A DNA stretch of 64,000 nt. It comes from Hymenopus coronatus. Taxonomy: Eukaryota > Arthropoda > Insecta > Mantodea > Hymenopodidae. The position numbers and the translations under genes were made by a program. Numbering within the stretch: the first letter of the stretch is position 1; each line of letters begins with the position of its first letter. Location: assembly GCA_030762935.1 (NCBI GenBank), contig CM060900.1, forward strand, positions 431,949,921 to 432,013,920, written 5' to 3'. Below, piece by piece: positions 1 to 64,000 of this stretch. The notes under the pieces were generated by a model. That model searched no databases. It was not told the DNA's origin and worked only from the letters and a program-made list of their open reading frames with translations.

Positions 1-1189
1 AGCATTACATGCTAAAGCAGGCTGTACCAGCACTGCGCCTTCACTTCTTAAATCTGTATTTCTGTAAACATGTAGATAAAATGTAACAAAGTTAGCTCTT
101 ACATCATAGTAAATACCGGAAATGTCCATTGGAAAATAAACAAATATTGTATTGAGTAAACACATTTAGATTAACACTATTTAGCACAGCCATTGTAACA
201 TTTTGTATTTCAGTTTGTGCTTTATTTAAGTTCCAATGTGAGTAATTTTTTATGGCAAACATTCAAGGGGTTTTTTTTTTTTTTTTTTTGCCAATTTCAT
301 TTAAATTTTCTTCTGTTAATACTGCACACCTTCACATATGATTCCTATTTTTCACTCAACCAGTAGATTCAAATTTATTCACAAGATCAAGATTTGGAGC
401 AATGGATGAAATCTTCACAAATGCAGTGAGTCAAATTGCACTTAAAATAACATACAAATATACTATGCATGCACATTTTTTTAGGCACTTGGCTACCTAG
501 TCTTCATTTGGTAGGTTTTATGCAACTTTGAATGAAGAGCAAGCTGACAAAATTGAGACATGAAGTATGCTATGCACTCTGCCATACAGTGGCCAACACT
601 TCATTCTGTCTGTAGTAGATCCAAGAGTTCATGTACAAGTGTGTGTTGTGCATTTTGTTTAATGCTTCAGTTAATTAGGGGGAAATTAGATAACCTATTC
701 ACCATAATACCTGATGGTCTCAAAGAAAGAAACTTTCTTTGCTTGTCAAAACTTTGTGGAAAGACAGGCAGATTGGCTTTCTCTTCTTCCCCAGCCCTTG
801 TCCCTCCCTGGCTCTCTCTTCTTCTCGATAAAACCAGTAACGAAGAAAAGATGCACTCATAGTATGTTGTTCTAAAGAAAAGATACCTGCAACTCTTGGC
901 ATATGAAAGTGGACTACCGACGCTAATCAGTACATGGTAACTGAAGGACACTAAGACTATCATAAATGTAGAGTGTGGGGAATGAGAAAGCTAGCCAGCA
1001 GTGGCTCTGATGCATACCGTCTGAATGATCAGGTTTTACACCAAACTGTGGTAAACTTACCTGCAGGTGTTCAACTTTATGCAAATCTATCAAACAAGCT
1101 ATGCTTTTATTAATTTCAAGATTCTAATTTAAGATATAAGCATCTTCTATTGCTTTACAGCTGATAATGAAAGGATTAAGCTTACTTAC
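1..1189. other. AT-rich intronic sequence, no exon recognised
   Basis: This stretch lies downstream of the last visible exon of the FLVCR-like minus-strand gene, so it should be intron. It has a poly-T run near 270-289 and short open frames that resemble no protein I know. I looked on the minus strand for the next transporter exon, which should encode the central loop and the second six-helix bundle, and did not find a convincing one. That exon is probably left of the window. Confidence 0.5.
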
Positions 1190-1331
1190 ATATCAGAAGT
1201 AGTAGAAGGGCAATTGTTGGTCCAATCGCCATACCGTAGTACAAAATCTTCAGATCTGCCCCAACATCCTCCAGATTTTTATGGTTGCCAACCACTAGAG
1301 GAGGAATTAAGAAGCCAAGTGCAATTCCAAC
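1190..1331 (-). CDS. FLVCR: FLVCR-like transporter, exon C (helix 6 region)
   Basis: Read on the minus strand, this 142-bp exon follows an acceptor ending CTAAAG and stops at a donor GTAAGTAAG. It opens in phase 0 with VGIALGFLIPPLVV and ends with a hydrophobic helix, YYGMAIGPTIALLLLLIC. The FLVCR family (major facilitator transporters of choline, ethanolamine or heme at the plasma or organelle membrane) has a closely similar segment after its WFGP motif. The previous exon ends in phase 0 with FGNT, giving a continuous GNTVGIALGF like the family's GNQLGxAxGF. There is no stop or frameshift. About 9 kb of intron, filled with transposons, separates it from exon B. Assignment to the family is strong; the paralogue (FLVCR1 or FLVCR2 type) is not resolved. 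Confidence 0.82.
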
Positions 1332-1499
1332 CTTTAGATAAAGAACAAAGAAAATGTTTTATTGCATCACTGGTAAGGAAAAATATAATGTTTGTGACTA
1401 TAATCTAATCAGTGTTCATTGACATTTTGAAACTGGGAAACAAACATATTTTTATTTTATTAATTTGCAATTTTTGTTTTAGTAATAAGCCAATTATGT

Positions 1500-1700
1500 G
1501 TCCCCCCCCCTGTGCGGCCAATTGAGGGGCTACTTGATGGAGAAACAGCGGCTCCAGGTCGTGAGGACCATATTCACTGGCCGGGGGAATCGGAGCGCTG
1601 AACATGTCTCACACACCAATAGTGCACTCCATCCATGGACTGAGATGAGGGATGCAGCGGCCATAGGTATGCCAAGGCTCTTAGTCAGCTGTGCCATGAA
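1500..1700 (+). repeat. Interspersed repeat fragment, related to 54960-55130
   Basis: A locally GC-richer block shares an ordered series of words with 54960-55130: GAGGACC, ACTGG, GTCTC, CCAATA, TGCAC, CCATCCATG and GGGATGCAGC. Shared order in two unrelated contexts argues for an interspersed repeat and not for a gene. The short open frames across it are probably incidental. I cannot name the family. Confidence 0.5.
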
Positions 1701-1833
1701 GCCAGTTAATTGGGTGTCCAACTCGCATGTATTTCCTGGGAACTCTCGTATTTTAAATTTATATTTATATGTTATAATTCTCATAGTGAACTTCAGATAC
1801 TCCCATATTTTTAATATGTAATCATTGTTTGTC

Positions 1834-1844
1834 CTTCATTTTTC
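1834..1844 (+). repeat. Target-site duplication, left copy of I-like LINE
   Basis: The 11-mer CTTCATTTTTC occurs here and again at 6111-6121, exactly outside the GC-rich start and the (ACTC)n tail of the LINE. The two copies are identical, which fixes both ends of the insertion. Confidence 0.85.
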
Positions 1845-2636
1845 TCCCCCCAGGGGCCTACTACGGTAGGTACGGGTTTGGCGCACCCGGGGGTTCCCGA
1901 GCCGCTCACCGCCACTTCACCCTACCCATCGCCATTCACTGTTGCCACGTCTTTTGTTCTGCATTTGTTTGTTTCGTTTGTTTACTTTATCACCCTCTTC
2001 CTCTTCTAGGCTTATGGAACTTAGTAGTTTGTAAGGCATTAGGTTTATTAACTCCTGTCTCACCAGCAGGGATCTTTCACTATCCCCGTGGTTCCTGTCC
2101 CACGGTTCCAGCGCGGCTCCCAATTTGTGTGCTCTACGGAGGTCCCAGGCTTGAAGGTTGGGTGCACCCTCCCCACTGCCCCTATGTGTAGCCTTAGGTG
2201 CGGAGCCCGTCCATACCGTCAAGTACATTCACGTAGCTTGTTAGTAAGCCCGGCCTGTGCTGGTGTCCCGACGAACGCGTTACGTTGTTGGGATAGTTTC
2301 ACGGGCCGGACGTGTTACCGCTGACGTTGCCCCGGCGTAATCAACCACAAGTCCCCTGAATCCGTGCATATGTTCTGTCGCTGCACGGCCTAGAGCGGGG
2401 AGCCACAGACGGTTATTCCTGTGGTAGGGGCTTAAAACCGGGGCGTGCATGGTGAACGGTATACGCATATGGACCAGCAGTGGTGTTTGGAGGGTAACCC
2501 TTGTGACGTAGGCCTTGGGTATCGGTCACGGGATGGTTCCCGTGACGGCACAAACCGTGGAGATTTGGTGTCTTTTCTTCTTTAACCCCCGGATGGCAGG
2601 CTGACGCCGACGGTTCCGGAAGGGGGTCTTTTCAAT
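1845..2636 (+). promoter_or_regulatory. 5' leader of the I-like LINE
   Basis: The leader starts directly after the left target duplication and is much richer in G and C than the surrounding intron. LINEs of this type carry an internal promoter in the 5' leader, so a complete leader is expected on a copy that began transcription at its own start. I could not pick out specific promoter elements. Confidence 0.5.
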
Positions 2637-4460
2637 ATGTCAAACTGCGCACCACCTTCTTATTTTGACCAGTTTATTGTTATGGCTATGTTGAACGAAA
2701 CGAAGAAATTTTCAGACATAAGTCCATTCTACGTGCAAAGGGAAGTTGACAGGATCTGCGGCAAGGTTAAAAACGCGACAAGGCTGCGAGACGGTACGCT
2801 ACTGGTAGAGGTCCACAATAAAGACCAATCGGACAAGCTACTTCGTGCTACTCTGTTGGGATCGTACAGCATCAAAGTTTACCCCCACAAGTCCAGGAAC
2901 ACCTGTAGAGGAGTTGTGACCATCTCTAGCTTAGACGACCTCTCCAATGAAGATATTGCCACCCATCTTTCAGAACAGCGAGTTTGTCAGGCGTACCGTC
3001 TACATGGTAAACGTGAGGGCAAGGAGTACCCATTGCGTACGATCTTTCTCACGTTCAAGAGTACTAGTGTTCCGGAGTTCATATACTGTGGTTACGAATG
3101 TGCTGCCGTCCGCCCGTATGTGCCGAACCCTATGCGGTGCTTCCAAGTGCCAGCGCTTCGGGTGTGGACTTCGATGCGCCGCATGACCGGCAAATGTCTC
3201 AGGACATACATCCCTGGCCTTACCGTTCACGGCTCCACCTTCACCAGCGAACGGGATGTTGCCGACGCTCTAGCCACCTCCTTCGCTGGGACAAGTGCAA
3301 CGGGTAATTACGACAATGCATTTCTTCCCATTAAGGAAGCTGCTGAGAGATTTCGCCTTGATTTTACTAGTGACTGTAGTGAGCCGTACAATGCACCCTT
3401 CACCCTTGCGGAACTAACTCATGCTTTACACGTTGCGATGGACTCTTCTCCTGGTCCCGATGATATTCACCGACAAATGTTGCTTCACCTCCCACCTGCA
3501 GCCGTTACATTCCTTCTGGACCTCTATAACCGCATTTGGCGCGAACAGGTTTTCCCGCCTGTGTGGCGAGAGGGTATTGTCATTCCTATCCCTCGTCCTG
3601 GCAAAGACCGGACCCTCCCATCCTCTTACCGGCCGATTTGCCTCACGAGCGTCGTTTGCAAGACGTTGGAACGCATGATCAGTATTCGGTTTACTTGGTG
3701 GTTGGAGGCGAACGAAGTGCTTTGTTCCGAGCAGTGCGGATTTCGTCGCGGTCGTTCAAGCGTTGATAACCTGGCGCGTATGGAAGCTTATGTACGGAAT
3801 GCTTTCCTTCTGAAGCAGCAAGTCGTGAGTGTCTTTTTTGACCTCGAGAGGGCTTACGACACTACTTGGCGATATGGTGTTCTGCGTAATTTGCACAGTT
3901 CAGGGTTACGCGGCCATCTGGCCCTATTTCTGTGCAACTTTCTCCAGCTGCGCCGCTTTCGTGTCCGTATTGGCAATACTCTCTCGCGGGAGAAGATTCA
4001 GGAGAACGGTGTACCCCAAGGTTCCGTTCTTAGTGTTATGCTTTTTGCCGTGGCCATCAACGGTTTTACTAGCGTGATTCGTAGTGGGATATCATCGTCA
4101 CTGTATGTGGATGACTTTGCGCTGTACTATCGCTCCTACAGCACTGAACATCTCGAACGACAACTCCAGCTCTCCATAAACTCCATCGCTGGTTGGGCGC
4201 TTCGCAATGGTTTTCGTTTTTCCCCTACGAAAACTCAGTGCATACACTTCCACCGTCTTCGCGGAGTACACCCTCCTCCTGACCTCCAATTGAACGGTGA
4301 GCCACTGCCTTTCGTTCCGTCCTTGAAGTTCTTAGGTCTCCACCTAGACCGTGAACTTTCTTGGGTACCCCACATCCGATACCTTCGTGCCTCCTGTGAC
4401 CGATCGCTGCGGATCCTAAAACTCTTTCTGGTGCGTCGTGGGGCGGCGATCGTTCAGTGA
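2637..4460 (+). pseudogene. LINE ORF1-ORF2 fusion: RRM-like gag piece joined to reverse transcriptase
   Basis: The 607-residue frame starts at the ORF1 ATG. Residues 1 to about 165 resemble the RRM-like gag of I and jockey LINEs and end at RCFQ, where a zinc knuckle should begin. The knuckle is visible only in the +1 frame as CQRFG. From about residue 182 the protein is ORF2, with a spacer (PGLTVHG, DVADALATSFA) and then the reverse transcriptase: SSPGPDDIH, PIPRPGKDRTLPSSYRPI, FFDLERAYD (motif A Asp present), GVPQGSVL (motif B) and YVDDFALYY (motif C). The whole endonuclease and the rest of ORF1 are absent, so the fusion comes from an internal deletion near 3170-3190. The frame ends at TGA 4458-4460, where the normal protein would continue; see 4457-5797. 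Confidence 0.85.
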
Positions 4461-5797
4461 TGCTGCGTTTGTACCGTTCACTCGTTCGCTCAAAACTAGA
4501 CTACGGTTGTTTTATTTACGGCGCAGCGACCGCCTCTAAACTTCGCCTTTTAGACACCGTTCATCATATCGGTTTATGTCTTGCTACAGGAGCCTTCCGC
4601 ACTAGTCGTGTGGAATGCTTGTGTGCCGATGCTGATGATCCCCCACTGGCAGTGCGTCGCTCATTTTTACTTTGTTCGTATGCTGCTAAGTTGTCTGCGA
4701 ACCCCCGCCATCCTTGTTTTAACCCTGTGTTACGCCCGGATTATTCACACCGCTATCTGAGGAACGCCACTGCTTCACGCCCCTTTGGTATTCGGTTTCG
4801 TGAACTGCTCTCCGTTAGGGGTCTCAGATTGCCTCCTGTGGAGCGTGTTTTTGTTTATCCGGAACCTCCTTGGCAACTGAGGCGTCCCAGTTTCGACCTG
4901 ACCCTCTCCAACCTTGTGAAACGTTCGACCGCTCCGGAGGTATTTCAGCGACTGTTTTACGAACTTTTAAGCAATTACCGGGCATATGCACCGGTATTCA
5001 CTGACGGCTCCCAGCTGGCAGGAGCTACAGGTTGTGCCTTTTATTTCAATGGAGTAACACATAATTATCGCCTTGCGGACGCCAGTTCGGTATTCACCGC
5101 CGAACTGTACGCTATCTTTTACTTTCTAGATTTTATCTCGCTTTTAGCACCTGGTAGTTTTCTTGTTAGCAGCGATTCCTTGAGTGCCCTACAGGCTCTT
5201 CAGCAGTATACTGGCTCCTCATCACTCGTTATGCGTATTCAATTTCGCCTTTCTGAATTGATTGCTTGCAGCTACCAGTTCATCTTCACGTGGGTTCCAG
5301 GTCATGTCGGTATTGCAGGTAATGAGGTAGCGGATAGGTCTGCCAAGGCTGCCTGCTCCTTGCAGGATTATTCGGAAGCGGCTGTGCCCTCAGGGGATAT
5401 TTCACGTTACTTTCGCAGGTCTCTTCTTTTAGCTTGGCAGCAATCTTGGCAAAACTTAGCAGGTGCACAGCTTCGCACACTCAAAGACACGGTACAGCCA
5501 TGGCTCACATCTTGCCAGCCAAACCGGCGCCGCGAGGTTATCCTTGCGCGTCTGCGTATCGGGCACACGCGGCTAACACATGGCTACCTTCTACGCGCTG
5601 AGCCAGCTCCTATATGTCAGACCTGCGATGTTCGTCTGTCTGTGGCACATGTGTTGCTTGATTGTCCGAAATTTCATCGTGAACGGCAATCCATCGGCCT
5701 GGGTACCTCCTTACCTGCCATTTTATGCGACGACGCCAATTCCGTCGATATGGTGCTACGCTTTGTTGCCTCTATTGACTTCAGCAAAAACATCTGA
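4457..5797 (+). pseudogene. LINE ORF2 C-terminal part: thumb, RNase H and Cys/His tail
   Basis: This frame continues the reverse transcriptase after a single-base shift near 4440-4460, so it is the rest of ORF2 and not a separate gene. It begins with the thumb region (LYRSLVRSKLDYGCFIYG). RNase H follows with its acidic residues in place: FTDGSQ, FTAELYAI, SSDSLSAL and HVGIAGNEVADRSAK. A gag-like tail holds ARLRIGHTRLTHGYLL and a C..C...H....C arrangement (CQTCDV, HVLLDCPKF) typical of ORF2 ends. It finishes at DFSKNI. Only the frameshift and the missing endonuclease stop this copy from being complete. Confidence 0.85.
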
Positions 5798-6021
5798 CCT
5801 GTTTCATGCGTGTGTGCAATTTTAGCCTTTTTAACTTTTTAGACTCTGACTTTTACCATATGGGACCACTTTTTGTGTGTGTGTTTTTAGTTTTTTAACC
5901 TTTTAGCCTTGGTTTTATCACCCGGGCCTTTTCTCGTGTGTGCCTTTGTAAGGGTTTTTAACACATTTTAACTTTTCTTCTCTAGATTTGTTTTTAATGT
6001 GGTTTTCTTTTTCTTAACTTC

Positions 6022-6112
6022 GGGCCCAAATGACCTAGTTGTCGACGGGCCCTTAAACACTACTCACTCACTCACTCACTCACTCACTCACTCACTCACT
6101 CACTCACTCACT
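6022..6112 (+). repeat. LINE 3' terminal hairpin and (ACTC)n tail
   Basis: Two GGGCCC hexamers at 6022-6027 and 6047-6052 can pair across a 19-nt loop. About twelve ACTC units then run from 6062 to the right target duplication. A hairpin plus short tandem tail is a common recognition structure for target-primed reverse transcription. Confidence 0.75.
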
Positions 6113-6121
6113 TCATTTTTC
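6111..6121 (+). repeat. Target-site duplication, right copy of I-like LINE
   Basis: CTTCATTTTTC is identical to 1834-1844 and directly follows the last ACTC unit. Confidence 0.85.
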
Positions 6122-6409
6122 AGTAATGTATATATTTATAATTGCAAAATTCAATTTGACACTAACCTAGGTCACTGTGTAAATAGTAATTGATTAATTT
6201 CTGTTCTGACATAAGAATATGTAGTGAAAAACGTATATTATTGTGCTGGAACTTCTAATCTTTGGTGCAACCAACAATCAAAACCTACTCAAACTGTTGT
6301 AAAAATTTTTGGCATACTTGCATTTCCAGGTTCAAATGCTCACACAGTTTTTTTTTTTCAATAATGGTCAGATCAGGGAAATGAAAATAGCCAAGTATTA
6401 AATTCACTG

Positions 6410-6485
6410 GACAACAAATTTTGACTTATTGTTTGCAACATGAAAGAAACCTCACTTTTCTTAAGGATTACACTATGCTGAACAC
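6410..6485 (-). repeat. LINE remnant shared with 52913-52985
   Basis: The segment with CCTCACTTTTCTTAAGGATT and ATGCTGAAC recurs near 52945-52983. The longer second copy sits beside a minus-strand ORF2 C-terminal remnant, so this is probably a shorter relic of the same old LINE family. Confidence 0.45.
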
Positions 6486-6739
6486 AAATATTGTCACATC
6501 CTGGCTGTGTGCACAGGATGTGGTAATACTAAGAATATGTAATGTTTCATATGTTGGTGACATTGCCAACTTTGTTATTCATATAAACCACCATTAGAGT
6601 GGTTTTTCCTCTTTAGTAATGTGCAAGTGGGAGATGGGCAAGTAAGAAGGATGCCAAGGTTGGCCTCATGCTAAGGTGGTAAAATGCAGAATTTTAATAA
6701 TATAACTGTTTCTATTCAGAAGTGTTTGCCTTTAAATTA

Positions 6740-6810
6740 GTAGGTTAGTCAACATATGCCCAATACTCGAAAAGAGTCTATAGGCTGCTAATAAATTACA
6801 ATTACATCCA
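6740..6810 (+). mobile_element. 5'-truncated CR1-like LINE, 3' end only
   Basis: About 65 bp match the 3' end of the CR1-like LINE at 52630-52682: AGAGTCTATAGGCTGC followed by TAATAAATTACAATTACAT. Only the extreme 3' end is present, as expected of a dead-on-arrival copy. Confidence 0.75.
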
Positions 6811-6951
6811 TGTCCCTTTGCTGGATTGTGTAGGCTATTTTCCTGGTCTTAAAGATGGAATAGAGCTACATTCCCATATGCACGCCTAACTGTAGTGAAA
6901 AGTAAATTTTCCCTAATCCATCCTCTCTTAGCCAAGGGAGTTTCTTGAAGT

Positions 6952-8640
6952 TTATAACAGTAGGTGTGACAATGTGTCAACAAGAATGCTAGATTGGTTC
7001 TGGTTTGAGAATAATAATATTGATGACATGCTTTCTTCTTGTAGTTGAATTAAGGAGCATCCCTGATGACTGTCCAGCATTCTTGCATCCCACTTTCCAT
7101 GGAAACATTTTTCCCTTAATGATTTTTGTTGCTGGAAACATTTGCATTGCTCATTGCTTACTTCCCCACAATGTTCAGGAAAACAATTCAGATGGGAGTG
7201 TAAAAAGTGTAATTTTAGGGATGTATTGTATCCTATTTTGTGATAAGATGACAGCAAATTTGTAATAAGCTCCTCATAGTTTCCAGCTTGTTTGTTTCCC
7301 AAGAAATTGTTTATGACTTCTCTGAAAGAAATCCATACCTGTTTCTCAACATCATTTAAAAGGTGTTCAAATATCTCGGTGAATTTGACAAATCTGTGGG
7401 CCAACAAAAACTCCTTCCTTGAACTTAACCTCACTAATTCTAGGAAATGTTATAACTAGGTATCTGAATGCCAGTCTATATCAGTCAAACTTTTAAGCAA
7501 AATCTTTGATGAGACCAAGTTTTATATGTAGTGGAGGAATTAAAATGTTCTCAAATTCCACCAGAGGCTCAAGTTCAACATTCATTTTTGCAGTTTCCAT
7601 AAGTTGCTTAAAGGCCATTAATTTTTTATGAAATGAGAAGCTCTATCTCTACTGTCACATTCACATATGAAACAATAATGCTTAGTGTAACCAAGTTGGA
7701 GTCCAGTTAATATTTCAATTACTTTGAAGTCTGGATATATTTTCCATTTATACATGTTATAATGAATTGAATCAAGAAGAAGCTTTAGGCTGCCACAAGA
7801 TATCTTGTTATGCAAAAAATAATTAAGAGGAATTGACGGAAACTGATTGCCATTATGGAGTAATTCAGCTTTGAAACTTAATTTTGAAACATCTATAAAC
7901 AACCACTAATGGTCAGAGTTATGAATAATATTCAGAACACTCAATAAGCCACTAACATCACTGCAAAATAATAAATTGCCTTCCTCAGAAAAATATTCCT
8001 CAAGATGATTCTGATAGTCATGAAAAAATGTCACTTTCACATTTTCAGCAAGATAGTACCATAGTTATGATTTGGAGGCTAACTGCTCTGCCTTGGCTTT
8101 AGGAAGTTCCAAGTCTCTGACTAAATCATTTAATTCACTGTGACCAATTTTGCAATGTTCAGATTTAACATCAGGTATAAAGTCAGGATCTGTAAATGTG
8201 GATGTTTGTGGATCACAAGTCTCATCTTCTGAGTATATGGAGTATCATTCAGGGGGTGTTGGAACAGGTAGCTCATCATTGTGGGGTACAGGATGTGTAG
8301 CAGAATGTATACTGGGATATACAATAATCTTCTTTTATAATTCATCAAACCTTGTAGTGGTGGACCCATATAAAATAGACAGTAATTAGTGTGATTTGCT
8401 GGCACCAGCCAAATAACTGGAATGGCAAAAGGCATCAAAAGTCTCTTGTGATGCAACCAATCCAGAAGATTCATGTAGCAAGTGTTACCATACATATGTG
8501 GACATATTCTTTATCTTGGTCTTCTAATTTGCAGAATTCAACAAAACAAGATTGTAAGCCATCTTTATTACAGGAGTAATTTTTCTATGCTGCACAGCAA
8601 ACACACCTCGCCGCAAATGTAACAAATTGTTAGAATAATT
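6952..8640 (-). pseudogene. Relic of an unclassified arthropod element-borne gene
   Basis: Read from 8640 down to 6952, the minus strand gives collinear fragments of one protein in shifting frames. A Cys-bearing head ending in KLEDQDKE comes first. It is followed by PFAIPVIW, then LNDLVRDLELPKAKAEQLAS, LFIDVSKLSFKAELLHNG and LQLGYTKHYCFICECDSRD, and last by LKLHFLHSHLNCFPEH with EVSNEQCKCFQQ. I recognise these words as a family seen many times over in arthropod genomes, but I cannot place it in a named transposon superfamily. At least two stops and several frameshifts show it is dead. It lies in the FLVCR-like intron and shares its strand. Confidence 0.6.
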
Positions 8641-8684
8641 TATGCAGTTTGTGGTATTGCTAACAAGTAAAATAACGTCACCCT

Positions 8685-8965
8685 CCATGGTGTAATGGTT
8701 TACATGCTAACTTCATATACACAAGGTTGCAGGTTCAAACCCGGTGGAGGACAATAGATTTTTTTGGGGTGTAAAAATCCTTAGTATGGCTTCCTTTAGA
8801 GGGGAAGTAAAGCCATTGGTCCCATGTCGTAGATTTACGGCATGTGAAAGAACTTTAAGCCTGAAATAGAGGCCTCTGAGCAAAATTAAGTGGTCTTTCA
8901 CACCCAATTTAGAATAGGGTGCAGAGAACCACATCCATAAATAACATGCCATTACATTTACAAGT
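8685..8965 (+). mobile_element. SINE-A copy (tRNA-headed)
   Basis: The head looks like a tRNA with an A box (TGGTGTAATGG) and a B box (GGTTCAAACCC). The body carries the family words GTAAAAATCCTTAG, TCGTAGATTTACGG, GAGGCCTCTGAGCAAAATTA and CATAAATAACA. Other full or near-full copies are at 23241-23526, 27291-27576, 32624-32880 and 46621-46907. Box A and B spacing implies RNA polymerase III transcription. The aminoacyl stem does not close well, so it is not a working tRNA gene. Confidence 0.85.
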
Positions 8966-9119
8966 AAAATGTAGTATTAAATGAATTTTACAGCACATAA
9001 CAAACTTGTTTACAGTTTTTAAGACCAAGCTTTCGCTTGGGGTTTTAATACTATTTGTAAATCACATCTGCACTCTGAAACACTTCTGAGGCACTGAAGA
9101 GATTTTGTTTTGTCTGTTT

Positions 9120-10055
9120 ATAGACAGACATATTTATTAGTTCCTTCCTCACAATAATACAATTATTCTTCTATCTTCACCATGCTAATTGTGATAAATA
9201 TTAGCAGAAATGATCTTATTACTAGCTTCCTTATAAATAGAAAGGAAATAAGGGGACTAGACTAAAATGATAGTAAAAATCTAAAAAAAAATTGTTGCTC
9301 TGTGATGCAATTGAAATTTGATTCTCTTTGCATGGCTTGGAGTAAAACCAAAAAGATATGAAATGAATGACAACTTCTACTTGAGATAAGTATAAGTATT
9401 GCAAAATTGAAACCAACAAAGAGGAATATCGTGGAAGTGGTTAACTACACTAAAAATGTACACATATAAATTGTATTTTTTAACAAGATCTATATTTTTT
9501 GTAGAGTAAGTTTTTGTCAATCTCTTATAGTCTACTAGTTCTGCTAAAGTGATTCAGAATGAAGAGGGTTCAGAGCGTATTTCTCAAAAGTTCCAGATAT
9601 TCATTTTATTTGGCATGTAAATATCTTTAAGTTATGGCATTTTAATCAAAATCATCAAAGCTATTTTTGAGCACAGCAAAATTTTCAAAATATGTTCCTT
9701 GTAAGGAATAGTTTGGGGTGGGATCATTTTCTTGAAAGTCCTTGTGTCACATTCTTGGAAGATGCAGAACTAATGTTCTGAGTTTATTATTTAATCAGCT
9801 TTTCATTTTTAGTTATATTGTCTCCCTCCCCCAGCCCCAACACATGGACCTTTTTCCAAAAATGTTTTTTTGATTCATGCATCCATAAAACTTTTATATC
9901 TGGTAAAACTCTGTATCAAGTTTTTGGTTGGAATATAATATTATTCCCTATCTACTGTGTATATACATTTTATTTAAAATGTTTAACGCCTGCTTTTACT
10001 ATTAAGGCACTGCAGGTGATGTAGTACATACATGTTAGAGAAAGTGAAAATCAAA
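9120..10055 (-). repeat. Rep1 copy, near full length, minus orientation
   Basis: Read in reverse, this follows the Rep1 order. It starts with a hairpin containing TTTCTCTA, then has TTTTTGGTTGGAATATAAT-like words and a GTCC..ACATGG segment. Next come the ATTTTGATTAAAAT phrase and the CAGAATGAAGAG block, then the GCATGGCC..AAAGAGAA block. It finishes with TGCTAATATTTATC and the AAGAAGAATAATTG end. No protein is encoded. Confidence 0.65.
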
Positions 10056-10355
10056 ACTACTGCAGTTGTTAAATGAAAGCAAGTTTATCTAATAAATAGA
10101 CATACTAATTGTAATGGTAATCAATATTGTCGCACAACAAATAAATTTGAATATTTTGAAGTATCTATTAAAAGCTTTGAGGTCGTATAATTTAAATTAA
10201 AATATTTAATTTTAAATATCAATCATCTGTTCAATTAATGTGAGATTTATGCTCAAAACTTGTGCTAAATTATTGTCACCCAATCCTCCTTACTATCATG
10301 TTCAAAAGTTGGTCATCCTAGTTAGCAATGAAGTAAATAACAGCAATAAGCTTAC

Positions 10356-10580
10356 CGTGTTACCAAATACTCCAAGAGAGCAAGCTGTGGACACTTCCCT
10401 TGGACCAAACCAAACTGCTGCAAGATGTGCTGGTATCCCTAAGATAAATATCTGGGCTGACCCAGCTAGTGTTTGTCCCATGAAGGCCAAGTAGAATTGT
10501 TCAGGATCTGCAGAGAAAACCTTACGCCAGGCTCCAATTGTCATTATAACACCACCACACACAAGTGTGAATCGAAGGCC
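10356..10580 (-). CDS. FLVCR: FLVCR-like transporter, exon B (helices 3-5)
   Basis: This 225-bp minus-strand exon is bounded by an acceptor TTCCAG and a donor GTAAGC, both in phase 0. It encodes GLRFTLVCGGVIMTIGAW, then GQTLAGSAQIFILGIPAH and WFGPREVSTACSLGVFGNT. The run GQ-x5-AQ-x-FILG-P followed by VWFG and EVSTAC is diagnostic of the FLVCR family. The Gln of the SAQIF motif corresponds to a residue reported to line the substrate site in vertebrate FLVCR proteins. The exon is fully open and joins in phase to exon A (ending QKK) and exon C (starting VGIALG). Purifying constraint is likely, since sequence around it is badly decayed. Confidence 0.9.
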
Positions 10581-10689
10581 CTGGAAGGAACATTTCTGCA
10601 ATTACTTACTTTATTCTTAGCCAAGTATTAATCTCACCTCAAGTGTGTTTTATTTTATCAGCTGCTTTACAAAGATGAATGGATGAATA

Positions 10690-11460
10690 TTGTAACATTC
10701 CCATCACTTTCTCTAACCACTATGCATGTACATAGTAGGCACATAAGGTATTGCATGCCAGTCAAAAATTGGATACGTATATTTCAGCTTAAGGTCCCTA
10801 AAATCATTTTAAGGTCCCTTGAATCCAAAGAAAAGGCCTTTGTACAGGGTATGTGCATATGTAAACAGTGAAACTCAAAAATAAAAGTTGATTAAATACC
10901 AACCTGGACACACTAAGTTCATCTTTAACCAAGGATGCAACACAATTATTTTCAAGAACATTTCCCCACCGTATTTTAAATACATTTTCATGACCAATTA
11001 AATTTGTATCTTGAGTTTTCTGGGAAAAGTCTCTCAAGTCCTTCATTTTCTGGATGACTTTTGTATACTTTGTACTATAAAAGATAGACAAATTAATTAT
11101 TTCTTTCAAACCAGTCATGTGTAGTATAGGAGTTCAGAGGTAGAGTCAGACTAAAAAATTGAATGCCAATATGACAAAAACTTACTACACAACAAATGTA
11201 GATCCTGAGAAAAAACACAATTTGTATCAAACACATTTTTATTGTGGAGCTAAAAATTTCTGAAATATTACCATTTATATATTTAAATTTTCAAATACTT
11301 CTACTTTTCTCAAAGAATGTCTCTTAAAAAGATTTGACTATTGATTTAGCTTAGTGTATCTATTACTCCTTTTGAATCTATTGTAATATTTCCATTTCTT
11401 CTAATGTTTATCTTGATTAACATGAAGTAGATGAACGAATGAAACTTTATTTATTGTACT
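10690..11460 (+). repeat. Rep1 copy, plus orientation, degraded
   Basis: The order matches Rep1: CATCACTTTCTCTAACC and TACATAGTAGGCACATAAGG at the start, then TTGAGTTTTCTGGGAAAAG, CTGGATGACTTTTG and ATTAACATGAAGTAGATGAACGA. A segment near 10860-10945 does not fit and may be an insertion. Confidence 0.55.
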
Positions 11461-11729
11461 TGCTTAATTATATATATATATGTATATATAAATTATATTT
11501 AAAATTTCACTCGGCATATACTACATCCTAGAATCCCATACACAGAATGCCATAGGTATATTGTATATGGAGACCATTCCCCACTACTCTTATCATCATT
11601 TTGTGGATGATGTAAATGTGTTCCTTTTATTTAACTTAGTTTTAATTCTGTTTCCAATTTCAACATAACCTCACTTTTACCCACTTTATCTTCTCACTGC
11701 TCTGTCTTCTCTCTTACATTCACTAACTA

Positions 11730-11825
11730 TTTCCTCAGACATGAAGTAGATAGATAGATAAACTTTTTAAGAATAATTTGTTGCAAAATAGGTAGAAAAA
11801 GTCATGTGATTGTAAGAACACTCTT
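11730..11825 (+). repeat. Rep1 3' end fragment
   Basis: Contains ATGAAGTAGATAG, AAGAATAATTTGTTGCA and GTAGAAAAAGTCATGTGA, the typical Rep1 end. Confidence 0.55.
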
Positions 11826-12169
11826 TTAAAAATTCTTTACGAACTACTCCTGTAAATGTCTATTGTGCTATCTACTTCTAGTGAGTTTTGAAAAACATTT
11901 CCTTAAATAGTTTCATTATATTTTATAAAGTACAAAGGCAATATTGATATTTAGGACTCAGATAGCTATGCATTAAAACACAAAATATGTATGTAATATG
12001 CAATTTAAAACAGCGACATGTGCATTAACAACTAGAAAATATGTGCTGTGGTGAAATAATAATGTTTAAAAATTGACATTGTGAGTTTAAATATTCGTTA
12101 TATTGGAAAATACACGTTAACATTATAATACACCAAAATAATAAATTAATGTAAAACTCTGAATTTTTG
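11826..12169. other. AT-rich intron, nothing recognised
   Basis: Very AT-rich sequence between a Rep1 end and the hAT relic, with no long frame, repeat or structural signal that I can support. Confidence 0.4.
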
Positions 12170-13160
12170 AACTCGAATATCTGTGTCTGAAGTGAACTTA
12201 ATTCTTCCCATTGCATTGTATAACAGTAACCATTTTAAGGTTAGAAAACAGAAATGATTCTCTGTTGCTTCTGAGAATTGATTTGTACCGAGAAAAACAG
12301 TGTTCAGCAACAACAGACATAGCAGCATATTTAAACTTTACAATTTCTTCCAGCGACAATGTTTTTTTAAAGTCCAACAATTTGTTCTCCATTTTATCAG
12401 AAATTATATTTGTGATATGTTGTAATGTATGGTATCCTAAATTGTTTTGTAGTAGATATTCAAATGTTTCAACTATTTTTTTTTCCAAGTTGACCTGGAG
12501 CAGATTTTAGCATTAGTGAGAGACTTTCTATTAAAGTTAAGTTTGTGACAAGTGGTACGTCATTTCGTTTGAGCGCTGTAATGGCTGTAGAAATGCAGTT
12601 GTAATGTGACTTTAGTAAATTAATTCCTCCTTTATCCCATCCCTACATATAACACCCTTCACTTCAACAATGCTTTCTGCTTCGTTTTCATTTTGTTCTC
12701 AATAATGCCAAAATTGCTACAATAATATATGGCAGCCTGTAACCAGGTTCCCCAACTCATAATGATCGCTTCAGAAGGAAATGGAGTTCCTGGAGCCAAC
12801 TGTATAAACAAACTGATTCTACTTGGAAATTTAAGGAAAACCTTTTTTATGCCTGATATTAAACTATTAACAGTAGAAAAATTTAAGTGCACAGTTTCAC
12901 TCAGGTGATGCATTGCATGCACCAAACATGTTACATGAATCAGTCTACTATAAAAATAGTTTTAACCCCCCTTCTGCCTTAACCATATATGGGGCTGTGT
13001 CAGATAAAAACAAAACTACATTTTCATGATTAATTCCCTCTGGCCATAATAGTGACATTGCATTATTGATTATTTTTGCAGTTGTTGAATGATTTGTCCT
13101 TGCTATTTCTTCCATTGGTAGAAGATAAGCCTTTGACAGTCCATTTTCACTGAGCATACT
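12170..13160 (-). pseudogene. hAT-family transposase relic
   Basis: Minus-strand fragments run in order as a hAT transposase. First, 13157-12948 includes VLFLSDTAPYMVKAEGGLK, the region around a catalytic Asp and the MVKA.K words. Next, 12925-12659 has MVHAMHHLSETVHLNFSTVN and ends in the MSWGTWLQAAIYY motif (RWGTW-like). Last, 12488-12198 has EHCFSRYKSILRSNRESF, the C-terminal dimerisation signature (ERxFSxYK). Frames change between the pieces and there are stops, so the gene is dead. The usual N-terminal BED zinc finger was not found. Confidence 0.8.
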
Positions 13161-13628
13161 GACAATTACATTACATATAGGTTTGCATATTTGTGTGGTG
13201 TGGGATTGTAGCTATTGTATCTTTATGTAGTTTTGTGTTTGTTGATTTCCTATGTACTCCAAATATTAGATTATCTTGATGTCAAGAAATGGCAAGATAA
13301 CCTTCCTGTTTTTTATGGTGAATTAGGAATTGAAAATAGAAACAATTTGTGTTCCCAAAACCAGTTACAATTAGTAATTGTGAAGTGGTGTTTAGTGCTA
13401 CAAATTGGCTCTCAATTCTTACCATAAAATATTAATCACTTACTTTATAACCATCTTTACAAATTTCCAGTTTTCAACTATTTTGTAAGTTACTAGAGCC
13501 CCAGAATTTTATAACATAGCTGGAAATTGGCTGTACTTTTGTAGTCTAAGGGACTTAAGTGATGAGGTGAGGCAGATGTAATTGTAACAAACTGAGAAAA
13601 ATGTTTCTTACTCATCCAATGTACTTAC
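13161..13628. other. Intron between hAT relic and FLVCR-like exon A
   Basis: AT-rich intron sequence with no recognisable element or coding signal. It ends at the donor of exon A on the minus strand. Confidence 0.4.
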
Positions 13629-13824
13629 TTTCTTTTGCAGAACCCAAGAGGCTGGAAACACAAGAGGTATGTAGCATGCCATGCATACCATTGATGTCCA
13701 ATTTACTGAAATGCTGCTGACATTGTAATATCTCATTATAATGTTGACAATGATGGAGTATTGAATCCAGTGTGCAGCATTAACCATTGAGGTAAAGACA
13801 AATATGGCAAGCATCACCCACCGC
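13629..13824 (-). CDS. FLVCR: FLVCR-like transporter, exon A (helices 1-2)
   Basis: This minus-strand exon follows an acceptor ACAACAG and ends at donor GTAAGTAC. After a split first codon it encodes RWVMLAIFVFTSMVNAAHWI and QYSIIVNIIMRYYNVSSISV, then a second helix ending PASWVLQKK. The family equivalent is RRWVVLLLF...NAFQWIQYxIISN. The Trp and Gln of WIQY are retained; the Trp matches a residue reported in substrate binding. A short N-terminal cytosolic exon must lie further upstream, at higher coordinates, and I did not find it. The exon has no stop and joins exon B in phase 0. Confidence 0.88.
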
Positions 13825-13920
13825 CTGTTGTAAATTCTGCATTACAGACTTGGGTGTCCATCTCCTGGTATGACTGCACCTATCAGTTGTAAAAACCAAG
13901 AAAATTAATAAATATTTATT

Positions 13921-14010
13921 CAGCCTGCCTCTGTATTGTGGAGGTAGCAAGTCTGCCTCACATTCAAGAGGCTAAGAATCTCGACTAGGGTGAGTTACCT
14001 GGATTAAGTA
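13921..14010 (+). repeat. SINE-B remnant (tRNA-Val-like head)
   Basis: Degraded head with GGTAGCAAGTCTGCCTCACA and GAATCTCGACTAGGGT, then GAGTTACCTGGAT. It is similar to the fuller copies at 38011, 40384 and 48255 (reverse). Confidence 0.55.
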
Positions 14011-14029
14011 CTTTTATACAGGTTACCCC

Positions 14030-16325
14030 TATCTTGAAAAGGTGAAATGTATATTATACAATATTACAGAATAGTAGAACACAGAGACAATTGGTATGCC
14101 ATGTACAGAGAAAACACCAAAGGCAACTGATGCCATGTGTTCCGTGTTCCTTACAAAACGGAGTTGGCTGGTTGTGGTACTAGTAGGCTTAAATACAACA
14201 TGATGTGGAACAATGAACTCTTTGGGCTCATTCAGATGTTTGCATAACTGCATATGTCCTGTTCAGCATAATGTTTCACGAAATATGAATGCATAATCAT
14301 GATGCAGTACTTTATTACATTTGAGTCTTTTTTCGAGGTACTACATTTGGCTTGCTGCCTGGTCATAAGTGTAACCTATTGTGACAACTAGTCTAATAGG
14401 ATGCCTAACCAATAAATCTTCCATCCTTCGTCCTAGTAGTATTCTCAATCATTTGTTGAGTACAAAAGTTATCTTCCTTTGTGTGAGGAATGTGACTGAT
14501 TTCCTCAATTTCCCAATGTTTGCAAAATTTCCTTATCTGGTTATCAAGTAAGTCATATCTACTTAAGCAACTTATGACCTTCTGGAGATCAGCAACAGAA
14601 TTCAATGGCATTTGGCCTGACAAAGTGAACCAAAGCAAGTGTCAATTAGTGTAGGATGACTAGCGCACTTTCTGGGCTGACCAAGAATTACAACAAAACA
14701 AATATCAGCATCAAGTAACAATTCATTGCTACCCAGTTTATAGAAATCAGGATCTTATACTTTAATGCTACTTGGCAAGTTCCAATCAGCACAATAAACA
14801 GGGCTAGCAGGCAATGTGCTTGTAATGTTATCCAGGACTGCACAGTTAATCTTAAATTCAGAGTTGTCGCATCTCAACTTGATATTAACAGCACGTGTAT
14901 ATATTACTTTATCAGCTGGTATGATATTTATTCCATTTATTGAAAGTCTTATCAGCAATGGGGAGTCCAAGCTTCTTAACTAATGCAGGAGAAATAAAGG
15001 ACATTTGGCATCCCGAATACACCATACCATAACACTTTATTATGTGGCCTTAACTGTTGGCTACTTGCACAATAATTGTGGGCAACAATGCATTTAAACT
15101 ACAAAAATTACTGCCTTTTATGCTGGTGTAGTTAGAAACATTCTGATCAGTGGAAGCAAACTGGCTAGTAGTGTCTTTATTTGCGTGCAAAAACTGGTGA
15201 TGCTCATCCTTACATATTTCACACCTTGATTTATAATTTAAAAGTCTATGGTAACTGCCTAAGCAAGAAAAACACAATGTTGCACTTCTATGATAATTCT
15301 TATTATGACTCATTCATTTGAAATATCTAATGTGACAATGAACATGATAATTCATGACAGTAAGTGTAGGATGCAGAGGCAACATTTGCAGCAAATGACC
15401 TGCCAGATACAGGCTTGAATTTCTCATCTTTCAGTTGGTTACTGTCATTTCTAAAATCAATACTTCAAGAGCTTTTGTTTTAGCTTTTATAAATGCAAAT
15501 AAATCTGTAAGACAATCAAATTTGTCAGATGCAGTTTCTATCTCCCGCTGCTGCCGTTCTTGATTCCTCAATTTACTCGAAACAGCCTCTACCAAAATTA
15601 TGTCATACAATGGAACATCAGGTTTAAGAGATTCTAATGCTTGTTTGTTGCTGTTTCATTTACTAACAATCTATATTCATTGCTATTTCCATTCTTTACA
15701 AGGGGCAAACTTACCAATGTCTTTACATGGCTAGCAGCAATAACCTTATTGTTATATTTTTCATGTGATAAATCCCATGCAGTATCACAGTTATCTTCAG
15801 TTATGGTTTAGCTGTCCTCCTTTGAGTGAGGAAATTAAATAGTGAAATTTCTGAATTCTTGTAAGTGAACTATTATGCAAAACTAAACTAGTGAATGTGT
15901 CAAAATAGTCAGTCCACAACCTTACATCGCCATCAAATAAAGATATGTTTATACTGGGAAGCTTGATAAACAAATGGCTACTACCAGAATTAACAGATGT
16001 TGGAGCTGAAGAGATTTTGAAATTCCTATTCACTATTTCACTTAATTGTGCTTCTACATTGTAGAATTTATCCATAAACTCCTATCTATTCTTATAATGA
16101 TCATCAGGGTTATCTGAATTAATTTCAAGCTGATCCTGAACAGCTTCATAGTCATCTAACAATTTAGGTAATGATTTGTATCTTCCCATATTTCTTCCAC
16201 ATTATTTTTCTCAATATCAAATTTAGATAAAAATTCTTGTGCGTAAATCAATTTCTTCTTTGTCATTCCCTTTCATCTTAAAGCCTTTGTTTCATCAAAT
16301 GGATCAGCCATTTTAAAAGACAATA
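14030..16325 (-). pseudogene. BEL/Pao LTR-retroelement relic (gag to start of reverse transcriptase)
   Basis: From 16325 down to 14030 the minus strand shows, in family order, these parts. A short MADPFDE gag start comes first. Next is a gag segment with the LPxxxLxxFxGD..W..F pattern (15797-16075) and a Pao-type double zinc-knuckle segment (15050-15313). A pepsin-like protease region follows (14755-14970), then the linker seen before the reverse transcriptase (14405-14638). The first reverse-transcriptase block is at 14029-14253. Each piece lies in a different frame or is separated by stops, and the rest of pol, the integrase and both LTRs were not found. It is an old fossil upstream of the FLVCR-like exon A. 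I describe the pieces only. Confidence 0.78.
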
Positions 16326-16839
16326 AAGGAAAGGATGAACAGAAAGGAAGTAACTGGCAAAATTAAACAGTTACTTGATGGCAGCAATCAAACCTTAGCA
16401 GGGAGGGGGGCAATTTCCAGGGTGTTCTCTCAATGCACATTCACCACATGGAAATGCAGGAGCATAGAAGTAGATCCATGGTCTTCTCAATGTAGGTTCC
16501 ATACATCAGTCGTTAAAAATTAAACAGCTTGCATTTTCAGCAGACAAACAATTCACAATAATCTGCGTCAAAGCCCATGGTGTGGCGGGAAAAAGTGGAC
16601 AGTTTATTTCTAAATATTTGTCAGGCACATTGTTTCTGGCTTTTTATTTTTATTAACACATTACATGTATTATGTAGTGGTATTTTTCTAACTCCAACAG
16701 ATAGCCTTGGGGCTGTGGCTAGGCACACCATACATGAGTTCTGTTCGACGGTCATTCTACAGCAATTAACACAATTCAAAAACAAGCCAGCAATGGCGGC
16801 AAACCTCAGTTTCCAGCATCTTCTCAAGAAGAGCCGGTT

Positions 16840-16960
16840 CCCATGGCCACGCTCGCTAAGGCGTTTTGCTTTGGTGCTTTGTGGGCAGGGGATCGTGGGT
16901 TTGAGTCCTGTCTTGGGCATGGGTGTTATATGTTTGTGCAATGTGTATATGTTTGTGTAA
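16840..16960 (+). repeat. tRNA-derived SINE-like head (SINE-F)
   Basis: CACGCTCGCTAAGGCGTTTT resembles the 5' half of a tRNA-Leu/Ser type, and GGGTTTGAGTCC is a B-box match at suitable spacing. No closed cloverleaf. A GT-rich stretch follows. The body is not matched elsewhere in the window. Confidence 0.45.
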
Positions 16961-17519
16961 AGGAACAGTCAAACCAGTAATCAAACAGTAATCATACAGT
17001 AAATTTAGTGGGGGAAACATAAATGGGGATATAGCACCAGAGTCCTGATAAGACTCCGGTACTGTTAAGAAGATGGAAGAGGGGAGGGAGGCAATGACAT
17101 CAGCCAAAGCAACCAACATGACTTTAACAGCACTCACCAAGCAATAAAATACCATATTAGGACTGATACTACTTAATATCTTTTGCTTAGGTAGAAACAA
17201 AATAGCCATAAATAATATCTGTGCCTATTTCTGAATTTTTAATCATTTACCACATTTAACTGCATGGTCCTATCAGAGGCATTTCCCTTTGGAGCACATT
17301 GCCTGTCCACATTGGTATTAATTCGTGTATTGATGTCATTGGGTTTTTATTTATACTTAATTTTTATCATCAGATCACACACATTAACATCAACATTTAT
17401 ACTTCCAGACTTTAGGGAGGATAGAGAATAATTTGGGCTAGAGAACAATCCCTACACCGCCCCCCCCCAGCCGGGAATGAAACCGGGACCCCTCACACAG
17501 CAGGCAGGTACTCTAAATA
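16961..17519. other. Unassigned, with a possible reverse SINE head near 17450-17510
   Basis: Mostly anonymous AT-rich sequence. GGGAATGAAACCGGGACCCC near 17472 looks like the reverse of a B-box region in a tRNA-headed SINE, but the rest of the head is not clear. Confidence 0.35.
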
Positions 17520-17544
17520 TTTAGCAATATTGGTAATATGAGTA

Positions 17545-17745
17545 AGACACTTCGTTTTTCTTGTGTTTTACTCCCGGCCATGCAAAGAGAACTAAATTTA
17601 AATGTCGCTGAGCTACTGCTTTTAAGATATTTGATTATCACTTTATCCTAGTGTATTCCTCGATTTCCCTCCTGGTTATAAGGAACTAAGTAATAATATT
17701 TAACCTGATTAGCGTGAAGTAGTAAGCTGTTGTAAGAATGTCTCC
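17545..17745 (+). repeat. Rep1 3' half fragment
   Basis: Contains GGCCATGCAAAGAGAAC, the TTATCCTAGTGTATTCC block and TTATAAGGAACTAAGTAATAA, in Rep1 order. Confidence 0.6.
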
Positions 17746-17865
17746 TAGCAAAAGTCTTCCGCAAGTGCAATATAAAAGTTGAAATTTTCACCTTGCTTAA
17801 TTTAACAGTGTTTACATTTTGTCTAGTAACCAATGTTTTTTACAGTTTTTAATTTTCTTGCTTGT

Positions 17866-18165
17866 TGAGCAATTTTTCCTGCAGAGTGTATGAAATACCG
17901 TTCGACTCTTTGTATGTTCTAGAGTATTGAGTGCATCACTCGTCTCTTTTTTTTTTCTTCTTTTCTTCTTCTTTTTTTTTTCTTTTTTTTTACTGGTGTT
18001 ACCAGAATAGAAAAGCTTATTAATGTTCTTCCTTGTTGAAGAATTTTTCCTGCAGAGTGTCTGAAATACCGTTTGACTCTTTGTATGTTCTAGAGAACTG
18101 AGTGCATCTCTCGTTTCTTTTTTTTTTTTTTTACTGGTGTTGCCAGAATAGAAAACTTACTAATA
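17866..18165 (+). repeat. Two-copy tandem repeat, period about 171 bp, with polypyrimidine spacers
   Basis: AATTTTTCCTGCAGAGTGT begins near 17871 and again near 18042. Each copy then has GAAATACCGTT, GACTCTTTGTATGTTCTAGA, a long T/C tract and TACTGGTGTT.CCAGAATAGAAAA. A purine:pyrimidine tract of this kind can form triplex DNA. Confidence 0.75.
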
Positions 18166-18484
18166 GTAGTTCATGCCAAATTTTTCAAGACAAAATGAAC
18201 TGGTAAGTCATAACAAATGGCTATTGTTATAGCACTTTTACAGTCAAAAATGCCAATAGTGCATTTGACTTCAAAATTTTCAGAATAAGCAACAGGCCAA
18301 AGTCAGAATGATGCACTTACAGGTAACATGATATAAGCTAATATGTCACCTCATAGTTAACGAATTGCGAGATTGCTTTGTCGGCAGTGTCTATTCTGAT
18401 GGTGAAAGAGGAAAAAAATGAATGGAAAAATAAAATTTCCTAAAAAGCCGACCAGTAGATAATAAAATACAAAATCTGATGATC

Positions 18485-19370
18485 ACCTGACTTTTTCTAC
18501 CTGTTCTACAAACAAACTGTTCTTACAAACGATTATTCTTTCATCTGCATCATGCTAATCGAGACCAACATTAGTAAAATTGGTCTTATTGATTGTTGTA
18601 TTGTAAGTAGAAAATAAAGAAGGGAATTAACTAGACTAAAGCAATAGTCAAATCTTTTAAAAGCTGTCGCTATGTGAAAGAATTGAAATTCGGTTCCCTT
18701 TGTATGGCCCAGAGTAAAACAGAGGAGAAATAAAACGAACGATGACTTCCCGTTTAAGAAAATTTTAAATAGTTTAAAACTGAAATGAATAACAAAGAAG
18801 ATCTCAGAAACCATTTACTCAACAAAAAAAAAAAAAAAAAAGGTATCTGAAGAATTGTGTAACGAGATCTACACTGTTTGTGTAGTATGCTTTGTGTATC
18901 TCTTACAGTTTAACAGTTGTACAAAAGTCACCCAGAGTGAAGAGGTCTTCAGATGCTGTTCCCAGAAAATTCAAGATATACGTTTCGTTTGTCATAAAAA
19001 TATCTTAAACATGTGGTGTTTCAATCAAAATCATTAGAGCCAGATTTGAAAAAAACAAAAATTCAAAAATGGTCAATGTAAAGGATAGTTGGCTTGGGGG
19101 GGGGAGATATTCATGTCGCATCCTTGGGAGGTAGTAAACTTAAATACCAAGTTTGATATCTAACCGACTTTTCGTTTTTGAGTTATGTTGTCCACAGACA
19201 CACGCACACATGGGCCTTTTTCTAATAATGTTCTTTTTTATTCAGGGGTGTCTAAAACATGCATTGTCGGTAAAATCTCGGTATTGAATTTTTGGGTGGA
19301 ATACAATACCTCTCCCCTTACTATGTACATTGTACAAAGTGCTAGAGAAGGTAAAAATGCAAAATAAACT
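18485..19370 (-). repeat. Rep1 copy, near full length, minus orientation
   Basis: Reads in reverse Rep1 order from CTTTTTCTACCTGTTCTACA through CATGCTAATCGAGACCAACA, CTTTGTATGGCCCAGAGTAA, the CAGAGTGAAGAGGTCTTCAG block and ATCAAAATCATTAGAGCCA. It finishes with CACGCACACATGGGCC and GTGCTAGAGAAGGTAAAAAT. Confidence 0.7.
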
Positions 19371-19939
19371 TAAGCCAATTGAGGCGAAAGGAATTTATAT
19401 CATAACCGGCATTTTCTGCGATGTCTCAGAAAAAAGAGGACAGTTCATAAACTCCCAAGCTCTGGTAATAACTATTATCATTTTCAACAAGGTATGCCCA
19501 TACAGAATGTGGATTTTCCAAGTTTCACATATGCCATACCTTAGGGCAAACCATGAAAGCTATCAAACGTACAAAAATCATTTCAATAAGAAGAGCAAGT
19601 CTATTTTGCCACTAATTGTTTCTACATAAGGAATTTAATTGCAGAGGCAAGATATTGTGTTGAAAATTATTTTAATATTTAGCATAATAACTTTAATTAG
19701 TGGTGTTGGATTTTAATATGCTACATAAATTTGCATTAATTTTGTTTTAATTTTGGGCATGTTTATAAGTAATTACATGACAAATGAAAGTTGACAGGTA
19801 ATTAAACTAATATTAATATTAAAACACCTTGTTTCAAAGTTCAAAACCTTTTCTTTTAAATCAATATCATGAATAGAATGAAACCAGACGTCACCAAATT
19901 GTAACAATCTGTGATATTTTTGTTTTTCATAGTTGTTCT

Positions 19940-20161
19940 TCAGTGTGTCACAACTAAGTTATATATGGAGAAAAATCTCTCGAAGTCAGCAGTTGATATC
20001 GTCAACCAAAAATATTGAAGGAAATTTTCACAGAAAACACAGTAAGATTCACCTTTTGCTTTCAATTTCAAAAGTGGTGTTATTAAATCTAATTTCTTAC
20101 AGTTACTACCACGGTTAAGCTGTTCAAGAATGGTACAAAGTAAGTTGTTACAAGCATGCAA
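19940..20161 (-). pseudogene. hAT-like dimerisation domain remnant
   Basis: A 73-residue minus-strand frame ends with STADFERFFSIYNLVVTH, close to the S-A-x-x-ERxFSxxN signature of hAT-type C-terminal dimerisation domains. No other part of a transposase is recognisable nearby, so it is a fragment. Confidence 0.5.
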
Positions 20162-20295
20162 GTCAGAATTAATAGAACAAATTTTAAATGCATTTGGTTG
20201 GTTAAATGCTACCTTTTCATTATTTCATTCACCGATACTTCATTTATTAACTAGCTTTGAAGACTCGAACAAATAATCTAAGGGTTATTTTATTA

Positions 20296-20310
20296 GTATT
20301 GTTATTATTA

Positions 20311-20354
<44 letters not shown>

Positions 20355-20405
20355 TATTATTATTATTATTAGTATAATTTTTATTATTAGTACTACTATT
20401 ACTAT
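20296..20405 (+). repeat. (TTA)n microsatellite
   Basis: About 30 TTA/ATT units with small interruptions. The poly-Tyr frame across it is an artefact. Confidence 0.95.
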
Positions 20406-20884
20406 ATCATCAGCTTTCTTTCCTTCCCCCCCCCCCCTTTTTGTGTCATAATGGAATCAATTTAGACAAAGTCATATATATCCCAAGAAACTTCTAAATT
20501 GTATTTTATTGTATTTCTAGCTTTGGGATCCTTGCGTTCTACCAGTTCACTTGCTGTGCTTCCAAAGTGACCACTCTCTAATATTTCACATTTGGCAATC
20601 AGCGAGTTAATGTGGGACAAATCAAGGTGAGGAGCTACAGGTTCTTAATACGAAATATTGTTTCGCAGCTTCTGACTGCATGATACGAAGATCCAAATGT
20701 TAATTTAAAGTTTCGTTTTTGTATGATGAAATAAATGCACATTTTGCTATGTAACACGAAAAATAGTATACATTTCTCATGTATCGCTGGAAATTTCTCA
20801 AAAAGCCCTAAATAATTAGTGTGTACATCATTACACCACTTCAAAAGTATGCTAAATGCATATGAAGGATTTTGTTCTTTACTT

Positions 20885-21114
20885 TCTTTACTTCGTGCAT
20901 AGTACATAGGTAGACATGATATTGCGTTCCACACAAAAATTTGATACCGAGATTTCACTTGAAATACACATTTTAGGATCCCTGAATAAGAAAAAGTTTG
21001 GAATAATTTCCGTGCTTGTATGTGTGTTTGTGAACGTGATAAATCAACAACGAAAAGTCGGTTACATACCGAACTTGATACTTAAGCTCAACATCTTCCA
21101 AAAAATGCGGCACG

Positions 21115-21145
<31 letters not shown>

Positions 21146-21760
21146 CAGAAAAATACCCCACCTAAAAGTACCCTTTATATGGATAAAATGTTGATTTTTT
21201 TTTTTTTTTTTGTAAATGGCGCTAACGATTATAATTAAAATGCCGAATATTAATGATACGTATTTGTATGAAAAACAAAATATTCCTTGAATTTTCTGGA
21301 AATAGCCTCTGAAGATCTCTACATTCTGGATGACTTTTTGCATAACCGTAAACCGTAAGACATAGACAAAAATATGCAGATCTCGTTAAAACACTCAATT
21401 TATGCCGTAGAGTTAATCGTTTCCGAGATATTTCTTGTCATTGGTTTCAATTTTAAACAGCTTAAAAGTTTCTCAAACGGGGACTCCTTTTTCGTTCGTC
21501 TCTCTTTTGTTTTATTTTTGGCCATGCAAAGAGAACCGAACTTAATTATTCACTTAGAGACCAGCTTTTAAAAGATTTTACTATCGCTTTAGCCTAATGT
21601 GTTCCCTTATTTCCCTTGTGCTTAGAAGGAAGCAAGTAATAAGAACATCTCTACTAATATTTATCTCGATCAGCATGAAGTAGATAGAAGAATGATCTTT
21701 TGTGCCAATACTTTGTTTGCAGAACAGGTAGAGAAAGTCATGTGAGTAGAACATCTAAGA
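20885..21760 (+). repeat. Rep1 copy, near full length, plus orientation
   Basis: Carries TTGATACCGAGATTTCACTT, the GTATGTGTGTTTGTGAACGT segment and TACCGAACTTGATACTTAAG, then ATTATAATTAAAATGCCG, GGCCATGCAAAGAGAACCGA and TATCTCGATCAGCATGAAGT. It ends with AACAGGTAGAGAAAGTCATG. Poly-T runs lie at 21120-21145 and 21195-21211. Confidence 0.7.
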
Positions 21761-21777
21761 TTTTAAATTAGTGACAC

Positions 21778-22085
21778 GACGGCGCCGTAGTAGAGTGGTT
21801 AGACCGCTCGCCTCCCACGTGACCGCATGTGCGATTTGTGGTGAAAGAAGCAGCGTCTGGGCAGATTTTCTCCCGATCCTCGGTTTCGCCCACCATTCAT
21901 TCCAGTAATTGCTCCAGCATCTTTCCTACCATCCATTTCGCCCACATTTCGTATTATGTACTTCCTAGCGTTCATACCAGGCATTGAACTGATCCTCCAT
22001 CCCTGGGTACTCTTATCTCATCCACAGTATATCTGCTGCTCAACGGGCATTGGCTTGTAAGTCCTACACATGAGGAAGGTAACCA
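21778..22085 (+). mobile_element. tRNA-headed SINE-like element (SINE-E)
   Basis: GGCGCCGTAGTAGAGTGGTT with GACCGCTCGCCTCCCACGTG resembles the first half of a tRNA with an A box. The B-box region (TGCGATTTGTGG) is poor. A longer non-tRNA body with GGGCATTGGCTTGTAAGTCC follows. Only one copy is in the window, so the family assignment rests on the head alone. Confidence 0.5.
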
Positions 22086-22099
22086 GGTGGAGAAGAAGA

Positions 22100-22789
22100 A
22101 AAAAATAATGAACCATACGTCGAATTTTCAGGCAACAGAAGCAATCTGTACGAGAACTACTATACTACACCTACAATGATTAAATTTTCTTCAGCGATTT
22201 CATTGAATTACTTATTAGGTAATATGTGCAGAAGTCATTTCAGTCAGCAGAACTAGTCTACTAATCGCTTTGAAAGTACTTTTCTTGTAGAGGGAGTAAT
22301 AGGCCCGTGTTGCACTAAGTATACATCATAAGAGTTAATTACTTGTATAGTTTTAAAGCCTGCAAGAAGAGATACAGTTCCGATACCACTGATAAATGAA
22401 TGTTACGTACCCATTTTTAAGATCATCTCCGTGGGAGTGACAGTTGGCTCCGTACCGATGCCGCGAGGCATCTCACACTGAATGTATTTTGCAGACTAAG
22501 CTACCGGACGTTTATATTCCGCAAAGACAAACAAACGCCCCGCCGGTTGGCAACCAAAGCGGAGAATTTTATCAGCAGTAAATATCCGAAGTGACAACGG
22601 TACTAATCTTTCCAAACTCCAAACACAGACGAAACCTTGAACCTCACAGTTAGAGGTTTTGGTGCTAAAGGCTTCCAAGGTGCCTCATGGAGAAATCTAT
22701 CAATCTAAGGCTACTTTCTATGCCATTAATTATTATATATCCATACAAAACTTAGTGTAGGCTAAACACTGAAAAATCGGATGTGTTAC
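22100..22789. other. Unassigned segment with a GC-richer core (22430-22690)
   Basis: The core is GC-rich compared with its flanks and contains GATGCCGCGAGGCATCTC, a short perfect hairpin. I found no protein or repeat match within the window. Confidence 0.35.
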
Positions 22790-22975
22790 ATTCACTTAAC
22801 TTTCTCTACCTATTCAGTAACAAACTATTCTTCCAAGAAACTATTCTATCTATTTCATGTTAATCAGATAGCAATATCTCAGATCCTTTTGATTACACAT
22901 TTCCTCGTAGATACAAGAGAGTAAGCCGATGCACTAGGCTAAAGCGATAGTCAGATATTTTAAGAACCGAGAGGG

Positions 22976-23236
22976 ATGGCCTAGGCGGTAGCGTCTGTAG
23001 TAGCCCGCATTCGGAAGGTCCCGGATTCAAATCCCTCGGTTGACCAATCTAGTTGGGCGGATTGAACATTTAACACCACGCTAGAATGGATGGCACTCTA
23101 ATCCCATCTTTTTGTCTCGGAGCCAAGTGGCATGGTGTAAACAGAAGAGACCTCGTAGGCAAGCGACACTTCGCCATTTGACTACAGATGGAAGAGTAGC
23201 TGGACTGAACGGCATTCTAACACCGTTAGCGCGAAA
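22976..23236 (+). mobile_element. tRNA-headed SINE-D
   Basis: GGGATGGCCTAGGCGGTAGC (A-box region) and GGATTCAAATCCC (perfect B-box arms) are spaced like a tRNA. A body with GGATTGAACATTTAACACCA and GCATTCTAACACCGTTAGCG follows. It lies within Rep1 and directly abuts a reversed SINE-A. Confidence 0.65.
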
Positions 23237-23240
23237 TTAA

Positions 23241-23526
23241 ATGAAATGGCCTGTTATTTATGGACGCTCTTTAACTGCTTTGGTTCTCAGCGTCCCATTC
23301 TATATTGGGCGTGAAAGATCGCTTAATTTTGCCTCTCTTATCAGGCTTGAGGTTCTTTTACGTGCCGTAAATCTACGACACGGGACCCACAGCTTTACTT
23401 CCCTTCCCTTCCGAAGGAAGCCATGCTAATGATTTTTACGCCCGAAAAAATCCTCCGCCGGGTTTGAACCCGCGACCTTGGGTATATGAAGTTAGCATGG
23501 TAACCATTACACCACGGAGGGCGACC
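23241..23526 (-). mobile_element. SINE-A copy, minus orientation
   Basis: Reverse complement of the SINE-A consensus. It starts at the 3' tail (TGTTATTTATGGACGCTC) and ends at the head (GGGTTTGAACCCGC, GGTAACCATTACACCACGG). Both promoter boxes are intact. Confidence 0.88.
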
Positions 23527-24145
23527 CGTTTGCGCGAGGCCAAAGTGGTATGGTACAGGGATGGAACCTTGAAGGCTACTGTTCACCACATAGAGCCAAC
23601 GAGGTGTGTTACCCACACGATATGCCAAATTGTTAGCGATAAAAATATTAGTTTTAAAAATTGCGCCTTATGATAGAATTGAAATTCCGTTCTCCTTGCA
23701 TGACCAGGATGAAAAAACCAATTAACGATTTCAAATTTGAGAAAAGCACATGTATTGGAAAATTTAAGCCAATATCTAGGAATATCTTTAAAATGATTGA
23801 TTTCGCAGAAGAAATCTGAGATAAATGGTCTGCTTAAAGGAGATTTACATGTTTATGTTGTAAGATTTTTTCTATTACAGTTTACCAGTTATGCAAAATT
23901 CATCCAGAATGAAAAATACTTTGGAGGCTATTTCCAGAAACTCAAGATACACGTTTGATTATAATGAAAAAATATGTTAAACGCACGGTATTTTATTCAA
24001 AATCATTAGGGCCATTTTTGACAAAATCAGGTGTTTCAAAAATGTGCCATGTAAAGGGTAACTGGGGAAGGAAGATTTTTTGAAAATCTTTTTTGGAAGA
24101 TCCTGAACTTAAATACTAAGTTTGGTACTTAACTGATCTTCCAAA

Positions 24146-24435
24146 GATGTGACACGAAGATTTTCTGGAAAATTTCCGTATGCGAAACTAGGCTTTACAT
24201 GGACCATTTTTAGAATCTTTTGATTTTCTCAAAAGCGCCTCTAATGAATTTTATTAAATGCCATATGTTTAAAATATTTGTATGACAAACGAATGATATC
24301 TTGAGTTTTATGGGAATAGCCTATGAAGAGCTCTTCATTCTGGAGGACTTTTGCACAACTGGTAAGCCGTAAGAGATAGGCAAAAACTTGTTGCACAAAT
24401 AAGGTAGATTTCGTTAGAACACATAATTTATGTCA
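24146..24435 (+). repeat. Rep1 internal fragment, plus orientation
   Basis: Starts at a head-to-head junction with the preceding reversed Rep1 copy (ACTTAAATACTAAGTTTGGT) and runs through ACACGAAGATTTTC to the GTAAGCCGTAAGAGATAGGC block. Confidence 0.6.
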
Positions 24436-25640
24436 ATATCTTTTCACTTTCTCTAACGCATGTGTACAACGTACATAGTAGATAGAGAAGGTATTGTATT
24501 GCACCCAAAAATTCAATATCGGGATTTCACCGCAAATATATGTTTTGAGACCCCATGAATAAAAAAAAGTTTTAGAAATAAACCTGTGCGTGGGTGTGTG
24601 TATGGGGGGGTGACAGCACAATTCAAAAACGAAAAGTCCGTTAAATACTAAACTTGGTATATAAGTTCATATCTCCCAAGGACGCGTGCCTTTCCCACTT
24701 GCTCCATCTCATTTAGATATAAGCTGTAGCTCTTCATGCATCCCTTCCCACTTCCATTCTCAGCTAACAGTACGTACTAACCCCTGGGCGCGAGTCAGGA
24801 CTTGTCATGGCTGCCACCGGAGCATCACCATGGCACGCTTACATGCTCTGCATGCTTGCATAGTAGAACCTCACTAACCGGGTTGCTTCCGCGGAACCTG
24901 AACATCTAGCGCACTGTTCCTTTCCTATGCAAAGTACATGCCTACTGTTGAATAAAATGTATGTCTCGGAATTTTCTAGGAACAGCCTCTGAAGTCCTCT
25001 TCACTCTGTCTGAATTTTGCTTAACTGGTAAACTGCAAGAGATAAACAAAATTTGCTGCACAAGAAATGTATACCTCGTGAAACACACCATTTATGTCCC
25101 TTATTTTTTTTGGAGTTATCCGTTTCCGAGATATTCTTTGTTATTTCTTTTACTTTTAAAATACTTGTACTTTTATCAGACAGGAAGTCGCTCGTATTTC
25201 TTTTGTTTTACTTCTGGCCAAGAAAAGAATATAATTTAAACGACAATCGCTGTAGCATTGTGTGTTCCTTTAGTTCCCTTCTATTTATGAGGAACTAAGT
25301 AATAATAGCATTATGCTAATTCTTATCTCGATTAGCATAGGTAGAAAGAAGAACAATCTTTTGTAAGAAGTTTTTTGTTTGTAGAACAGCTACGGAAAGT
25401 GATATGAGTGTAACCATCAGGTTTTTTTCTGTAGAGTTAACAGTTTCCGAGACATTCGTTACTATCGGCTTCAATTGTTAAATACTTAAAACTTTTTTCC
25501 AACAGGAAGTTGTCTTTCGTTTCATCGTCTTTCCATTTTGATCCGTAGCGTGCAAAGAGAACCGAATTTGAATTATTTCACATAGCACCCAGCTTTTAAA
25601 AATCATTTTATATAAACCACTCCTAGAAAGGTTTATTCTT
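24436..25640 (+). repeat. Rep1 copy, plus orientation, with an insertion at 24680-24945
   Basis: Begins CTTTTCACTTTCTCTAACGC and follows Rep1 order to a GTAGAACAGCTACGG..GTGATATGAG end near 25410, then a second partial 3' block to about 25600. The 24680-24945 segment (GGACTTGTCATGGCTGCCAC) is foreign to Rep1 and unidentified. Confidence 0.6.
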
Positions 25641-25728
25641 TTCTTTTTTTTTTTTTTTTTTTCATTTATTTGCTTAAAGTAGCTTTAACCTATTGTCATA
25701 TCGCGACTTCAAAGTATTATCAATAAAC

Positions 25729-26222
25729 AGAGTGTTTCAAAACGACACCAAACGAGGACATGGACCTTGCTGGTCATACCGTACCTGATACGTGAATATA
25801 ATTTTCAGCTCTAAATTCGGCACAAACAAAAACTGTCATAAAATCACCATTGATTAGGCAGTCGTAAGTAACCAAATGGCACGTGCCTGTCCGACTCCAA
25901 GGGAAATGCCGGCTGGTAGCGAAGGTCCCAGTCGCGTGATGTAGGGGTGGTTTGATAGACACGCCGGCGTGGCAGAGGTCACCTTAGTAATGGAAAACGT
26001 AGCAGGTTTTGTTATGTGTTTCGTGTAACATGTGCTGAGGTTGTTTACCTGGCATATGACAACCGTTGTCCCTTCGCTGCCTAATCCCAAATGTGTGCGA
26101 TTTTTAAGCACACATAAAGGTTTAAATAGAAGAGCTTGAAAGTTGCGGTATCAAGTTTCGGACAAGTGAAAGCGTAAGCTAATTGACTGCTATCTTCGTT
26201 TGGTGTCGTTTTGAAACAGCCG
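25729..26222. mobile_element. Small inverted-repeat element (MITE-like) nested in a LINE
   Basis: TGTTTCAAAACGACACCAAA at 25733-25752 is the exact reverse complement of a block ending near 26217. The shared inverted repeat is about 23 bp with one or two mismatches at the inner end. The LINE protein breaks off at LKY on one side and can continue as IDNTLKSRY on the other if the element is removed with a TA duplication. That fits a Tc1/mariner-type MITE. No transposase is recognisable inside; outer ends are uncertain by a few bases. Confidence 0.65.
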
Positions 26223-27060
26223 GTATATTTAAGTACATTATTTACATTTACGTCATTGAGAGCTTCAGATAGGTTGTTCGGAAATGAGTTATGAAGTCTT
26301 TGGTTGTAGAATCTAGGACAGTCCGAGATTAAATGTTGAACAGCGGAAGCTGTTTGACACTGATGACATACTGGTGGTCGATCGTGCGTTAACAAGTGTG
26401 AGTGAGTTAATGCCTAGCCTGGTGATAAGGACTTGGTCCTGTCGTCTCAGGCGTGCGATTAGAAATCTGGAAGAGAGCGTAGGATGCACAGTAAGAAATT
26501 TACTGTTACAGAAAGAGTTCAAATAATTTTTCCATTGTTGAGAATTGTCTTTTTAATGTAGTATTGAAAATCTTGGTGTGCGATCTTAATAGTGACACCT
26601 TGTGGCTGTCTCGTAGCTTCTTTGGCTGCTTCATCGGCGGTCTCATTGCCAGGTATATAAACATGTGAAGGGATCCAGGTTAATGTAACGCGTTTTCCAG
26701 TCATGACACATTCATTATATAGTTTCTGTAAATGCTGGCCCAGGCAATTAGAAGACGACTGTTTGAGCATAAGCAAGGCACTCATTGAAGATAGTGAAGG
26801 AGTGGTTACTGCGGTCTAGAATGTACTGAAGGCCATAAAGAATGGTGTATAGTTCACAAGAAAAGGTGTTGAGATGCTCTGGCAGTCTATAGAGCATCAT
26901 ATGGTCAGGAAATGCAACTGAACAGCCATTATTCTCATTAAGTCGAGAAACGTCAGTTTAAATATGAGCACTGTCAGTGTTTAGTGGACAAAGTTCAGTG
27001 AACAATTTACCATAAAGTGTAGGAGCTATTTCCGGGCTGTTTTGCCGCGGTCTGCTGGAG
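26223..27060 (-). pseudogene. LINE RNase H and C-terminal region, broken
   Basis: Minus-strand pieces read, in order, an RNase H start (TDVSRLNENNGC), SCELYTILYGLQYILD, SMSALLMLKQ and HVYIPGNETADEAAKEA. After that come ARLRRQDQVLITRLGI and HDRPPVCHQCQTASAVQHLI. These are the RNase H domain and the Cys/His tail of I-like ORF2 proteins. Frameshifts near 26520, 26790 and 26390 and a stop before TDVS make it non-functional. Confidence 0.75.
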
Positions 27061-27279
27061 AAAGATGTTTCGTCCACAACTGCGGTGGACATCTTCAGTG
27101 GCGCGGTCGAAGTTTTCTCTGAGAAGGTTTCTGACAAGATATATTTTAGGGCAGCAAATAGAGAATCTATATCTTTGTTGCTCGGTTTTTCAGTGGAGCC
27201 AGGCTTGCAAGGGTTTGTGTTATTACCTGATTTTCCTGCGATTGATCATTTATACTGGTAAGAGTCCAATTCGGAGAAG

Positions 27280-27290
27280 TGGAAAGAGGA
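27280..27290 (+). repeat. Target-site duplication, left copy of SINE-A
   Basis: TGGAAAGAGGA is repeated exactly at 27577-27587 on the other side of the SINE. Confidence 0.8.
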
Positions 27291-27576
27291 AAATGTAAAT
27301 GTTATTTATGGACGCTCTTTAACTACTGTAGTTCTCAGTGTCCCATTCTAAATTGGGCGTGAAAGACCGCTTACTTTTGCTCAGAGGCCCCTCTATCAGG
27401 CTTGAGGTTCTTGTACGTGTCGTAGATCTACGACACGGGACCAACGGCTTTACTTCTCTTCCAAGGAAGACATGATTTTTACATCCGAAAAAAATCCATC
27501 GTTCTCCGGCGGGTTTGAACCCGCGACCTTGGGTATATGAAGTTAGTATGGTAACCGATACACCACGGAGGGCGAC
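27291..27576 (-). mobile_element. SINE-A copy, minus orientation, with target duplication
   Basis: Begins with the 3' tail (AAATGTAAATGTTATTTATG) and ends with the head (GGGTTTGAACCCGC, CACCACGGAGGGCGAC). The exact 11-bp duplication shows it inserted into the LINE at 25640-28140 after that LINE was in place. Confidence 0.9.
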
Positions 27577-27587
27577 TGGAAAGAGGA

Positions 27588-28140
27588 CGTTTCGTTGTTG
27601 TCAGTGTAGGTGTAGCTACCGGTTCTGGATTATTACGTCCAGTAAGTCGTGCCTTCATATTCGATACGCATGGATTCAGGGATTTTCTCTAAGTCGTCTG
27701 GGTGCACATAAACTTGCCTTCTAAAACTAAAAATATGAGTGAACCCTGGTTCTGACATACCTGCTCTGAGAAACGTTATGGTCGACCCCAAACAAATGTT
27801 TAAATTTTGCAGTTCACGCTCCAGTGCGTGGTAACATTTGATATTTTTCTTTGGAATTTTGTCAACAAAGTTTTTATTTCTAAAGTTACGTCTGCAATAT
27901 TAACCCTGGTTTTGTTGTCAATTAGTTGCTGCACTACTTTTTGTTTGCTAGATAGAGACAAATACGATTTCTAGCAATTCTGGATACAAAGCATATGTTT
28001 GTAGGTTAATTAGCTCACAAGTAGCATATGTATATTCCTTTATAGTGAGTCCATCTACAGAATTCAGAACGATGGCTTGTTCCTTCGCAGGGAAGATGCA
28101 GCTTCTTGTTGGTTGGGTTTCACTTGATTGCATTTTCCAA
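27588..28140 (-). pseudogene. LINE ORF1 (gag-like) fragment
   Basis: The minus strand starts MQSSETQPTRSCIFPAKEQA and continues VDGLTIKEYTYATCELI and VQQLIDNKTRVNIADVTLEI. Later it reads RAGMSEPGFTHIFSFRRQVY and HPDDLEKIPESMRIEYEGT. This is the gag-like ORF1 of I/jockey LINEs up to just before the zinc knuckles. It is split by frameshifts and continues toward the SINE. Confidence 0.65.
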
Positions 28141-28409
28141 ATGGTGGCCCCTTTTTAGAGGTAATTTCAACAGAACGATTGGCTTCTTTGCTTCACTTAA
28201 AAATGTTAATTAATCAGGGCTTTGGGTTCCTGACTCGTACTTCACGTAATTTAGTTGCTTTCAAATAAAAGCTGCAATGAAAATCATTTATAAAGGAACA
28301 ATAAGTGCTAAACAAACTCTTAATAACGCGTTAAATAAGCAGAGAAACACGCAGAACTTGTTTACTGAATAACAAACGTCTACCAAGAGGGGTTATTCCT
28401 CTGTTTACT

Positions 28410-28800
28410 TCTTAATCTACATAATCTTTGATTACATATTCTGTTGATATAAGGATAAAGTAGGCTAATGTGATAATCAGAATTTCACAGATCGTTTTAT
28501 TATGGCTTTGAAATTCCATGTTCTTTCATAACAAAAAAAAATAAAAAACAACTTACCGTTTAAAATAAGCACAAGCAAATGTTAGTCAATTACTAAGAAC
28601 ACCTCGGAAATGGTTAACGCAACTGGAGCTCTTACTTTCTCTATACGTATTATTTACATAGTGCATAGAGAAGGTTTTGCATTCTACCCAAAACTGCGAT
28701 ATCAATATTTCACCGGAAATATATGTTTTGAGGTCCTCTGAGTAAAAAAACATTTTTAGAAAAAGGTGCGTGTGTGTGGGCAGCATACCACAGGAGAGGT
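28410..28800 (-). repeat. Rep1 copy, minus orientation, with internal deletion
   Basis: Has the GTAGGCTAATGTGATAATCAG block, then the Rep1 start words in reverse (TATTTCACCGGAAATATATG) and a (GT)n stretch near 28765. Confidence 0.5.
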
Positions 28801-28894
28801 AGAGTTACTCGTTTCCGAAATATTCCTTGTTGGTTTCAATTTTAAACTACTTAATATTTCTTAAATGGAAGTCATCTTTCTCTTTTCTTCTGTC

Positions 28895-29080
28895 GGTCTG
28901 GGTAGCTCAGTTGGTTAGGCGCTGGCCTTCTCTGAGTCACGGGTTCAAATTCGGCCCAGACCGATGTATTTTGACTATTCTTAAAAACGATAGCCTCATG
29001 TAAGTAAGTTTAATGGCATATTAAAGAACTCCTGCGGGACGAAATTCAGACGGACGACGACGCTGATATGATTATGGCAA
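28895..29080 (+). mobile_element. tRNA-headed SINE-C
   Basis: GGTCTGGGTAGCTCAGTTGG with GTTAGGCGCTGGCC (A box) and GGGTTCAAATTCGG (B box) form a good tRNA-like half-structure, closing with GCCCAGACC. The body has TTAAAGAACTCCTGCGGGAC followed by GACGACGCTGATAT, a phrase I know from insect SINEs. Related heads occur at 38826, 41105 and 47525 (reverse). Confidence 0.7.
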
Positions 29081-29094
29081 CTGACAGTGCTGTT

Positions 29095-29287
29095 TACAAA
29101 CAATACATTTTTACTTTCTCTAGCCCCGCATGTACAATGTACATAGGATAGAAAAGTATTGTATTCCACCCAAAAATTCGATGTCGAGATTTCACCGGAA
29201 ATACATGTTTTAGGACCCCCCCTGAATAAAAAAAAACAAAAAAAAGAAGCATTTTCAGAAACAGGTCCGCGCGCGCGTTTGTGTGTG

Positions 29288-29318
<31 letters not shown>

Positions 29319-30310
29319 TTGTCTGTCTGTGGACACCATAACTTAAAACGGAAAGACGGTTAAATACCAAACTTGGTATTTAAGTTTGGTATCTTCCAAG
29401 GACGCGACACGAAGATTTTCAAGAAAATACCCCGACCCCAACTACCCCTTACACGGAAAATTTTTCGAAAATTTCGTTTTTCTTAAAATGGCTCTAACGA
29501 TTTTGATTAAAATATATATTAAAGTCATTTCTATCACAAATAAAATGTATATGTTGAATTTTTTTGGAATAGCTTCTAAAGATCTGTTTATTCTGGATGA
29601 ATTTTGCTTAATTTGGCATAACTAGTAAACCGTAAGAGATGGACGAAAACTCACTGAACAAAAAATGTAGATCTTGCTAAAATACACAAGCTATGTCATA
29701 TACATTTTTTTCGTGGAGCTTACCGTTTTCGAAGTATTCCATGTTACTAGTTTCAATTGTGAAGTACTTATTACTTTTCTCAGATGGAAGTGTCCGTTTT
29801 TCTTTTGTTCTATTCCTGGCCAAGCAAAGAAGCGATTTGTAATGACAATCGCATAGCCACAGCTTTTAAAACATTGACTATCACTTTAGCATAGCTCATT
29901 CCTTTAGTTCCCTTCTACTTATAAGGAACTCAATAATAAGAACATTCTGCTAATGTTTATCTCGATTAGCATGCATTTGAAAGAAGAATTATCTTTTCTA
30001 GGAAGTTTGTAGAATAGCTAGAGAAGTCATGCGATTGTAACACATCAGATTTTTTTGTCTTTCGTTTCATCTCTCTTTTGATTTACTGCTGGTCATGCAA
30101 AGAAAATCGAATTTCAATATTTTCATATAGCGACTGGCTATTTAAAAGTTTTGACTATCGAATTAGCCCAGTGTATTACCTTATTCCCCTTTTACTTAGA
30201 AGGATCTAATACAATCTATTCAACTAATGCTTATCTCGATTAGCACGATATAGATAAAAGAATAATCTTTTGTTACAATAGTAAGTCGTGTGAGTGGAAC
30301 GTATCATATC
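29095..30310 (+). repeat. Rep1 copy, longest plus-strand copy
   Basis: A near-complete Rep1. It starts TTTTTACTTTCTCTAGCCCC, then has AATTCGATGTCGAGATTTCA, a (GT)n/(GTCT)n microsatellite (29275-29333) and TACCAAACTTGGTATTTAAG. Later parts are AACGATTTTGATTAAAATAT, TTCTGGATGAATTTTGC, GGCCAAGCAAAG and TATCTCGATTAGCATGC, with a duplicated 3' block to about 30310. Useful as the window reference for the family. Confidence 0.7.
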
Positions 30311-30830
30311 TTTTTTTTTTTTTTACTTAAACTGTGTAGTTACTTCAACGAAATGTACTTTATGTGAGATTTTGTGTACCTCTTATTTTAACTAGTGGTA
30401 TGAAAGTCATTCAGAATGAAGAGGTCTTCACAGCTATTTCCTGAGCTTTTAAAAATGGGTCTCAATATGTCATTTCATCTTAGACGTATGGTGTTTCAAA
30501 TAAAGCCGTTAAGAGCCGATGTTGAGAAAATCAAGAATATCGAAAAGATTGTTTGGTTTGGGAGAATTTTCTTTAAAGTCTTGTCGTATCTGTGGAAGAT
30601 CTTAAAAATAAATACCAAGTTTGACATTTAGCCGAGATTTCATTTTTGAGTTATGCTGCTCGAAGGCACGCGCATACTCAAGCGTACGCACGCGCGCGCG
30701 CGTGCGCGTGCACACGCACACGCACACAAGGACCTTGTTCTAAAAATTATATTTTGTGTTCAGAGGTTCTCAAAATATATGTTTTCGTGAAATCCTGATA
30801 TCGAAATTGTGGGTGGAATACCCAAAAACA
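30311..30830 (-). repeat. Rep1 5' half, minus orientation, with (CG/CA)n core
   Basis: Reverse Rep1 words from CAGAATGAAGAGGTCTTCAC to AATTGTGGGTGGAATAC. It holds an alternating purine-pyrimidine run at 30686-30728. Confidence 0.6.
30686..30728. repeat. Alternating CG/CA tract, Z-DNA-prone
   Basis: (CG)n followed by (TG/CA)n with few interruptions, within a Rep1 copy where others have plain (GT)n. Confidence 0.85.
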
Positions 30831-31107
30831 GTGCAGTGGAGCATGTGAAAATACTAATACCAGTAAACCTGGCACTGGTTTGGTTCGATAAAACTTTGTG
30901 GCATTAACGTTTAAGTCATTAAATCCTAATATAGTTATACAATATCTTTCGGTTAATTTTATACACAATACCTACACAATAAAATCATAACATTCTAGGG
31001 TGATTTTTGTTTTGTTTTGTTTTGGACGAGTGACTGATACTGAGTATATAATGCGCATCGATGAAGCAAATAAATAAGACTTTTAACTTTCTTGAAATGC
31101 ATGTGTG

Positions 31108-31142
31108 CGAAAGAGAGAGAGAGAGAGAGAAAGAAAGAGAGT
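31108..31142 (+). repeat. (GA)n microsatellite
   Basis: GAGA repeats with two GAAA interruptions. Confidence 0.9.
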
Positions 31143-31159
31143 AATAATAGGAAAATTAA

Positions 31160-32115
31160 GCGAAGTTAGAGCTTTCTGCTGATTGGCTCCACAAAACCGA
31201 CCGACCGCTCTAAACTTAAAACCCGAAAACCACAATATAATTTCGAACCAAATCTGTTTCAGTTCCTAGAAACGCATCACCCAGCTTGTAAATCGAGTGG
31301 GACGAGTCAGTATAATGTGACCCCTATACACGCGCCTATACTTTGCAACCCTGAGTTGTTGTAGGTGCACGGCCGGCTGCTTTACATAGCTCCCCTACAT
31401 TGTCACACCTGGGTTAATGAACACGTGCAATAATGACTCGAGTAAAAATAAGAAAAAGAAAAGTACGTTTTGTGCGCTTTTCCGCAGCTCTGGAAGTTTC
31501 TTTGTGCGTCATCAGCTTAATAAACCACTGTAACGAGGACCGGTAATAAGGTCAGCTGTGACAGCGCATTCGGAGAGTGCAGCTGAAATAGAGAGAGCCG
31601 AGGCAGTCGACAGCTGAGTATATGAGCGTCGAAGCGAAATGAAAACGTTTTTAAGAGCTTCCAGTTGTTTTGCAGCATTGAAAAGGACAATTTTAACGCC
31701 CGCCTTTGAAATAAAGAAAGCCATTACAATATTCAGACAATGTGTTTATTTGCTGTTTGGATGTGATATCTTTCACGTAACTAACTTTAAGAAATACATA
31801 AATAAAATAAACATATGAACAACTGAGAGCGGAACCAGAATGAGAATAACAAAATTAAAATAAATGGATTATAACGTGAGCGTTCACAATTTTATCAACC
31901 GGCGCTTTTCTGGCCCCCGGGAATGGGAAAGAAGACTTACACAAGTTTTAACTTTCTCGCTGTTGCGAGAGCCATATTTTGTACATACACTATTCACTCT
32001 AGAGACTATTCATGGCGGCAGTGACATGAAACAGCCGCTAAGACTCTCGATGTCTTGTTGGGAAAATAAAACTAAAAAATGCAGCAAATATTCGTATGTG
32101 TCCTGACCACATACC
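31160..32115. other. GC-richer low-repeat segment, no gene assigned
   Basis: This part lacks the repeat families that fill its flanks and has more CG dinucleotides than most of the window (31180-31640). Short frames on both strands match nothing I know. It could be an unmethylated regulatory or first-exon region of an unseen gene, but I see no exon I can defend. Confidence 0.3.
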
Positions 32116-32125
32116 CTGACTCCTT

Positions 32126-32290
32126 CAGATCCATTTAACATTCATCGTTTTTTGTTGCGAAACTGTCACCTGAGTTTGTTCATTTTGTAGCAAAAACTCC
32201 TTTTATCAGTACCTCAGATCCATTTAACATTCATCGTTTTTTCTAGCCAAACTGTCACCTGGGTTTGTTTATATTGAAACAAAACCTCTG
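32126..32290 (+). repeat. Two-copy tandem repeat, period 89 bp
   Basis: CAGATCCATTTAACATTCAT begins at 32126 and 32215, each followed by CGTTTTTT and AACTGTCACCTG.GTTTGTT. Confidence 0.8.
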
Positions 32291-32623
32291 TATGATTCAA
32301 GCAAACAACGTTTATTTCTTCAACAAACTGATTACATTCAGAATCTGCTTTCTAGTAAATATCTCATTTTCGATGCTCCCGCAACAATTCTGCCGTATAG
32401 TTTCCTTTCGACGTTCGCTGATGCGGCGGCTTCTACTGCACATTACGAATTCCCCGTCGAAACTCACTCAACTACTGCACACTGTGTATCACCAGTTGAA
32501 ACTGAAATCTCTGAAAGGCTAGTTCTCATTTTATACCTGTCGATCACGTGGCAAGATATTTCCAGAAGTCGTTCGTGCAAACCACCACGGGTGTCACAAA
32601 TTCACACAGGTACAACATACGTT

Positions 32624-32880
32624 GTCCACCGTGGTCTAGGGGTAATATACTAGCGTTTAGTACCCAAGGTCATGGGTTCAAACCCGTTGGAGGGTGAGGG
32701 TGTAAAAATCCTTAGCATGACTTCCTTCGGCAGGGAAGTAGAGCCAGTGGTCCCGTGTCGTAGATTTATGGTATGTATAAGAACCTCAAGTCTTGTAAAG
32801 AGGCCTCTGAGAAAAATTAAACGGCCCTTCACGCACAATATAAAGCCGCAACAGTTAAAGAGCGCCCATAAATTAAACTT
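32624..32880 (+). mobile_element. SINE-A copy, plus orientation, divergent
   Basis: Head CCACCGTGGTCTAGGGGTAA and GGTTCAAACCCGTTGGAGG; body GTAAAAATCCTTAGCATGAC, TCGTAGATTTATGG and CATAAATTAAACTTAATTT. Several base changes compared with the other copies. Confidence 0.82.
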
Positions 32881-33006
32881 AATTTAATTTAGGTGTAACA
32901 ATGCGCGGCTTCAACGTCAAACGAACTTTGCGATGGTACACATGTCCACTAACGCATGTGTAACAATGCACGGCAACAATCAGCTATGACTTCCGCAGCA
33001 AGCCGT

Positions 33007-33246
33007 TCACACACGTGCGGCGATTAGCCCCAGGCAGTCTAAGGTGAAGGTGAACTGGCCCGCTGTGCGGCCGCCAGGGGAGAGGGTTCTGCAAGCAGAC
33101 CGGCTTGACCAAGGCCCAGCCGGCCCCCATAGGGAAGTATAGGTGAGGAAATGAGGAAATTGTAGGTGGTTAGGATTTGTTGGTGAAAATGTGATAGGTA
33201 GTGTAGGGAGAGCTGCCACTCTCTCCCTGTGGTGATGATGTCGGTA
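33007..33246 (-). other. GC-rich flank of LINE ORF1
   Basis: GC-rich like the adjacent ORF1 and probably part of the same element, covering the stretch between ORF1 and a lost ORF2. No domain is recognisable. Confidence 0.35.
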
Positions 33247-34464
33247 CTACCGGTTCTTCCTTCCCCGGGGGGCCGGACCGGTAGCGATGTAGATGTGGAT
33301 GTCGGATGTGAGTCCTTTCTGAAGATCGTGTAGTTGCTTTGAAATGGGTTGATGCAGTTGATGTTGCAGCTCTCGGACACCCATGACCGAAGCCTCAAGA
33401 GACCCCAGCCGCGAGCTTCGGTCGTTGCTGTTCTCGGCAGGTGGATGGACGAAGTGGCTCTCTATGCGTTCCAGCTGGCGCTGGACAGACGCAAGCACCT
33501 CGCCATTTTCACCTGCAACTCGTTCCGAATCCTGGTGCTTGGCCTCCAATGCTGCGAGTCATTCGTTGGTTACCCTCTGAAGTTCCTCGAGACGGAGGCC
33601 GAGTTGGTGTGTAGCCGCAAGGATGGCAGCGATGTGCTGCTGGATGGAGTCCACGGCGTCCTTCAGGAAGTTGTCCATCGGTGAAGAGTTGTCATGTGTA
33701 GCGACAGGTGAAGGGTTGAGTGGTGGAGATGATTGATGGTCCTGCTGTGACTGCTGTGGAGTTGAAGGCCTACTCCGGGGATACAGGGGGCACTTGGCTT
33801 GCCCTGTATAGTGCGAGTTCCCGGTGCAGGTAGCGCAGTAGCGGCGTCAACGGCGCAGTTCATCGTTGGAGCAAGCGGCTGTGAGCGAGCTTGCCCCACA
33901 GTAGTGGCACCTAGGTGAAGCTTGGCAATCCTCCGAACGATGTCCGAAGGTGCAGCAGCGTCGGCAGGGGACCGGACATTCACTTCTGCTAGCCTCGACA
34001 CGAAGCTGCTGCCCTAACAGGGGCAGGCGAGATGTCAAGGCAGCTCCGGCTACAGGCGCGGAACCCGGGTGAAGGAGGACCAGTGATGTGGTTCCCCGAG
34101 GTGAGATGATGCGGTTGGCCTTCAGTACAGAGGGCCAGATGCAGCGTGCGGCATCCAGTACAAAGCGGGATGGAAGGTCCCTAGGGACCCCTATGACCAC
34201 TGTATGAGGGCCATCATGGTGACTCTGCTTAGGAGTGGTGCCCGGCTCCAACGGAGCCGCATGCACGGCGGAGATTGAGGTTGTAGGACCGTTCCGTGCG
34301 TGGTTCAGGATCGGCGGCGGAGAGGGCCGGAGCTGTTCCCGGTTGGGTTCCGGCACGGCGGCGGAGGCAATCGGCGGTTGGGGCCGGGCCGGTTCCCGGC
34401 TGGGAGCCGGCACGCCGCCGCCGCCACCACCACCACCACCACCTATGAAATTCTTCTTTTCCAC
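33247..34464 (-). pseudogene. LINE ORF1 (gag-like, CCHC zinc knuckles and coiled coil)
   Basis: Read down from 34464, the minus strand has a Gly run from a (CCA/CCG)n tract, a Pro-rich segment, then an RRM-like block (VVIGVPRDLPSRFVLDAARC). CCHC-type knuckles follow: CRRCCTFGHRSEDC, CHYC and, past a TGA at 33847-33849, YCATCTGNSHYTGQAKC. A Gln/Glu-rich coiled coil (LRLEELQRVTNE, LASVQRQLERIESHF) with a second TGA near 33557 finishes the frame. This layout fits ORF1 of I/R1-type LINEs. No ORF2 lies beside it. GC content is far above the surroundings, suggesting a fairly young insertion from a GC-rich family. Confidence 0.65.
34411..34443 (+). repeat. (CCG)n(CCA)n microsatellite at LINE ORF1 edge
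   Basis: Four CCG-type triplets followed by seven CCA-type triplets, marking the border between GC-rich LINE sequence and AT-rich flank. Confidence 0.85.
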
Positions 34465-34499
34465 CTTAAAATTTCTAAACTATCTTCCTCTATGAATAA

Positions 34500-36235
34500 T
34501 TTTTATTGCCTTAATAATGTTCACAATTTATCATTTAATAACCGTTCTTCATTTGTAACTTTTATAGTTCAGATACCTTAATATTAATCGATTCACTTTT
34601 CATTAATCGCCTTATTTAATACACGCATTACTCCCTCCTTTTGCTAACTCATGTCACTTGCTACAATGATAGTATGTAAGTATAAAATAAGAAATAACAT
34701 CTGCATTACTTCAATGTAGTGCCTTGATACGTAAACCGGATACCTAAATGAAAATAGACATTCAATAATTTAACTTCAACTAGTAGCTAGTAAAAGAAGC
34801 AGATTCTAAAAATTATGAAACAATTATATGAAAAACAAAATGTGCGTTGGAAGCTGGCAAACAGGTACTGGTAGCCTGCACCTCTATTACTTAACTATCG
34901 CTAAAAGAAACATTTTAAAAACAATCCATTTAATTGATACAGTTTTCATTGTCATTCGCTACACCATTTATGAGATATTTAATGTTTCTATTTTCTTTTT
35001 ATGGTATTTATATAGTTCTATGTTCTGATTTTTATTTTAATTTAGAACCAGTTTTACTTAAATCATTATAGCCAGTCATTTCCTTCAACTGGACACAACA
35101 GGAGTGTCTACAGACCCTTACATGACTTTTAATTCTCGGTAGTTTGAGTTTCGCCTGCATGGTCACAACCGGCGTTCTAATTACCATGTACTACTTGCAG
35201 ATGACAATTCTTACGACGCTGACCGAATGAATATACTAGTGCGTAGTATCTATATAACGTATTTTCGTTCGTCCGTTTCAAAGAAATTCTCGTATAGCGC
35301 TTTGTGCACTGTTTCAGGCAAATATAACATTGAACAAGAAAACCAATTTACATTTACTTGTTAATAGTGCCTGTGACAACACTAACCATCTTTGAATTCT
35401 ATTGTTGAACTGAAAGAACCGAATGCGATTGTGACGTCATACATCTGCTTCTTTTTCCCAGAAGGCACAACAGTTGCACTCTGTGAACATTTTGCTTTGT
35501 TATTAATTCTTCTGAAGACCGAGGTAAGTGTATATAGATCAGTACAAGATTACAAACGCTTTCTATATGAATTTTACAAATCTATTCACGGTAACATTGA
35601 AAATTGTGACCAAATTCGTGAATAAATGTGAAATACGGGTAAATTCTCAAAACAAAACTGAAATATCAATAAATCGCGAAACGTCGCGAGTGTAAAATGT
35701 CTACAAAATACGCAACAAACCTAAATAACCTTAATTTTGCACTTATGATTCGTTTTAAAAAAGTATGCGAAAATCAAGGGTCCCTACTTATTGCAGCTGT
35801 ATCTTCTTTCTTCTCCTTCCCTCACTTTTCCTGCTTCTTCACCTTCTTTTCATCTTCCTTCTTCACCTTCTCTCCCTATACTTTCTTTTACTTCCCTCCC
35901 ACTTTTTATCACCTCGTAATATAAATATCCCAACCCCTTCTCTTTTTTCCATTATTATCTTATCTCATTCTGCTATAAATTAATCATCTTAATCTCTCCT
36001 ACTTCTTTCTTGTTTTGCTGCTTCCCATGAAAGAAATTGTGTTTATATACATTCTGATCTTCATATTATTGCCTCTTCGTTAGTTGTAATATCTCTTCTT
36101 GTGGTATCTCCAATTCCCTTGCTAAGTTACTTACTTTTAAAGCTATTTGTTCTAAGTATGTAAAGTTCATTATTTCACAATATAGTAGCCCCCTGATAGC
36201 TGCAAAATGCTATTCTTTCATCCCTAACCTGATCT
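34500..36235. other. AT-rich segment without recognised genes
   Basis: No repeat family from the window and no convincing coding frame. A strong C/T-only tract lies at 35800-35910. The last part (about 36180-36239) may be the 5' leader of the CR1-like LINE. Confidence 0.35.
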
Positions 36236-36239
36236 TAAT

Positions 36240-36812
36240 ATGGCGGCAGAGTGCTGTAGAGTGACGCGTAGTAGGCTCCAAAAAAAGTGTGAAAATAAAG
36301 TGATCTATCCGGAAAATATGAGCAAGAAACCTGATAAAATGCTTCTGAGCCATCAGAAATTCCACGGTAATGAAGGTGATGTTCATCAAAGCCAAAATAA
36401 TCAGCAAGCGACGAAAAAGAAAACAGGATGCCAGCCATTGCCGAGCACGAGGGAAATGGAAATGCTAGCGTCGCTGCAGATGGTTATTGATATATTAAAT
36501 AAAGATTTAAAGAAAGCACAAGAAGAAATTATAAATCTAAAGGTTGAAAACAACGAGCTAAAAGACCAGATATCAATTATGGTTAAGGATAAAAGTACAT
36601 ATGTAGAAGTTGCGAAAAAATCGAAAACACGCGACCCAGACAAAGACATTGAAACAACAAATAGGTTCGACATACTGAATGAGGATGACCTGATGGAAAA
36701 TAAAGACGTTAGTGATGAAGAATACTGCAGTGGTCCATGCAGAAGGAAAGACGCAAGAAAAAACCCTTTCAAGTGGACAAACCCCAGACAAACTTCGCTA
36801 GTACACGGATGA
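36240..36812 (+). pseudogene. CR1-like LINE ORF1, N-terminal part (coiled coil)
   Basis: The frame opens MAAECCRVTRSRLQKK and has a basic N-terminus. Around residues 78-118 there is a long heptad pattern (DILNKDLKKAQEEI, INLKVENNELKDQI) that predicts a coiled coil, as in trimer-forming LINE ORF1 proteins. It ends at an in-frame TGA (36810-36812), and the same frame continues at once into the SGNH part. The stop is therefore a later nonsense mutation within one ORF1. The upstream extent of the true start is not certain, but this ATG is the first in the open frame. Confidence 0.7.
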
Positions 36813-37180
36813 AATAAATTGGAGAAGAAAGAAGTACAAGAAAACGTGACATCACGATGGAAGAAGAAGGAGAAAGAAGAAATGAGTGAAAAAGTGATAG
36901 TGTATGGTGATTCGATAATAAAACATGTAGCGATAAATAATCCTAATGTAAAAGTAAACGTTTATAGGGGAATGAGAGCTGAATACCTAGCAAACTTAAT
37001 GGACGAAAATGTGTCGAAAAGTGAGGTTAAAACAGTGGTGATCCATGCCGGGACAAATGACATAAAACCAGCTAGTACCTCAGAAGAGGTAATGGCTGAG
37101 GTCTACAATGCAATAAGAAGTGCAATGAAGTGTCACCCTAAGGCAAAAATTGTTGTAAATAGTATAGCCTTAAGAAGGGA
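36813..37180 (+). pseudogene. CR1-like LINE ORF1, SGNH hydrolase part (first half)
   Basis: It continues the ORF1 frame. KVIVYGDSIIKHV holds the GDS nucleophile block of SGNH hydrolases, and VVIHAGTNDIKPAS holds the GTND oxyanion block. The domain is cut after NSIALRRE by the 12-kb element. The remaining blocks are at 49265-49469. In CR1-type LINEs this domain is an esterase thought to act on membranes or lipids. Confidence 0.8.
37173..37180 (+). repeat. 8-bp target-site duplication, left
   Basis: AGAAGGGA directly precedes the inverted terminus GGTAGGACTT and is repeated at 49257-49264 directly after the other terminus. Confidence 0.92.
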
Positions 37181-37534
37181 GGTAGGACTTGGACTACTGG
37201 GTCCCGCACGATTTCTAAGTTCTTTTACATGCGCACGGCCGAGCCAGCCGTCTATGTTGTGGATTGAGGAGTGGGGAGGAGGTAGAAGTGGGGGAAATGG
37301 AATAACCCCTACACGCGCAATGCACGGGATTTTAATCAAAGTCGGCCCAGCCGTTGTTAGAAAATGTAACATTTCTAAAAATTACGTACATTTTATTTGC
37401 CACATAAACATATTTAATGCACAGGATTTTAATCAAAATCGGTCCAGCCGTTTTTAGAAAAAAGTATCAATGGGAAGAGTAGTATGAGGTGAGGATATTT
37501 CTAAAAATCGTCGTGTATCTTTGGAAATAAAACT

Positions 37535-37960
37535 AAGTTAAACTGAGCTTTATTAATGGACACTGTTTAATTGCTGTGGTTCTCAGCGTCCCATTCTATA
37601 GGAACAATCAATGTGTTCTATTCACATGACTTTCTCTGTCTGATGTGCAAACTATTCTTACAACATATTATTATTTTATCCACATCGTGTTAAACAAGAT
37701 TAGCATTAGCAGAAGTGGTCTTATTACTTGCAATTAGAAGGGAAGTTAAACTGAGCTTTATTAATGGACACTGTTTAATTGCTGTGGTTCTCAGCGTCCC
37801 ATTCTATAGGAACAATCAATGTGTTCTATTCACATGACTTTCTCTGTCTGTTGTGCAAACTATTCTTACAACATAGTATTATTATTTTATCCACATCGTG
37901 TTAAACAAGATTAGCATTAGCAGAAGTGGTCTTATTACTTGCAATTAGAAGGGAAGCACT
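37535..37960 (+). repeat. 208-bp direct duplication inside arm A
   Basis: AAGTTAAACTGAGCTTTATT through GCAATTAGAAGGGAAG occurs twice in succession, differing by a three-base indel in the ATTATT run and one substitution. Arms B and C have it once. Confidence 0.85.
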
Positions 37961-38010
37961 ATATGAAACAATTGGCATTGTGTTCTATTTACATGACGAG
38001 CAAAACAAGA

Positions 38011-38250
38011 GATGAGGCCCGCATGGGTGGTGTGGTGGAAGCATGTCTGCCTCACATCAACAGGTCGTGAGTTCGAATCTCGCTTATGGTTAAGTTACCC
38101 GGATAAAGGTTTTTTTTTTTTCCCTGGGTTTTCCCTTATCCCGAGAAGAAGATGAATGTCGAGTAATTTTAAGCTCCATAGACCCCAAGATCATTTGAGC
38201 TCATTTCACCAAGTTCATTCATCGTTCGGTATGACCAATCAGTTTAAAAG
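38011..38250 (+). mobile_element. SINE-B copy (tRNA-Val-like head) in arm A
   Basis: GGTGTGGTGGAAGCATGTCT (A-box side), CTGCCTCACATCAACAGG (anticodon arm with CAC) and GAGTTCGAATCTC (B box), then TTAAGTTACCCGGATAA and a body ending near TCGTTCGGTATGACCAATCA. Copies also at 40384-40620 (arm B) and 48020-48255 (arm C). Confidence 0.75.
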
Positions 38251-38414
38251 ACGTGTTAATCCAATAAGAAAAAAAGAAAAGGAGATGAAATGAAAGACCT
38301 AGTTTTTATTCCAGGAAAGTTTTAAGAAGTTTAAAACTGAAACCAAAAAGAAGGAATATTTCGGAACGGCTAACTATACTAAAAACTGTATGACAAATTG
38401 TTTGCTGCTAGTAG

Positions 38415-38580
38415 AACTACCAGACCCAATTCCTCTCTGTGAGACGACCATCTCTTCCTGCAAGAAAATTTTAAAGTCCTGGCGCATGCGTACTACCAGA
38501 CCCGATTCCTCTCTGTGAGACGACCATCTCTTCTTGCAAGAAAATTTTAAAGTCCTGGCGCATGCGTACTACCAGACCCA
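38415..38580 (+). repeat. Tandem pair, about 79-bp period, in arm A
   Basis: CTACCAGACCC followed by TTCCTCTCTGTGAGACGACC and GTCCTGGCGCATGCGTACTA is present twice here and once in arms B and C. Confidence 0.8.
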
Positions 38581-38825
38581 ATACGTTTATTTGGTCACAT
38601 AATAATAAGTACACCGTGTAATACCAACACGTATGTTTTTATTAAACGTTTATCTGTATTCTTAATAATTTTTGTGCTATGTGACAGTCAGAATTAGGAT
38701 TGTATCATATGCTTTTCTGGACACTTAATTATAACACCGTGTAACATCCATGTGTACTTTTTAATATGCTTATCCTTGTGCTTAATAATTAATTAACCAC
38801 AAAATAGTAATTTCAGCCACAAGTC

Positions 38826-38905
38826 TCTCGCTCTGGGTAACTCAGTTGGTTAGGCACTGGCCTGATCTCGTAGGATGCGGGCTCAAACCCGGCTCATTTT
38901 TTACG
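38826..38905 (+). repeat. SINE-C head in arm A
   Basis: CTGGGTAACTCAGTTGGTTA and GGGCTCAAACCCGGCTC, like 28898-28965. Copies lie at 41105-41190 and, reversed, at 47445-47525. Confidence 0.65.
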
Positions 38906-39264
38906 TTATGTACAATGTAGAGAAATATTGTATTGTATTCCACCCAAAAATTCCATGTCGAGATTTCACCAGAAACACATGTTTTGGGTCGACCTGAATC
39001 CAAAAAAGCATTTTTGATAAAAGGTCCGTGTGCGTGTGTCTGTGGACAACATAGCTCAGAAACGAAAAAGTCCGGTAAATACCAAACTTCATATTTAAGT
39101 TCAGTACTTGGACTACTGGGTCCCGCACGATTTCTAAGTTCTTTTACATGCGCACGGCCGAGCCAGCCGTCTATGTATAGTTTGAGGAGTGGAGAGGTGG
39201 TAGAAGGGGGGGGGGGAAGGAATAACCTCTCACGTGCATTACGTACATTTTATTTGCCACATAA

Positions 39265-40030
39265 ACATATTTAATGCACGGGATTTTAATCAAAATCGGT
39301 CCAGCCGTTGATAGAAAATGTAACATTTCTAAAAGTTACGTACATTTTATTTGCCACATATGCAACATTTCTAAAAGGTACGTACATATTAAAAAATAAC
39401 GTACATTTTATTTGCCATATAAACATATTTAATGCACGGAATTTTAATCAAAATCGGTCCAGCCGTTGATAGAAAATGTAACATTTCTAAAAGATACGTA
39501 CATATTTGCCACATAAATATATTTAATGCACGAGATTTATTCAAAATTGGTCCAACCGTTGATAGAAAATGTAACATTTCTAAAAGTTACGTACATATTT
39601 GCCACATAAACATATTTAATGCACGGGATTTTAATCAAAATCGGTCCAGCCGTTTTTAGAAAATATAACGTTTCTAAAAAGTATCAATGGGAAGGGTAGT
39701 ACGAGGTAAGAATATTTCTAAAATTCGTCGTGTATCTTTGGAAATAAAATTAAATTAAACTGAGCTTTATTAATGGACATTTTAATTCCTGTTGTTCTCA
39801 GCGTCCCATTCTATAATCGGTCCAGCCGTTGATAGAAAATGTAACATTTCTAAAAGATACGTACATATTTGCCACATAAATATATTTAATGCACGGGATT
39901 TATTCAAAATTGGTCCAACCGTTGATAGAAAATGTAACATTGCTAAAAGTTACGTACATATTTGCCACATAAACATATTTAATGCACGGGATTTTAATCA
40001 AAATCGGTCCAGCCGTTTTTAGAAAATATA
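39265..40030 (+). repeat. Subterminal repeat array (unit about 110-165 bp)
   Basis: Repeats of AATCAAAATCGGTCCAGCCG, GATAGAAAATGTAACATTTC, TAAAAGTTACGTACAT and TTTGCCACATAAACATATTT in that order, at least six times, with local deletions. The mirrored array is at 48600-49080. Subterminal repeats are typical transposase binding regions in several DNA transposon superfamilies. Confidence 0.8.
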
Positions 40031-40383
40031 ACGTTTCTAAAAAGTATCAATGGGAAGGATAGTACGAGGTGAGGATATTTCTAAAACTCGTCGTGTATCT
40101 TTGGAAATACAATTAAATTAAACTGAGCTTTATTAATGGACATTTTAATTGCTGTGGTTCTCAGCGTCCCATTCTATAGGAACACTCAATGTGTTCTATT
40201 CACATGACTTTCTCTGTCTGTTGTGCAAACTATTCTTACAACATATTATTATTTTATCCACATCGTGTTAAACAAGATTAGCATTAGCAGAAATGCTCAT
40301 TACTTGCAATTAGAAGGGAAGCGCTATATGAAACAATTGGCATTGTGTTCTATTTACATGACAAGGAGCAAAACAAAAGAGAT

Positions 40384-40620
40384 GAGGCCCGCATGGCTGG
40401 TGTGATGGAAGCGTGTCTGCCTCACATCAACAGATCGCGAGTTCGAATCTCGCTTAGGGTTAAGTTACCCGTATAAGGGTTTTTTTTTTTTTTTTCTGGG
40501 TCTTCCCTTATCCTGAGAAGAAGACGAATGTCGAGCAATTTTAAGCTCCATGAACCCCAAGATCATTTGAATTCATTTAGTTCATTTATCGTCCGGTATG
40601 ACCAATCAGTTTAAAAGACG
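40384..40620 (+). mobile_element. SINE-B copy in arm B
   Basis: GAGGCCCGCATGGCTGGTGT, CTGCCTCACATCAACAGATC and GAGTTCGAATCTCGCTTAGG, then the same body as the arm A copy, ending near CGTCCGGTATGACCAATCAG. Confidence 0.75.
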
Positions 40621-41194
40621 TGTTAATCCAATAAGAAAAAAAGAAAAGGAAATGAAACTAAAGACCTAGTTTTCATTCCAGGAAAGTTTTAAGAAGTTTA
40701 AAAGTGAAACCAAAAAGAAGGAATATTTCGGAACGGCTAACTATACTAAAAACTATATGACAAATTGTTTGCTGCAAGTAGAACTACCAGACCCAATTCC
40801 TCTCTGTGAGACGACCATCTCTTCCTGCAAGAAAATTTTAAGTCCTGGCGCATGTGTACTACCAGACCCAATACGTTTATTTGGTCACGTAATAATAAGT
40901 ACACCGTGTAATACCAACACGTACGTTTTTATTAAACGTTTATCTGTATTCTTAATAATGTTTGTCCTATGTGACAGTCAGAATTAGGATTGTATCATAT
41001 GCTTTTCTGGACACTTAATTATAACACCGTGTAACATCCATGCGTACTTTTTAATATGCTTATCCTTGCGCATAATAATTAATTAACCACGAAATAGTAA
41101 TTTCAGCCACAAGTCTCTCGCTCTGGGTAACTCACTTGGTTAGGCACTGGCCTTCTGATCTCGTAGGACGCGGGCTCAAACCCGGCTCATTTTT

Positions 41195-42025
41195 TACGTT
41201 ATGTACAATGTAGAGAAATATTTTATTGTATTCCACCCAAAAATTCCATGTCGAGATTTCACCGGAAATACTTGTTTTGGGTCGACCTGAATCCAAAAAA
41301 AAGGTCTGTGTGCATGCGTGTGTGTGTGTGTCTGTGGACAGCATAGCTCAGAAACGAAAAGGCCGGTAAATACCAAACTTCGTATTTAAGTTCAGTATAT
41401 TCCAAGATTGCAACACGAAGATTTTCGAGAAAATCCCCGACCCCCCAACTACCCTATACATGGATTAATTTTGGCAAATTTTGATTTTCTCCCAAATGGC
41501 TCTAACGATTTTGATTAAAATATCGTATATTAAAGATATTTACCTGACAATTAAAATATATATCTTGAATTTCCTGAGAATAGCCTCTGAAGACTACTTT
41601 ATTCTGGATGTATTTTACTGAATTTTGCATAACTGGCAAACCGTAAGAAATCGACAGAAACTTACTCCACAAAAAATGTAGAACAGGGTAAAACACATAA
41701 TTTATGTCATATGCATTTTTTTCGTAGAGTTGGTCGCTTTTGAGATATTCATTGTTTTTGGTTTCAGCTTTGAAAAACTTATACTTTTCTCATACAGTAA
41801 TTTGTCAACCCCTGTCCATATAAACAAAGGAACTTCAGTCACATAACAACCAGCTTTTGACTGTCACTTTAACCTATGGTACTCCCTTATTTCGCCTCTA
41901 CTTACAAGGAAGCAAGTAATAAGACTATTTCTGCTAATTTTTTTTCGATTAGAGTGAAGTAAATTGAAGCATAAGCTTTTTAACAATGATTTGTTGCAGA
42001 GATGTAGAGAAAGTCATGTGAATGG
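41195..42025 (+). repeat. Rep1 copy inside the giant element, plus orientation
   Basis: Full order from CGTTATGTACAATGTAGAGA and AATTCCATGTCGAGATTTCA to GAGATGTAGAGAAAGTCATG. The 5' hairpin is shortened. Confidence 0.7.
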
Positions 42026-42039
42026 AACACAAAAAAGAA

Positions 42040-42390
42040 GTTGATACGGTACATTCATTTGGCTTTCTGTGTAAAATTATCGTTTATTAGTGGCGATACC
42101 AACAAATCGTTTGAAGGTTTATTTTTCTATCTGCTTCATTTTAATCGAGACAAACCTCTGGACATATTATTATTAGCTCAAATGTTATTTCATATTTCCT
42201 CATAGTTGAAAAGGAAATGACGGAATACACTAGACCAAAGCGATAGTTTTAAGCGAAGATCGCAATATGATTGCTTTGAAATTCGCTTCTCTTTGCATGG
42301 CCACGTGTTAAAATGTTAGGATCTATCTTCTGTGTTATGTATTGTAAAACTGAAACTAACAAGGAATATCTTGAAAACTGTTAACTTCAC
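42040..42390 (-). repeat. Rep1 3' half, minus orientation
   Basis: Reads in reverse from TTTGGCTTTCTGTG through TTTTAATCGAGACAAACCTC and TTTGCATGGCCACG. It forms an inverted pair with the preceding copy. Confidence 0.55.
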
Positions 42391-42474
42391 ACAATAATAT
42401 ATGCCTGACATTGTGTATTATCGTGCTCTATTTTTCTCTGTAATAATTTTAATTAACAAAATAACTTGGGGGGA

Positions 42475-43730
42475 TGCACAAAGATGTATATATGGGGTTG
42501 GAGAGGAACTCAATGATAAAATGTAATTTATATGGGGATAAAGATGGATGTGTATAGTGTGGAGTTTATATGGGGATGGTGAGGGCTGTGTATAGTGTGG
42601 AGTTCATATGGGAATGGTGAGGGCAGTGTATAGTGGGGAGTTTATATGGGGATGATGAGGGCTGTGTATAGTATGGAGTTCATATGGGGATGGTGAGGGC
42701 TGTGTATAGTGGGGAGTTTATATGGGGATGGTGAGGGCTGTGTATAGTATGGAGTTCATATGGGGATGGTGAGGGCTGTGTATAGTGGGGAGTTTATATG
42801 GGGATGGTGAGGGCTGTGTATAGTATGGAGTTCATATGGGGATGGTGAGGGCTGTGTATAGTGTGGAGTTTATATGAGGATGGTGAGGGCTGTGTATAGT
42901 GTGGAGTTCATATGGGGATGGTGAGTGCTGTGTATAGTGTGGGGTTTATATGGGGATGGTGAGGGCTGTGTATACTGTGGAGTTTATATGGGGATGGTGA
43001 GGTCCTGTGTATAGTGTGGAGTTCATATGGGGATGGTGAGGGATGTGTATAGTGTGGAGTTCATATGGGGATGGTGAGGGATGTGTATAGTGTGGAGTTT
43101 ATATGGGGATGGTGAGGGCTGTGTATAGTGTGGAGTTCATATGGGGATGGTGAGGGCTGTGTATAGTGTGGAGTTTATATGGGAATGGTGAGGGCTGTGT
43201 ATAGTGTGGAGTTTATATGGGGATGGTGAGGTCCTGTGTATAGTGTGGAGTTCATATGGGGATGATGAGGGATGTGTATAGTGTGGAGTTTATATGGGGA
43301 TGGTGAGGTCCTGTGTATAGTGTGGAGTTCATATGGGGATGATGAGGGATGTGTATAGTGTGGAGTTTATATGGGGATGGTGAGGGATGTGTATAGTGTG
43401 GAGTTTATATGGGGATGGTGAGGGATATGTATAGAGGGGAGTTTATATGGGGATGGTGAGGGATGTGTATAGTGTGGAGTTCATATGGGGATGATGAGGG
43501 CTGTGTATAATGGGGAGTTTATATGGGGATGGTGAGGGATGTGTATAGTGTGGAGCTTATATGGGAATGGTGAGGTCCTGTGTATAGTATGGAGTTCATA
43601 TGGGGATGGTGAGGGATGTGTATAGTGGGGAGATTATATGGGGATGGTGAGGGATGTGTATAGTGGGGAGTTTATATGGGGATGGTGAGGGATATGATAG
43701 TGGGGAGTTTATATGGGGATGCAGAGGAAA
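42475..43730 (+). repeat. 38-bp minisatellite, about 33 units
   Basis: The unit is TATATGGGGATGGTGAGGG followed by CTGTGTATAGTGTGGAGTT. Adjacent units often alternate between CATATG and TATATG starts and between GTGTGG and GTGGGG ends, giving a partial 76-bp dimer order. Some units have a one-base-longer GGTCCTGTG form. One strand is rich in G and lacks C, so strand asymmetry is strong. It lies next to the 3' end of the Merlin transposase. Confidence 0.95.
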
Positions 43731-43761
43731 TTATATGGGAATGAAGTTGTGAATATGTATT

Positions 43762-44943
43762 TTAATTCGGGAAACAGATGTGGCATAAACAATTGTCCAG
43801 GTCTGGTGACATTGCAATTTTGCCCACACCTGGATAGGCGGTGGCGATATCCTGGAGCAATGCCTCAAACCGCTGGGTATGGTTTTGTAGGTGATTAAGT
43901 TTGTTCTCTCTGTACATAAACTCTCCAATGTAACTGGATGCATGCTCGATGCTTGTGCATGTTGCCAGGATACCTTTTAAAGATCTCCATGACCTTTCTT
44001 TGTTTTGGGTATGATACCGCAAGGGTCTCATATTGGGGGCTGGCGCAGGCCCTACCCATTGCCTATCCAGACATTCAGGATTAAAGTCCTCTTCTGGTAC
44101 CCAGAAAGGATCCATATTTCTCGGTGGGTTTACAAACTGGCGTTTGTGGTTGACGGTGCCATAGCCTGTGAAAACAGCATTGCAGGCTCTGTATGCCCTC
44201 CATTCGTCTGTGATTACAAAACTTTCGTAGGCAATGTACTTCTGCATAATGGGCAGCAAAGCATCCGTTGAGCGATTTGGCACAAGGAGTGCAAAACGTA
44301 ATTTCGTTGTGCGACTTATCCCACCGACTTACCAATAATGCCGCCACATTACCTGTCTTCCAACATTGTATTTTCTTTTGAACAGATGAGTTTCAGCCAC
44401 TTCCACGATGTCGTTGGGACCACCTAGTTGTTGGAAATCATGCCAGGCTATTTTGGTGGCCACATCCCGGAAGTATCTGCTCCATGCTACGGCGGTATCT
44501 TGTGCCACTCCCAATTCTTCCTGGATGTAGGACAAAGTACACTGCCGCATCCATAAAAATGCGAACTGAATAATTATGTCGGTGCGCAATTTGGCATTAA
44601 AACGCACATGTTGCAAAAAGGTGTTATTTGTCGCCTCTAAACGGTGGCCGTTGGAGCATTTAAATCTCCAGCCGAGACCACGATTAGCCAATGCAACTGT
44701 GTGTGCATCTGCAAATTACACCGAGGACACCTGCGATCTCGGTTGGCACGACGGTTTTGCATTTCTGCATCCCTGTCCGGAACAGTTCCATAAAGCAGAA
44801 AAAACTCCAAACCTTTTCTCTTCATCTGTAATGCAGTACCCAAAATGGGCACTTAGCAATCTGTAAGTTAACCTGCCAGTTTGCATGAGTTCGCGGGCGT
44901 TCATCCTGAATGCAAGTTGTAGGCAGAATGAATTGCAGTGCAA
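43762..44943 (-). pseudogene. Merlin (IS1016/ISXO2-like) transposase, decayed
   Basis: Read down from 44907, the protein starts MNARELMQTGRLTYRLLSAH, then has a zinc ribbon (RRCPRC, later WRFKCSNGHRL) and a helix-turn-helix-like part (YIQEELGVAQDTAVAWSRYF). The DDE core follows: GGPNDIVEVAETHLFKRKY, RFALLVPNRSTDALLP, SFVITDEWRAYR and HTQNKERSWRSLK. This is the IS1595/Merlin pattern. Damage: frameshifts near 44,785 and 44,690, a TAA at 44329-44331, and an Ala codon (44395-44397) where the first catalytic Asp of V-D-E-T should be. The second Asp (TDEW) and the NxE region remain. It is inactive. The gene lies in the centre of the giant inverted-repeat element. Confidence 0.85.
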
Positions 44944-45324
44944 TCCCCAATGCTAAATGCGCCGAAAATACAAGTTTTCCCGCTAATGGCAAATCGTCAG
45001 ATATCATTGTTAAGCAACTCCTCGAGGTAGCGGTGGGGGGAAGGGAGAAGTGTAGTGTTAAGCAGAGGAGACCAAAATTACCTACCTGGATTTAGTTATG
45101 CAAGCTAAGAGGGAAAATCCAAAAACTGCTCTACATTTTCACATAATATGTGTATGTAAATGCATAAATAAAAGTAACATGATCAATAAAAAGAGTAAAC
45201 CTACATCATTCTTGAGAAACAAATCAATTGTTATGTTTCTGTTTGTTGTAAGCGTGAATTCATTCATAATCACATAAATGTAATATTAAGCCCGCGATTC
45301 GTCCCATAAAAATGGGGGGTCCCC
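44944..45324. other. AT-rich spacer upstream of the Merlin transposase
   Basis: Contains the sequence upstream of the transposase start (44910-45100, moderately GC-rich) and then AT-rich DNA. The transposase promoter should be here; no clear TATA-type element can be argued. Confidence 0.35.
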
Positions 45325-45810
45325 CTTTTTACTTTCTCTATACGCACTATGTACACACAGTGTATAGAGAAGGTATTGCACTCCACTCAGAAATTCGATA
45401 CCGAGATTTCACTGGAAATATACGTTTTAGGGTCCCCTGTATAAAAAAAAATATATATTCACAAAAAGTCCGTGTGTGTGTCCGAGTGCCCATGTGTCTA
45501 TGACCACAGTAACTCAAAAACGAAAAGTCGGTAAAATACCAAACTTGGTATTTAAGTTTAGTATCTTCCAGGGATGCGACACAGATTTTGAGAAAAATCC
45601 CCCCACCCGCAACTACCCTTTACATGGAACTTTTTTCGAAAATTTTGATTTTCTCAAAAATGGCTCTAACAATTTTGATTAAAATAGCGTAAATTAAAGA
45701 TATTTATATACCAAATAAAATGTATGTCTTGAATTTTCTGGGAATAACCTCTAAAGACTACTTTATTCTGGATGAATTTCACGAACTTTTGCATAACTCC
45801 TAAACCGTAT
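45325..45810 (+). repeat. Rep1 5' half, plus orientation, with clear terminal hairpin
   Basis: Begins TTTTACTTTCTCTATACGC, where CTTTCTCTATAC at 45333-45344 pairs with GTGTATAGAGAAGG at 45360-45373. Then come AATTCGATACCGAGATTTCA, TACCAAACTTGGTATTTAAG and AACAATTTTGATTAAAATAG. The best example of the Rep1 start hairpin. Confidence 0.75.
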
Positions 45811-46060
45811 CTAGTCACAATGTATTATTTCTCTAATTTCGTCCAATCAAATTTAACTCGTACGTAATTAATGGTTGCAAACTAAATATGTCAAGCATGT
45901 GATAATTCTTATCTGCAGCTTTCGTCGATATGTACATAATTCCAAGATGTGCAGCCTTAACAGAATTCTAATTTCATTATTAGCAAGCATGCTAATATGG
46001 TTTTTTAATGTTTCATTTGTATAGCCCCTTTAACTTCAAAGGATAATTATTACGCTAGGG

Positions 46061-46610
46061 TTGACAGTACTATTTATACTTTACAAACATCATTGCTCTG
46101 TCACTCGCTTATATCAAAGCATAGGATCACTAAAATCACTTGCAAGACAAATTTTTAAGATTGACATGGCCAGTGAGCAGGTAATTGTAGGGGGAGACCT
46201 AAATCTTCCGCGAGTTAACTGGACGGGTGACGTGAGGGGTGGGGAATTGCAGGCTATTTGCTAATGACCTTGTTTTGGAAGGTGGCCTTGTTCAAACTGT
46301 AAAAACCCCAACCAGAGAAGGGGCGGTTTTGGACATATTTCCTGTAAAGCCAGAAGAATCTGTACTAGAATGCGAGGTTTTTCCAGATATAAGCGACCAT
46401 AACTGCGTATTACTTAAAATAGAAGGAATACGTGCCAAGTTTCACACGGATGAAATTAGACAGTTTTACCAATATTACAAAGGAGACATTCCGAGGCTGC
46501 AAAAATTCTTAAACGAAAAATATTCGCTGTGGTCCCAATCTGGAAGCTCGTTAGAAGAAATATGGCAACATCTTAAAACAATTGTTATGGAAGCAACATA
46601 TAAACTTATA
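46061..46610 (+). pseudogene. LINE ORF2 endonuclease fragment
   Basis: Two overlapping frames (shift near 46245) carry VIVGGDLNLPRVNW, then NDLVLEGGLVQTVKTPTREG and SDHNCVLLKIEGI. GDLN and SDH are the last conserved blocks of LINE apurinic-type endonucleases. The protein goes on to KLIPRK, then into the SINE by read-through, and resumes at 46918 as MLTKSPDPEYYNKIVKRLKK. Confidence 0.75.
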
Positions 46611-46620
46611 CCCCGTAAAA
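46611..46620 (+). repeat. 10-bp target-site duplication, left, of SINE-A
   Basis: CCCCGTAAAA is repeated exactly at 46908-46917. Confidence 0.88.
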
Positions 46621-46907
46621 GTGTAATGGTTACCGTGCTGACTTCATATACCCAAGGTCGCGGGTTCAAACCTGGCGGAGGACGATGGATTTTTTCGGGC
46701 GTAAAAATCCTTAGCATGGCTTCCTTCGGAAGGGAAGTAAAGCCGTGGGTCCCGTGTCGTAGATTTACGGCACATAAAAGAACTTCAAGCCTGATAAGAG
46801 AGGCCTCTGAGCAAAATTAAGCGATCTTTCACGGCCAATATAGAATGGGACGCTGAGAACCAAAGCAGTTAAAGAGCGTCCATAAATAACACGCCATTTC
46901 CATTTTT
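46621..46907 (+). mobile_element. SINE-A copy with exact target duplication
   Basis: It starts GTGTAATGGTTACCGTGCTG, so it lacks about 14 nt of the usual head, and carries B box GGTTCAAACC, GTAAAAATCCTTAGCATGGC, TCGTAGATTTACGGCAC and a CATAAATAACACGCCATTTC tail. Removing it with one 10-mer rejoins the LINE frame as LIPRK-MLTKSP. Confidence 0.92.
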
Positions 46908-46917
46908 CCCCGTAAAA

Positions 46918-47100
46918 TGCTAACTAAAAGCCCTGACCCAGAATACTACAATAAAATAGTAAAACGGCTGAAGAAACTAGTCAGAAGAGCATATAGTTCA
47001 CGAAAAATTAATAATTATCACGCAAATAAATTCCGAGTTTTGTCAACCTTCTACTGGAAAAGATTATGTATTGTACAATTGTACATTGTATTATTACATT
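46918..47100 (+). pseudogene. LINE ORF2 continuation after the SINE
   Basis: TKSPDPEYYNKIVKRLKKLV and RRAYSSRKINNYH continue the basic linker between endonuclease and reverse transcriptase seen in many LINEs. The frame then passes into 3' untranslated sequence, marking an internal deletion near 47035. Confidence 0.65.
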
Positions 47101-47334
47101 GATAGCGCTGCCACCGGGCCACGCCCTAAGTGAAATAAAGTATCTAACTATCTATCTATCCATCTATATCTATATTATAAAACGTAATAAGAGAAGCTGG
47201 CCGCTGGTATTTCTTTCCAGTTTGGATGGGCATTGATAATGTTATATTTTCTCAAAATTACGGCGGCATTCTGTATTAAAGAGCCCATGATTGGGTGCAC
47301 TGAATAGGAAAAACAATGAAAGAATAGCAGACGG

Positions 47335-47436
47335 AAGTATTTTTACTTTCTCTAACACGTATGTAGGAATAATGAACAATGTAGGAAGAGAAAGTATTGG
47401 ATTCCACTCAAAACTTCGATAGTACCGAGAATTTAC
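47335..47436 (+). repeat. Rep1 5' fragment
   Basis: TTTTTACTTTCTCTAACACG and AGAGAAAGTATTGGATTCCA followed by AAAACTTCGATAG. Truncated where the inverted right arm begins. Confidence 0.55.
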
Positions 47437-48019
47437 ATAACGTAAAAAATGAGCCGGGTTTGAGCCCGCGTCCTACGAGATCAGAAGGCCAGTGCCTAAC
47501 CAAGTGAGTTACCCAGGGCGAGAGACTTGTGGCTGAAATTACTATTTCGTGGTTAATTAATTATTATGCGCAAGGATAAGCATATTAAAAAGTACGCATG
47601 GATGTTACACAGTGTTATAATTAAGTGTCCAGAAAAGCATATGATACAATCCTAATTCTGACTGTCACATAGGACAAACATTATTAAGAATACAGATAAA
47701 CGTTTAATAAAAACGTACGTGTTGGTATTACACGGTGTACTTATTATTACGTGACCAAATAAACGTATTGGGTCTGGTAGTACACATGCGCCAGGACTTA
47801 AAATTTTCTTGCAGGAAGAGATGGTCGTCTCACAGAGAGGAATTGGGTCTGGTAGTTCTACTTGCAGCAAACAATTTGTCATATAGTTTTTAGTATAGTT
47901 AGCCGTTCCGAAATATTCCTTCTTTTTGGTTTCAGTTTTAAACTTCTTAAAACTTTCCTGGAATGAAAACTAGGTCTTTCGTTTCATTTCCTTTTCTTTT
48001 TTTCTTATTGGATTAACAC

Positions 48020-48255
48020 GTCTTTTAAACTAATTGGTCATACCGGACGATAAATGAACTCAATGAACTCAAATGATCTTGGGGTTCATGGAGCTTAAAA
48101 TTGCTCGACATTCGTCTTCTTCTCAGGATACGGGAAGACCCAGAAAAAAAAAAAAAAACCCTTATACGGGTAACTTAACCCTAAGCGAGATTCGAACTTG
48201 CGACCTGTTGATGTGAGGCAGACACGCTTCCATCACACCAGCCATGCGGGCCTCA
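48020..48255 (-). mobile_element. SINE-B copy in arm C
   Basis: Reverse of the arm B copy: GATTCGAACTTGCGACCTGT, GATGTGAGGCAGACACGCTT and GCCATGCGGGCCTC. Confidence 0.75.
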
Positions 48256-48599
48256 TCTCTTTTGTTTTGCTCCTTGTCATGTAAATAGAACACAATGCCA
48301 ATTGTTTCATATAGCGCTTCCCTTCTAATTGCAAGTAATAAGAGCATTTCTGCTAATGCTAATCTTGTTTAACACGATGTGGATAAATTAATAATATGTT
48401 GTAAGAAAAGTTTGCACAACAGACAGAGAAATCATGTGAATAGAACACATTGATTGTTCCTATAGAATGGGACGCTGAGAACCACAGCAATTAAAGTGTC
48501 CATTAATAAAGCTCAGTTTAATTTAATTTTATTTCCAAAGATACACGACGAGTTTTAGAAATATCCTCACCTCGTACTACCCTTCCCATTGATACTTTT

Positions 48600-49080
48600 T
48601 AGAAATGTTATATTTTCTAAAAACGGCTGGACCGATTTTGATTAAAATCCCGTGCATTAAATATGTTTATGTGGCAAATATGTACGTAACTTTTAGAAAT
48701 GTTACATATTCTATCAACGGCTGGACCGATTTTGAATGAAATCCCGTGCATTAAATATATTTATGTGGCAAATACGTATGTAACTTTTAGAAATGTTACA
48801 TATGTGGCAAATAAAATGTACGTAACTTTTAGAAATGTTACATTTTCTATCAACGGCTGGACCGATTTTGATTAAAATCCCATGCATTAAATATGTTTAT
48901 GTGGCAAATAAAATGTACGTTATTTTTAATATGTACGTAACTTTTAGAAATGTTGCATATGTGGCAAATAAAATGTACGTAACTTTTAGAAATGTTACAT
49001 TTTCTATCAACGGCTGGACCGATTTTGATTAAAATCCTGTGCATTAAATATGTTTATGTGGCAAATAAAGTGTACGTAAT
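48600..49080 (-). repeat. Subterminal repeat array of the right arm
   Basis: Four to five inverted copies of the unit found at 39265-40030, with CGGCTGGACCGATTTTGAT repeated at 48624, 48718, 48855 and 49010 or close by. Confidence 0.8.
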
Positions 49081-49256
49081 GCGCGCGTAGGGGTTATTCC
49101 TTTTATGTACGTAATGCGCGTGTAGGGGTTATTCCTTCCCCCCCCCCCACTTCTACCACCTCTCCACTCCTCAAACCACACATAGACGGCTGGCTCGGCC
49201 GTGAGCATGTAAAAGAACTTAGAAATCGTGCGGGACCCAGTAGTCTAAGTCCTACC

Positions 49257-49264
49257 AGAAGGGA
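49257..49264 (+). repeat. 8-bp target-site duplication, right
   Basis: AGAAGGGA, identical to 37173-37180, directly after the terminus CTAAGTCCTACC. Confidence 0.92.
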
Positions 49265-49469
49265 TGTTAGATATGGCTTCTTGAAAGCCATAAATGAGGA
49301 AATACGCTGGGCTTGTGATACACTGAAAGCAATATTTGTTGATACTAACAAGTTCTTAGATGAAAGTTGCCTTGGGAGGGATGGACTTCACTTAAATAGA
49401 AAAGCGTCATTTCTATTAAGTCAAATGATAAATAATGTAATCAACGTATGCATGAAATCGGGAAACTAG
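49265..49469 (+). pseudogene. CR1-like LINE ORF1, SGNH hydrolase part (second half)
   Basis: Joined to 37180 without the insertion and with one duplication copy, the frame runs LRRD-VRYGFLKAINEE. It continues to LGRDGLHLNRKASF, which holds the Asp and His of the SGNH catalytic block (D-x-x-H), and stops at TAG 49467-49469. The two halves together give an ORF1 of roughly 380 residues. Confidence 0.85.
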
Positions 49470-49692
49470 TTTCGGGTACAGAGGGTGATAAATTGCACAA
49501 TGTGTCCGTAAACTGTCAACTAAAGCTAATGGTGTAATCGTAAATAGGGAAACAATTGCACATCCACAACCTAAAATCGGGAAACTAGTTTCGGGTACAG
49601 AGGGTGATAAATTGCACAATGTGTCCGTAAAATGTCAACTAAAGCTAATGGTGTAATCGTAAATAGGGAAACAATTGTACATCCACAACCTA
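49455..49692 (+). repeat. Two-copy tandem duplication, 119-bp period, at the ORF1/ORF2 junction
   Basis: AAATCGGGAAACTAGTTTCG starts at 49455 and 49574. Both copies cover the ORF1 stop and the ORF2 start. The second copy has the ORF2 ATG (AAATGTC); the first has CTG (AACTGTC). Confidence 0.9.
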
Positions 49693-50432
49693 AAATCTCT
49701 ATTAGGTGTATACATCAGAATATACAGTACTTATCTAATAAAAAGGAATCCTTTGCTAGTTTCATTAATGAAGTAGATGCTGACATAGTTGCGATCTCAG
49801 AGCATGGTCTAAATAAACCCCAAGAATTTGTATGTAAAATTGATAACTATTCTATTATTGATATATTTAGTAGAAAAGAACATAAGGGTGGTGGAGTGGC
49901 ATTACTGGCAAAAAATATATACAATGTTGCTCCATTAATAAAAATACGAGATTTTAATATTGAAATGGTATGTGAGATGATAGGGGCCCAAACCAAACTG
50001 AATAATGAAATTCTTGCTATTTATAGATCTCCACATGCTAAAGTAAATGAATTTATTGAATGTATGTATAGAGTATTAGGGTATTGTTTAAAACATGACT
50101 GTAAAATAATAATAATGGGTGACTTGAACATATATGCTGATCATATGAATGGGGATTTTCTAAAGTTGCAGGATATGTTCTATTCATTTAATTTAAAAAG
50201 TGTTAAGCTAGATGCTACTAGGGAAATTATAAATTCAAATTCTGTAATTGATTATGTTGTTACCAATATAAAAGAAAGCCAATGTGTTGCTGGGAATATG
50301 GTCAAACACCTATTTGATCATCATGTTCAATTTTTAGATATAAATAACTGTACATTTAAAAACCCTGAACTAACTGAAACTATAACCCATAGAGAATTTA
50401 CTGAGGCTAATATTTTAAAACTACATACTTGA
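49632..50432 (+). pseudogene. CR1-like LINE ORF2, endonuclease part
   Basis: The frame begins MSTKANGVIVNRETIVHP. Apurinic-type endonuclease blocks follow: CIHQNIQYLSNK (QN block), DIVAISEHGL (catalytic Glu), KGGGVALLAK, LAIYRSPH, IIIMGDLNIYAD and VIDYVV, with LFDHHVQF where SDH is usual (Ser to Phe). It stops at TGA 50430-50432, and the same frame goes straight on, so this is a nonsense mutation inside ORF2. Confidence 0.85.
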
Positions 50433-51122
50433 TTGGCTAATGAAATATGTCAAGATTTGTATAGCATTAAAAATACAAATGAAAACTGGAATACTTTTTA
50501 TGAAATTCTAAACCTCTATATTGAGCTATGCTGCCCTATAGTAAACAAAACATGTGAACCTTTAAAAAAACATAAAGTAAGGATTTCAAGAGAGGCTTTG
50601 AGGTTGAGGGAAAAAATAAAGGATTTATATCTACTTGCTAAATCAACAAAACTCGAGCACTACAATATCAAATACAAACAATTTAAAAAAGCATATGAGG
50701 ATGAATTGATAAACAATAAATCACAAAAGGTGATAAGAAAGCTTTCTGATACTAGTAACTATTCAAAAACAGCATGGTCAATGATTAATAGCATGAGGGA
50801 AGAAAAGTTAGAGCAAGAAAATATTAATCTACTCATTAATAACTGCATAGAAAATAATCCACTTCAGATATGCAATCGTTTTAATGATTACTTCATAAAT
50901 GTTGCTAGCAATCAAAATACCCCTGATGTTGCAGGTTTTAAAACTAATAAGGGTATAGGAAATTCGCTTTATCTGTATGATACTACGCCAGATGAAGTTA
51001 TAAGATTAATTAATGGATTTAAAAATAAAAATTCCACTGGATGGGATGGAATTAGCTCTAAATTGTTAAAAAGATGTAAACATGTTTTGAGCACCCCCTT
51101 GGTTCAGCTAATAAATCACTAA
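50433..51122 (+). pseudogene. CR1-like LINE ORF2, linker before reverse transcriptase
   Basis: In frame with the endonuclease part. A basic, Lys-rich linker (LREKIKDLYLLAKSTKLEHY) is followed by FNDYFINVASNQN and NKNSTGWDGISSKLLK, the first reverse-transcriptase block of CR1/jockey LINEs. It ends at LINH by a one-base deletion near 51110-51116; the next segment is in another frame. Confidence 0.82.
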
Positions 51123-52516
51123 ACCTAGGAATTTTCCCAGATTGTTTAAAAATTAGTACTGTGATTCCGATACATAAAAAGGGAGACAAAAGTAACATGC
51201 AAAACTATAGACCTATAACCCTTACCTCGGTAATAGCTAAGTTGTTTGAAAAAATACTATTGAAGAGAATTATGAATTTCTTTGAAAAATATATTTTAAA
51301 TGATTTTCAGCATGGCTTTCGGGCTAAAAGATCAACCACCACGGCCCTAATTGACTTTACTCACAACATCTTAAGTAATCTAAATGAAAAAAAGAAAACT
51401 GTAGGCATATTTTTTTATCCATCTAAGGTGTTTGACTGTGTCCAACACGATACATTACTATTAATCTTAGAAAAGTACGGCATTAGAGGGGTTACCAATA
51501 GATTAATTTTGGCGTATCTAAAAGGTCGTGTACAATACACAGAAATAAGTTTCAAACAAGGAAAAAACAGAACAAAATTTAAATCAAGTGCTGAAATAGT
51601 TAAATACGGTGTACCCCAAGACTCAGTACTTGGACCATTATTCTTTATTTTATATTTAAATGATATGTATTCGACACCTAATGGTAAAATTATAAGCTAT
51701 GCAGATGACACCACTATTATATGTAAAGCAAACAATGATCTTGACTTGAAATCACTAGCCACCAATGAATCGCTAAGAATAAACACATTTTTTAAATCTC
51801 TCAACCTCACTAATAACCCTGACAAGACAAATATAATTATATTTGAGTTAAGCAAGAAGAAAAAAGATATATTATATCATATTAACTTTGGAAATGTTGC
51901 AATACAGGAATCTGATTCTCACAAATTTTTAGGAATGCAAGTAGATAAACCCATGTCCTGGACTAATCATATCGATGACCTATGTAAAAAAATAAGTAAA
52001 GGTTTGTATTTAATGAGGGAATTTGCAAAAACTTGTAATGTTGAGGTTCTAAAACTTATATACTATGGGTTAATTTATTCACATATCCAATATGGTATTG
52101 AATTATGGGGGGGTTGTAATAAAATGCATATGCAAAGGGTTCTAGTGGTACAAAAGAAATGTATCAGAACTATGTTTAAAATGGGGTGTCGAGAATCATG
52201 CAGGGAAGTTTTTAAAAGAGAAAAGATATTTACTGTAGTATCTCTATACATAAACAAAGTAACTTACTTAATTAACCAGAAAAAACCAAAACTAAATAGT
52301 GAAATACATAACCATGATACTAGATGCAAACTTGACTTACATTATACCAGCTACAATGTAAAATCTGTAAATAAAGATCCCTATATAATAGGATTACACA
52401 TATATAATCGACTCCCTGCATATGTAAAAAATGAAAATGCTGTTAAATTTAAACAATGTCTCAAGACATATTTACTGAACAATCCTGTGTATGATATCAA
52501 TGAATTTTTAAAATAA
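51123..52516 (+). pseudogene. CR1-like LINE ORF2, reverse transcriptase
   Basis: Carries VIPIHKKGDKSNMQNYRPIT, FEKILLKRI and HGFRAKRSTTTALI. Motif A reads FFYPSKVFDC, with Tyr in place of the catalytic Asp of FLDLSKAFD. Motif B is GVPQDSVLGP (usual GVPQGSVLGP), and motif C is SYADDTTII, intact. The thumb and C-terminal region follow (HKFLGMQVDKPMSW, LIYYGLIYSHIQYGIELWG) to the stop at 52516. No RNase H. With two key changes in the active site this protein cannot have polymerase activity. Confidence 0.85.
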
Positions 52517-52682
52517 TTTATGTAGACTATATTAATACTTTGTTAAACCAAACATCCTGTATATATTAATGTATTTTTATAATTTATGTAGACTAAGTTT
52601 ATTTAATGCTAATTTTGTTTAATGTAAACTGACAATGCCCGATACTCAAAAAGAGTCTATAGGCTGCTAATAAATTACAATT

Positions 52683-52985
52683 ACATTTATATTGAGGACA
52701 TTCAAATAAAGTGTGCTCCGGATTGTGTGTGTTTACAGATTCTACAAATATTGTCCTATGTAATTTTCATTTTTTCCAACAAGTTTTATTTGGTCCGTGA
52801 CCTGCAAGGCAATGGACTGCTTCTTAGGTAGGTTTTATGCATTTTAACCTTAGTCTCTCCAAAACATTACTAAATAGTTTTAACTTTAACGCTTCCAAGA
52901 TATTACACTGGATACAAATTTTAACTTTTTGTTTGTGACATGAATGCAACCTCACTTTTCTTAAGGATTACACAATGCTGAACTT
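52683..52985 (-). pseudogene. Older LINE ORF2 C-terminal remnant
   Basis: The minus strand near 52700-52830 reads HCLAGHGPNKTCWKK and NTHNPEHTLFECPQY, like the tail of R1/LOA-type ORF2 proteins (TGHGPF..., C.C...D..EHTL.ECP). It touches the 3' end of the CR1-like LINE, which may have inserted into it. Confidence 0.5.
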
Positions 52986-52989
52986 GAAG

Positions 52990-53210
52990 CCAATAACAGA
53001 ATATCTCAGAAATGGTTAACGCTGCCAAAAAAACTGAATGGCAAATTGTGTGTTTCAAAAAAATGTACACTGTTTGTGTAGTAACTTATTGCCTATCTCT
53101 TATCCTGTCAGTTATGCAAAAATTATCAAGAATGAAGAGTATATCAAGGGCTATTCCCAAGAAATTTAGGATTCACATTTTATTTGCCAAGAAGAGCCAC
53201 TGTTTCTCCT
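52990..53210 (-). repeat. Rep1 internal fragment, minus orientation
   Basis: GAATATCTCAGAAATGGTTA, TGTTTGTGTAGTAACTTATT and ATCAAGAATGAAGAG in reverse Rep1 order. Confidence 0.55.
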
Positions 53211-54310
53211 AGAGGCAAACATTTAAGAACCTTTTTTCATCCTAAACTTTAGAATTATACATCTGGAAAACTTGCTATTTTCAGGGAAGAATGCCTGTAG
53301 TCCACAGTATATTCATGTGTAGACTTAATTATTGGCTTACCTGCAAAAAGGGTGCTCTTTGTAATTCTGTTGAATACTGATTGAACAAGATAATTGCGTG
53401 AGGAAGGCATTTGAAGACCAAGTATTTTATAAGCTGGACTGGCATGCGAATTATATGTATTCATTTAATTTTTGCATCATAAGTATTGCTAATGTGTACA
53501 TAAGTCCTTATCATGGGTCCCACATTATGAGAATGCATTCCTACTAGGTCTTTCGATACTTTGATGCCATTTTCTACTTTTAGTTTTTTTTTTTTTTCTT
53601 CTTCTTCTTCTTCAAATTTTGCATTCATTATTTTGCCATTTTCCTGCCCTTTATTTGGTCATTTTGCATTTGTATTTACTATATAAAGATTTGTATAATT
53701 TTTTTTTTGTTATATATATATTTTGCATAGGTAAGAATACTCTTTACTTCATAAACTTCACACCTTTTAGTATTCAACATGGAAACAGGAGTAACTTTGT
53801 ATATTCTTAACTTGCATTCTTAAATGTAATAATTAAAAAAATCTACATAATGCTAGTCTGCAAAGGGTTGCTTATGGGTAGAGTGGTGGCAACTGCCAGG
53901 GAAGCTGATATTAAATATTGTTATGAATTTATCTAAAAAGTCAGAATGAATCAGTCAGTTTTCCCTTTTTGCTTTAATGAATGCTCACACTCAAGTTGCT
54001 GTAATTCTTAACTTATGTATTTCATAGGCTCTTAAGTCCTCTTCATGTGCAATAAATTGTTTATAATTTGAGAACTCAACAGAATTAGTGCTATAGTTTC
54101 GTTAACGCCTGCTTCAAAAATATTTTTATTGCTGTTCTTTTGAAACATTTAAGAAAGGAATGTGGAACATATATATTCTGAATTTATTTATTAAATTACA
54201 TTACTATTGTTATACCTACTTTATCTATATAGCAGCACTATACATACATTAACAAATTTCTGCAAACTAATTTTAATATATCAAATTTCTTTTAGGCCAG
54301 CTTTTCAGTC
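53211..54310. other. AT-rich segment, nothing recognised
   Basis: Poly-T and (CTT)n at 53585-53612. No gene or repeat family of the window is evident. Confidence 0.4.
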
Positions 54311-54574
54311 AAATTGACAGGAAATGTGTATATGTGTTACTCAAAGGTACAAAAGTTAGAATACCAGTAAATTATTACATTTTCCTTGCCTAAATATTAT
54401 CAAATACCTAATTACAATTGACAAATTCCTTGTACTCCTTTGAAATTGACAGGAAATGTGTATATGTGTTACTCAAAGGTACAAAAGTTAGAATACCAGT
54501 AAATTATTACATTTTCCTTGCCTAAATATTATCAAATACCTAATTACAATTGACAAATTCCTTGTACTCCTTTG
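54311..54574 (+). repeat. Perfect tandem duplication, 2 x 132 bp
   Basis: AAATTGACAGGAAATGTGTA starts at 54311 and 54443. The two 132-bp copies appear identical by eye, which implies a recent event or an assembly artefact. Confidence 0.92.
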
Positions 54575-54959
54575 AAAAAAGTCACTGTAAATTATGATTC
54601 AGTTACTGCTAGGCAATACACAAATATAAGTACCTTCCTTTAACAGTTAGTTTCCTAGCAGTGACATAATTAAATTTTTGTTCTTTTTAGTGGTATTGAT
54701 TGCAAATGTATACTGAAAATACAGCACAAAGATTGCTCTAAAATTAATTAAAACAACTGCATACTAGAAGTAATGTGAAACATAGGTATACATATAAGCA
54801 TATTTTTTATCTAAATAATTATGCCAGAATAGGTACTCTAATTTTGAGCACATCATTCCAAGTATAGAAGTAGTAAGTTTTATTAAAAGGGGAATTATAA
54901 TAAGATTATTTCATGTTCTATTTTTTATAAAATAAAATATTTCATAAAGATTGGTTTTT

Positions 54960-55130
54960 AAGTTTGAGAGGACCGCATTAACTGGTTTGGAGGGACTTGA
55001 GATGCCGACCACGTCTCGCCCTCCAATACTGCACCCCATCCATGACGCCTGTCCTAGGCAGAGATGGGGGATGCAGCAGTCAGGCAGTAGGCCCTGGCCC
55101 CTTGTGGGCTGTTGCACCAGGAGTTTAAGT
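54960..55130 (+). repeat. Interspersed repeat fragment, related to 1500-1700
   Basis: GAGAGGACCGCATTAACTGG, CCACGTCTCGCCCTCCAATA, TGCACCCCATCCATGACG and GATGGGGGATGCAGCAG parallel the block at 1500-1700. GC-rich compared with its flanks. Confidence 0.5.
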
Positions 55131-56384
55131 AAGTTTAACTCCAGGTATGCACTAGGCTAGCAGCATGAAAATTTATTTTCAACATGTGTGCAAAGTTTTA
55201 TATGCATATGTCCTGTTTTTACTTATAAGCATAGAAATAAAACTTCCCAAAAAATGCACATCAGGTTTTCAACTGACCTGACTATTAAATATGCTATGTT
55301 CAGTTCACATATTTCTATTTTTATATTGTACATTTTTATATTGTTGAACATATTTTCCTTTTAAAAACTCATCCACCAATACCAACTTTTTGTTTGTTCA
55401 TAGCATAATACAATTAAAGTCAGGCAGCAACATAAACTAACAAAATCACTTTTGCAGTTTAAAGTGTAGATCTGAATACATTTTGTGACAAATATTTGCT
55501 TTCTGCCTTCCTTTCTCTTTCTGTGAACACCAAATAATACCTACATAAAACCAAATAAAATCTGCAATATGCTGTAAGTCATATCTCAAATTCAATTTTC
55601 ATATTTCTACACTGTTTTAGGGAATATTTCAAGGAAAAATTGGTGCCAGCTGGATATTTAGGTTATTTAGCCATAAAGAAAAGACAGATTTACATTTATT
55701 GTTTCTGAGAAGAGGTCAAATATCAGATGCGACTTTGTTTCAATTATGTTTGGGAAGAAATCATAATGTACAGAGCAAGTTTCATTTGAAAATTTGTGCT
55801 CAAAAGAACAGTGCAGAGTACTGAATAGCTGTAACTTAATTTTTTATGACCTAGTACACCAGGGAAACCAATAGCAAAGCAAGCATAAAAGATGCAGGAA
55901 GAATCCTCCCTGACCTAACATAGTCCAATAGTTCCTTAGCTTCCATGTGTTCCTTTATGTGCATTATTTATAATTTCTTTTATTTGAATATATGCACAGT
56001 AACTCTTAAGATTTATTTGAGTGCTATTTAGTAATATTTTAATTTTCTGTAAGACTTTGACATCAGTGGTTTTACTTGATATAAACAGAATGTTTTTTCA
56101 TCTCTGCTGTTCATTGGAGTTGCAAGACTTCCATAGTACAGGTGTGGATGTCACTTGGGCAGAGTTTTTTATCCTTAGTTAATTTCCTGTAGCTCCTATA
56201 TGTAGTATAGAGCATCGTTCTTTAATTAGATTTGAATTTCTAATTCATGAGTTTGCCACTATGTGCCATGGTGTCAAGAGATAGGCTCGTTGCCAACAGA
56301 TGACACTGTAGGACAAAATCACAAATTGTGGATGTGAAATGGCAGAATTTTGCCCAGAAACCTTCCTCTTTCAAGGTATGGGGT
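55131..56384. other. AT-rich segment, nothing recognised
   Basis: No long frame, no known repeat and no convincing exon. TAGGTTATTTAG near 55660 and similar signals are too weak to call. Confidence 0.4.
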
Positions 56385-56524
56385 TCCTCTACATGCAAAT
56401 AAATATTAAAGCAAGACCACCAGCTTTACTTCTATTCTGAAGGAAGCCATACTAAGCAATTTTAAGGACTTAAACCTACATTTTAGAGGCTACCATGGTA
56501 ACCACTAACACATGGAGGTTGACA
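56385..56524 (-). repeat. Degraded SINE-A, minus orientation
   Basis: CTTTACTTCTATTCTGAAGG, AGCCATACTAAGCAATTTTA and CATGGTAACCACTAACACAT with GGAGG follow the reversed SINE-A order with many changes. Confidence 0.6.
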
Positions 56525-56981
56525 GTTTAGCATCGGTGGAGTTTACTTTTCAAAGAGTTCCTTAGCCCTTTTTGCCTTCTCTCTTCATTTCTCTCCTTCA
56601 GTCTTGATGTGCTATTGAAGCACTTATAATTCTGCTAATAGCTGAAAGCTTGCTTTTTCTTGTTCTGTACAACTTTTTCTTTACCTATAAGTATAGTACA
56701 TTTGGTTATTATCTCACCAAAGGATTCCAAAGACTCTGTTGGACTATTTTCATATTTTTGCTCTTTTTTTCTTTTACTGCTTTTCCATTGTTTCTCCTTC
56801 ATTTTTCCATCTGGTGATCTATTCAGTGCATGATGATGTAAAATCCCCTCCTTCTCTTTTATTTCTCATTAAGAGGCGGAATACCACTTTGCTACACTAT
56901 TTACCAAATAATTCTTTAGAAAAATTTACCACTTCTAAAATCTACAGGCAATAGTTAGCACTTATAACCCCCAGTAGCCAT
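56525..56981. other. Spacer before the tandem array, nothing recognised
   Basis: T-rich sequence with one 71-residue frame of no known similarity. The array begins just downstream with GATGCCATTCACTCT. Confidence 0.35.
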
Positions 56982-57027
56982 CCGATGCCATTCACTCTAC
57001 TACTGCTCCGCTGTCTGACAAGTGCAT

Positions 57028-57045
57028 GTAGCTGACGTCAGCTAC
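57028..57045. promoter_or_regulatory. 18-bp palindrome with CRE core (TGACGTCA), unit 1
   Basis: GTAGCTGACGTCAGCTAC is a perfect palindrome whose centre is the consensus CREB/ATF site. The same 18-mer is at 59188-59205 and 63276-63293. Function is not shown. Confidence 0.5.
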
Positions 57046-57364
57046 AACTTAAATAGCTAGCTGATGTTATGGTTGACTGCCATATTCTTTATATAATGTT
57101 TTTTGTACACGATTTCTCACTATGTATTTCACAACTATTGCTGCTACTCAGCTTATACCTATCTTCTTATATAATACTTACAAAATGCTTTCTTTCTATA
57201 TCTCACTCTTTTTTGCATAGCTACTCACAATTTCCTTCACTAAAACTAAATCAAATCTAAGCTCAGCACCCTGCATGAAGTCCACACTTGCTAAACAGAG
57301 CCCTTTCCATCAGTACTGCTGGACATTTTATTTAATTGCTAATTTATTCTTTCTTTATGCTTAG

Positions 57365-57505
57365 ATGCTACAAAGAAAAGTGATGGAGAAAAAAATTGCA
57401 AAGAGAGAAGAAAAGAAACTAACAGTAAAGAAAGAGGAAGTATCTGCATCCGTAGCTCAGGAAAAGCCTACCAAAGGCAGTCTCAAGAGCTTAGAGGTGA
57501 TAAAG
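57365..57505 (+). CDS. Putative repeated exon, copy 1 (47-residue Lys/Glu-rich unit)
   Basis: A 141-bp block follows a pyrimidine-rich acceptor (CTTTCTTTATGCTTAG) and precedes a donor GTAAGAG. Its length is a multiple of three, so copies can be skipped or joined in phase. In phase 0 it reads MLQRKVMEKKIAKREEKK and continues to SLKSLEVIK, a highly charged, probably helical or disordered unit. The frame that starts at its third base is also open in every copy (ATKKSDGEKNCKERRKE). I cannot tell which frame is used. Substitutions among copies do not show the excess of third-position changes that selection on phase 0 would give. It may belong to a large repeat protein gene on the plus strand, or be a non-coding duplicate. 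Confidence 0.5.
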
Positions 57506-59187
57506 GTAAGAGTATTATAATATATTTCACTCACTGCTCATATTATAACCACTAAATACGGAGAGATTTAACTTTGCACCTGATATTAGTGCTGCCTCAT
57601 GGTCACTCTCTCATGCTGTTGCCACATTTGTCACTCACTGTCTTCCATGCCCAATGGCTGCATTTGAAAACCACTGAAACTACTAAAATCTCACATCTTT
57701 ATAATAAAACACTAAAATATAGAATTCTCAAGTATTAAAAATAATTTGTGTAAGACCTCCAGATATGCTATTGTATGTATTTTGTCTGCAATCACTGCAG
57801 TATTAAAACAATACTGTTGTGAGCAGTGTATGTTATAAGGAGGAACTCGGGTGAAATCAAGAAATGTTGTAAACATATTGAAACCAGGGTGATGTCACAC
57901 CACTGAATGCAAGATAATTTTATAAGGTGATTGGATGAGACCAACCCAGACATCACAGATGAATGAGTAACGTGGTTCCCACATGCATAGTTAACTCTCA
58001 GTGACCTAAGAAGCATCATAATGACTAGGAAGGGGAATTTTATTTGCTAAAATAATTTACTTTTAATATACTAAAAAGAGGGAAGAATTTGGAAAAATCT
58101 TTAAAATATTTTGTAAAATTTAAACAATATTTTCCTTCACTTCATAGAAATGTGGGAAAATTGTTAATTTATTATTGTTAGGGGTACTTGCCATTCATAG
58201 ATGGACAGTGGTTTTAAGATTCTTTTAGTAGATGACTCTGCCTCTATTGACCAGCTCTTACAATATGTTAAATTAAATTACTTTTTTTAAGAAGCTTTAA
58301 TTCCTTAGAATCTAATAAGGCATGTTTCTTGTGTGATATATTCCTTTGTATGTGTTCATTCAGCTTCTTTTTGTAATTGTAGAGTATTTCTCTGTTTTGT
58401 TTGAACATATTAATTTTTGTGTCACAGTATAAATAAATATTAGTCAATGTGCAGTGCTGAAGCCATAGCAGTTTTATGCCACCCAAATATTATCACTACC
58501 TCCATTGATATTGCCTTAAAATTGCAATGGGCAAAAATTGTCTTCTTCAAATTGTCTGTTCTTGAATGCATGCTAATTATCTCATAAATGGTGTCTTATA
58601 TTGTGAAAATGATCTTTTCCTATCACAGAATGCTAGAGGCACATATTTAAACAAATGGATGCCTTTAACACTCACATCTTTAAATCACATACTTGTTTAC
58701 CTTCCATAGTTAAGCTACTCTACACAGATTTTGAAAACCGTTTTTTCTCAAGAAAAATCTTATATTTGTCTTTTAGTGCTTTTAGGCCCTGAAACAGATT
58801 GTTTTTCATTTAAACAGCCTACAGCATTCATTGTTTCACTTAGCAGATTTTGAGTTTCTGGTCTTTGATGAAGTCACACAAAAAGTTTAGATTTGTAGAT
58901 ATGAACACCTAATCGTATTTAATTAACCATTTTTCAAAAACTTTGAACTATATTTTTACGTGATATATTGCTTTTTTACCAACTAATTTACCTCAAAATA
59001 TCAAAAACAGGAGCACCATTAACAGTGAAGTATTTATCATCTTGGAGTTATGCTGAGTCACACGTATTTACACTCACCTCCACTTAATATGGTTGAAAAA
59101 AAATAGACGTTTTCGAGAATATTTGTCCTTGTCTTCTTCATGAGATGCCATTCACTCTGCTTTGGCTCAGATGTCTGACAAGTGCAT

Positions 59188-59205
59188 GTAGCTGACGTCA
59201 GCTAC
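59188..59205. promoter_or_regulatory. CRE-core palindrome, unit 2
   Basis: Identical 18-mer to 57028-57045. Confidence 0.5.
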
Positions 59206-59524
59206 AGCTTAAATAGCTAGCTGATGTTATGGTTGACTGCCATATTCTTTATATAATGTTTTTTGTGCACGATTTCTCACTATGTATTTCACAACTATTG
59301 CTGCTACTCAGCTTATACCTATCTTCTTATATAATACTTACAAAATGCTTTGTTTCTATAACTCACTCTTTTTTGCATAGCTACTCTCAATTTCCTTCAC
59401 TGAAACTAAATCAAATCTAAGCTCAGCACCCTGCCTGATGTCCACACTTGCTAAACAGAGCCCTTTCCATCAGTACTGCTGGACATTTTATTTAATTGCT
59501 AATTTATTCTTTCTTTATGCTTAG

Positions 59525-59665
59525 ATGCTACAAAGAAAAGTGATGGAGAAAAAAATTGCAAAGAGAGAAGAAAAGAATCTAAAAGTAAAGAAAGTGGAAC
59601 TGTCTCCATCCAAAGCTCAGGAAAAGCCTACCAAAAGCAGTCTCAAGAGCTTAGAGGTGAAAAAG
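59525..59665 (+). CDS. Putative repeated exon, copy 2
   Basis: Same boundaries and length as copy 1. Phase-0 changes compared with copy 1 include K-to-N in EEKNL, TVKKEE to KVKKVE, VSAS to LSPS and EVIK to EVKK. Both open frames remain free of stops. Splice sites are intact (TTAG and GTAAGAG). Confidence 0.5.
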
Positions 59666-60517
59666 GTAAGAGTATTATAATGTATTTCACTCACTGCCCA
59701 AATTATAACCACTAAATTAGGAGAGATTTAACTTTGCACCTGATATTAGTGCTGCCTCATGGTCACTCTCTCATGCTGTTGCCACATTTGTCGCTCACTG
59801 TCTTCCATGCTCAATGGCTGCATTTGGAAACCACTGAAACTACTAAAATCTCACATCTGTATAATAAAACACTAAAACATACAGTAGTCAAGTATTAAAA
59901 ATAATTTGTGTAAGCCCTCCAGATATGCTATTTTATGTATTTTGTCTGCAATCACTGCAGTTATAAAACAATACTGTAGTGAGCAGGTTATGCTATAAGG
60001 AGGAACTCGGGTGAAATCAAGAAATGTTGTAAACATATTGAAACCAGGGTGATGTCACACCACTGGTTGCAAGATAATTTTATAAGATGATTGGATGAGA
60101 CCATCCCAGACATCACAGGTGAATGAGTAACATGCTTCTCACATGCAAAGTTAACTCTCAGTGACCTAAGAAGCATCATAATGACTAGGGAGGGGAATTT
60201 TATGTGCTAAAACAATGATGTTATGGTTATTGCCATATTCTTTATATAATGTTTTTTGTACCCGATTTCTCACTATGTATTGCACAACTATTGCTGCTAC
60301 TCAGCTTATACCTATCTTCTTATATAATACTTACAAAATGCTTTCTTTCTATATCTCACTCTTTTTTGCATAGCTACTCACAAACTCCTTCACTAAAACT
60401 AAATCAAATCTAAGCTCAGCACCCTGCCTGATGTCCACAGTTGCTAAACAGAGCCCTTTCCATCAGTACTGCTGGACATTTTATTTAATTGCTAATTTAT
60501 TCTTTCTTTATGCTTAG

Positions 60518-60658
60518 ATGCTACAAAGAAAAATGATGGAGAAAAAAATTTCAAAGAGAGAAGAAAGGAAACTAAAAGCACAGAAAGAGGAAGTGTCTCC
60601 ATCCGAAGCTCAGGAAAAATGTACCAAAAGCAGTCTCAAGAGCTTAGAGGTGAAAAAG
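60518..60658 (+). CDS. Putative repeated exon, copy 3
   Basis: Same boundaries. Phase 0 reads MLQRKMMEKKISKREERKLK and later QEEV-type residues with EAQEKCTKSS. Identical over all 141 bp to copy 4, and the flanks are almost identical, so copies 3 and 4 are a recent duplication. Confidence 0.5.
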
Positions 60659-61510
60659 GTAAGAGTATTATAATGTATTTCACTCACTGCCCAAATTATA
60701 ACCACTAAATTAGGAGAGATTTAACTTTGCACCTGATATTAGTGCTGCCTCATGGTCACTCTCTCATGCTGTTGCCACATTTGTCGCTCACTGTCTTCCA
60801 TGCTCAATGGCTGCATTTGGAAACCACTGAAACTACTAAAATCTCACATCTGTATAATAAAACACTAAAACATACAGTAGTCAAGTATTAAAAATAATTT
60901 GTGTAAGCCCTCCAGATATGCTATTTTATGTATTTTGTCTGCAATCACTGCAGTTATAAAACAATACTGTAGTGAGCAGGTTATACTATAAGGAGGAACT
61001 CGGGTGAAATCAAGAAATGTTGTAAACATATTGAAACCAGGGTGATGTCACACCACTGGTTGCAAGATAATTTTATAAGATGATTGGATGAGACCATCCC
61101 AGACATCACAGGTGAATGAGTAACATGCTTCTCACATGCAAAGTTAACTCTCAGTGACCTAAGAAGCATCATAATGACTAGGGACGGGAATTTTATGTGC
61201 TAAAACAATGATGTTATGGTTATTGCCATATTCTTTATATAATGTTTTTTGTACCCGATTTCTCACTATGTATTTCACAACTATTGCTGCTACTCAGCTT
61301 ATACCTATCTTCTTATATAATACTTACAAAATGCTTTCTTTCTATATCTCACTCTTTTTTGCATAGCTACTCACAAACTCCTTCACTAAAACTAAATCAA
61401 ATCTAAGCTCAGCACCCTGCCTGATGTCCACAGTTGCTAAACAGAGCCCTTTCCATCAGTACTGCTGGACATTTTATTTAATTGCTAATTTATTCTTTCT
61501 TTATGCTTAG

Positions 61511-61651
61511 ATGCTACAAAGAAAAATGATGGAGAAAAAAATTTCAAAGAGAGAAGAAAGGAAACTAAAAGCACAGAAAGAGGAAGTGTCTCCATCCGAA
61601 GCTCAGGAAAAATGTACCAAAAGCAGTCTCAAGAGCTTAGAGGTGAAAAAG
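61511..61651 (+). CDS. Putative repeated exon, copy 4
   Basis: Identical to copy 3 in the exon. The donor is GTGAGAG in place of GTAAGAG, still a permitted donor. Confidence 0.5.
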
Positions 61652-62282
61652 GTGAGAGTATTATAATGTATTTCATTCACTGCTCACATTATAACCACTA
61701 AATTCGGAGAGATTTAAGTTTGCACCTGATATTAGTGCTGCCTCATGGTCACTCTCTCATGCTGTTGCCACATTTTTCGCTCACTGTTTTCCATGCTCAA
61801 TGGCAGTAGTCAAGTATTAAAAATAATTTGTGTAAGCCCTCCAGATATGCTATTGTATGTGTTTTGTCTGCAATCACTGCAGTTATAAAACAATACTGTT
61901 GTGAGCAGTGTATGTTATAAGGAGGAACTTGGGTGAAATCAAGAAATGTTGTAAACATATTGAAATCAGGGTGATGTCACACCACTGGTTGCAAGATAAT
62001 TTTATAAGATGATTGGATGAGACCATCCCAGACATCACAGGTGAATGAGTAACGTGGTTCCCACATGCATTGTTAACTCTCAGTGACCTAAGAAGCATCA
62101 TAATGACTAGGGAGGGCAATTTTATTTGCTAAAATAATTTACTTTTAATATACTAAAAAGAGGGAAGAATTTGGAAAAATCTTTAAAATATTTTGTAAAA
62201 TTTAAACAATATTTTCCTTCACTTCATAGAAATGTGGGAAAATTGTTAATTTATTATTGTTAGGGGTACTTGCCATTCATAG

Positions 62283-62516
62283 ATGGACAGTGGTTTTAAG
62301 GTTCTTTTAGTAGATGACTCTGCCGCTATTGACCAGCTCTTACAATATGTAAAATTAAATTACTTTTTTAGGAAGGTTAATTCCTTAGAATCTAATAAGG
62401 AATGTTTCTTGTGTGATATATTCCTTTGTATGGTTGTGTTCATTCTGCTTCTTTTTGTAATTGTAGTGTGTTTCTCTGTTTTGTTTGAACATATTAATTT
62501 TTGTGTCACAGTATAA
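62283..62516 (+). other. Open frame of unknown nature in the long-unit segment
   Basis: MDSGFKVLLVDDSAAIDQLL continues for 78 residues and ends in a hydrophobic stretch. The equivalent place in unit 1 (58201 onward) is broken by a stop after LNYFF. Difference between copies argues against a conserved gene; it may be a fragment of an old element. A second short frame (62739-62939, FKSHTCLPSIVKLLYTDFEN) is likewise open here. Confidence 0.3.
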
Positions 62517-63275
62517 ATAAATATTAGTCAATGTGCAAAGCTGAAGCCATAGCAGTTTTATGCCACCCAAATACTATCACTACCTCCATTGATATTCCCT
62601 TAAAATTGCAATGGGTAAAAATAGTCTTCTTCAAATTGTCTGTTTTTGAATGCATGCTAATTATCTCATAAATGGTGTCTTATATTGTGAAAATGATCTT
62701 TTCCTATCACAGAATGTTAGAGGCACATATTTAAACAAATGGATGCCTTTAACACTCACATCTTTAAATCACATACCTGTTTACCTTCCATAGTTAAGCT
62801 ACTCTACACAGATTTCGAAAACCGTTGTTTATCTCAAGAAAAATTTTATATATGTCTTTTAGTACTTTTAGGCCCAGAAACAGATTGTTTTTCATTTAAA
62901 CAGCCTACAGCATTCATTGTTTCACTTAGCAGATTTTGAGTTTCTGGTCTTTGATGAAGTCACACAAAAAGTTTAGATTTGTAGATATGAACACCTAATC
63001 ATATTTAATTAACCATTTTTCAAAAATTCTGAACTATTTTTTTACGTGATATGTTCCTTTTTTACTAGCTAATTTACCTCAAAATATCAAAAACAGGAGC
63101 ACCATTAACAGTGAAGTATTCATCATCCTGGAGTTATGCTGAGTCACAGGTATTTACACTCACCTCCACTTAATATGTTTGAAAAAAAAATAAAAGTTTT
63201 CAAGGAATATTTGTCCTGGTCTTCTTCATGAGATGCCATTTACTCTGCTTTAGCTCAGATGTCTGACAAGTGCAT

Positions 63276-63293
63276 GTAGCTGACGTCAGCTAC
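63276..63293. promoter_or_regulatory. CRE-core palindrome, unit 5
   Basis: Identical 18-mer to 57028-57045. Absent from the two short-start units (3 and 4). Confidence 0.5.
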
Positions 63294-63612
63294 AACTTAA
63301 ATAGCTAGCTGATGTTATGGTTGACTGCCATATTCTTTATATAATGTTTTTTGTACACGATTTCTCACTATGTATTTCACAACTATTGCTGCTACTCAGC
63401 TTATACCTATCTTCTAATATAATACTTACAGAATGCTTTCTTTCTATATCTCACCTTTTTTGCATAGCTACTCACAATTTCCTTCACTAAAACTAAATCA
63501 AATCTAAGCTCAGCACCCTGCCTGATGTCCATACTTGCTAAACAAAAGCCCTTTCCATCAGTACTGCTGGACATTTTATTTAATTGCTAATTTATTCTTT
63601 CTTTATGCTTAG

Positions 63613-63753
63613 ATGCTACAAAGACAAATGATGGAGAAAAAAATTTCAAAGAGAGAAGAAAGGAAACTAAAAGTAAAGAAAGTGGAAGTGTCTCCATCTG
63701 TAGCTCAGGAAAAGCCTTCCAAAAGCAGTCTCAAGAGCTTAGAGTTGAAAAAG
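63613..63753 (+). CDS. Putative repeated exon, copy 5
   Basis: Same boundaries and open frames. Phase 0 reads MLQRQMMEKKISKREERKLK and ends SLKSLELKK. The last copy visible; the unit runs off the window. Confidence 0.5.
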
Positions 63754-64000
63754 GTAAGAGTATTATAATGTATTTCAATCACTGCCCACATTATAACCAC
63801 TAAATTCGGAGAGATTTAACTTTGCACCTGATATTAGTGCTGCCTCGTGGTCACTCTCTCATGCTGTTGCCACATTTGTCGCTCACTGTCTTCCATGCCC
63901 AATAGCTGCATTTGAAAACCTCTGAAACTACTAAAATCTCACAACTGTATAATAAAACACTAAAACATACAGTAGTCAAGTATTAGAAATAATTTGTGTA

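What the first reader, a model, noticed from the sequence alone, without database searches (positions are those of the whole stretch)
37181..49256. A 12-kb Merlin-like DNA transposon with long inverted arms, caught inside a LINE by an exact 8-bp duplication
Both ends carry the inverted terminus GGTAGGACTT..ACTACTGGG and are flanked by AGAAGGGA. The interior holds a Merlin (IS1016-like) transposase, and the arms form an inverted repeat of about 1.8 kb. Known Merlin elements make 8-9 bp duplications but are usually only a few kb long. This one carries passenger LINE, SINE, Rep1 and minisatellite DNA, so it may represent a large cargo-bearing Merlin form. The link between this transposase and these ends is inferred from position and duplication length.
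Basis: partly seen in the sequence, partly recalled or inferred. Interest (0 to 1): 0.88.

Follow-up and report, generated by a model that had tools for sequence, protein, structure and literature searches.

The report
Twelve-kilobase fold-back Merlin-type transposon
A 12,076-base piece of mobile DNA with long mirrored arms and a broken Merlin-type transposase gene sits inside a retrotransposon gene between two identical 8-base copies of the target, and it was likely moved there by a Merlin enzyme supplied from another copy, which would make it an unusually large and fold-back-shaped relative of a normally small kind of transposon.

Summary
Element 37181-49256 has ends GGTAGGACTT[G/A]GACTACTGGG..., identical at 74 of the first 76 bases, and exact AGAAGGGA duplications on both sides. 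Removing the element and one duplication restores a continuous LINE ORF1; its GDSL-hydrolase match rises from 23.6 to 39.4 bits across the join. The only transposase domain found in six frames of the whole element is Merlin/IS1595 DDE. Published Merlin marks, 5'-GG and 8-9-bp duplications, are met. The gene is dead: two frameshifts, a TAA stop, and alanine for a conserved aspartate, so this copy probably moved in trans. The arms resemble Galileo/Foldback architecture. No inner terminal pair fits the Merlin gene better than chance. Unproved: that this transposase recognises these ends. No second copy could be examined: all 20 searches of the window's own genome did not complete, and the ends were absent from IMG/VR.

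The parts
37173..37180 (+). left target-site duplication AGAAGGGA
49257..49264 (+). right target-site duplication AGAAGGGA
37181..37256 (+). left terminus, GGTAGGACTTGGACTACTGGG...; 74 of 76 bases match the right terminus
49181..49256 (-). right terminus (inverted)
37181..39106 (+). outer left arm (arm1); 95.6% to arm2 and 95.5% to arm3 in the core columns
39107..41205 (+). inner left arm (arm2); direct copy of arm1, starts with a terminus lacking its first 6-7 bases; 98.7% to arm3 in the core columns
47434..49256 (-). right arm (arm3), inverted
39409..40042 (+). 93-bp subterminal tandem repeats (39409-39679 and 39815-40042; a 94-bp array lies at 48597-48803 in the right arm)
41190..42031 (+). 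decayed copy of a ~0.9-kb noncoding repeat ('U', named here) also dispersed elsewhere in the window
42113..42431 (-). part of repeat U, opposite strand
42527..43721 (+). 38-bp minisatellite, about 31 copies, beside the transposase gene
43762..44904 (-). Merlin-type transposase pseudogene: two frameshifts (about 44816 and 44700), TAA at 44329-44331, conserved D replaced by A; carries DDE_Tnp_IS1595
45324..45809 (+). part of repeat U
46621..46905 (+). SINE-like repeat, 75-90% identical to four other places in the window, and to a 50-bp piece at a fifth (tRNA-like head judged by eye)
36813..37180 (+). interrupted LINE ORF1 (GDSL hydrolase domain), left part; an in-frame stop lies just before it
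49265..49469 (+). interrupted LINE ORF1, right part
49611..52516 (+). ORF2 region of the host LINE in three open stretches (endonuclease match in the first, RVT_1 in the last)

Best explanation
A 12,076-bp inverted-repeat DNA element with GG...CC ends interrupts a LINE ORF1 between two exact 8-bp copies of the target, and it is likely a non-autonomous, fold-back-type member of the Merlin superfamily that would have been moved by a Merlin transposase made by another copy. Shown: the ends, the duplication, the restored LINE frame, the three arms, the dead Merlin gene, and no other transposase domain found by Pfam in six frames. Inferred: that a Merlin transposase binds the 76-bp termini of arm1 and arm3, cuts there and inserts the whole unit with an 8-bp staggered cut. 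Inferred: that the long arms grew, as described for Galileo, by tandem repeats and by capture of neighbouring repeats, and that arm2 and arm3 were later homogenised while arm1 was not. The buried terminus at about 39107 lacks its first 6-7 bases and would likely not work as an end, so the outermost pair is taken to be the one used.
For: Exact 8-bp duplication and 74 of 76 matching terminal bases. LINE frame restored, GDSL score 23.6 to 39.4 bits. DDE_Tnp_IS1595 at 4.5e-11. The protein search gave 15 relatives among 645 candidates: best 56% to P0001 (no organism named); the three with organism names are insects, a firefly (45% over 99%) and two aphids (52% over 44% and 38%). Six-frame Pfam scan of the whole element at E up to 0.1: one transposase domain, Merlin's, and two sub-cutoff matches to non-transposase families. 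Merlin described with 5'-GG ends and 8- or 9-bp duplications (PMC8101967, passages). No nearer TIR plus duplication around the gene: best 11 of 20 matches, against a mean of 10.9 and a maximum of 15 in 30 shuffles made for the 8-bp case; with GG...CC required and one mismatch allowed in the duplication, best 9 against a maximum of 11 in 40 mononucleotide shuffles. Lesions that kill the gene. Internal tandem repeats are reported in Merlin families, and TIR growth by tandem repeats and captured TEs in Galileo (PMC4168063, passages).
Against: Only one copy is known, so the gene-to-end link rests on position. The 1.8-kb arms far exceed the 24-462-bp TIRs reported for Merlin. Seven- to ten-bp duplications with long composite arms also occur in Galileo (P superfamily; 7-8 bp) and Tm1 (Mutator/Foldback; 8-10 bp). 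The Merlin gene is decayed, so it may be an older passenger whose own ends have eroded. No other Merlin gene, and no copy of the terminus beyond the element's own three, was found in the window.
Confidence: 0.6

Rival explanations
1. The ends belong to a fold-back element of another superfamily (Mutator/Phantom-like or P/Galileo-like), and the decayed Merlin gene is passenger DNA captured inside it.
For: Long composite arms with internal tandem repeats and 7-10-bp duplications are described for Galileo and Tm1. The interior is a mosaic of old repeats, so a captured gene would not be odd.
Against: No P, Mutator or hAT domain in six frames of the element at E up to 0.1. The ends begin with GG as described Merlins do. 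No separate ends stand out for the Merlin gene.
Confidence: 0.25
2. Compound transposition (a variant compatible with the best explanation): two neighbouring elements of one family, the outer one keeping only its left part (arm1 plus centre) and the inner one (arm2...arm3) lacking its left tip, moved together from the left end of one and the right end of the other.
For: arm1 and arm2 are direct copies joined at about 39106/39107, where sequence that runs on at 41397 meets a terminus lacking its first 6-7 bases. arm1 is the odd one at 41 of 55 variable core sites.
Against: A tandem duplication of the left end, before or after insertion, followed by conversion between arm2 and arm3 explains the same pattern.
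Confidence: 0.3
3. A chance arrangement of old repeats or an assembly error.
For: Repeat-rich region, and inverted arms are hard to assemble.
Against: The restored reading frame and the exact 8-bp duplication in LINE sequence on both sides are hard to explain by collapse or chance.
Confidence: 0.02

Closest known systems
Merlin superfamily (IS1016/IS1595-related), eukaryotic
   Same: DDE_Tnp_IS1595 domain; 5'-GG ends; 8-bp duplication; internal tandem repeats
   Different: 12 kb in all, arms of about 1.8 kb against published TIRs of 24-462 bp; three arms; dead transposase; captured repeats
Galileo (P superfamily, Drosophila)
   Same: very long arms that grew by tandem repeats and captured TEs; 7-8-bp duplication (passages of PMC4168063)
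   Different: no P-type transposase domain found here
Tm1 (Mutator/Foldback, root-knot nematodes)
   Same: composite long inverted repeats, 8-10-bp duplications (passages of PMC3169594)
   Different: no Mutator-type transposase domain found here; the one Tm1 element whose length the passages gave is 1080 bp

Membership tests
Merlin superfamily | transposase with DDE_Tnp_IS1595 domain | tested here: met
   PF12762 at 43.4 bits, cutoff 27; gene is a pseudogene
Merlin superfamily | termini starting 5'-GG | tested here: met
   both ends begin GGTAGGACTT; criterion from PMC8101967
Merlin superfamily | 8- or 9-bp target-site duplication | tested here: met
   AGAAGGGA on both sides, 8 of 8
Merlin superfamily | TIR length in the described range of 24-462 bp (descriptive, not diagnostic) | tested here: inconclusive
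   the first 76 bases match at 74 without gaps, but the arms run on, with gaps, to about 1.8 kb
Merlin superfamily | these ends are cut by a Merlin transposase | not testable with these tools
   no second copy could be examined; own-genome search did not complete (20 attempts)
Galileo / P superfamily | P-type transposase in the element | tested here: not met
   no such domain in six frames at E up to 0.1
Galileo / P superfamily | long arms with tandem repeats, 7-8-bp duplication | tested here: met
Mutator/Foldback (Tm1-like) | Mutator-type transposase in the element | tested here: not met
   no such domain in six frames at E up to 0.1

The most novel reading that the evidence does not exclude
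A fold-back Merlin: a Merlin lineage whose ends can mobilise 12-kb units with three kilobase-scale arms and captured repeats, here by joint use of the left end of one arm copy and the right end of another, so that Merlin spreads long palindromes and cargo in the way Galileo does in flies.
Probability: 0.35. Interest if true: 0.6.

Novelty: new variant of a known kind. Interest (0 to 1): 0.45.

Why it matters
If the ends are Merlin ends, fold-back architecture, known from P and Mutator elements, arose a further time in the IS1595-related Merlin line. Merlin would then be a possible source of long palindromes, inversions and minisatellite spread in insect-type genomes. It would also widen the size range in which annotators should look for Merlin elements.

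Tried and rejected
Inner Merlin element with its own TIRs: nothing above shuffle level. Dispersed repeat U as complete elements with Merlin-like ends: four inverted clusters tested; two gave no exact 8- or 9-bp duplication in the stretches scanned and two gave at best 7 and 8 of 20 matching end bases. A whole-window scan printed one pair between U copies, 17633/22952, at 17 of 20 with an exact 8-bp duplication, which I did not follow up. One U pair encloses what looks by eye like a host exon near 10.4 kb. A second Merlin remnant in the window: best E 0.19, not convincing. Merlin relatives in IMG/VR and GTDB contigs: none confirmed. The ends in IMG/VR: none; the ends were not sought in GTDB. 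Arm sequence 37181-41205 against phage records: none. These collections may leave out the window's own genome, as the tools say. Relatives of the host LINE's endonuclease stretch: none at E up to 0.001. Solved structures for the transposase's C-terminal part: two matches, E 0.1 and 0.73, unrelated. Rfam and ARAGORN: none. Single-strand fold of the left terminus: weaker than most shuffles (178 of 200 fold at least as well).

Literature: five searches (20 of 39, 4 of 4, 14 of 14, 11 of 11 and 15 of 27 papers listed). None listed describes, by its title or the shown start of its abstract, a fold-back or 10-kb Merlin. Three papers were seen in passages only (PMC8101967, PMC4168063, PMC3169594). 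The original 2004 Merlin description was not read.

Full report
The observation. The left flank ends AGAAGGGA (37173-37180), the element begins GGTAGGACTTGGACTACTGGG at 37181 and ends CCCAGTAGTCTAAGTCCTACC at 49256, and the right flank begins AGAAGGGA (49257-49264). The two termini match at 74 of the first 76 bases without gaps. A whole-window scan for exact 8-bp duplications flanking inverted 20-mers (at least 15 of 20 matching, 100 bp to 16 kb apart) gave 16 pairs, 12 of them printed. Nine of the 12 are palindromic 8-mers within the element's own arms, where they are expected; one is 37181/49256 with the non-palindromic AGAAGGGA at 19 of 20; two others, 17633/22952 and 1440/15952, reach 17 of 20.

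The target. The element lies in ORF1 of a LINE whose ORF2 region carries an endonuclease match and RVT_1 at 9.8e-26. Joining the flanks after removing the element and one duplication gives one open frame of 190 residues. The GDSL-hydrolase match rises from 23.6 bits for the left part with its read-through into the element to 39.4 bits, above the curated cut-off of 32.9, with the match running across the join. This is strong evidence for a single precise insertion of 12,076 bp. The LINE is not intact: ORF1 has a stop upstream, and the ORF2 region lies in three open stretches.

The arms. There are three. On the left, arm1 (37181-39106) is followed directly by arm2 (39107-41205, its similarity to arm1 running on to 41397). 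On the right, arm3 (47434-49256) is inverted. At the arm1/arm2 joint, sequence that elsewhere runs on at 41397 meets a terminus lacking its first 6-7 bases. I counted differences in a chosen well-aligned core (columns 1060-2236 of 2433). In its 1,076 gap-free columns 55 sites vary: arm1 is the odd one at 41, arm2 at 6 and arm3 at 8. Pairwise, arm2 and arm3 agree at 1071 of 1085 (98.7%), arm1 and arm2 at 1030 of 1077, and arm1 and arm3 at 1029 of 1078. In the outer 134 columns the same count is 7, 4 and 2. Over the whole alignment, where repeats of different number are misaligned and the inner tail of arm3 is not homologous, it is 138, 18 and 74. So arm2 and arm3 share a more recent common state than either does with arm1, either because they were homogenised or because one was copied from the other later. 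The arms carry 93- and 94-bp subterminal tandem repeats, pieces of a decayed 0.9-kb repeat dispersed in the window (called U here, model built from four copies), and SINE-like pieces (tRNA likeness judged by eye, and ARAGORN finds no tRNA gene).

The interior. From left to right it holds U pieces (41190-42031 plus, 42113-42431 minus), a 38-bp minisatellite of about 31 copies (42527-43721), the transposase pseudogene (43762-44904 minus), a U piece (45324-45809), a stretch that looks by eye like a LINE endonuclease remnant but has no Pfam match (46236-46820), and a SINE-like repeat (46621-46905).

The transposase. The C-terminal part matches DDE_Tnp_IS1595 (PF12762) at E 4.5e-11. The protein search returned 15 relatives among 645 candidates. 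The best, of unnamed source, is 56% identical over 98%; the three that carry organism names are from a firefly (45% over 99%) and two aphids (52% over 44% and 38%). The gene is broken by two frameshifts near 44816 and 44700 and by TAA at 44329-44331. The conserved D of VE[VI]DE, present in all 7 relatives aligned, is A here; that this D is the first catalytic residue is recalled, not tested. Six-frame Pfam scans of the whole element at E up to 0.1 found no other transposase; besides Merlin's domain they gave two sub-cutoff matches, to WH_KIN17 and DUF4318.

Does the gene belong to the ends? Merlin elements are described with 5'-GG termini, 8- or 9-bp duplications and 24-462-bp TIRs (PMC8101967, passages seen). 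The first two are met and the third is exceeded by the arms. If the gene were a small Merlin element nested in a foreign fold-back element, it should have ends of its own. None stood out: the best was 11 of 20, against up to 15 in 30 shuffles made for the 8-bp case; with GG...CC required, 9 against up to 11 in 40 shuffles. Age could have erased them, so this is supportive, not decisive. Against the link stands the fact that long composite arms with 7-10-bp duplications are known from P and Mutator elements (PMC4168063, passages; PMC3169594, passages).

Mechanism. I take it that a Merlin transposase made elsewhere in the genome recognised the outermost termini (arm1 left, arm3 right), excised the unit and inserted it with an 8-bp stagger into a LINE. 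The in-trans step is inferred from the dead gene; the gene may have died after insertion. The arm growth is modelled on Galileo, where tandem repeats and recruited sequence extend the TIRs. Whether arm1 is a tandem duplicate of arm2 or the remnant of a neighbouring copy moved along with it stays open.

Limits. The genome in which the window lies could not be searched in 20 attempts. IMG/VR held no exact copy of the ends, and neither IMG/VR nor GTDB contigs gave a confirmed Merlin relative, as expected for an animal element. So the family rests on one copy.

Noticed in passing
9128-11818, 18445-21787, 22767-25602, 28453-30821: A decayed 0.9-kb noncoding repeat (U) occurs in at least four clusters, often as an inverted pair with the same inner boundary; no convincing TIR plus duplication found at the ends scanned. 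The pair at 9.1-11.8 kb encloses what looks by eye like a host exon near 10.4 kb.
   Followed up: partly
17633-22952: Inverted 20-mers, 17 of 20 matching, in two U copies with an exact 8-bp duplication AGATATTT; may be chance.
   Followed up: no
56984-64000: Direct repeats of about 0.3 to 2.2 kb, 94-98% identical, run to the window's end.
   Followed up: no
49455-49697: Tandem duplication of 119 bp, 98% matching, at the end of ORF1 and before ORF2 of the host LINE.
   Followed up: no
2586-5797: A second LINE-type element with long open frames: RVT_1 at 3.9e-31 and RNase H at 1.1e-9.
   Followed up: partly
39103-39176: A buried copy of the element's terminus, lacking its first 6-7 bases, at the joint of two direct left arms.
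   Followed up: yes
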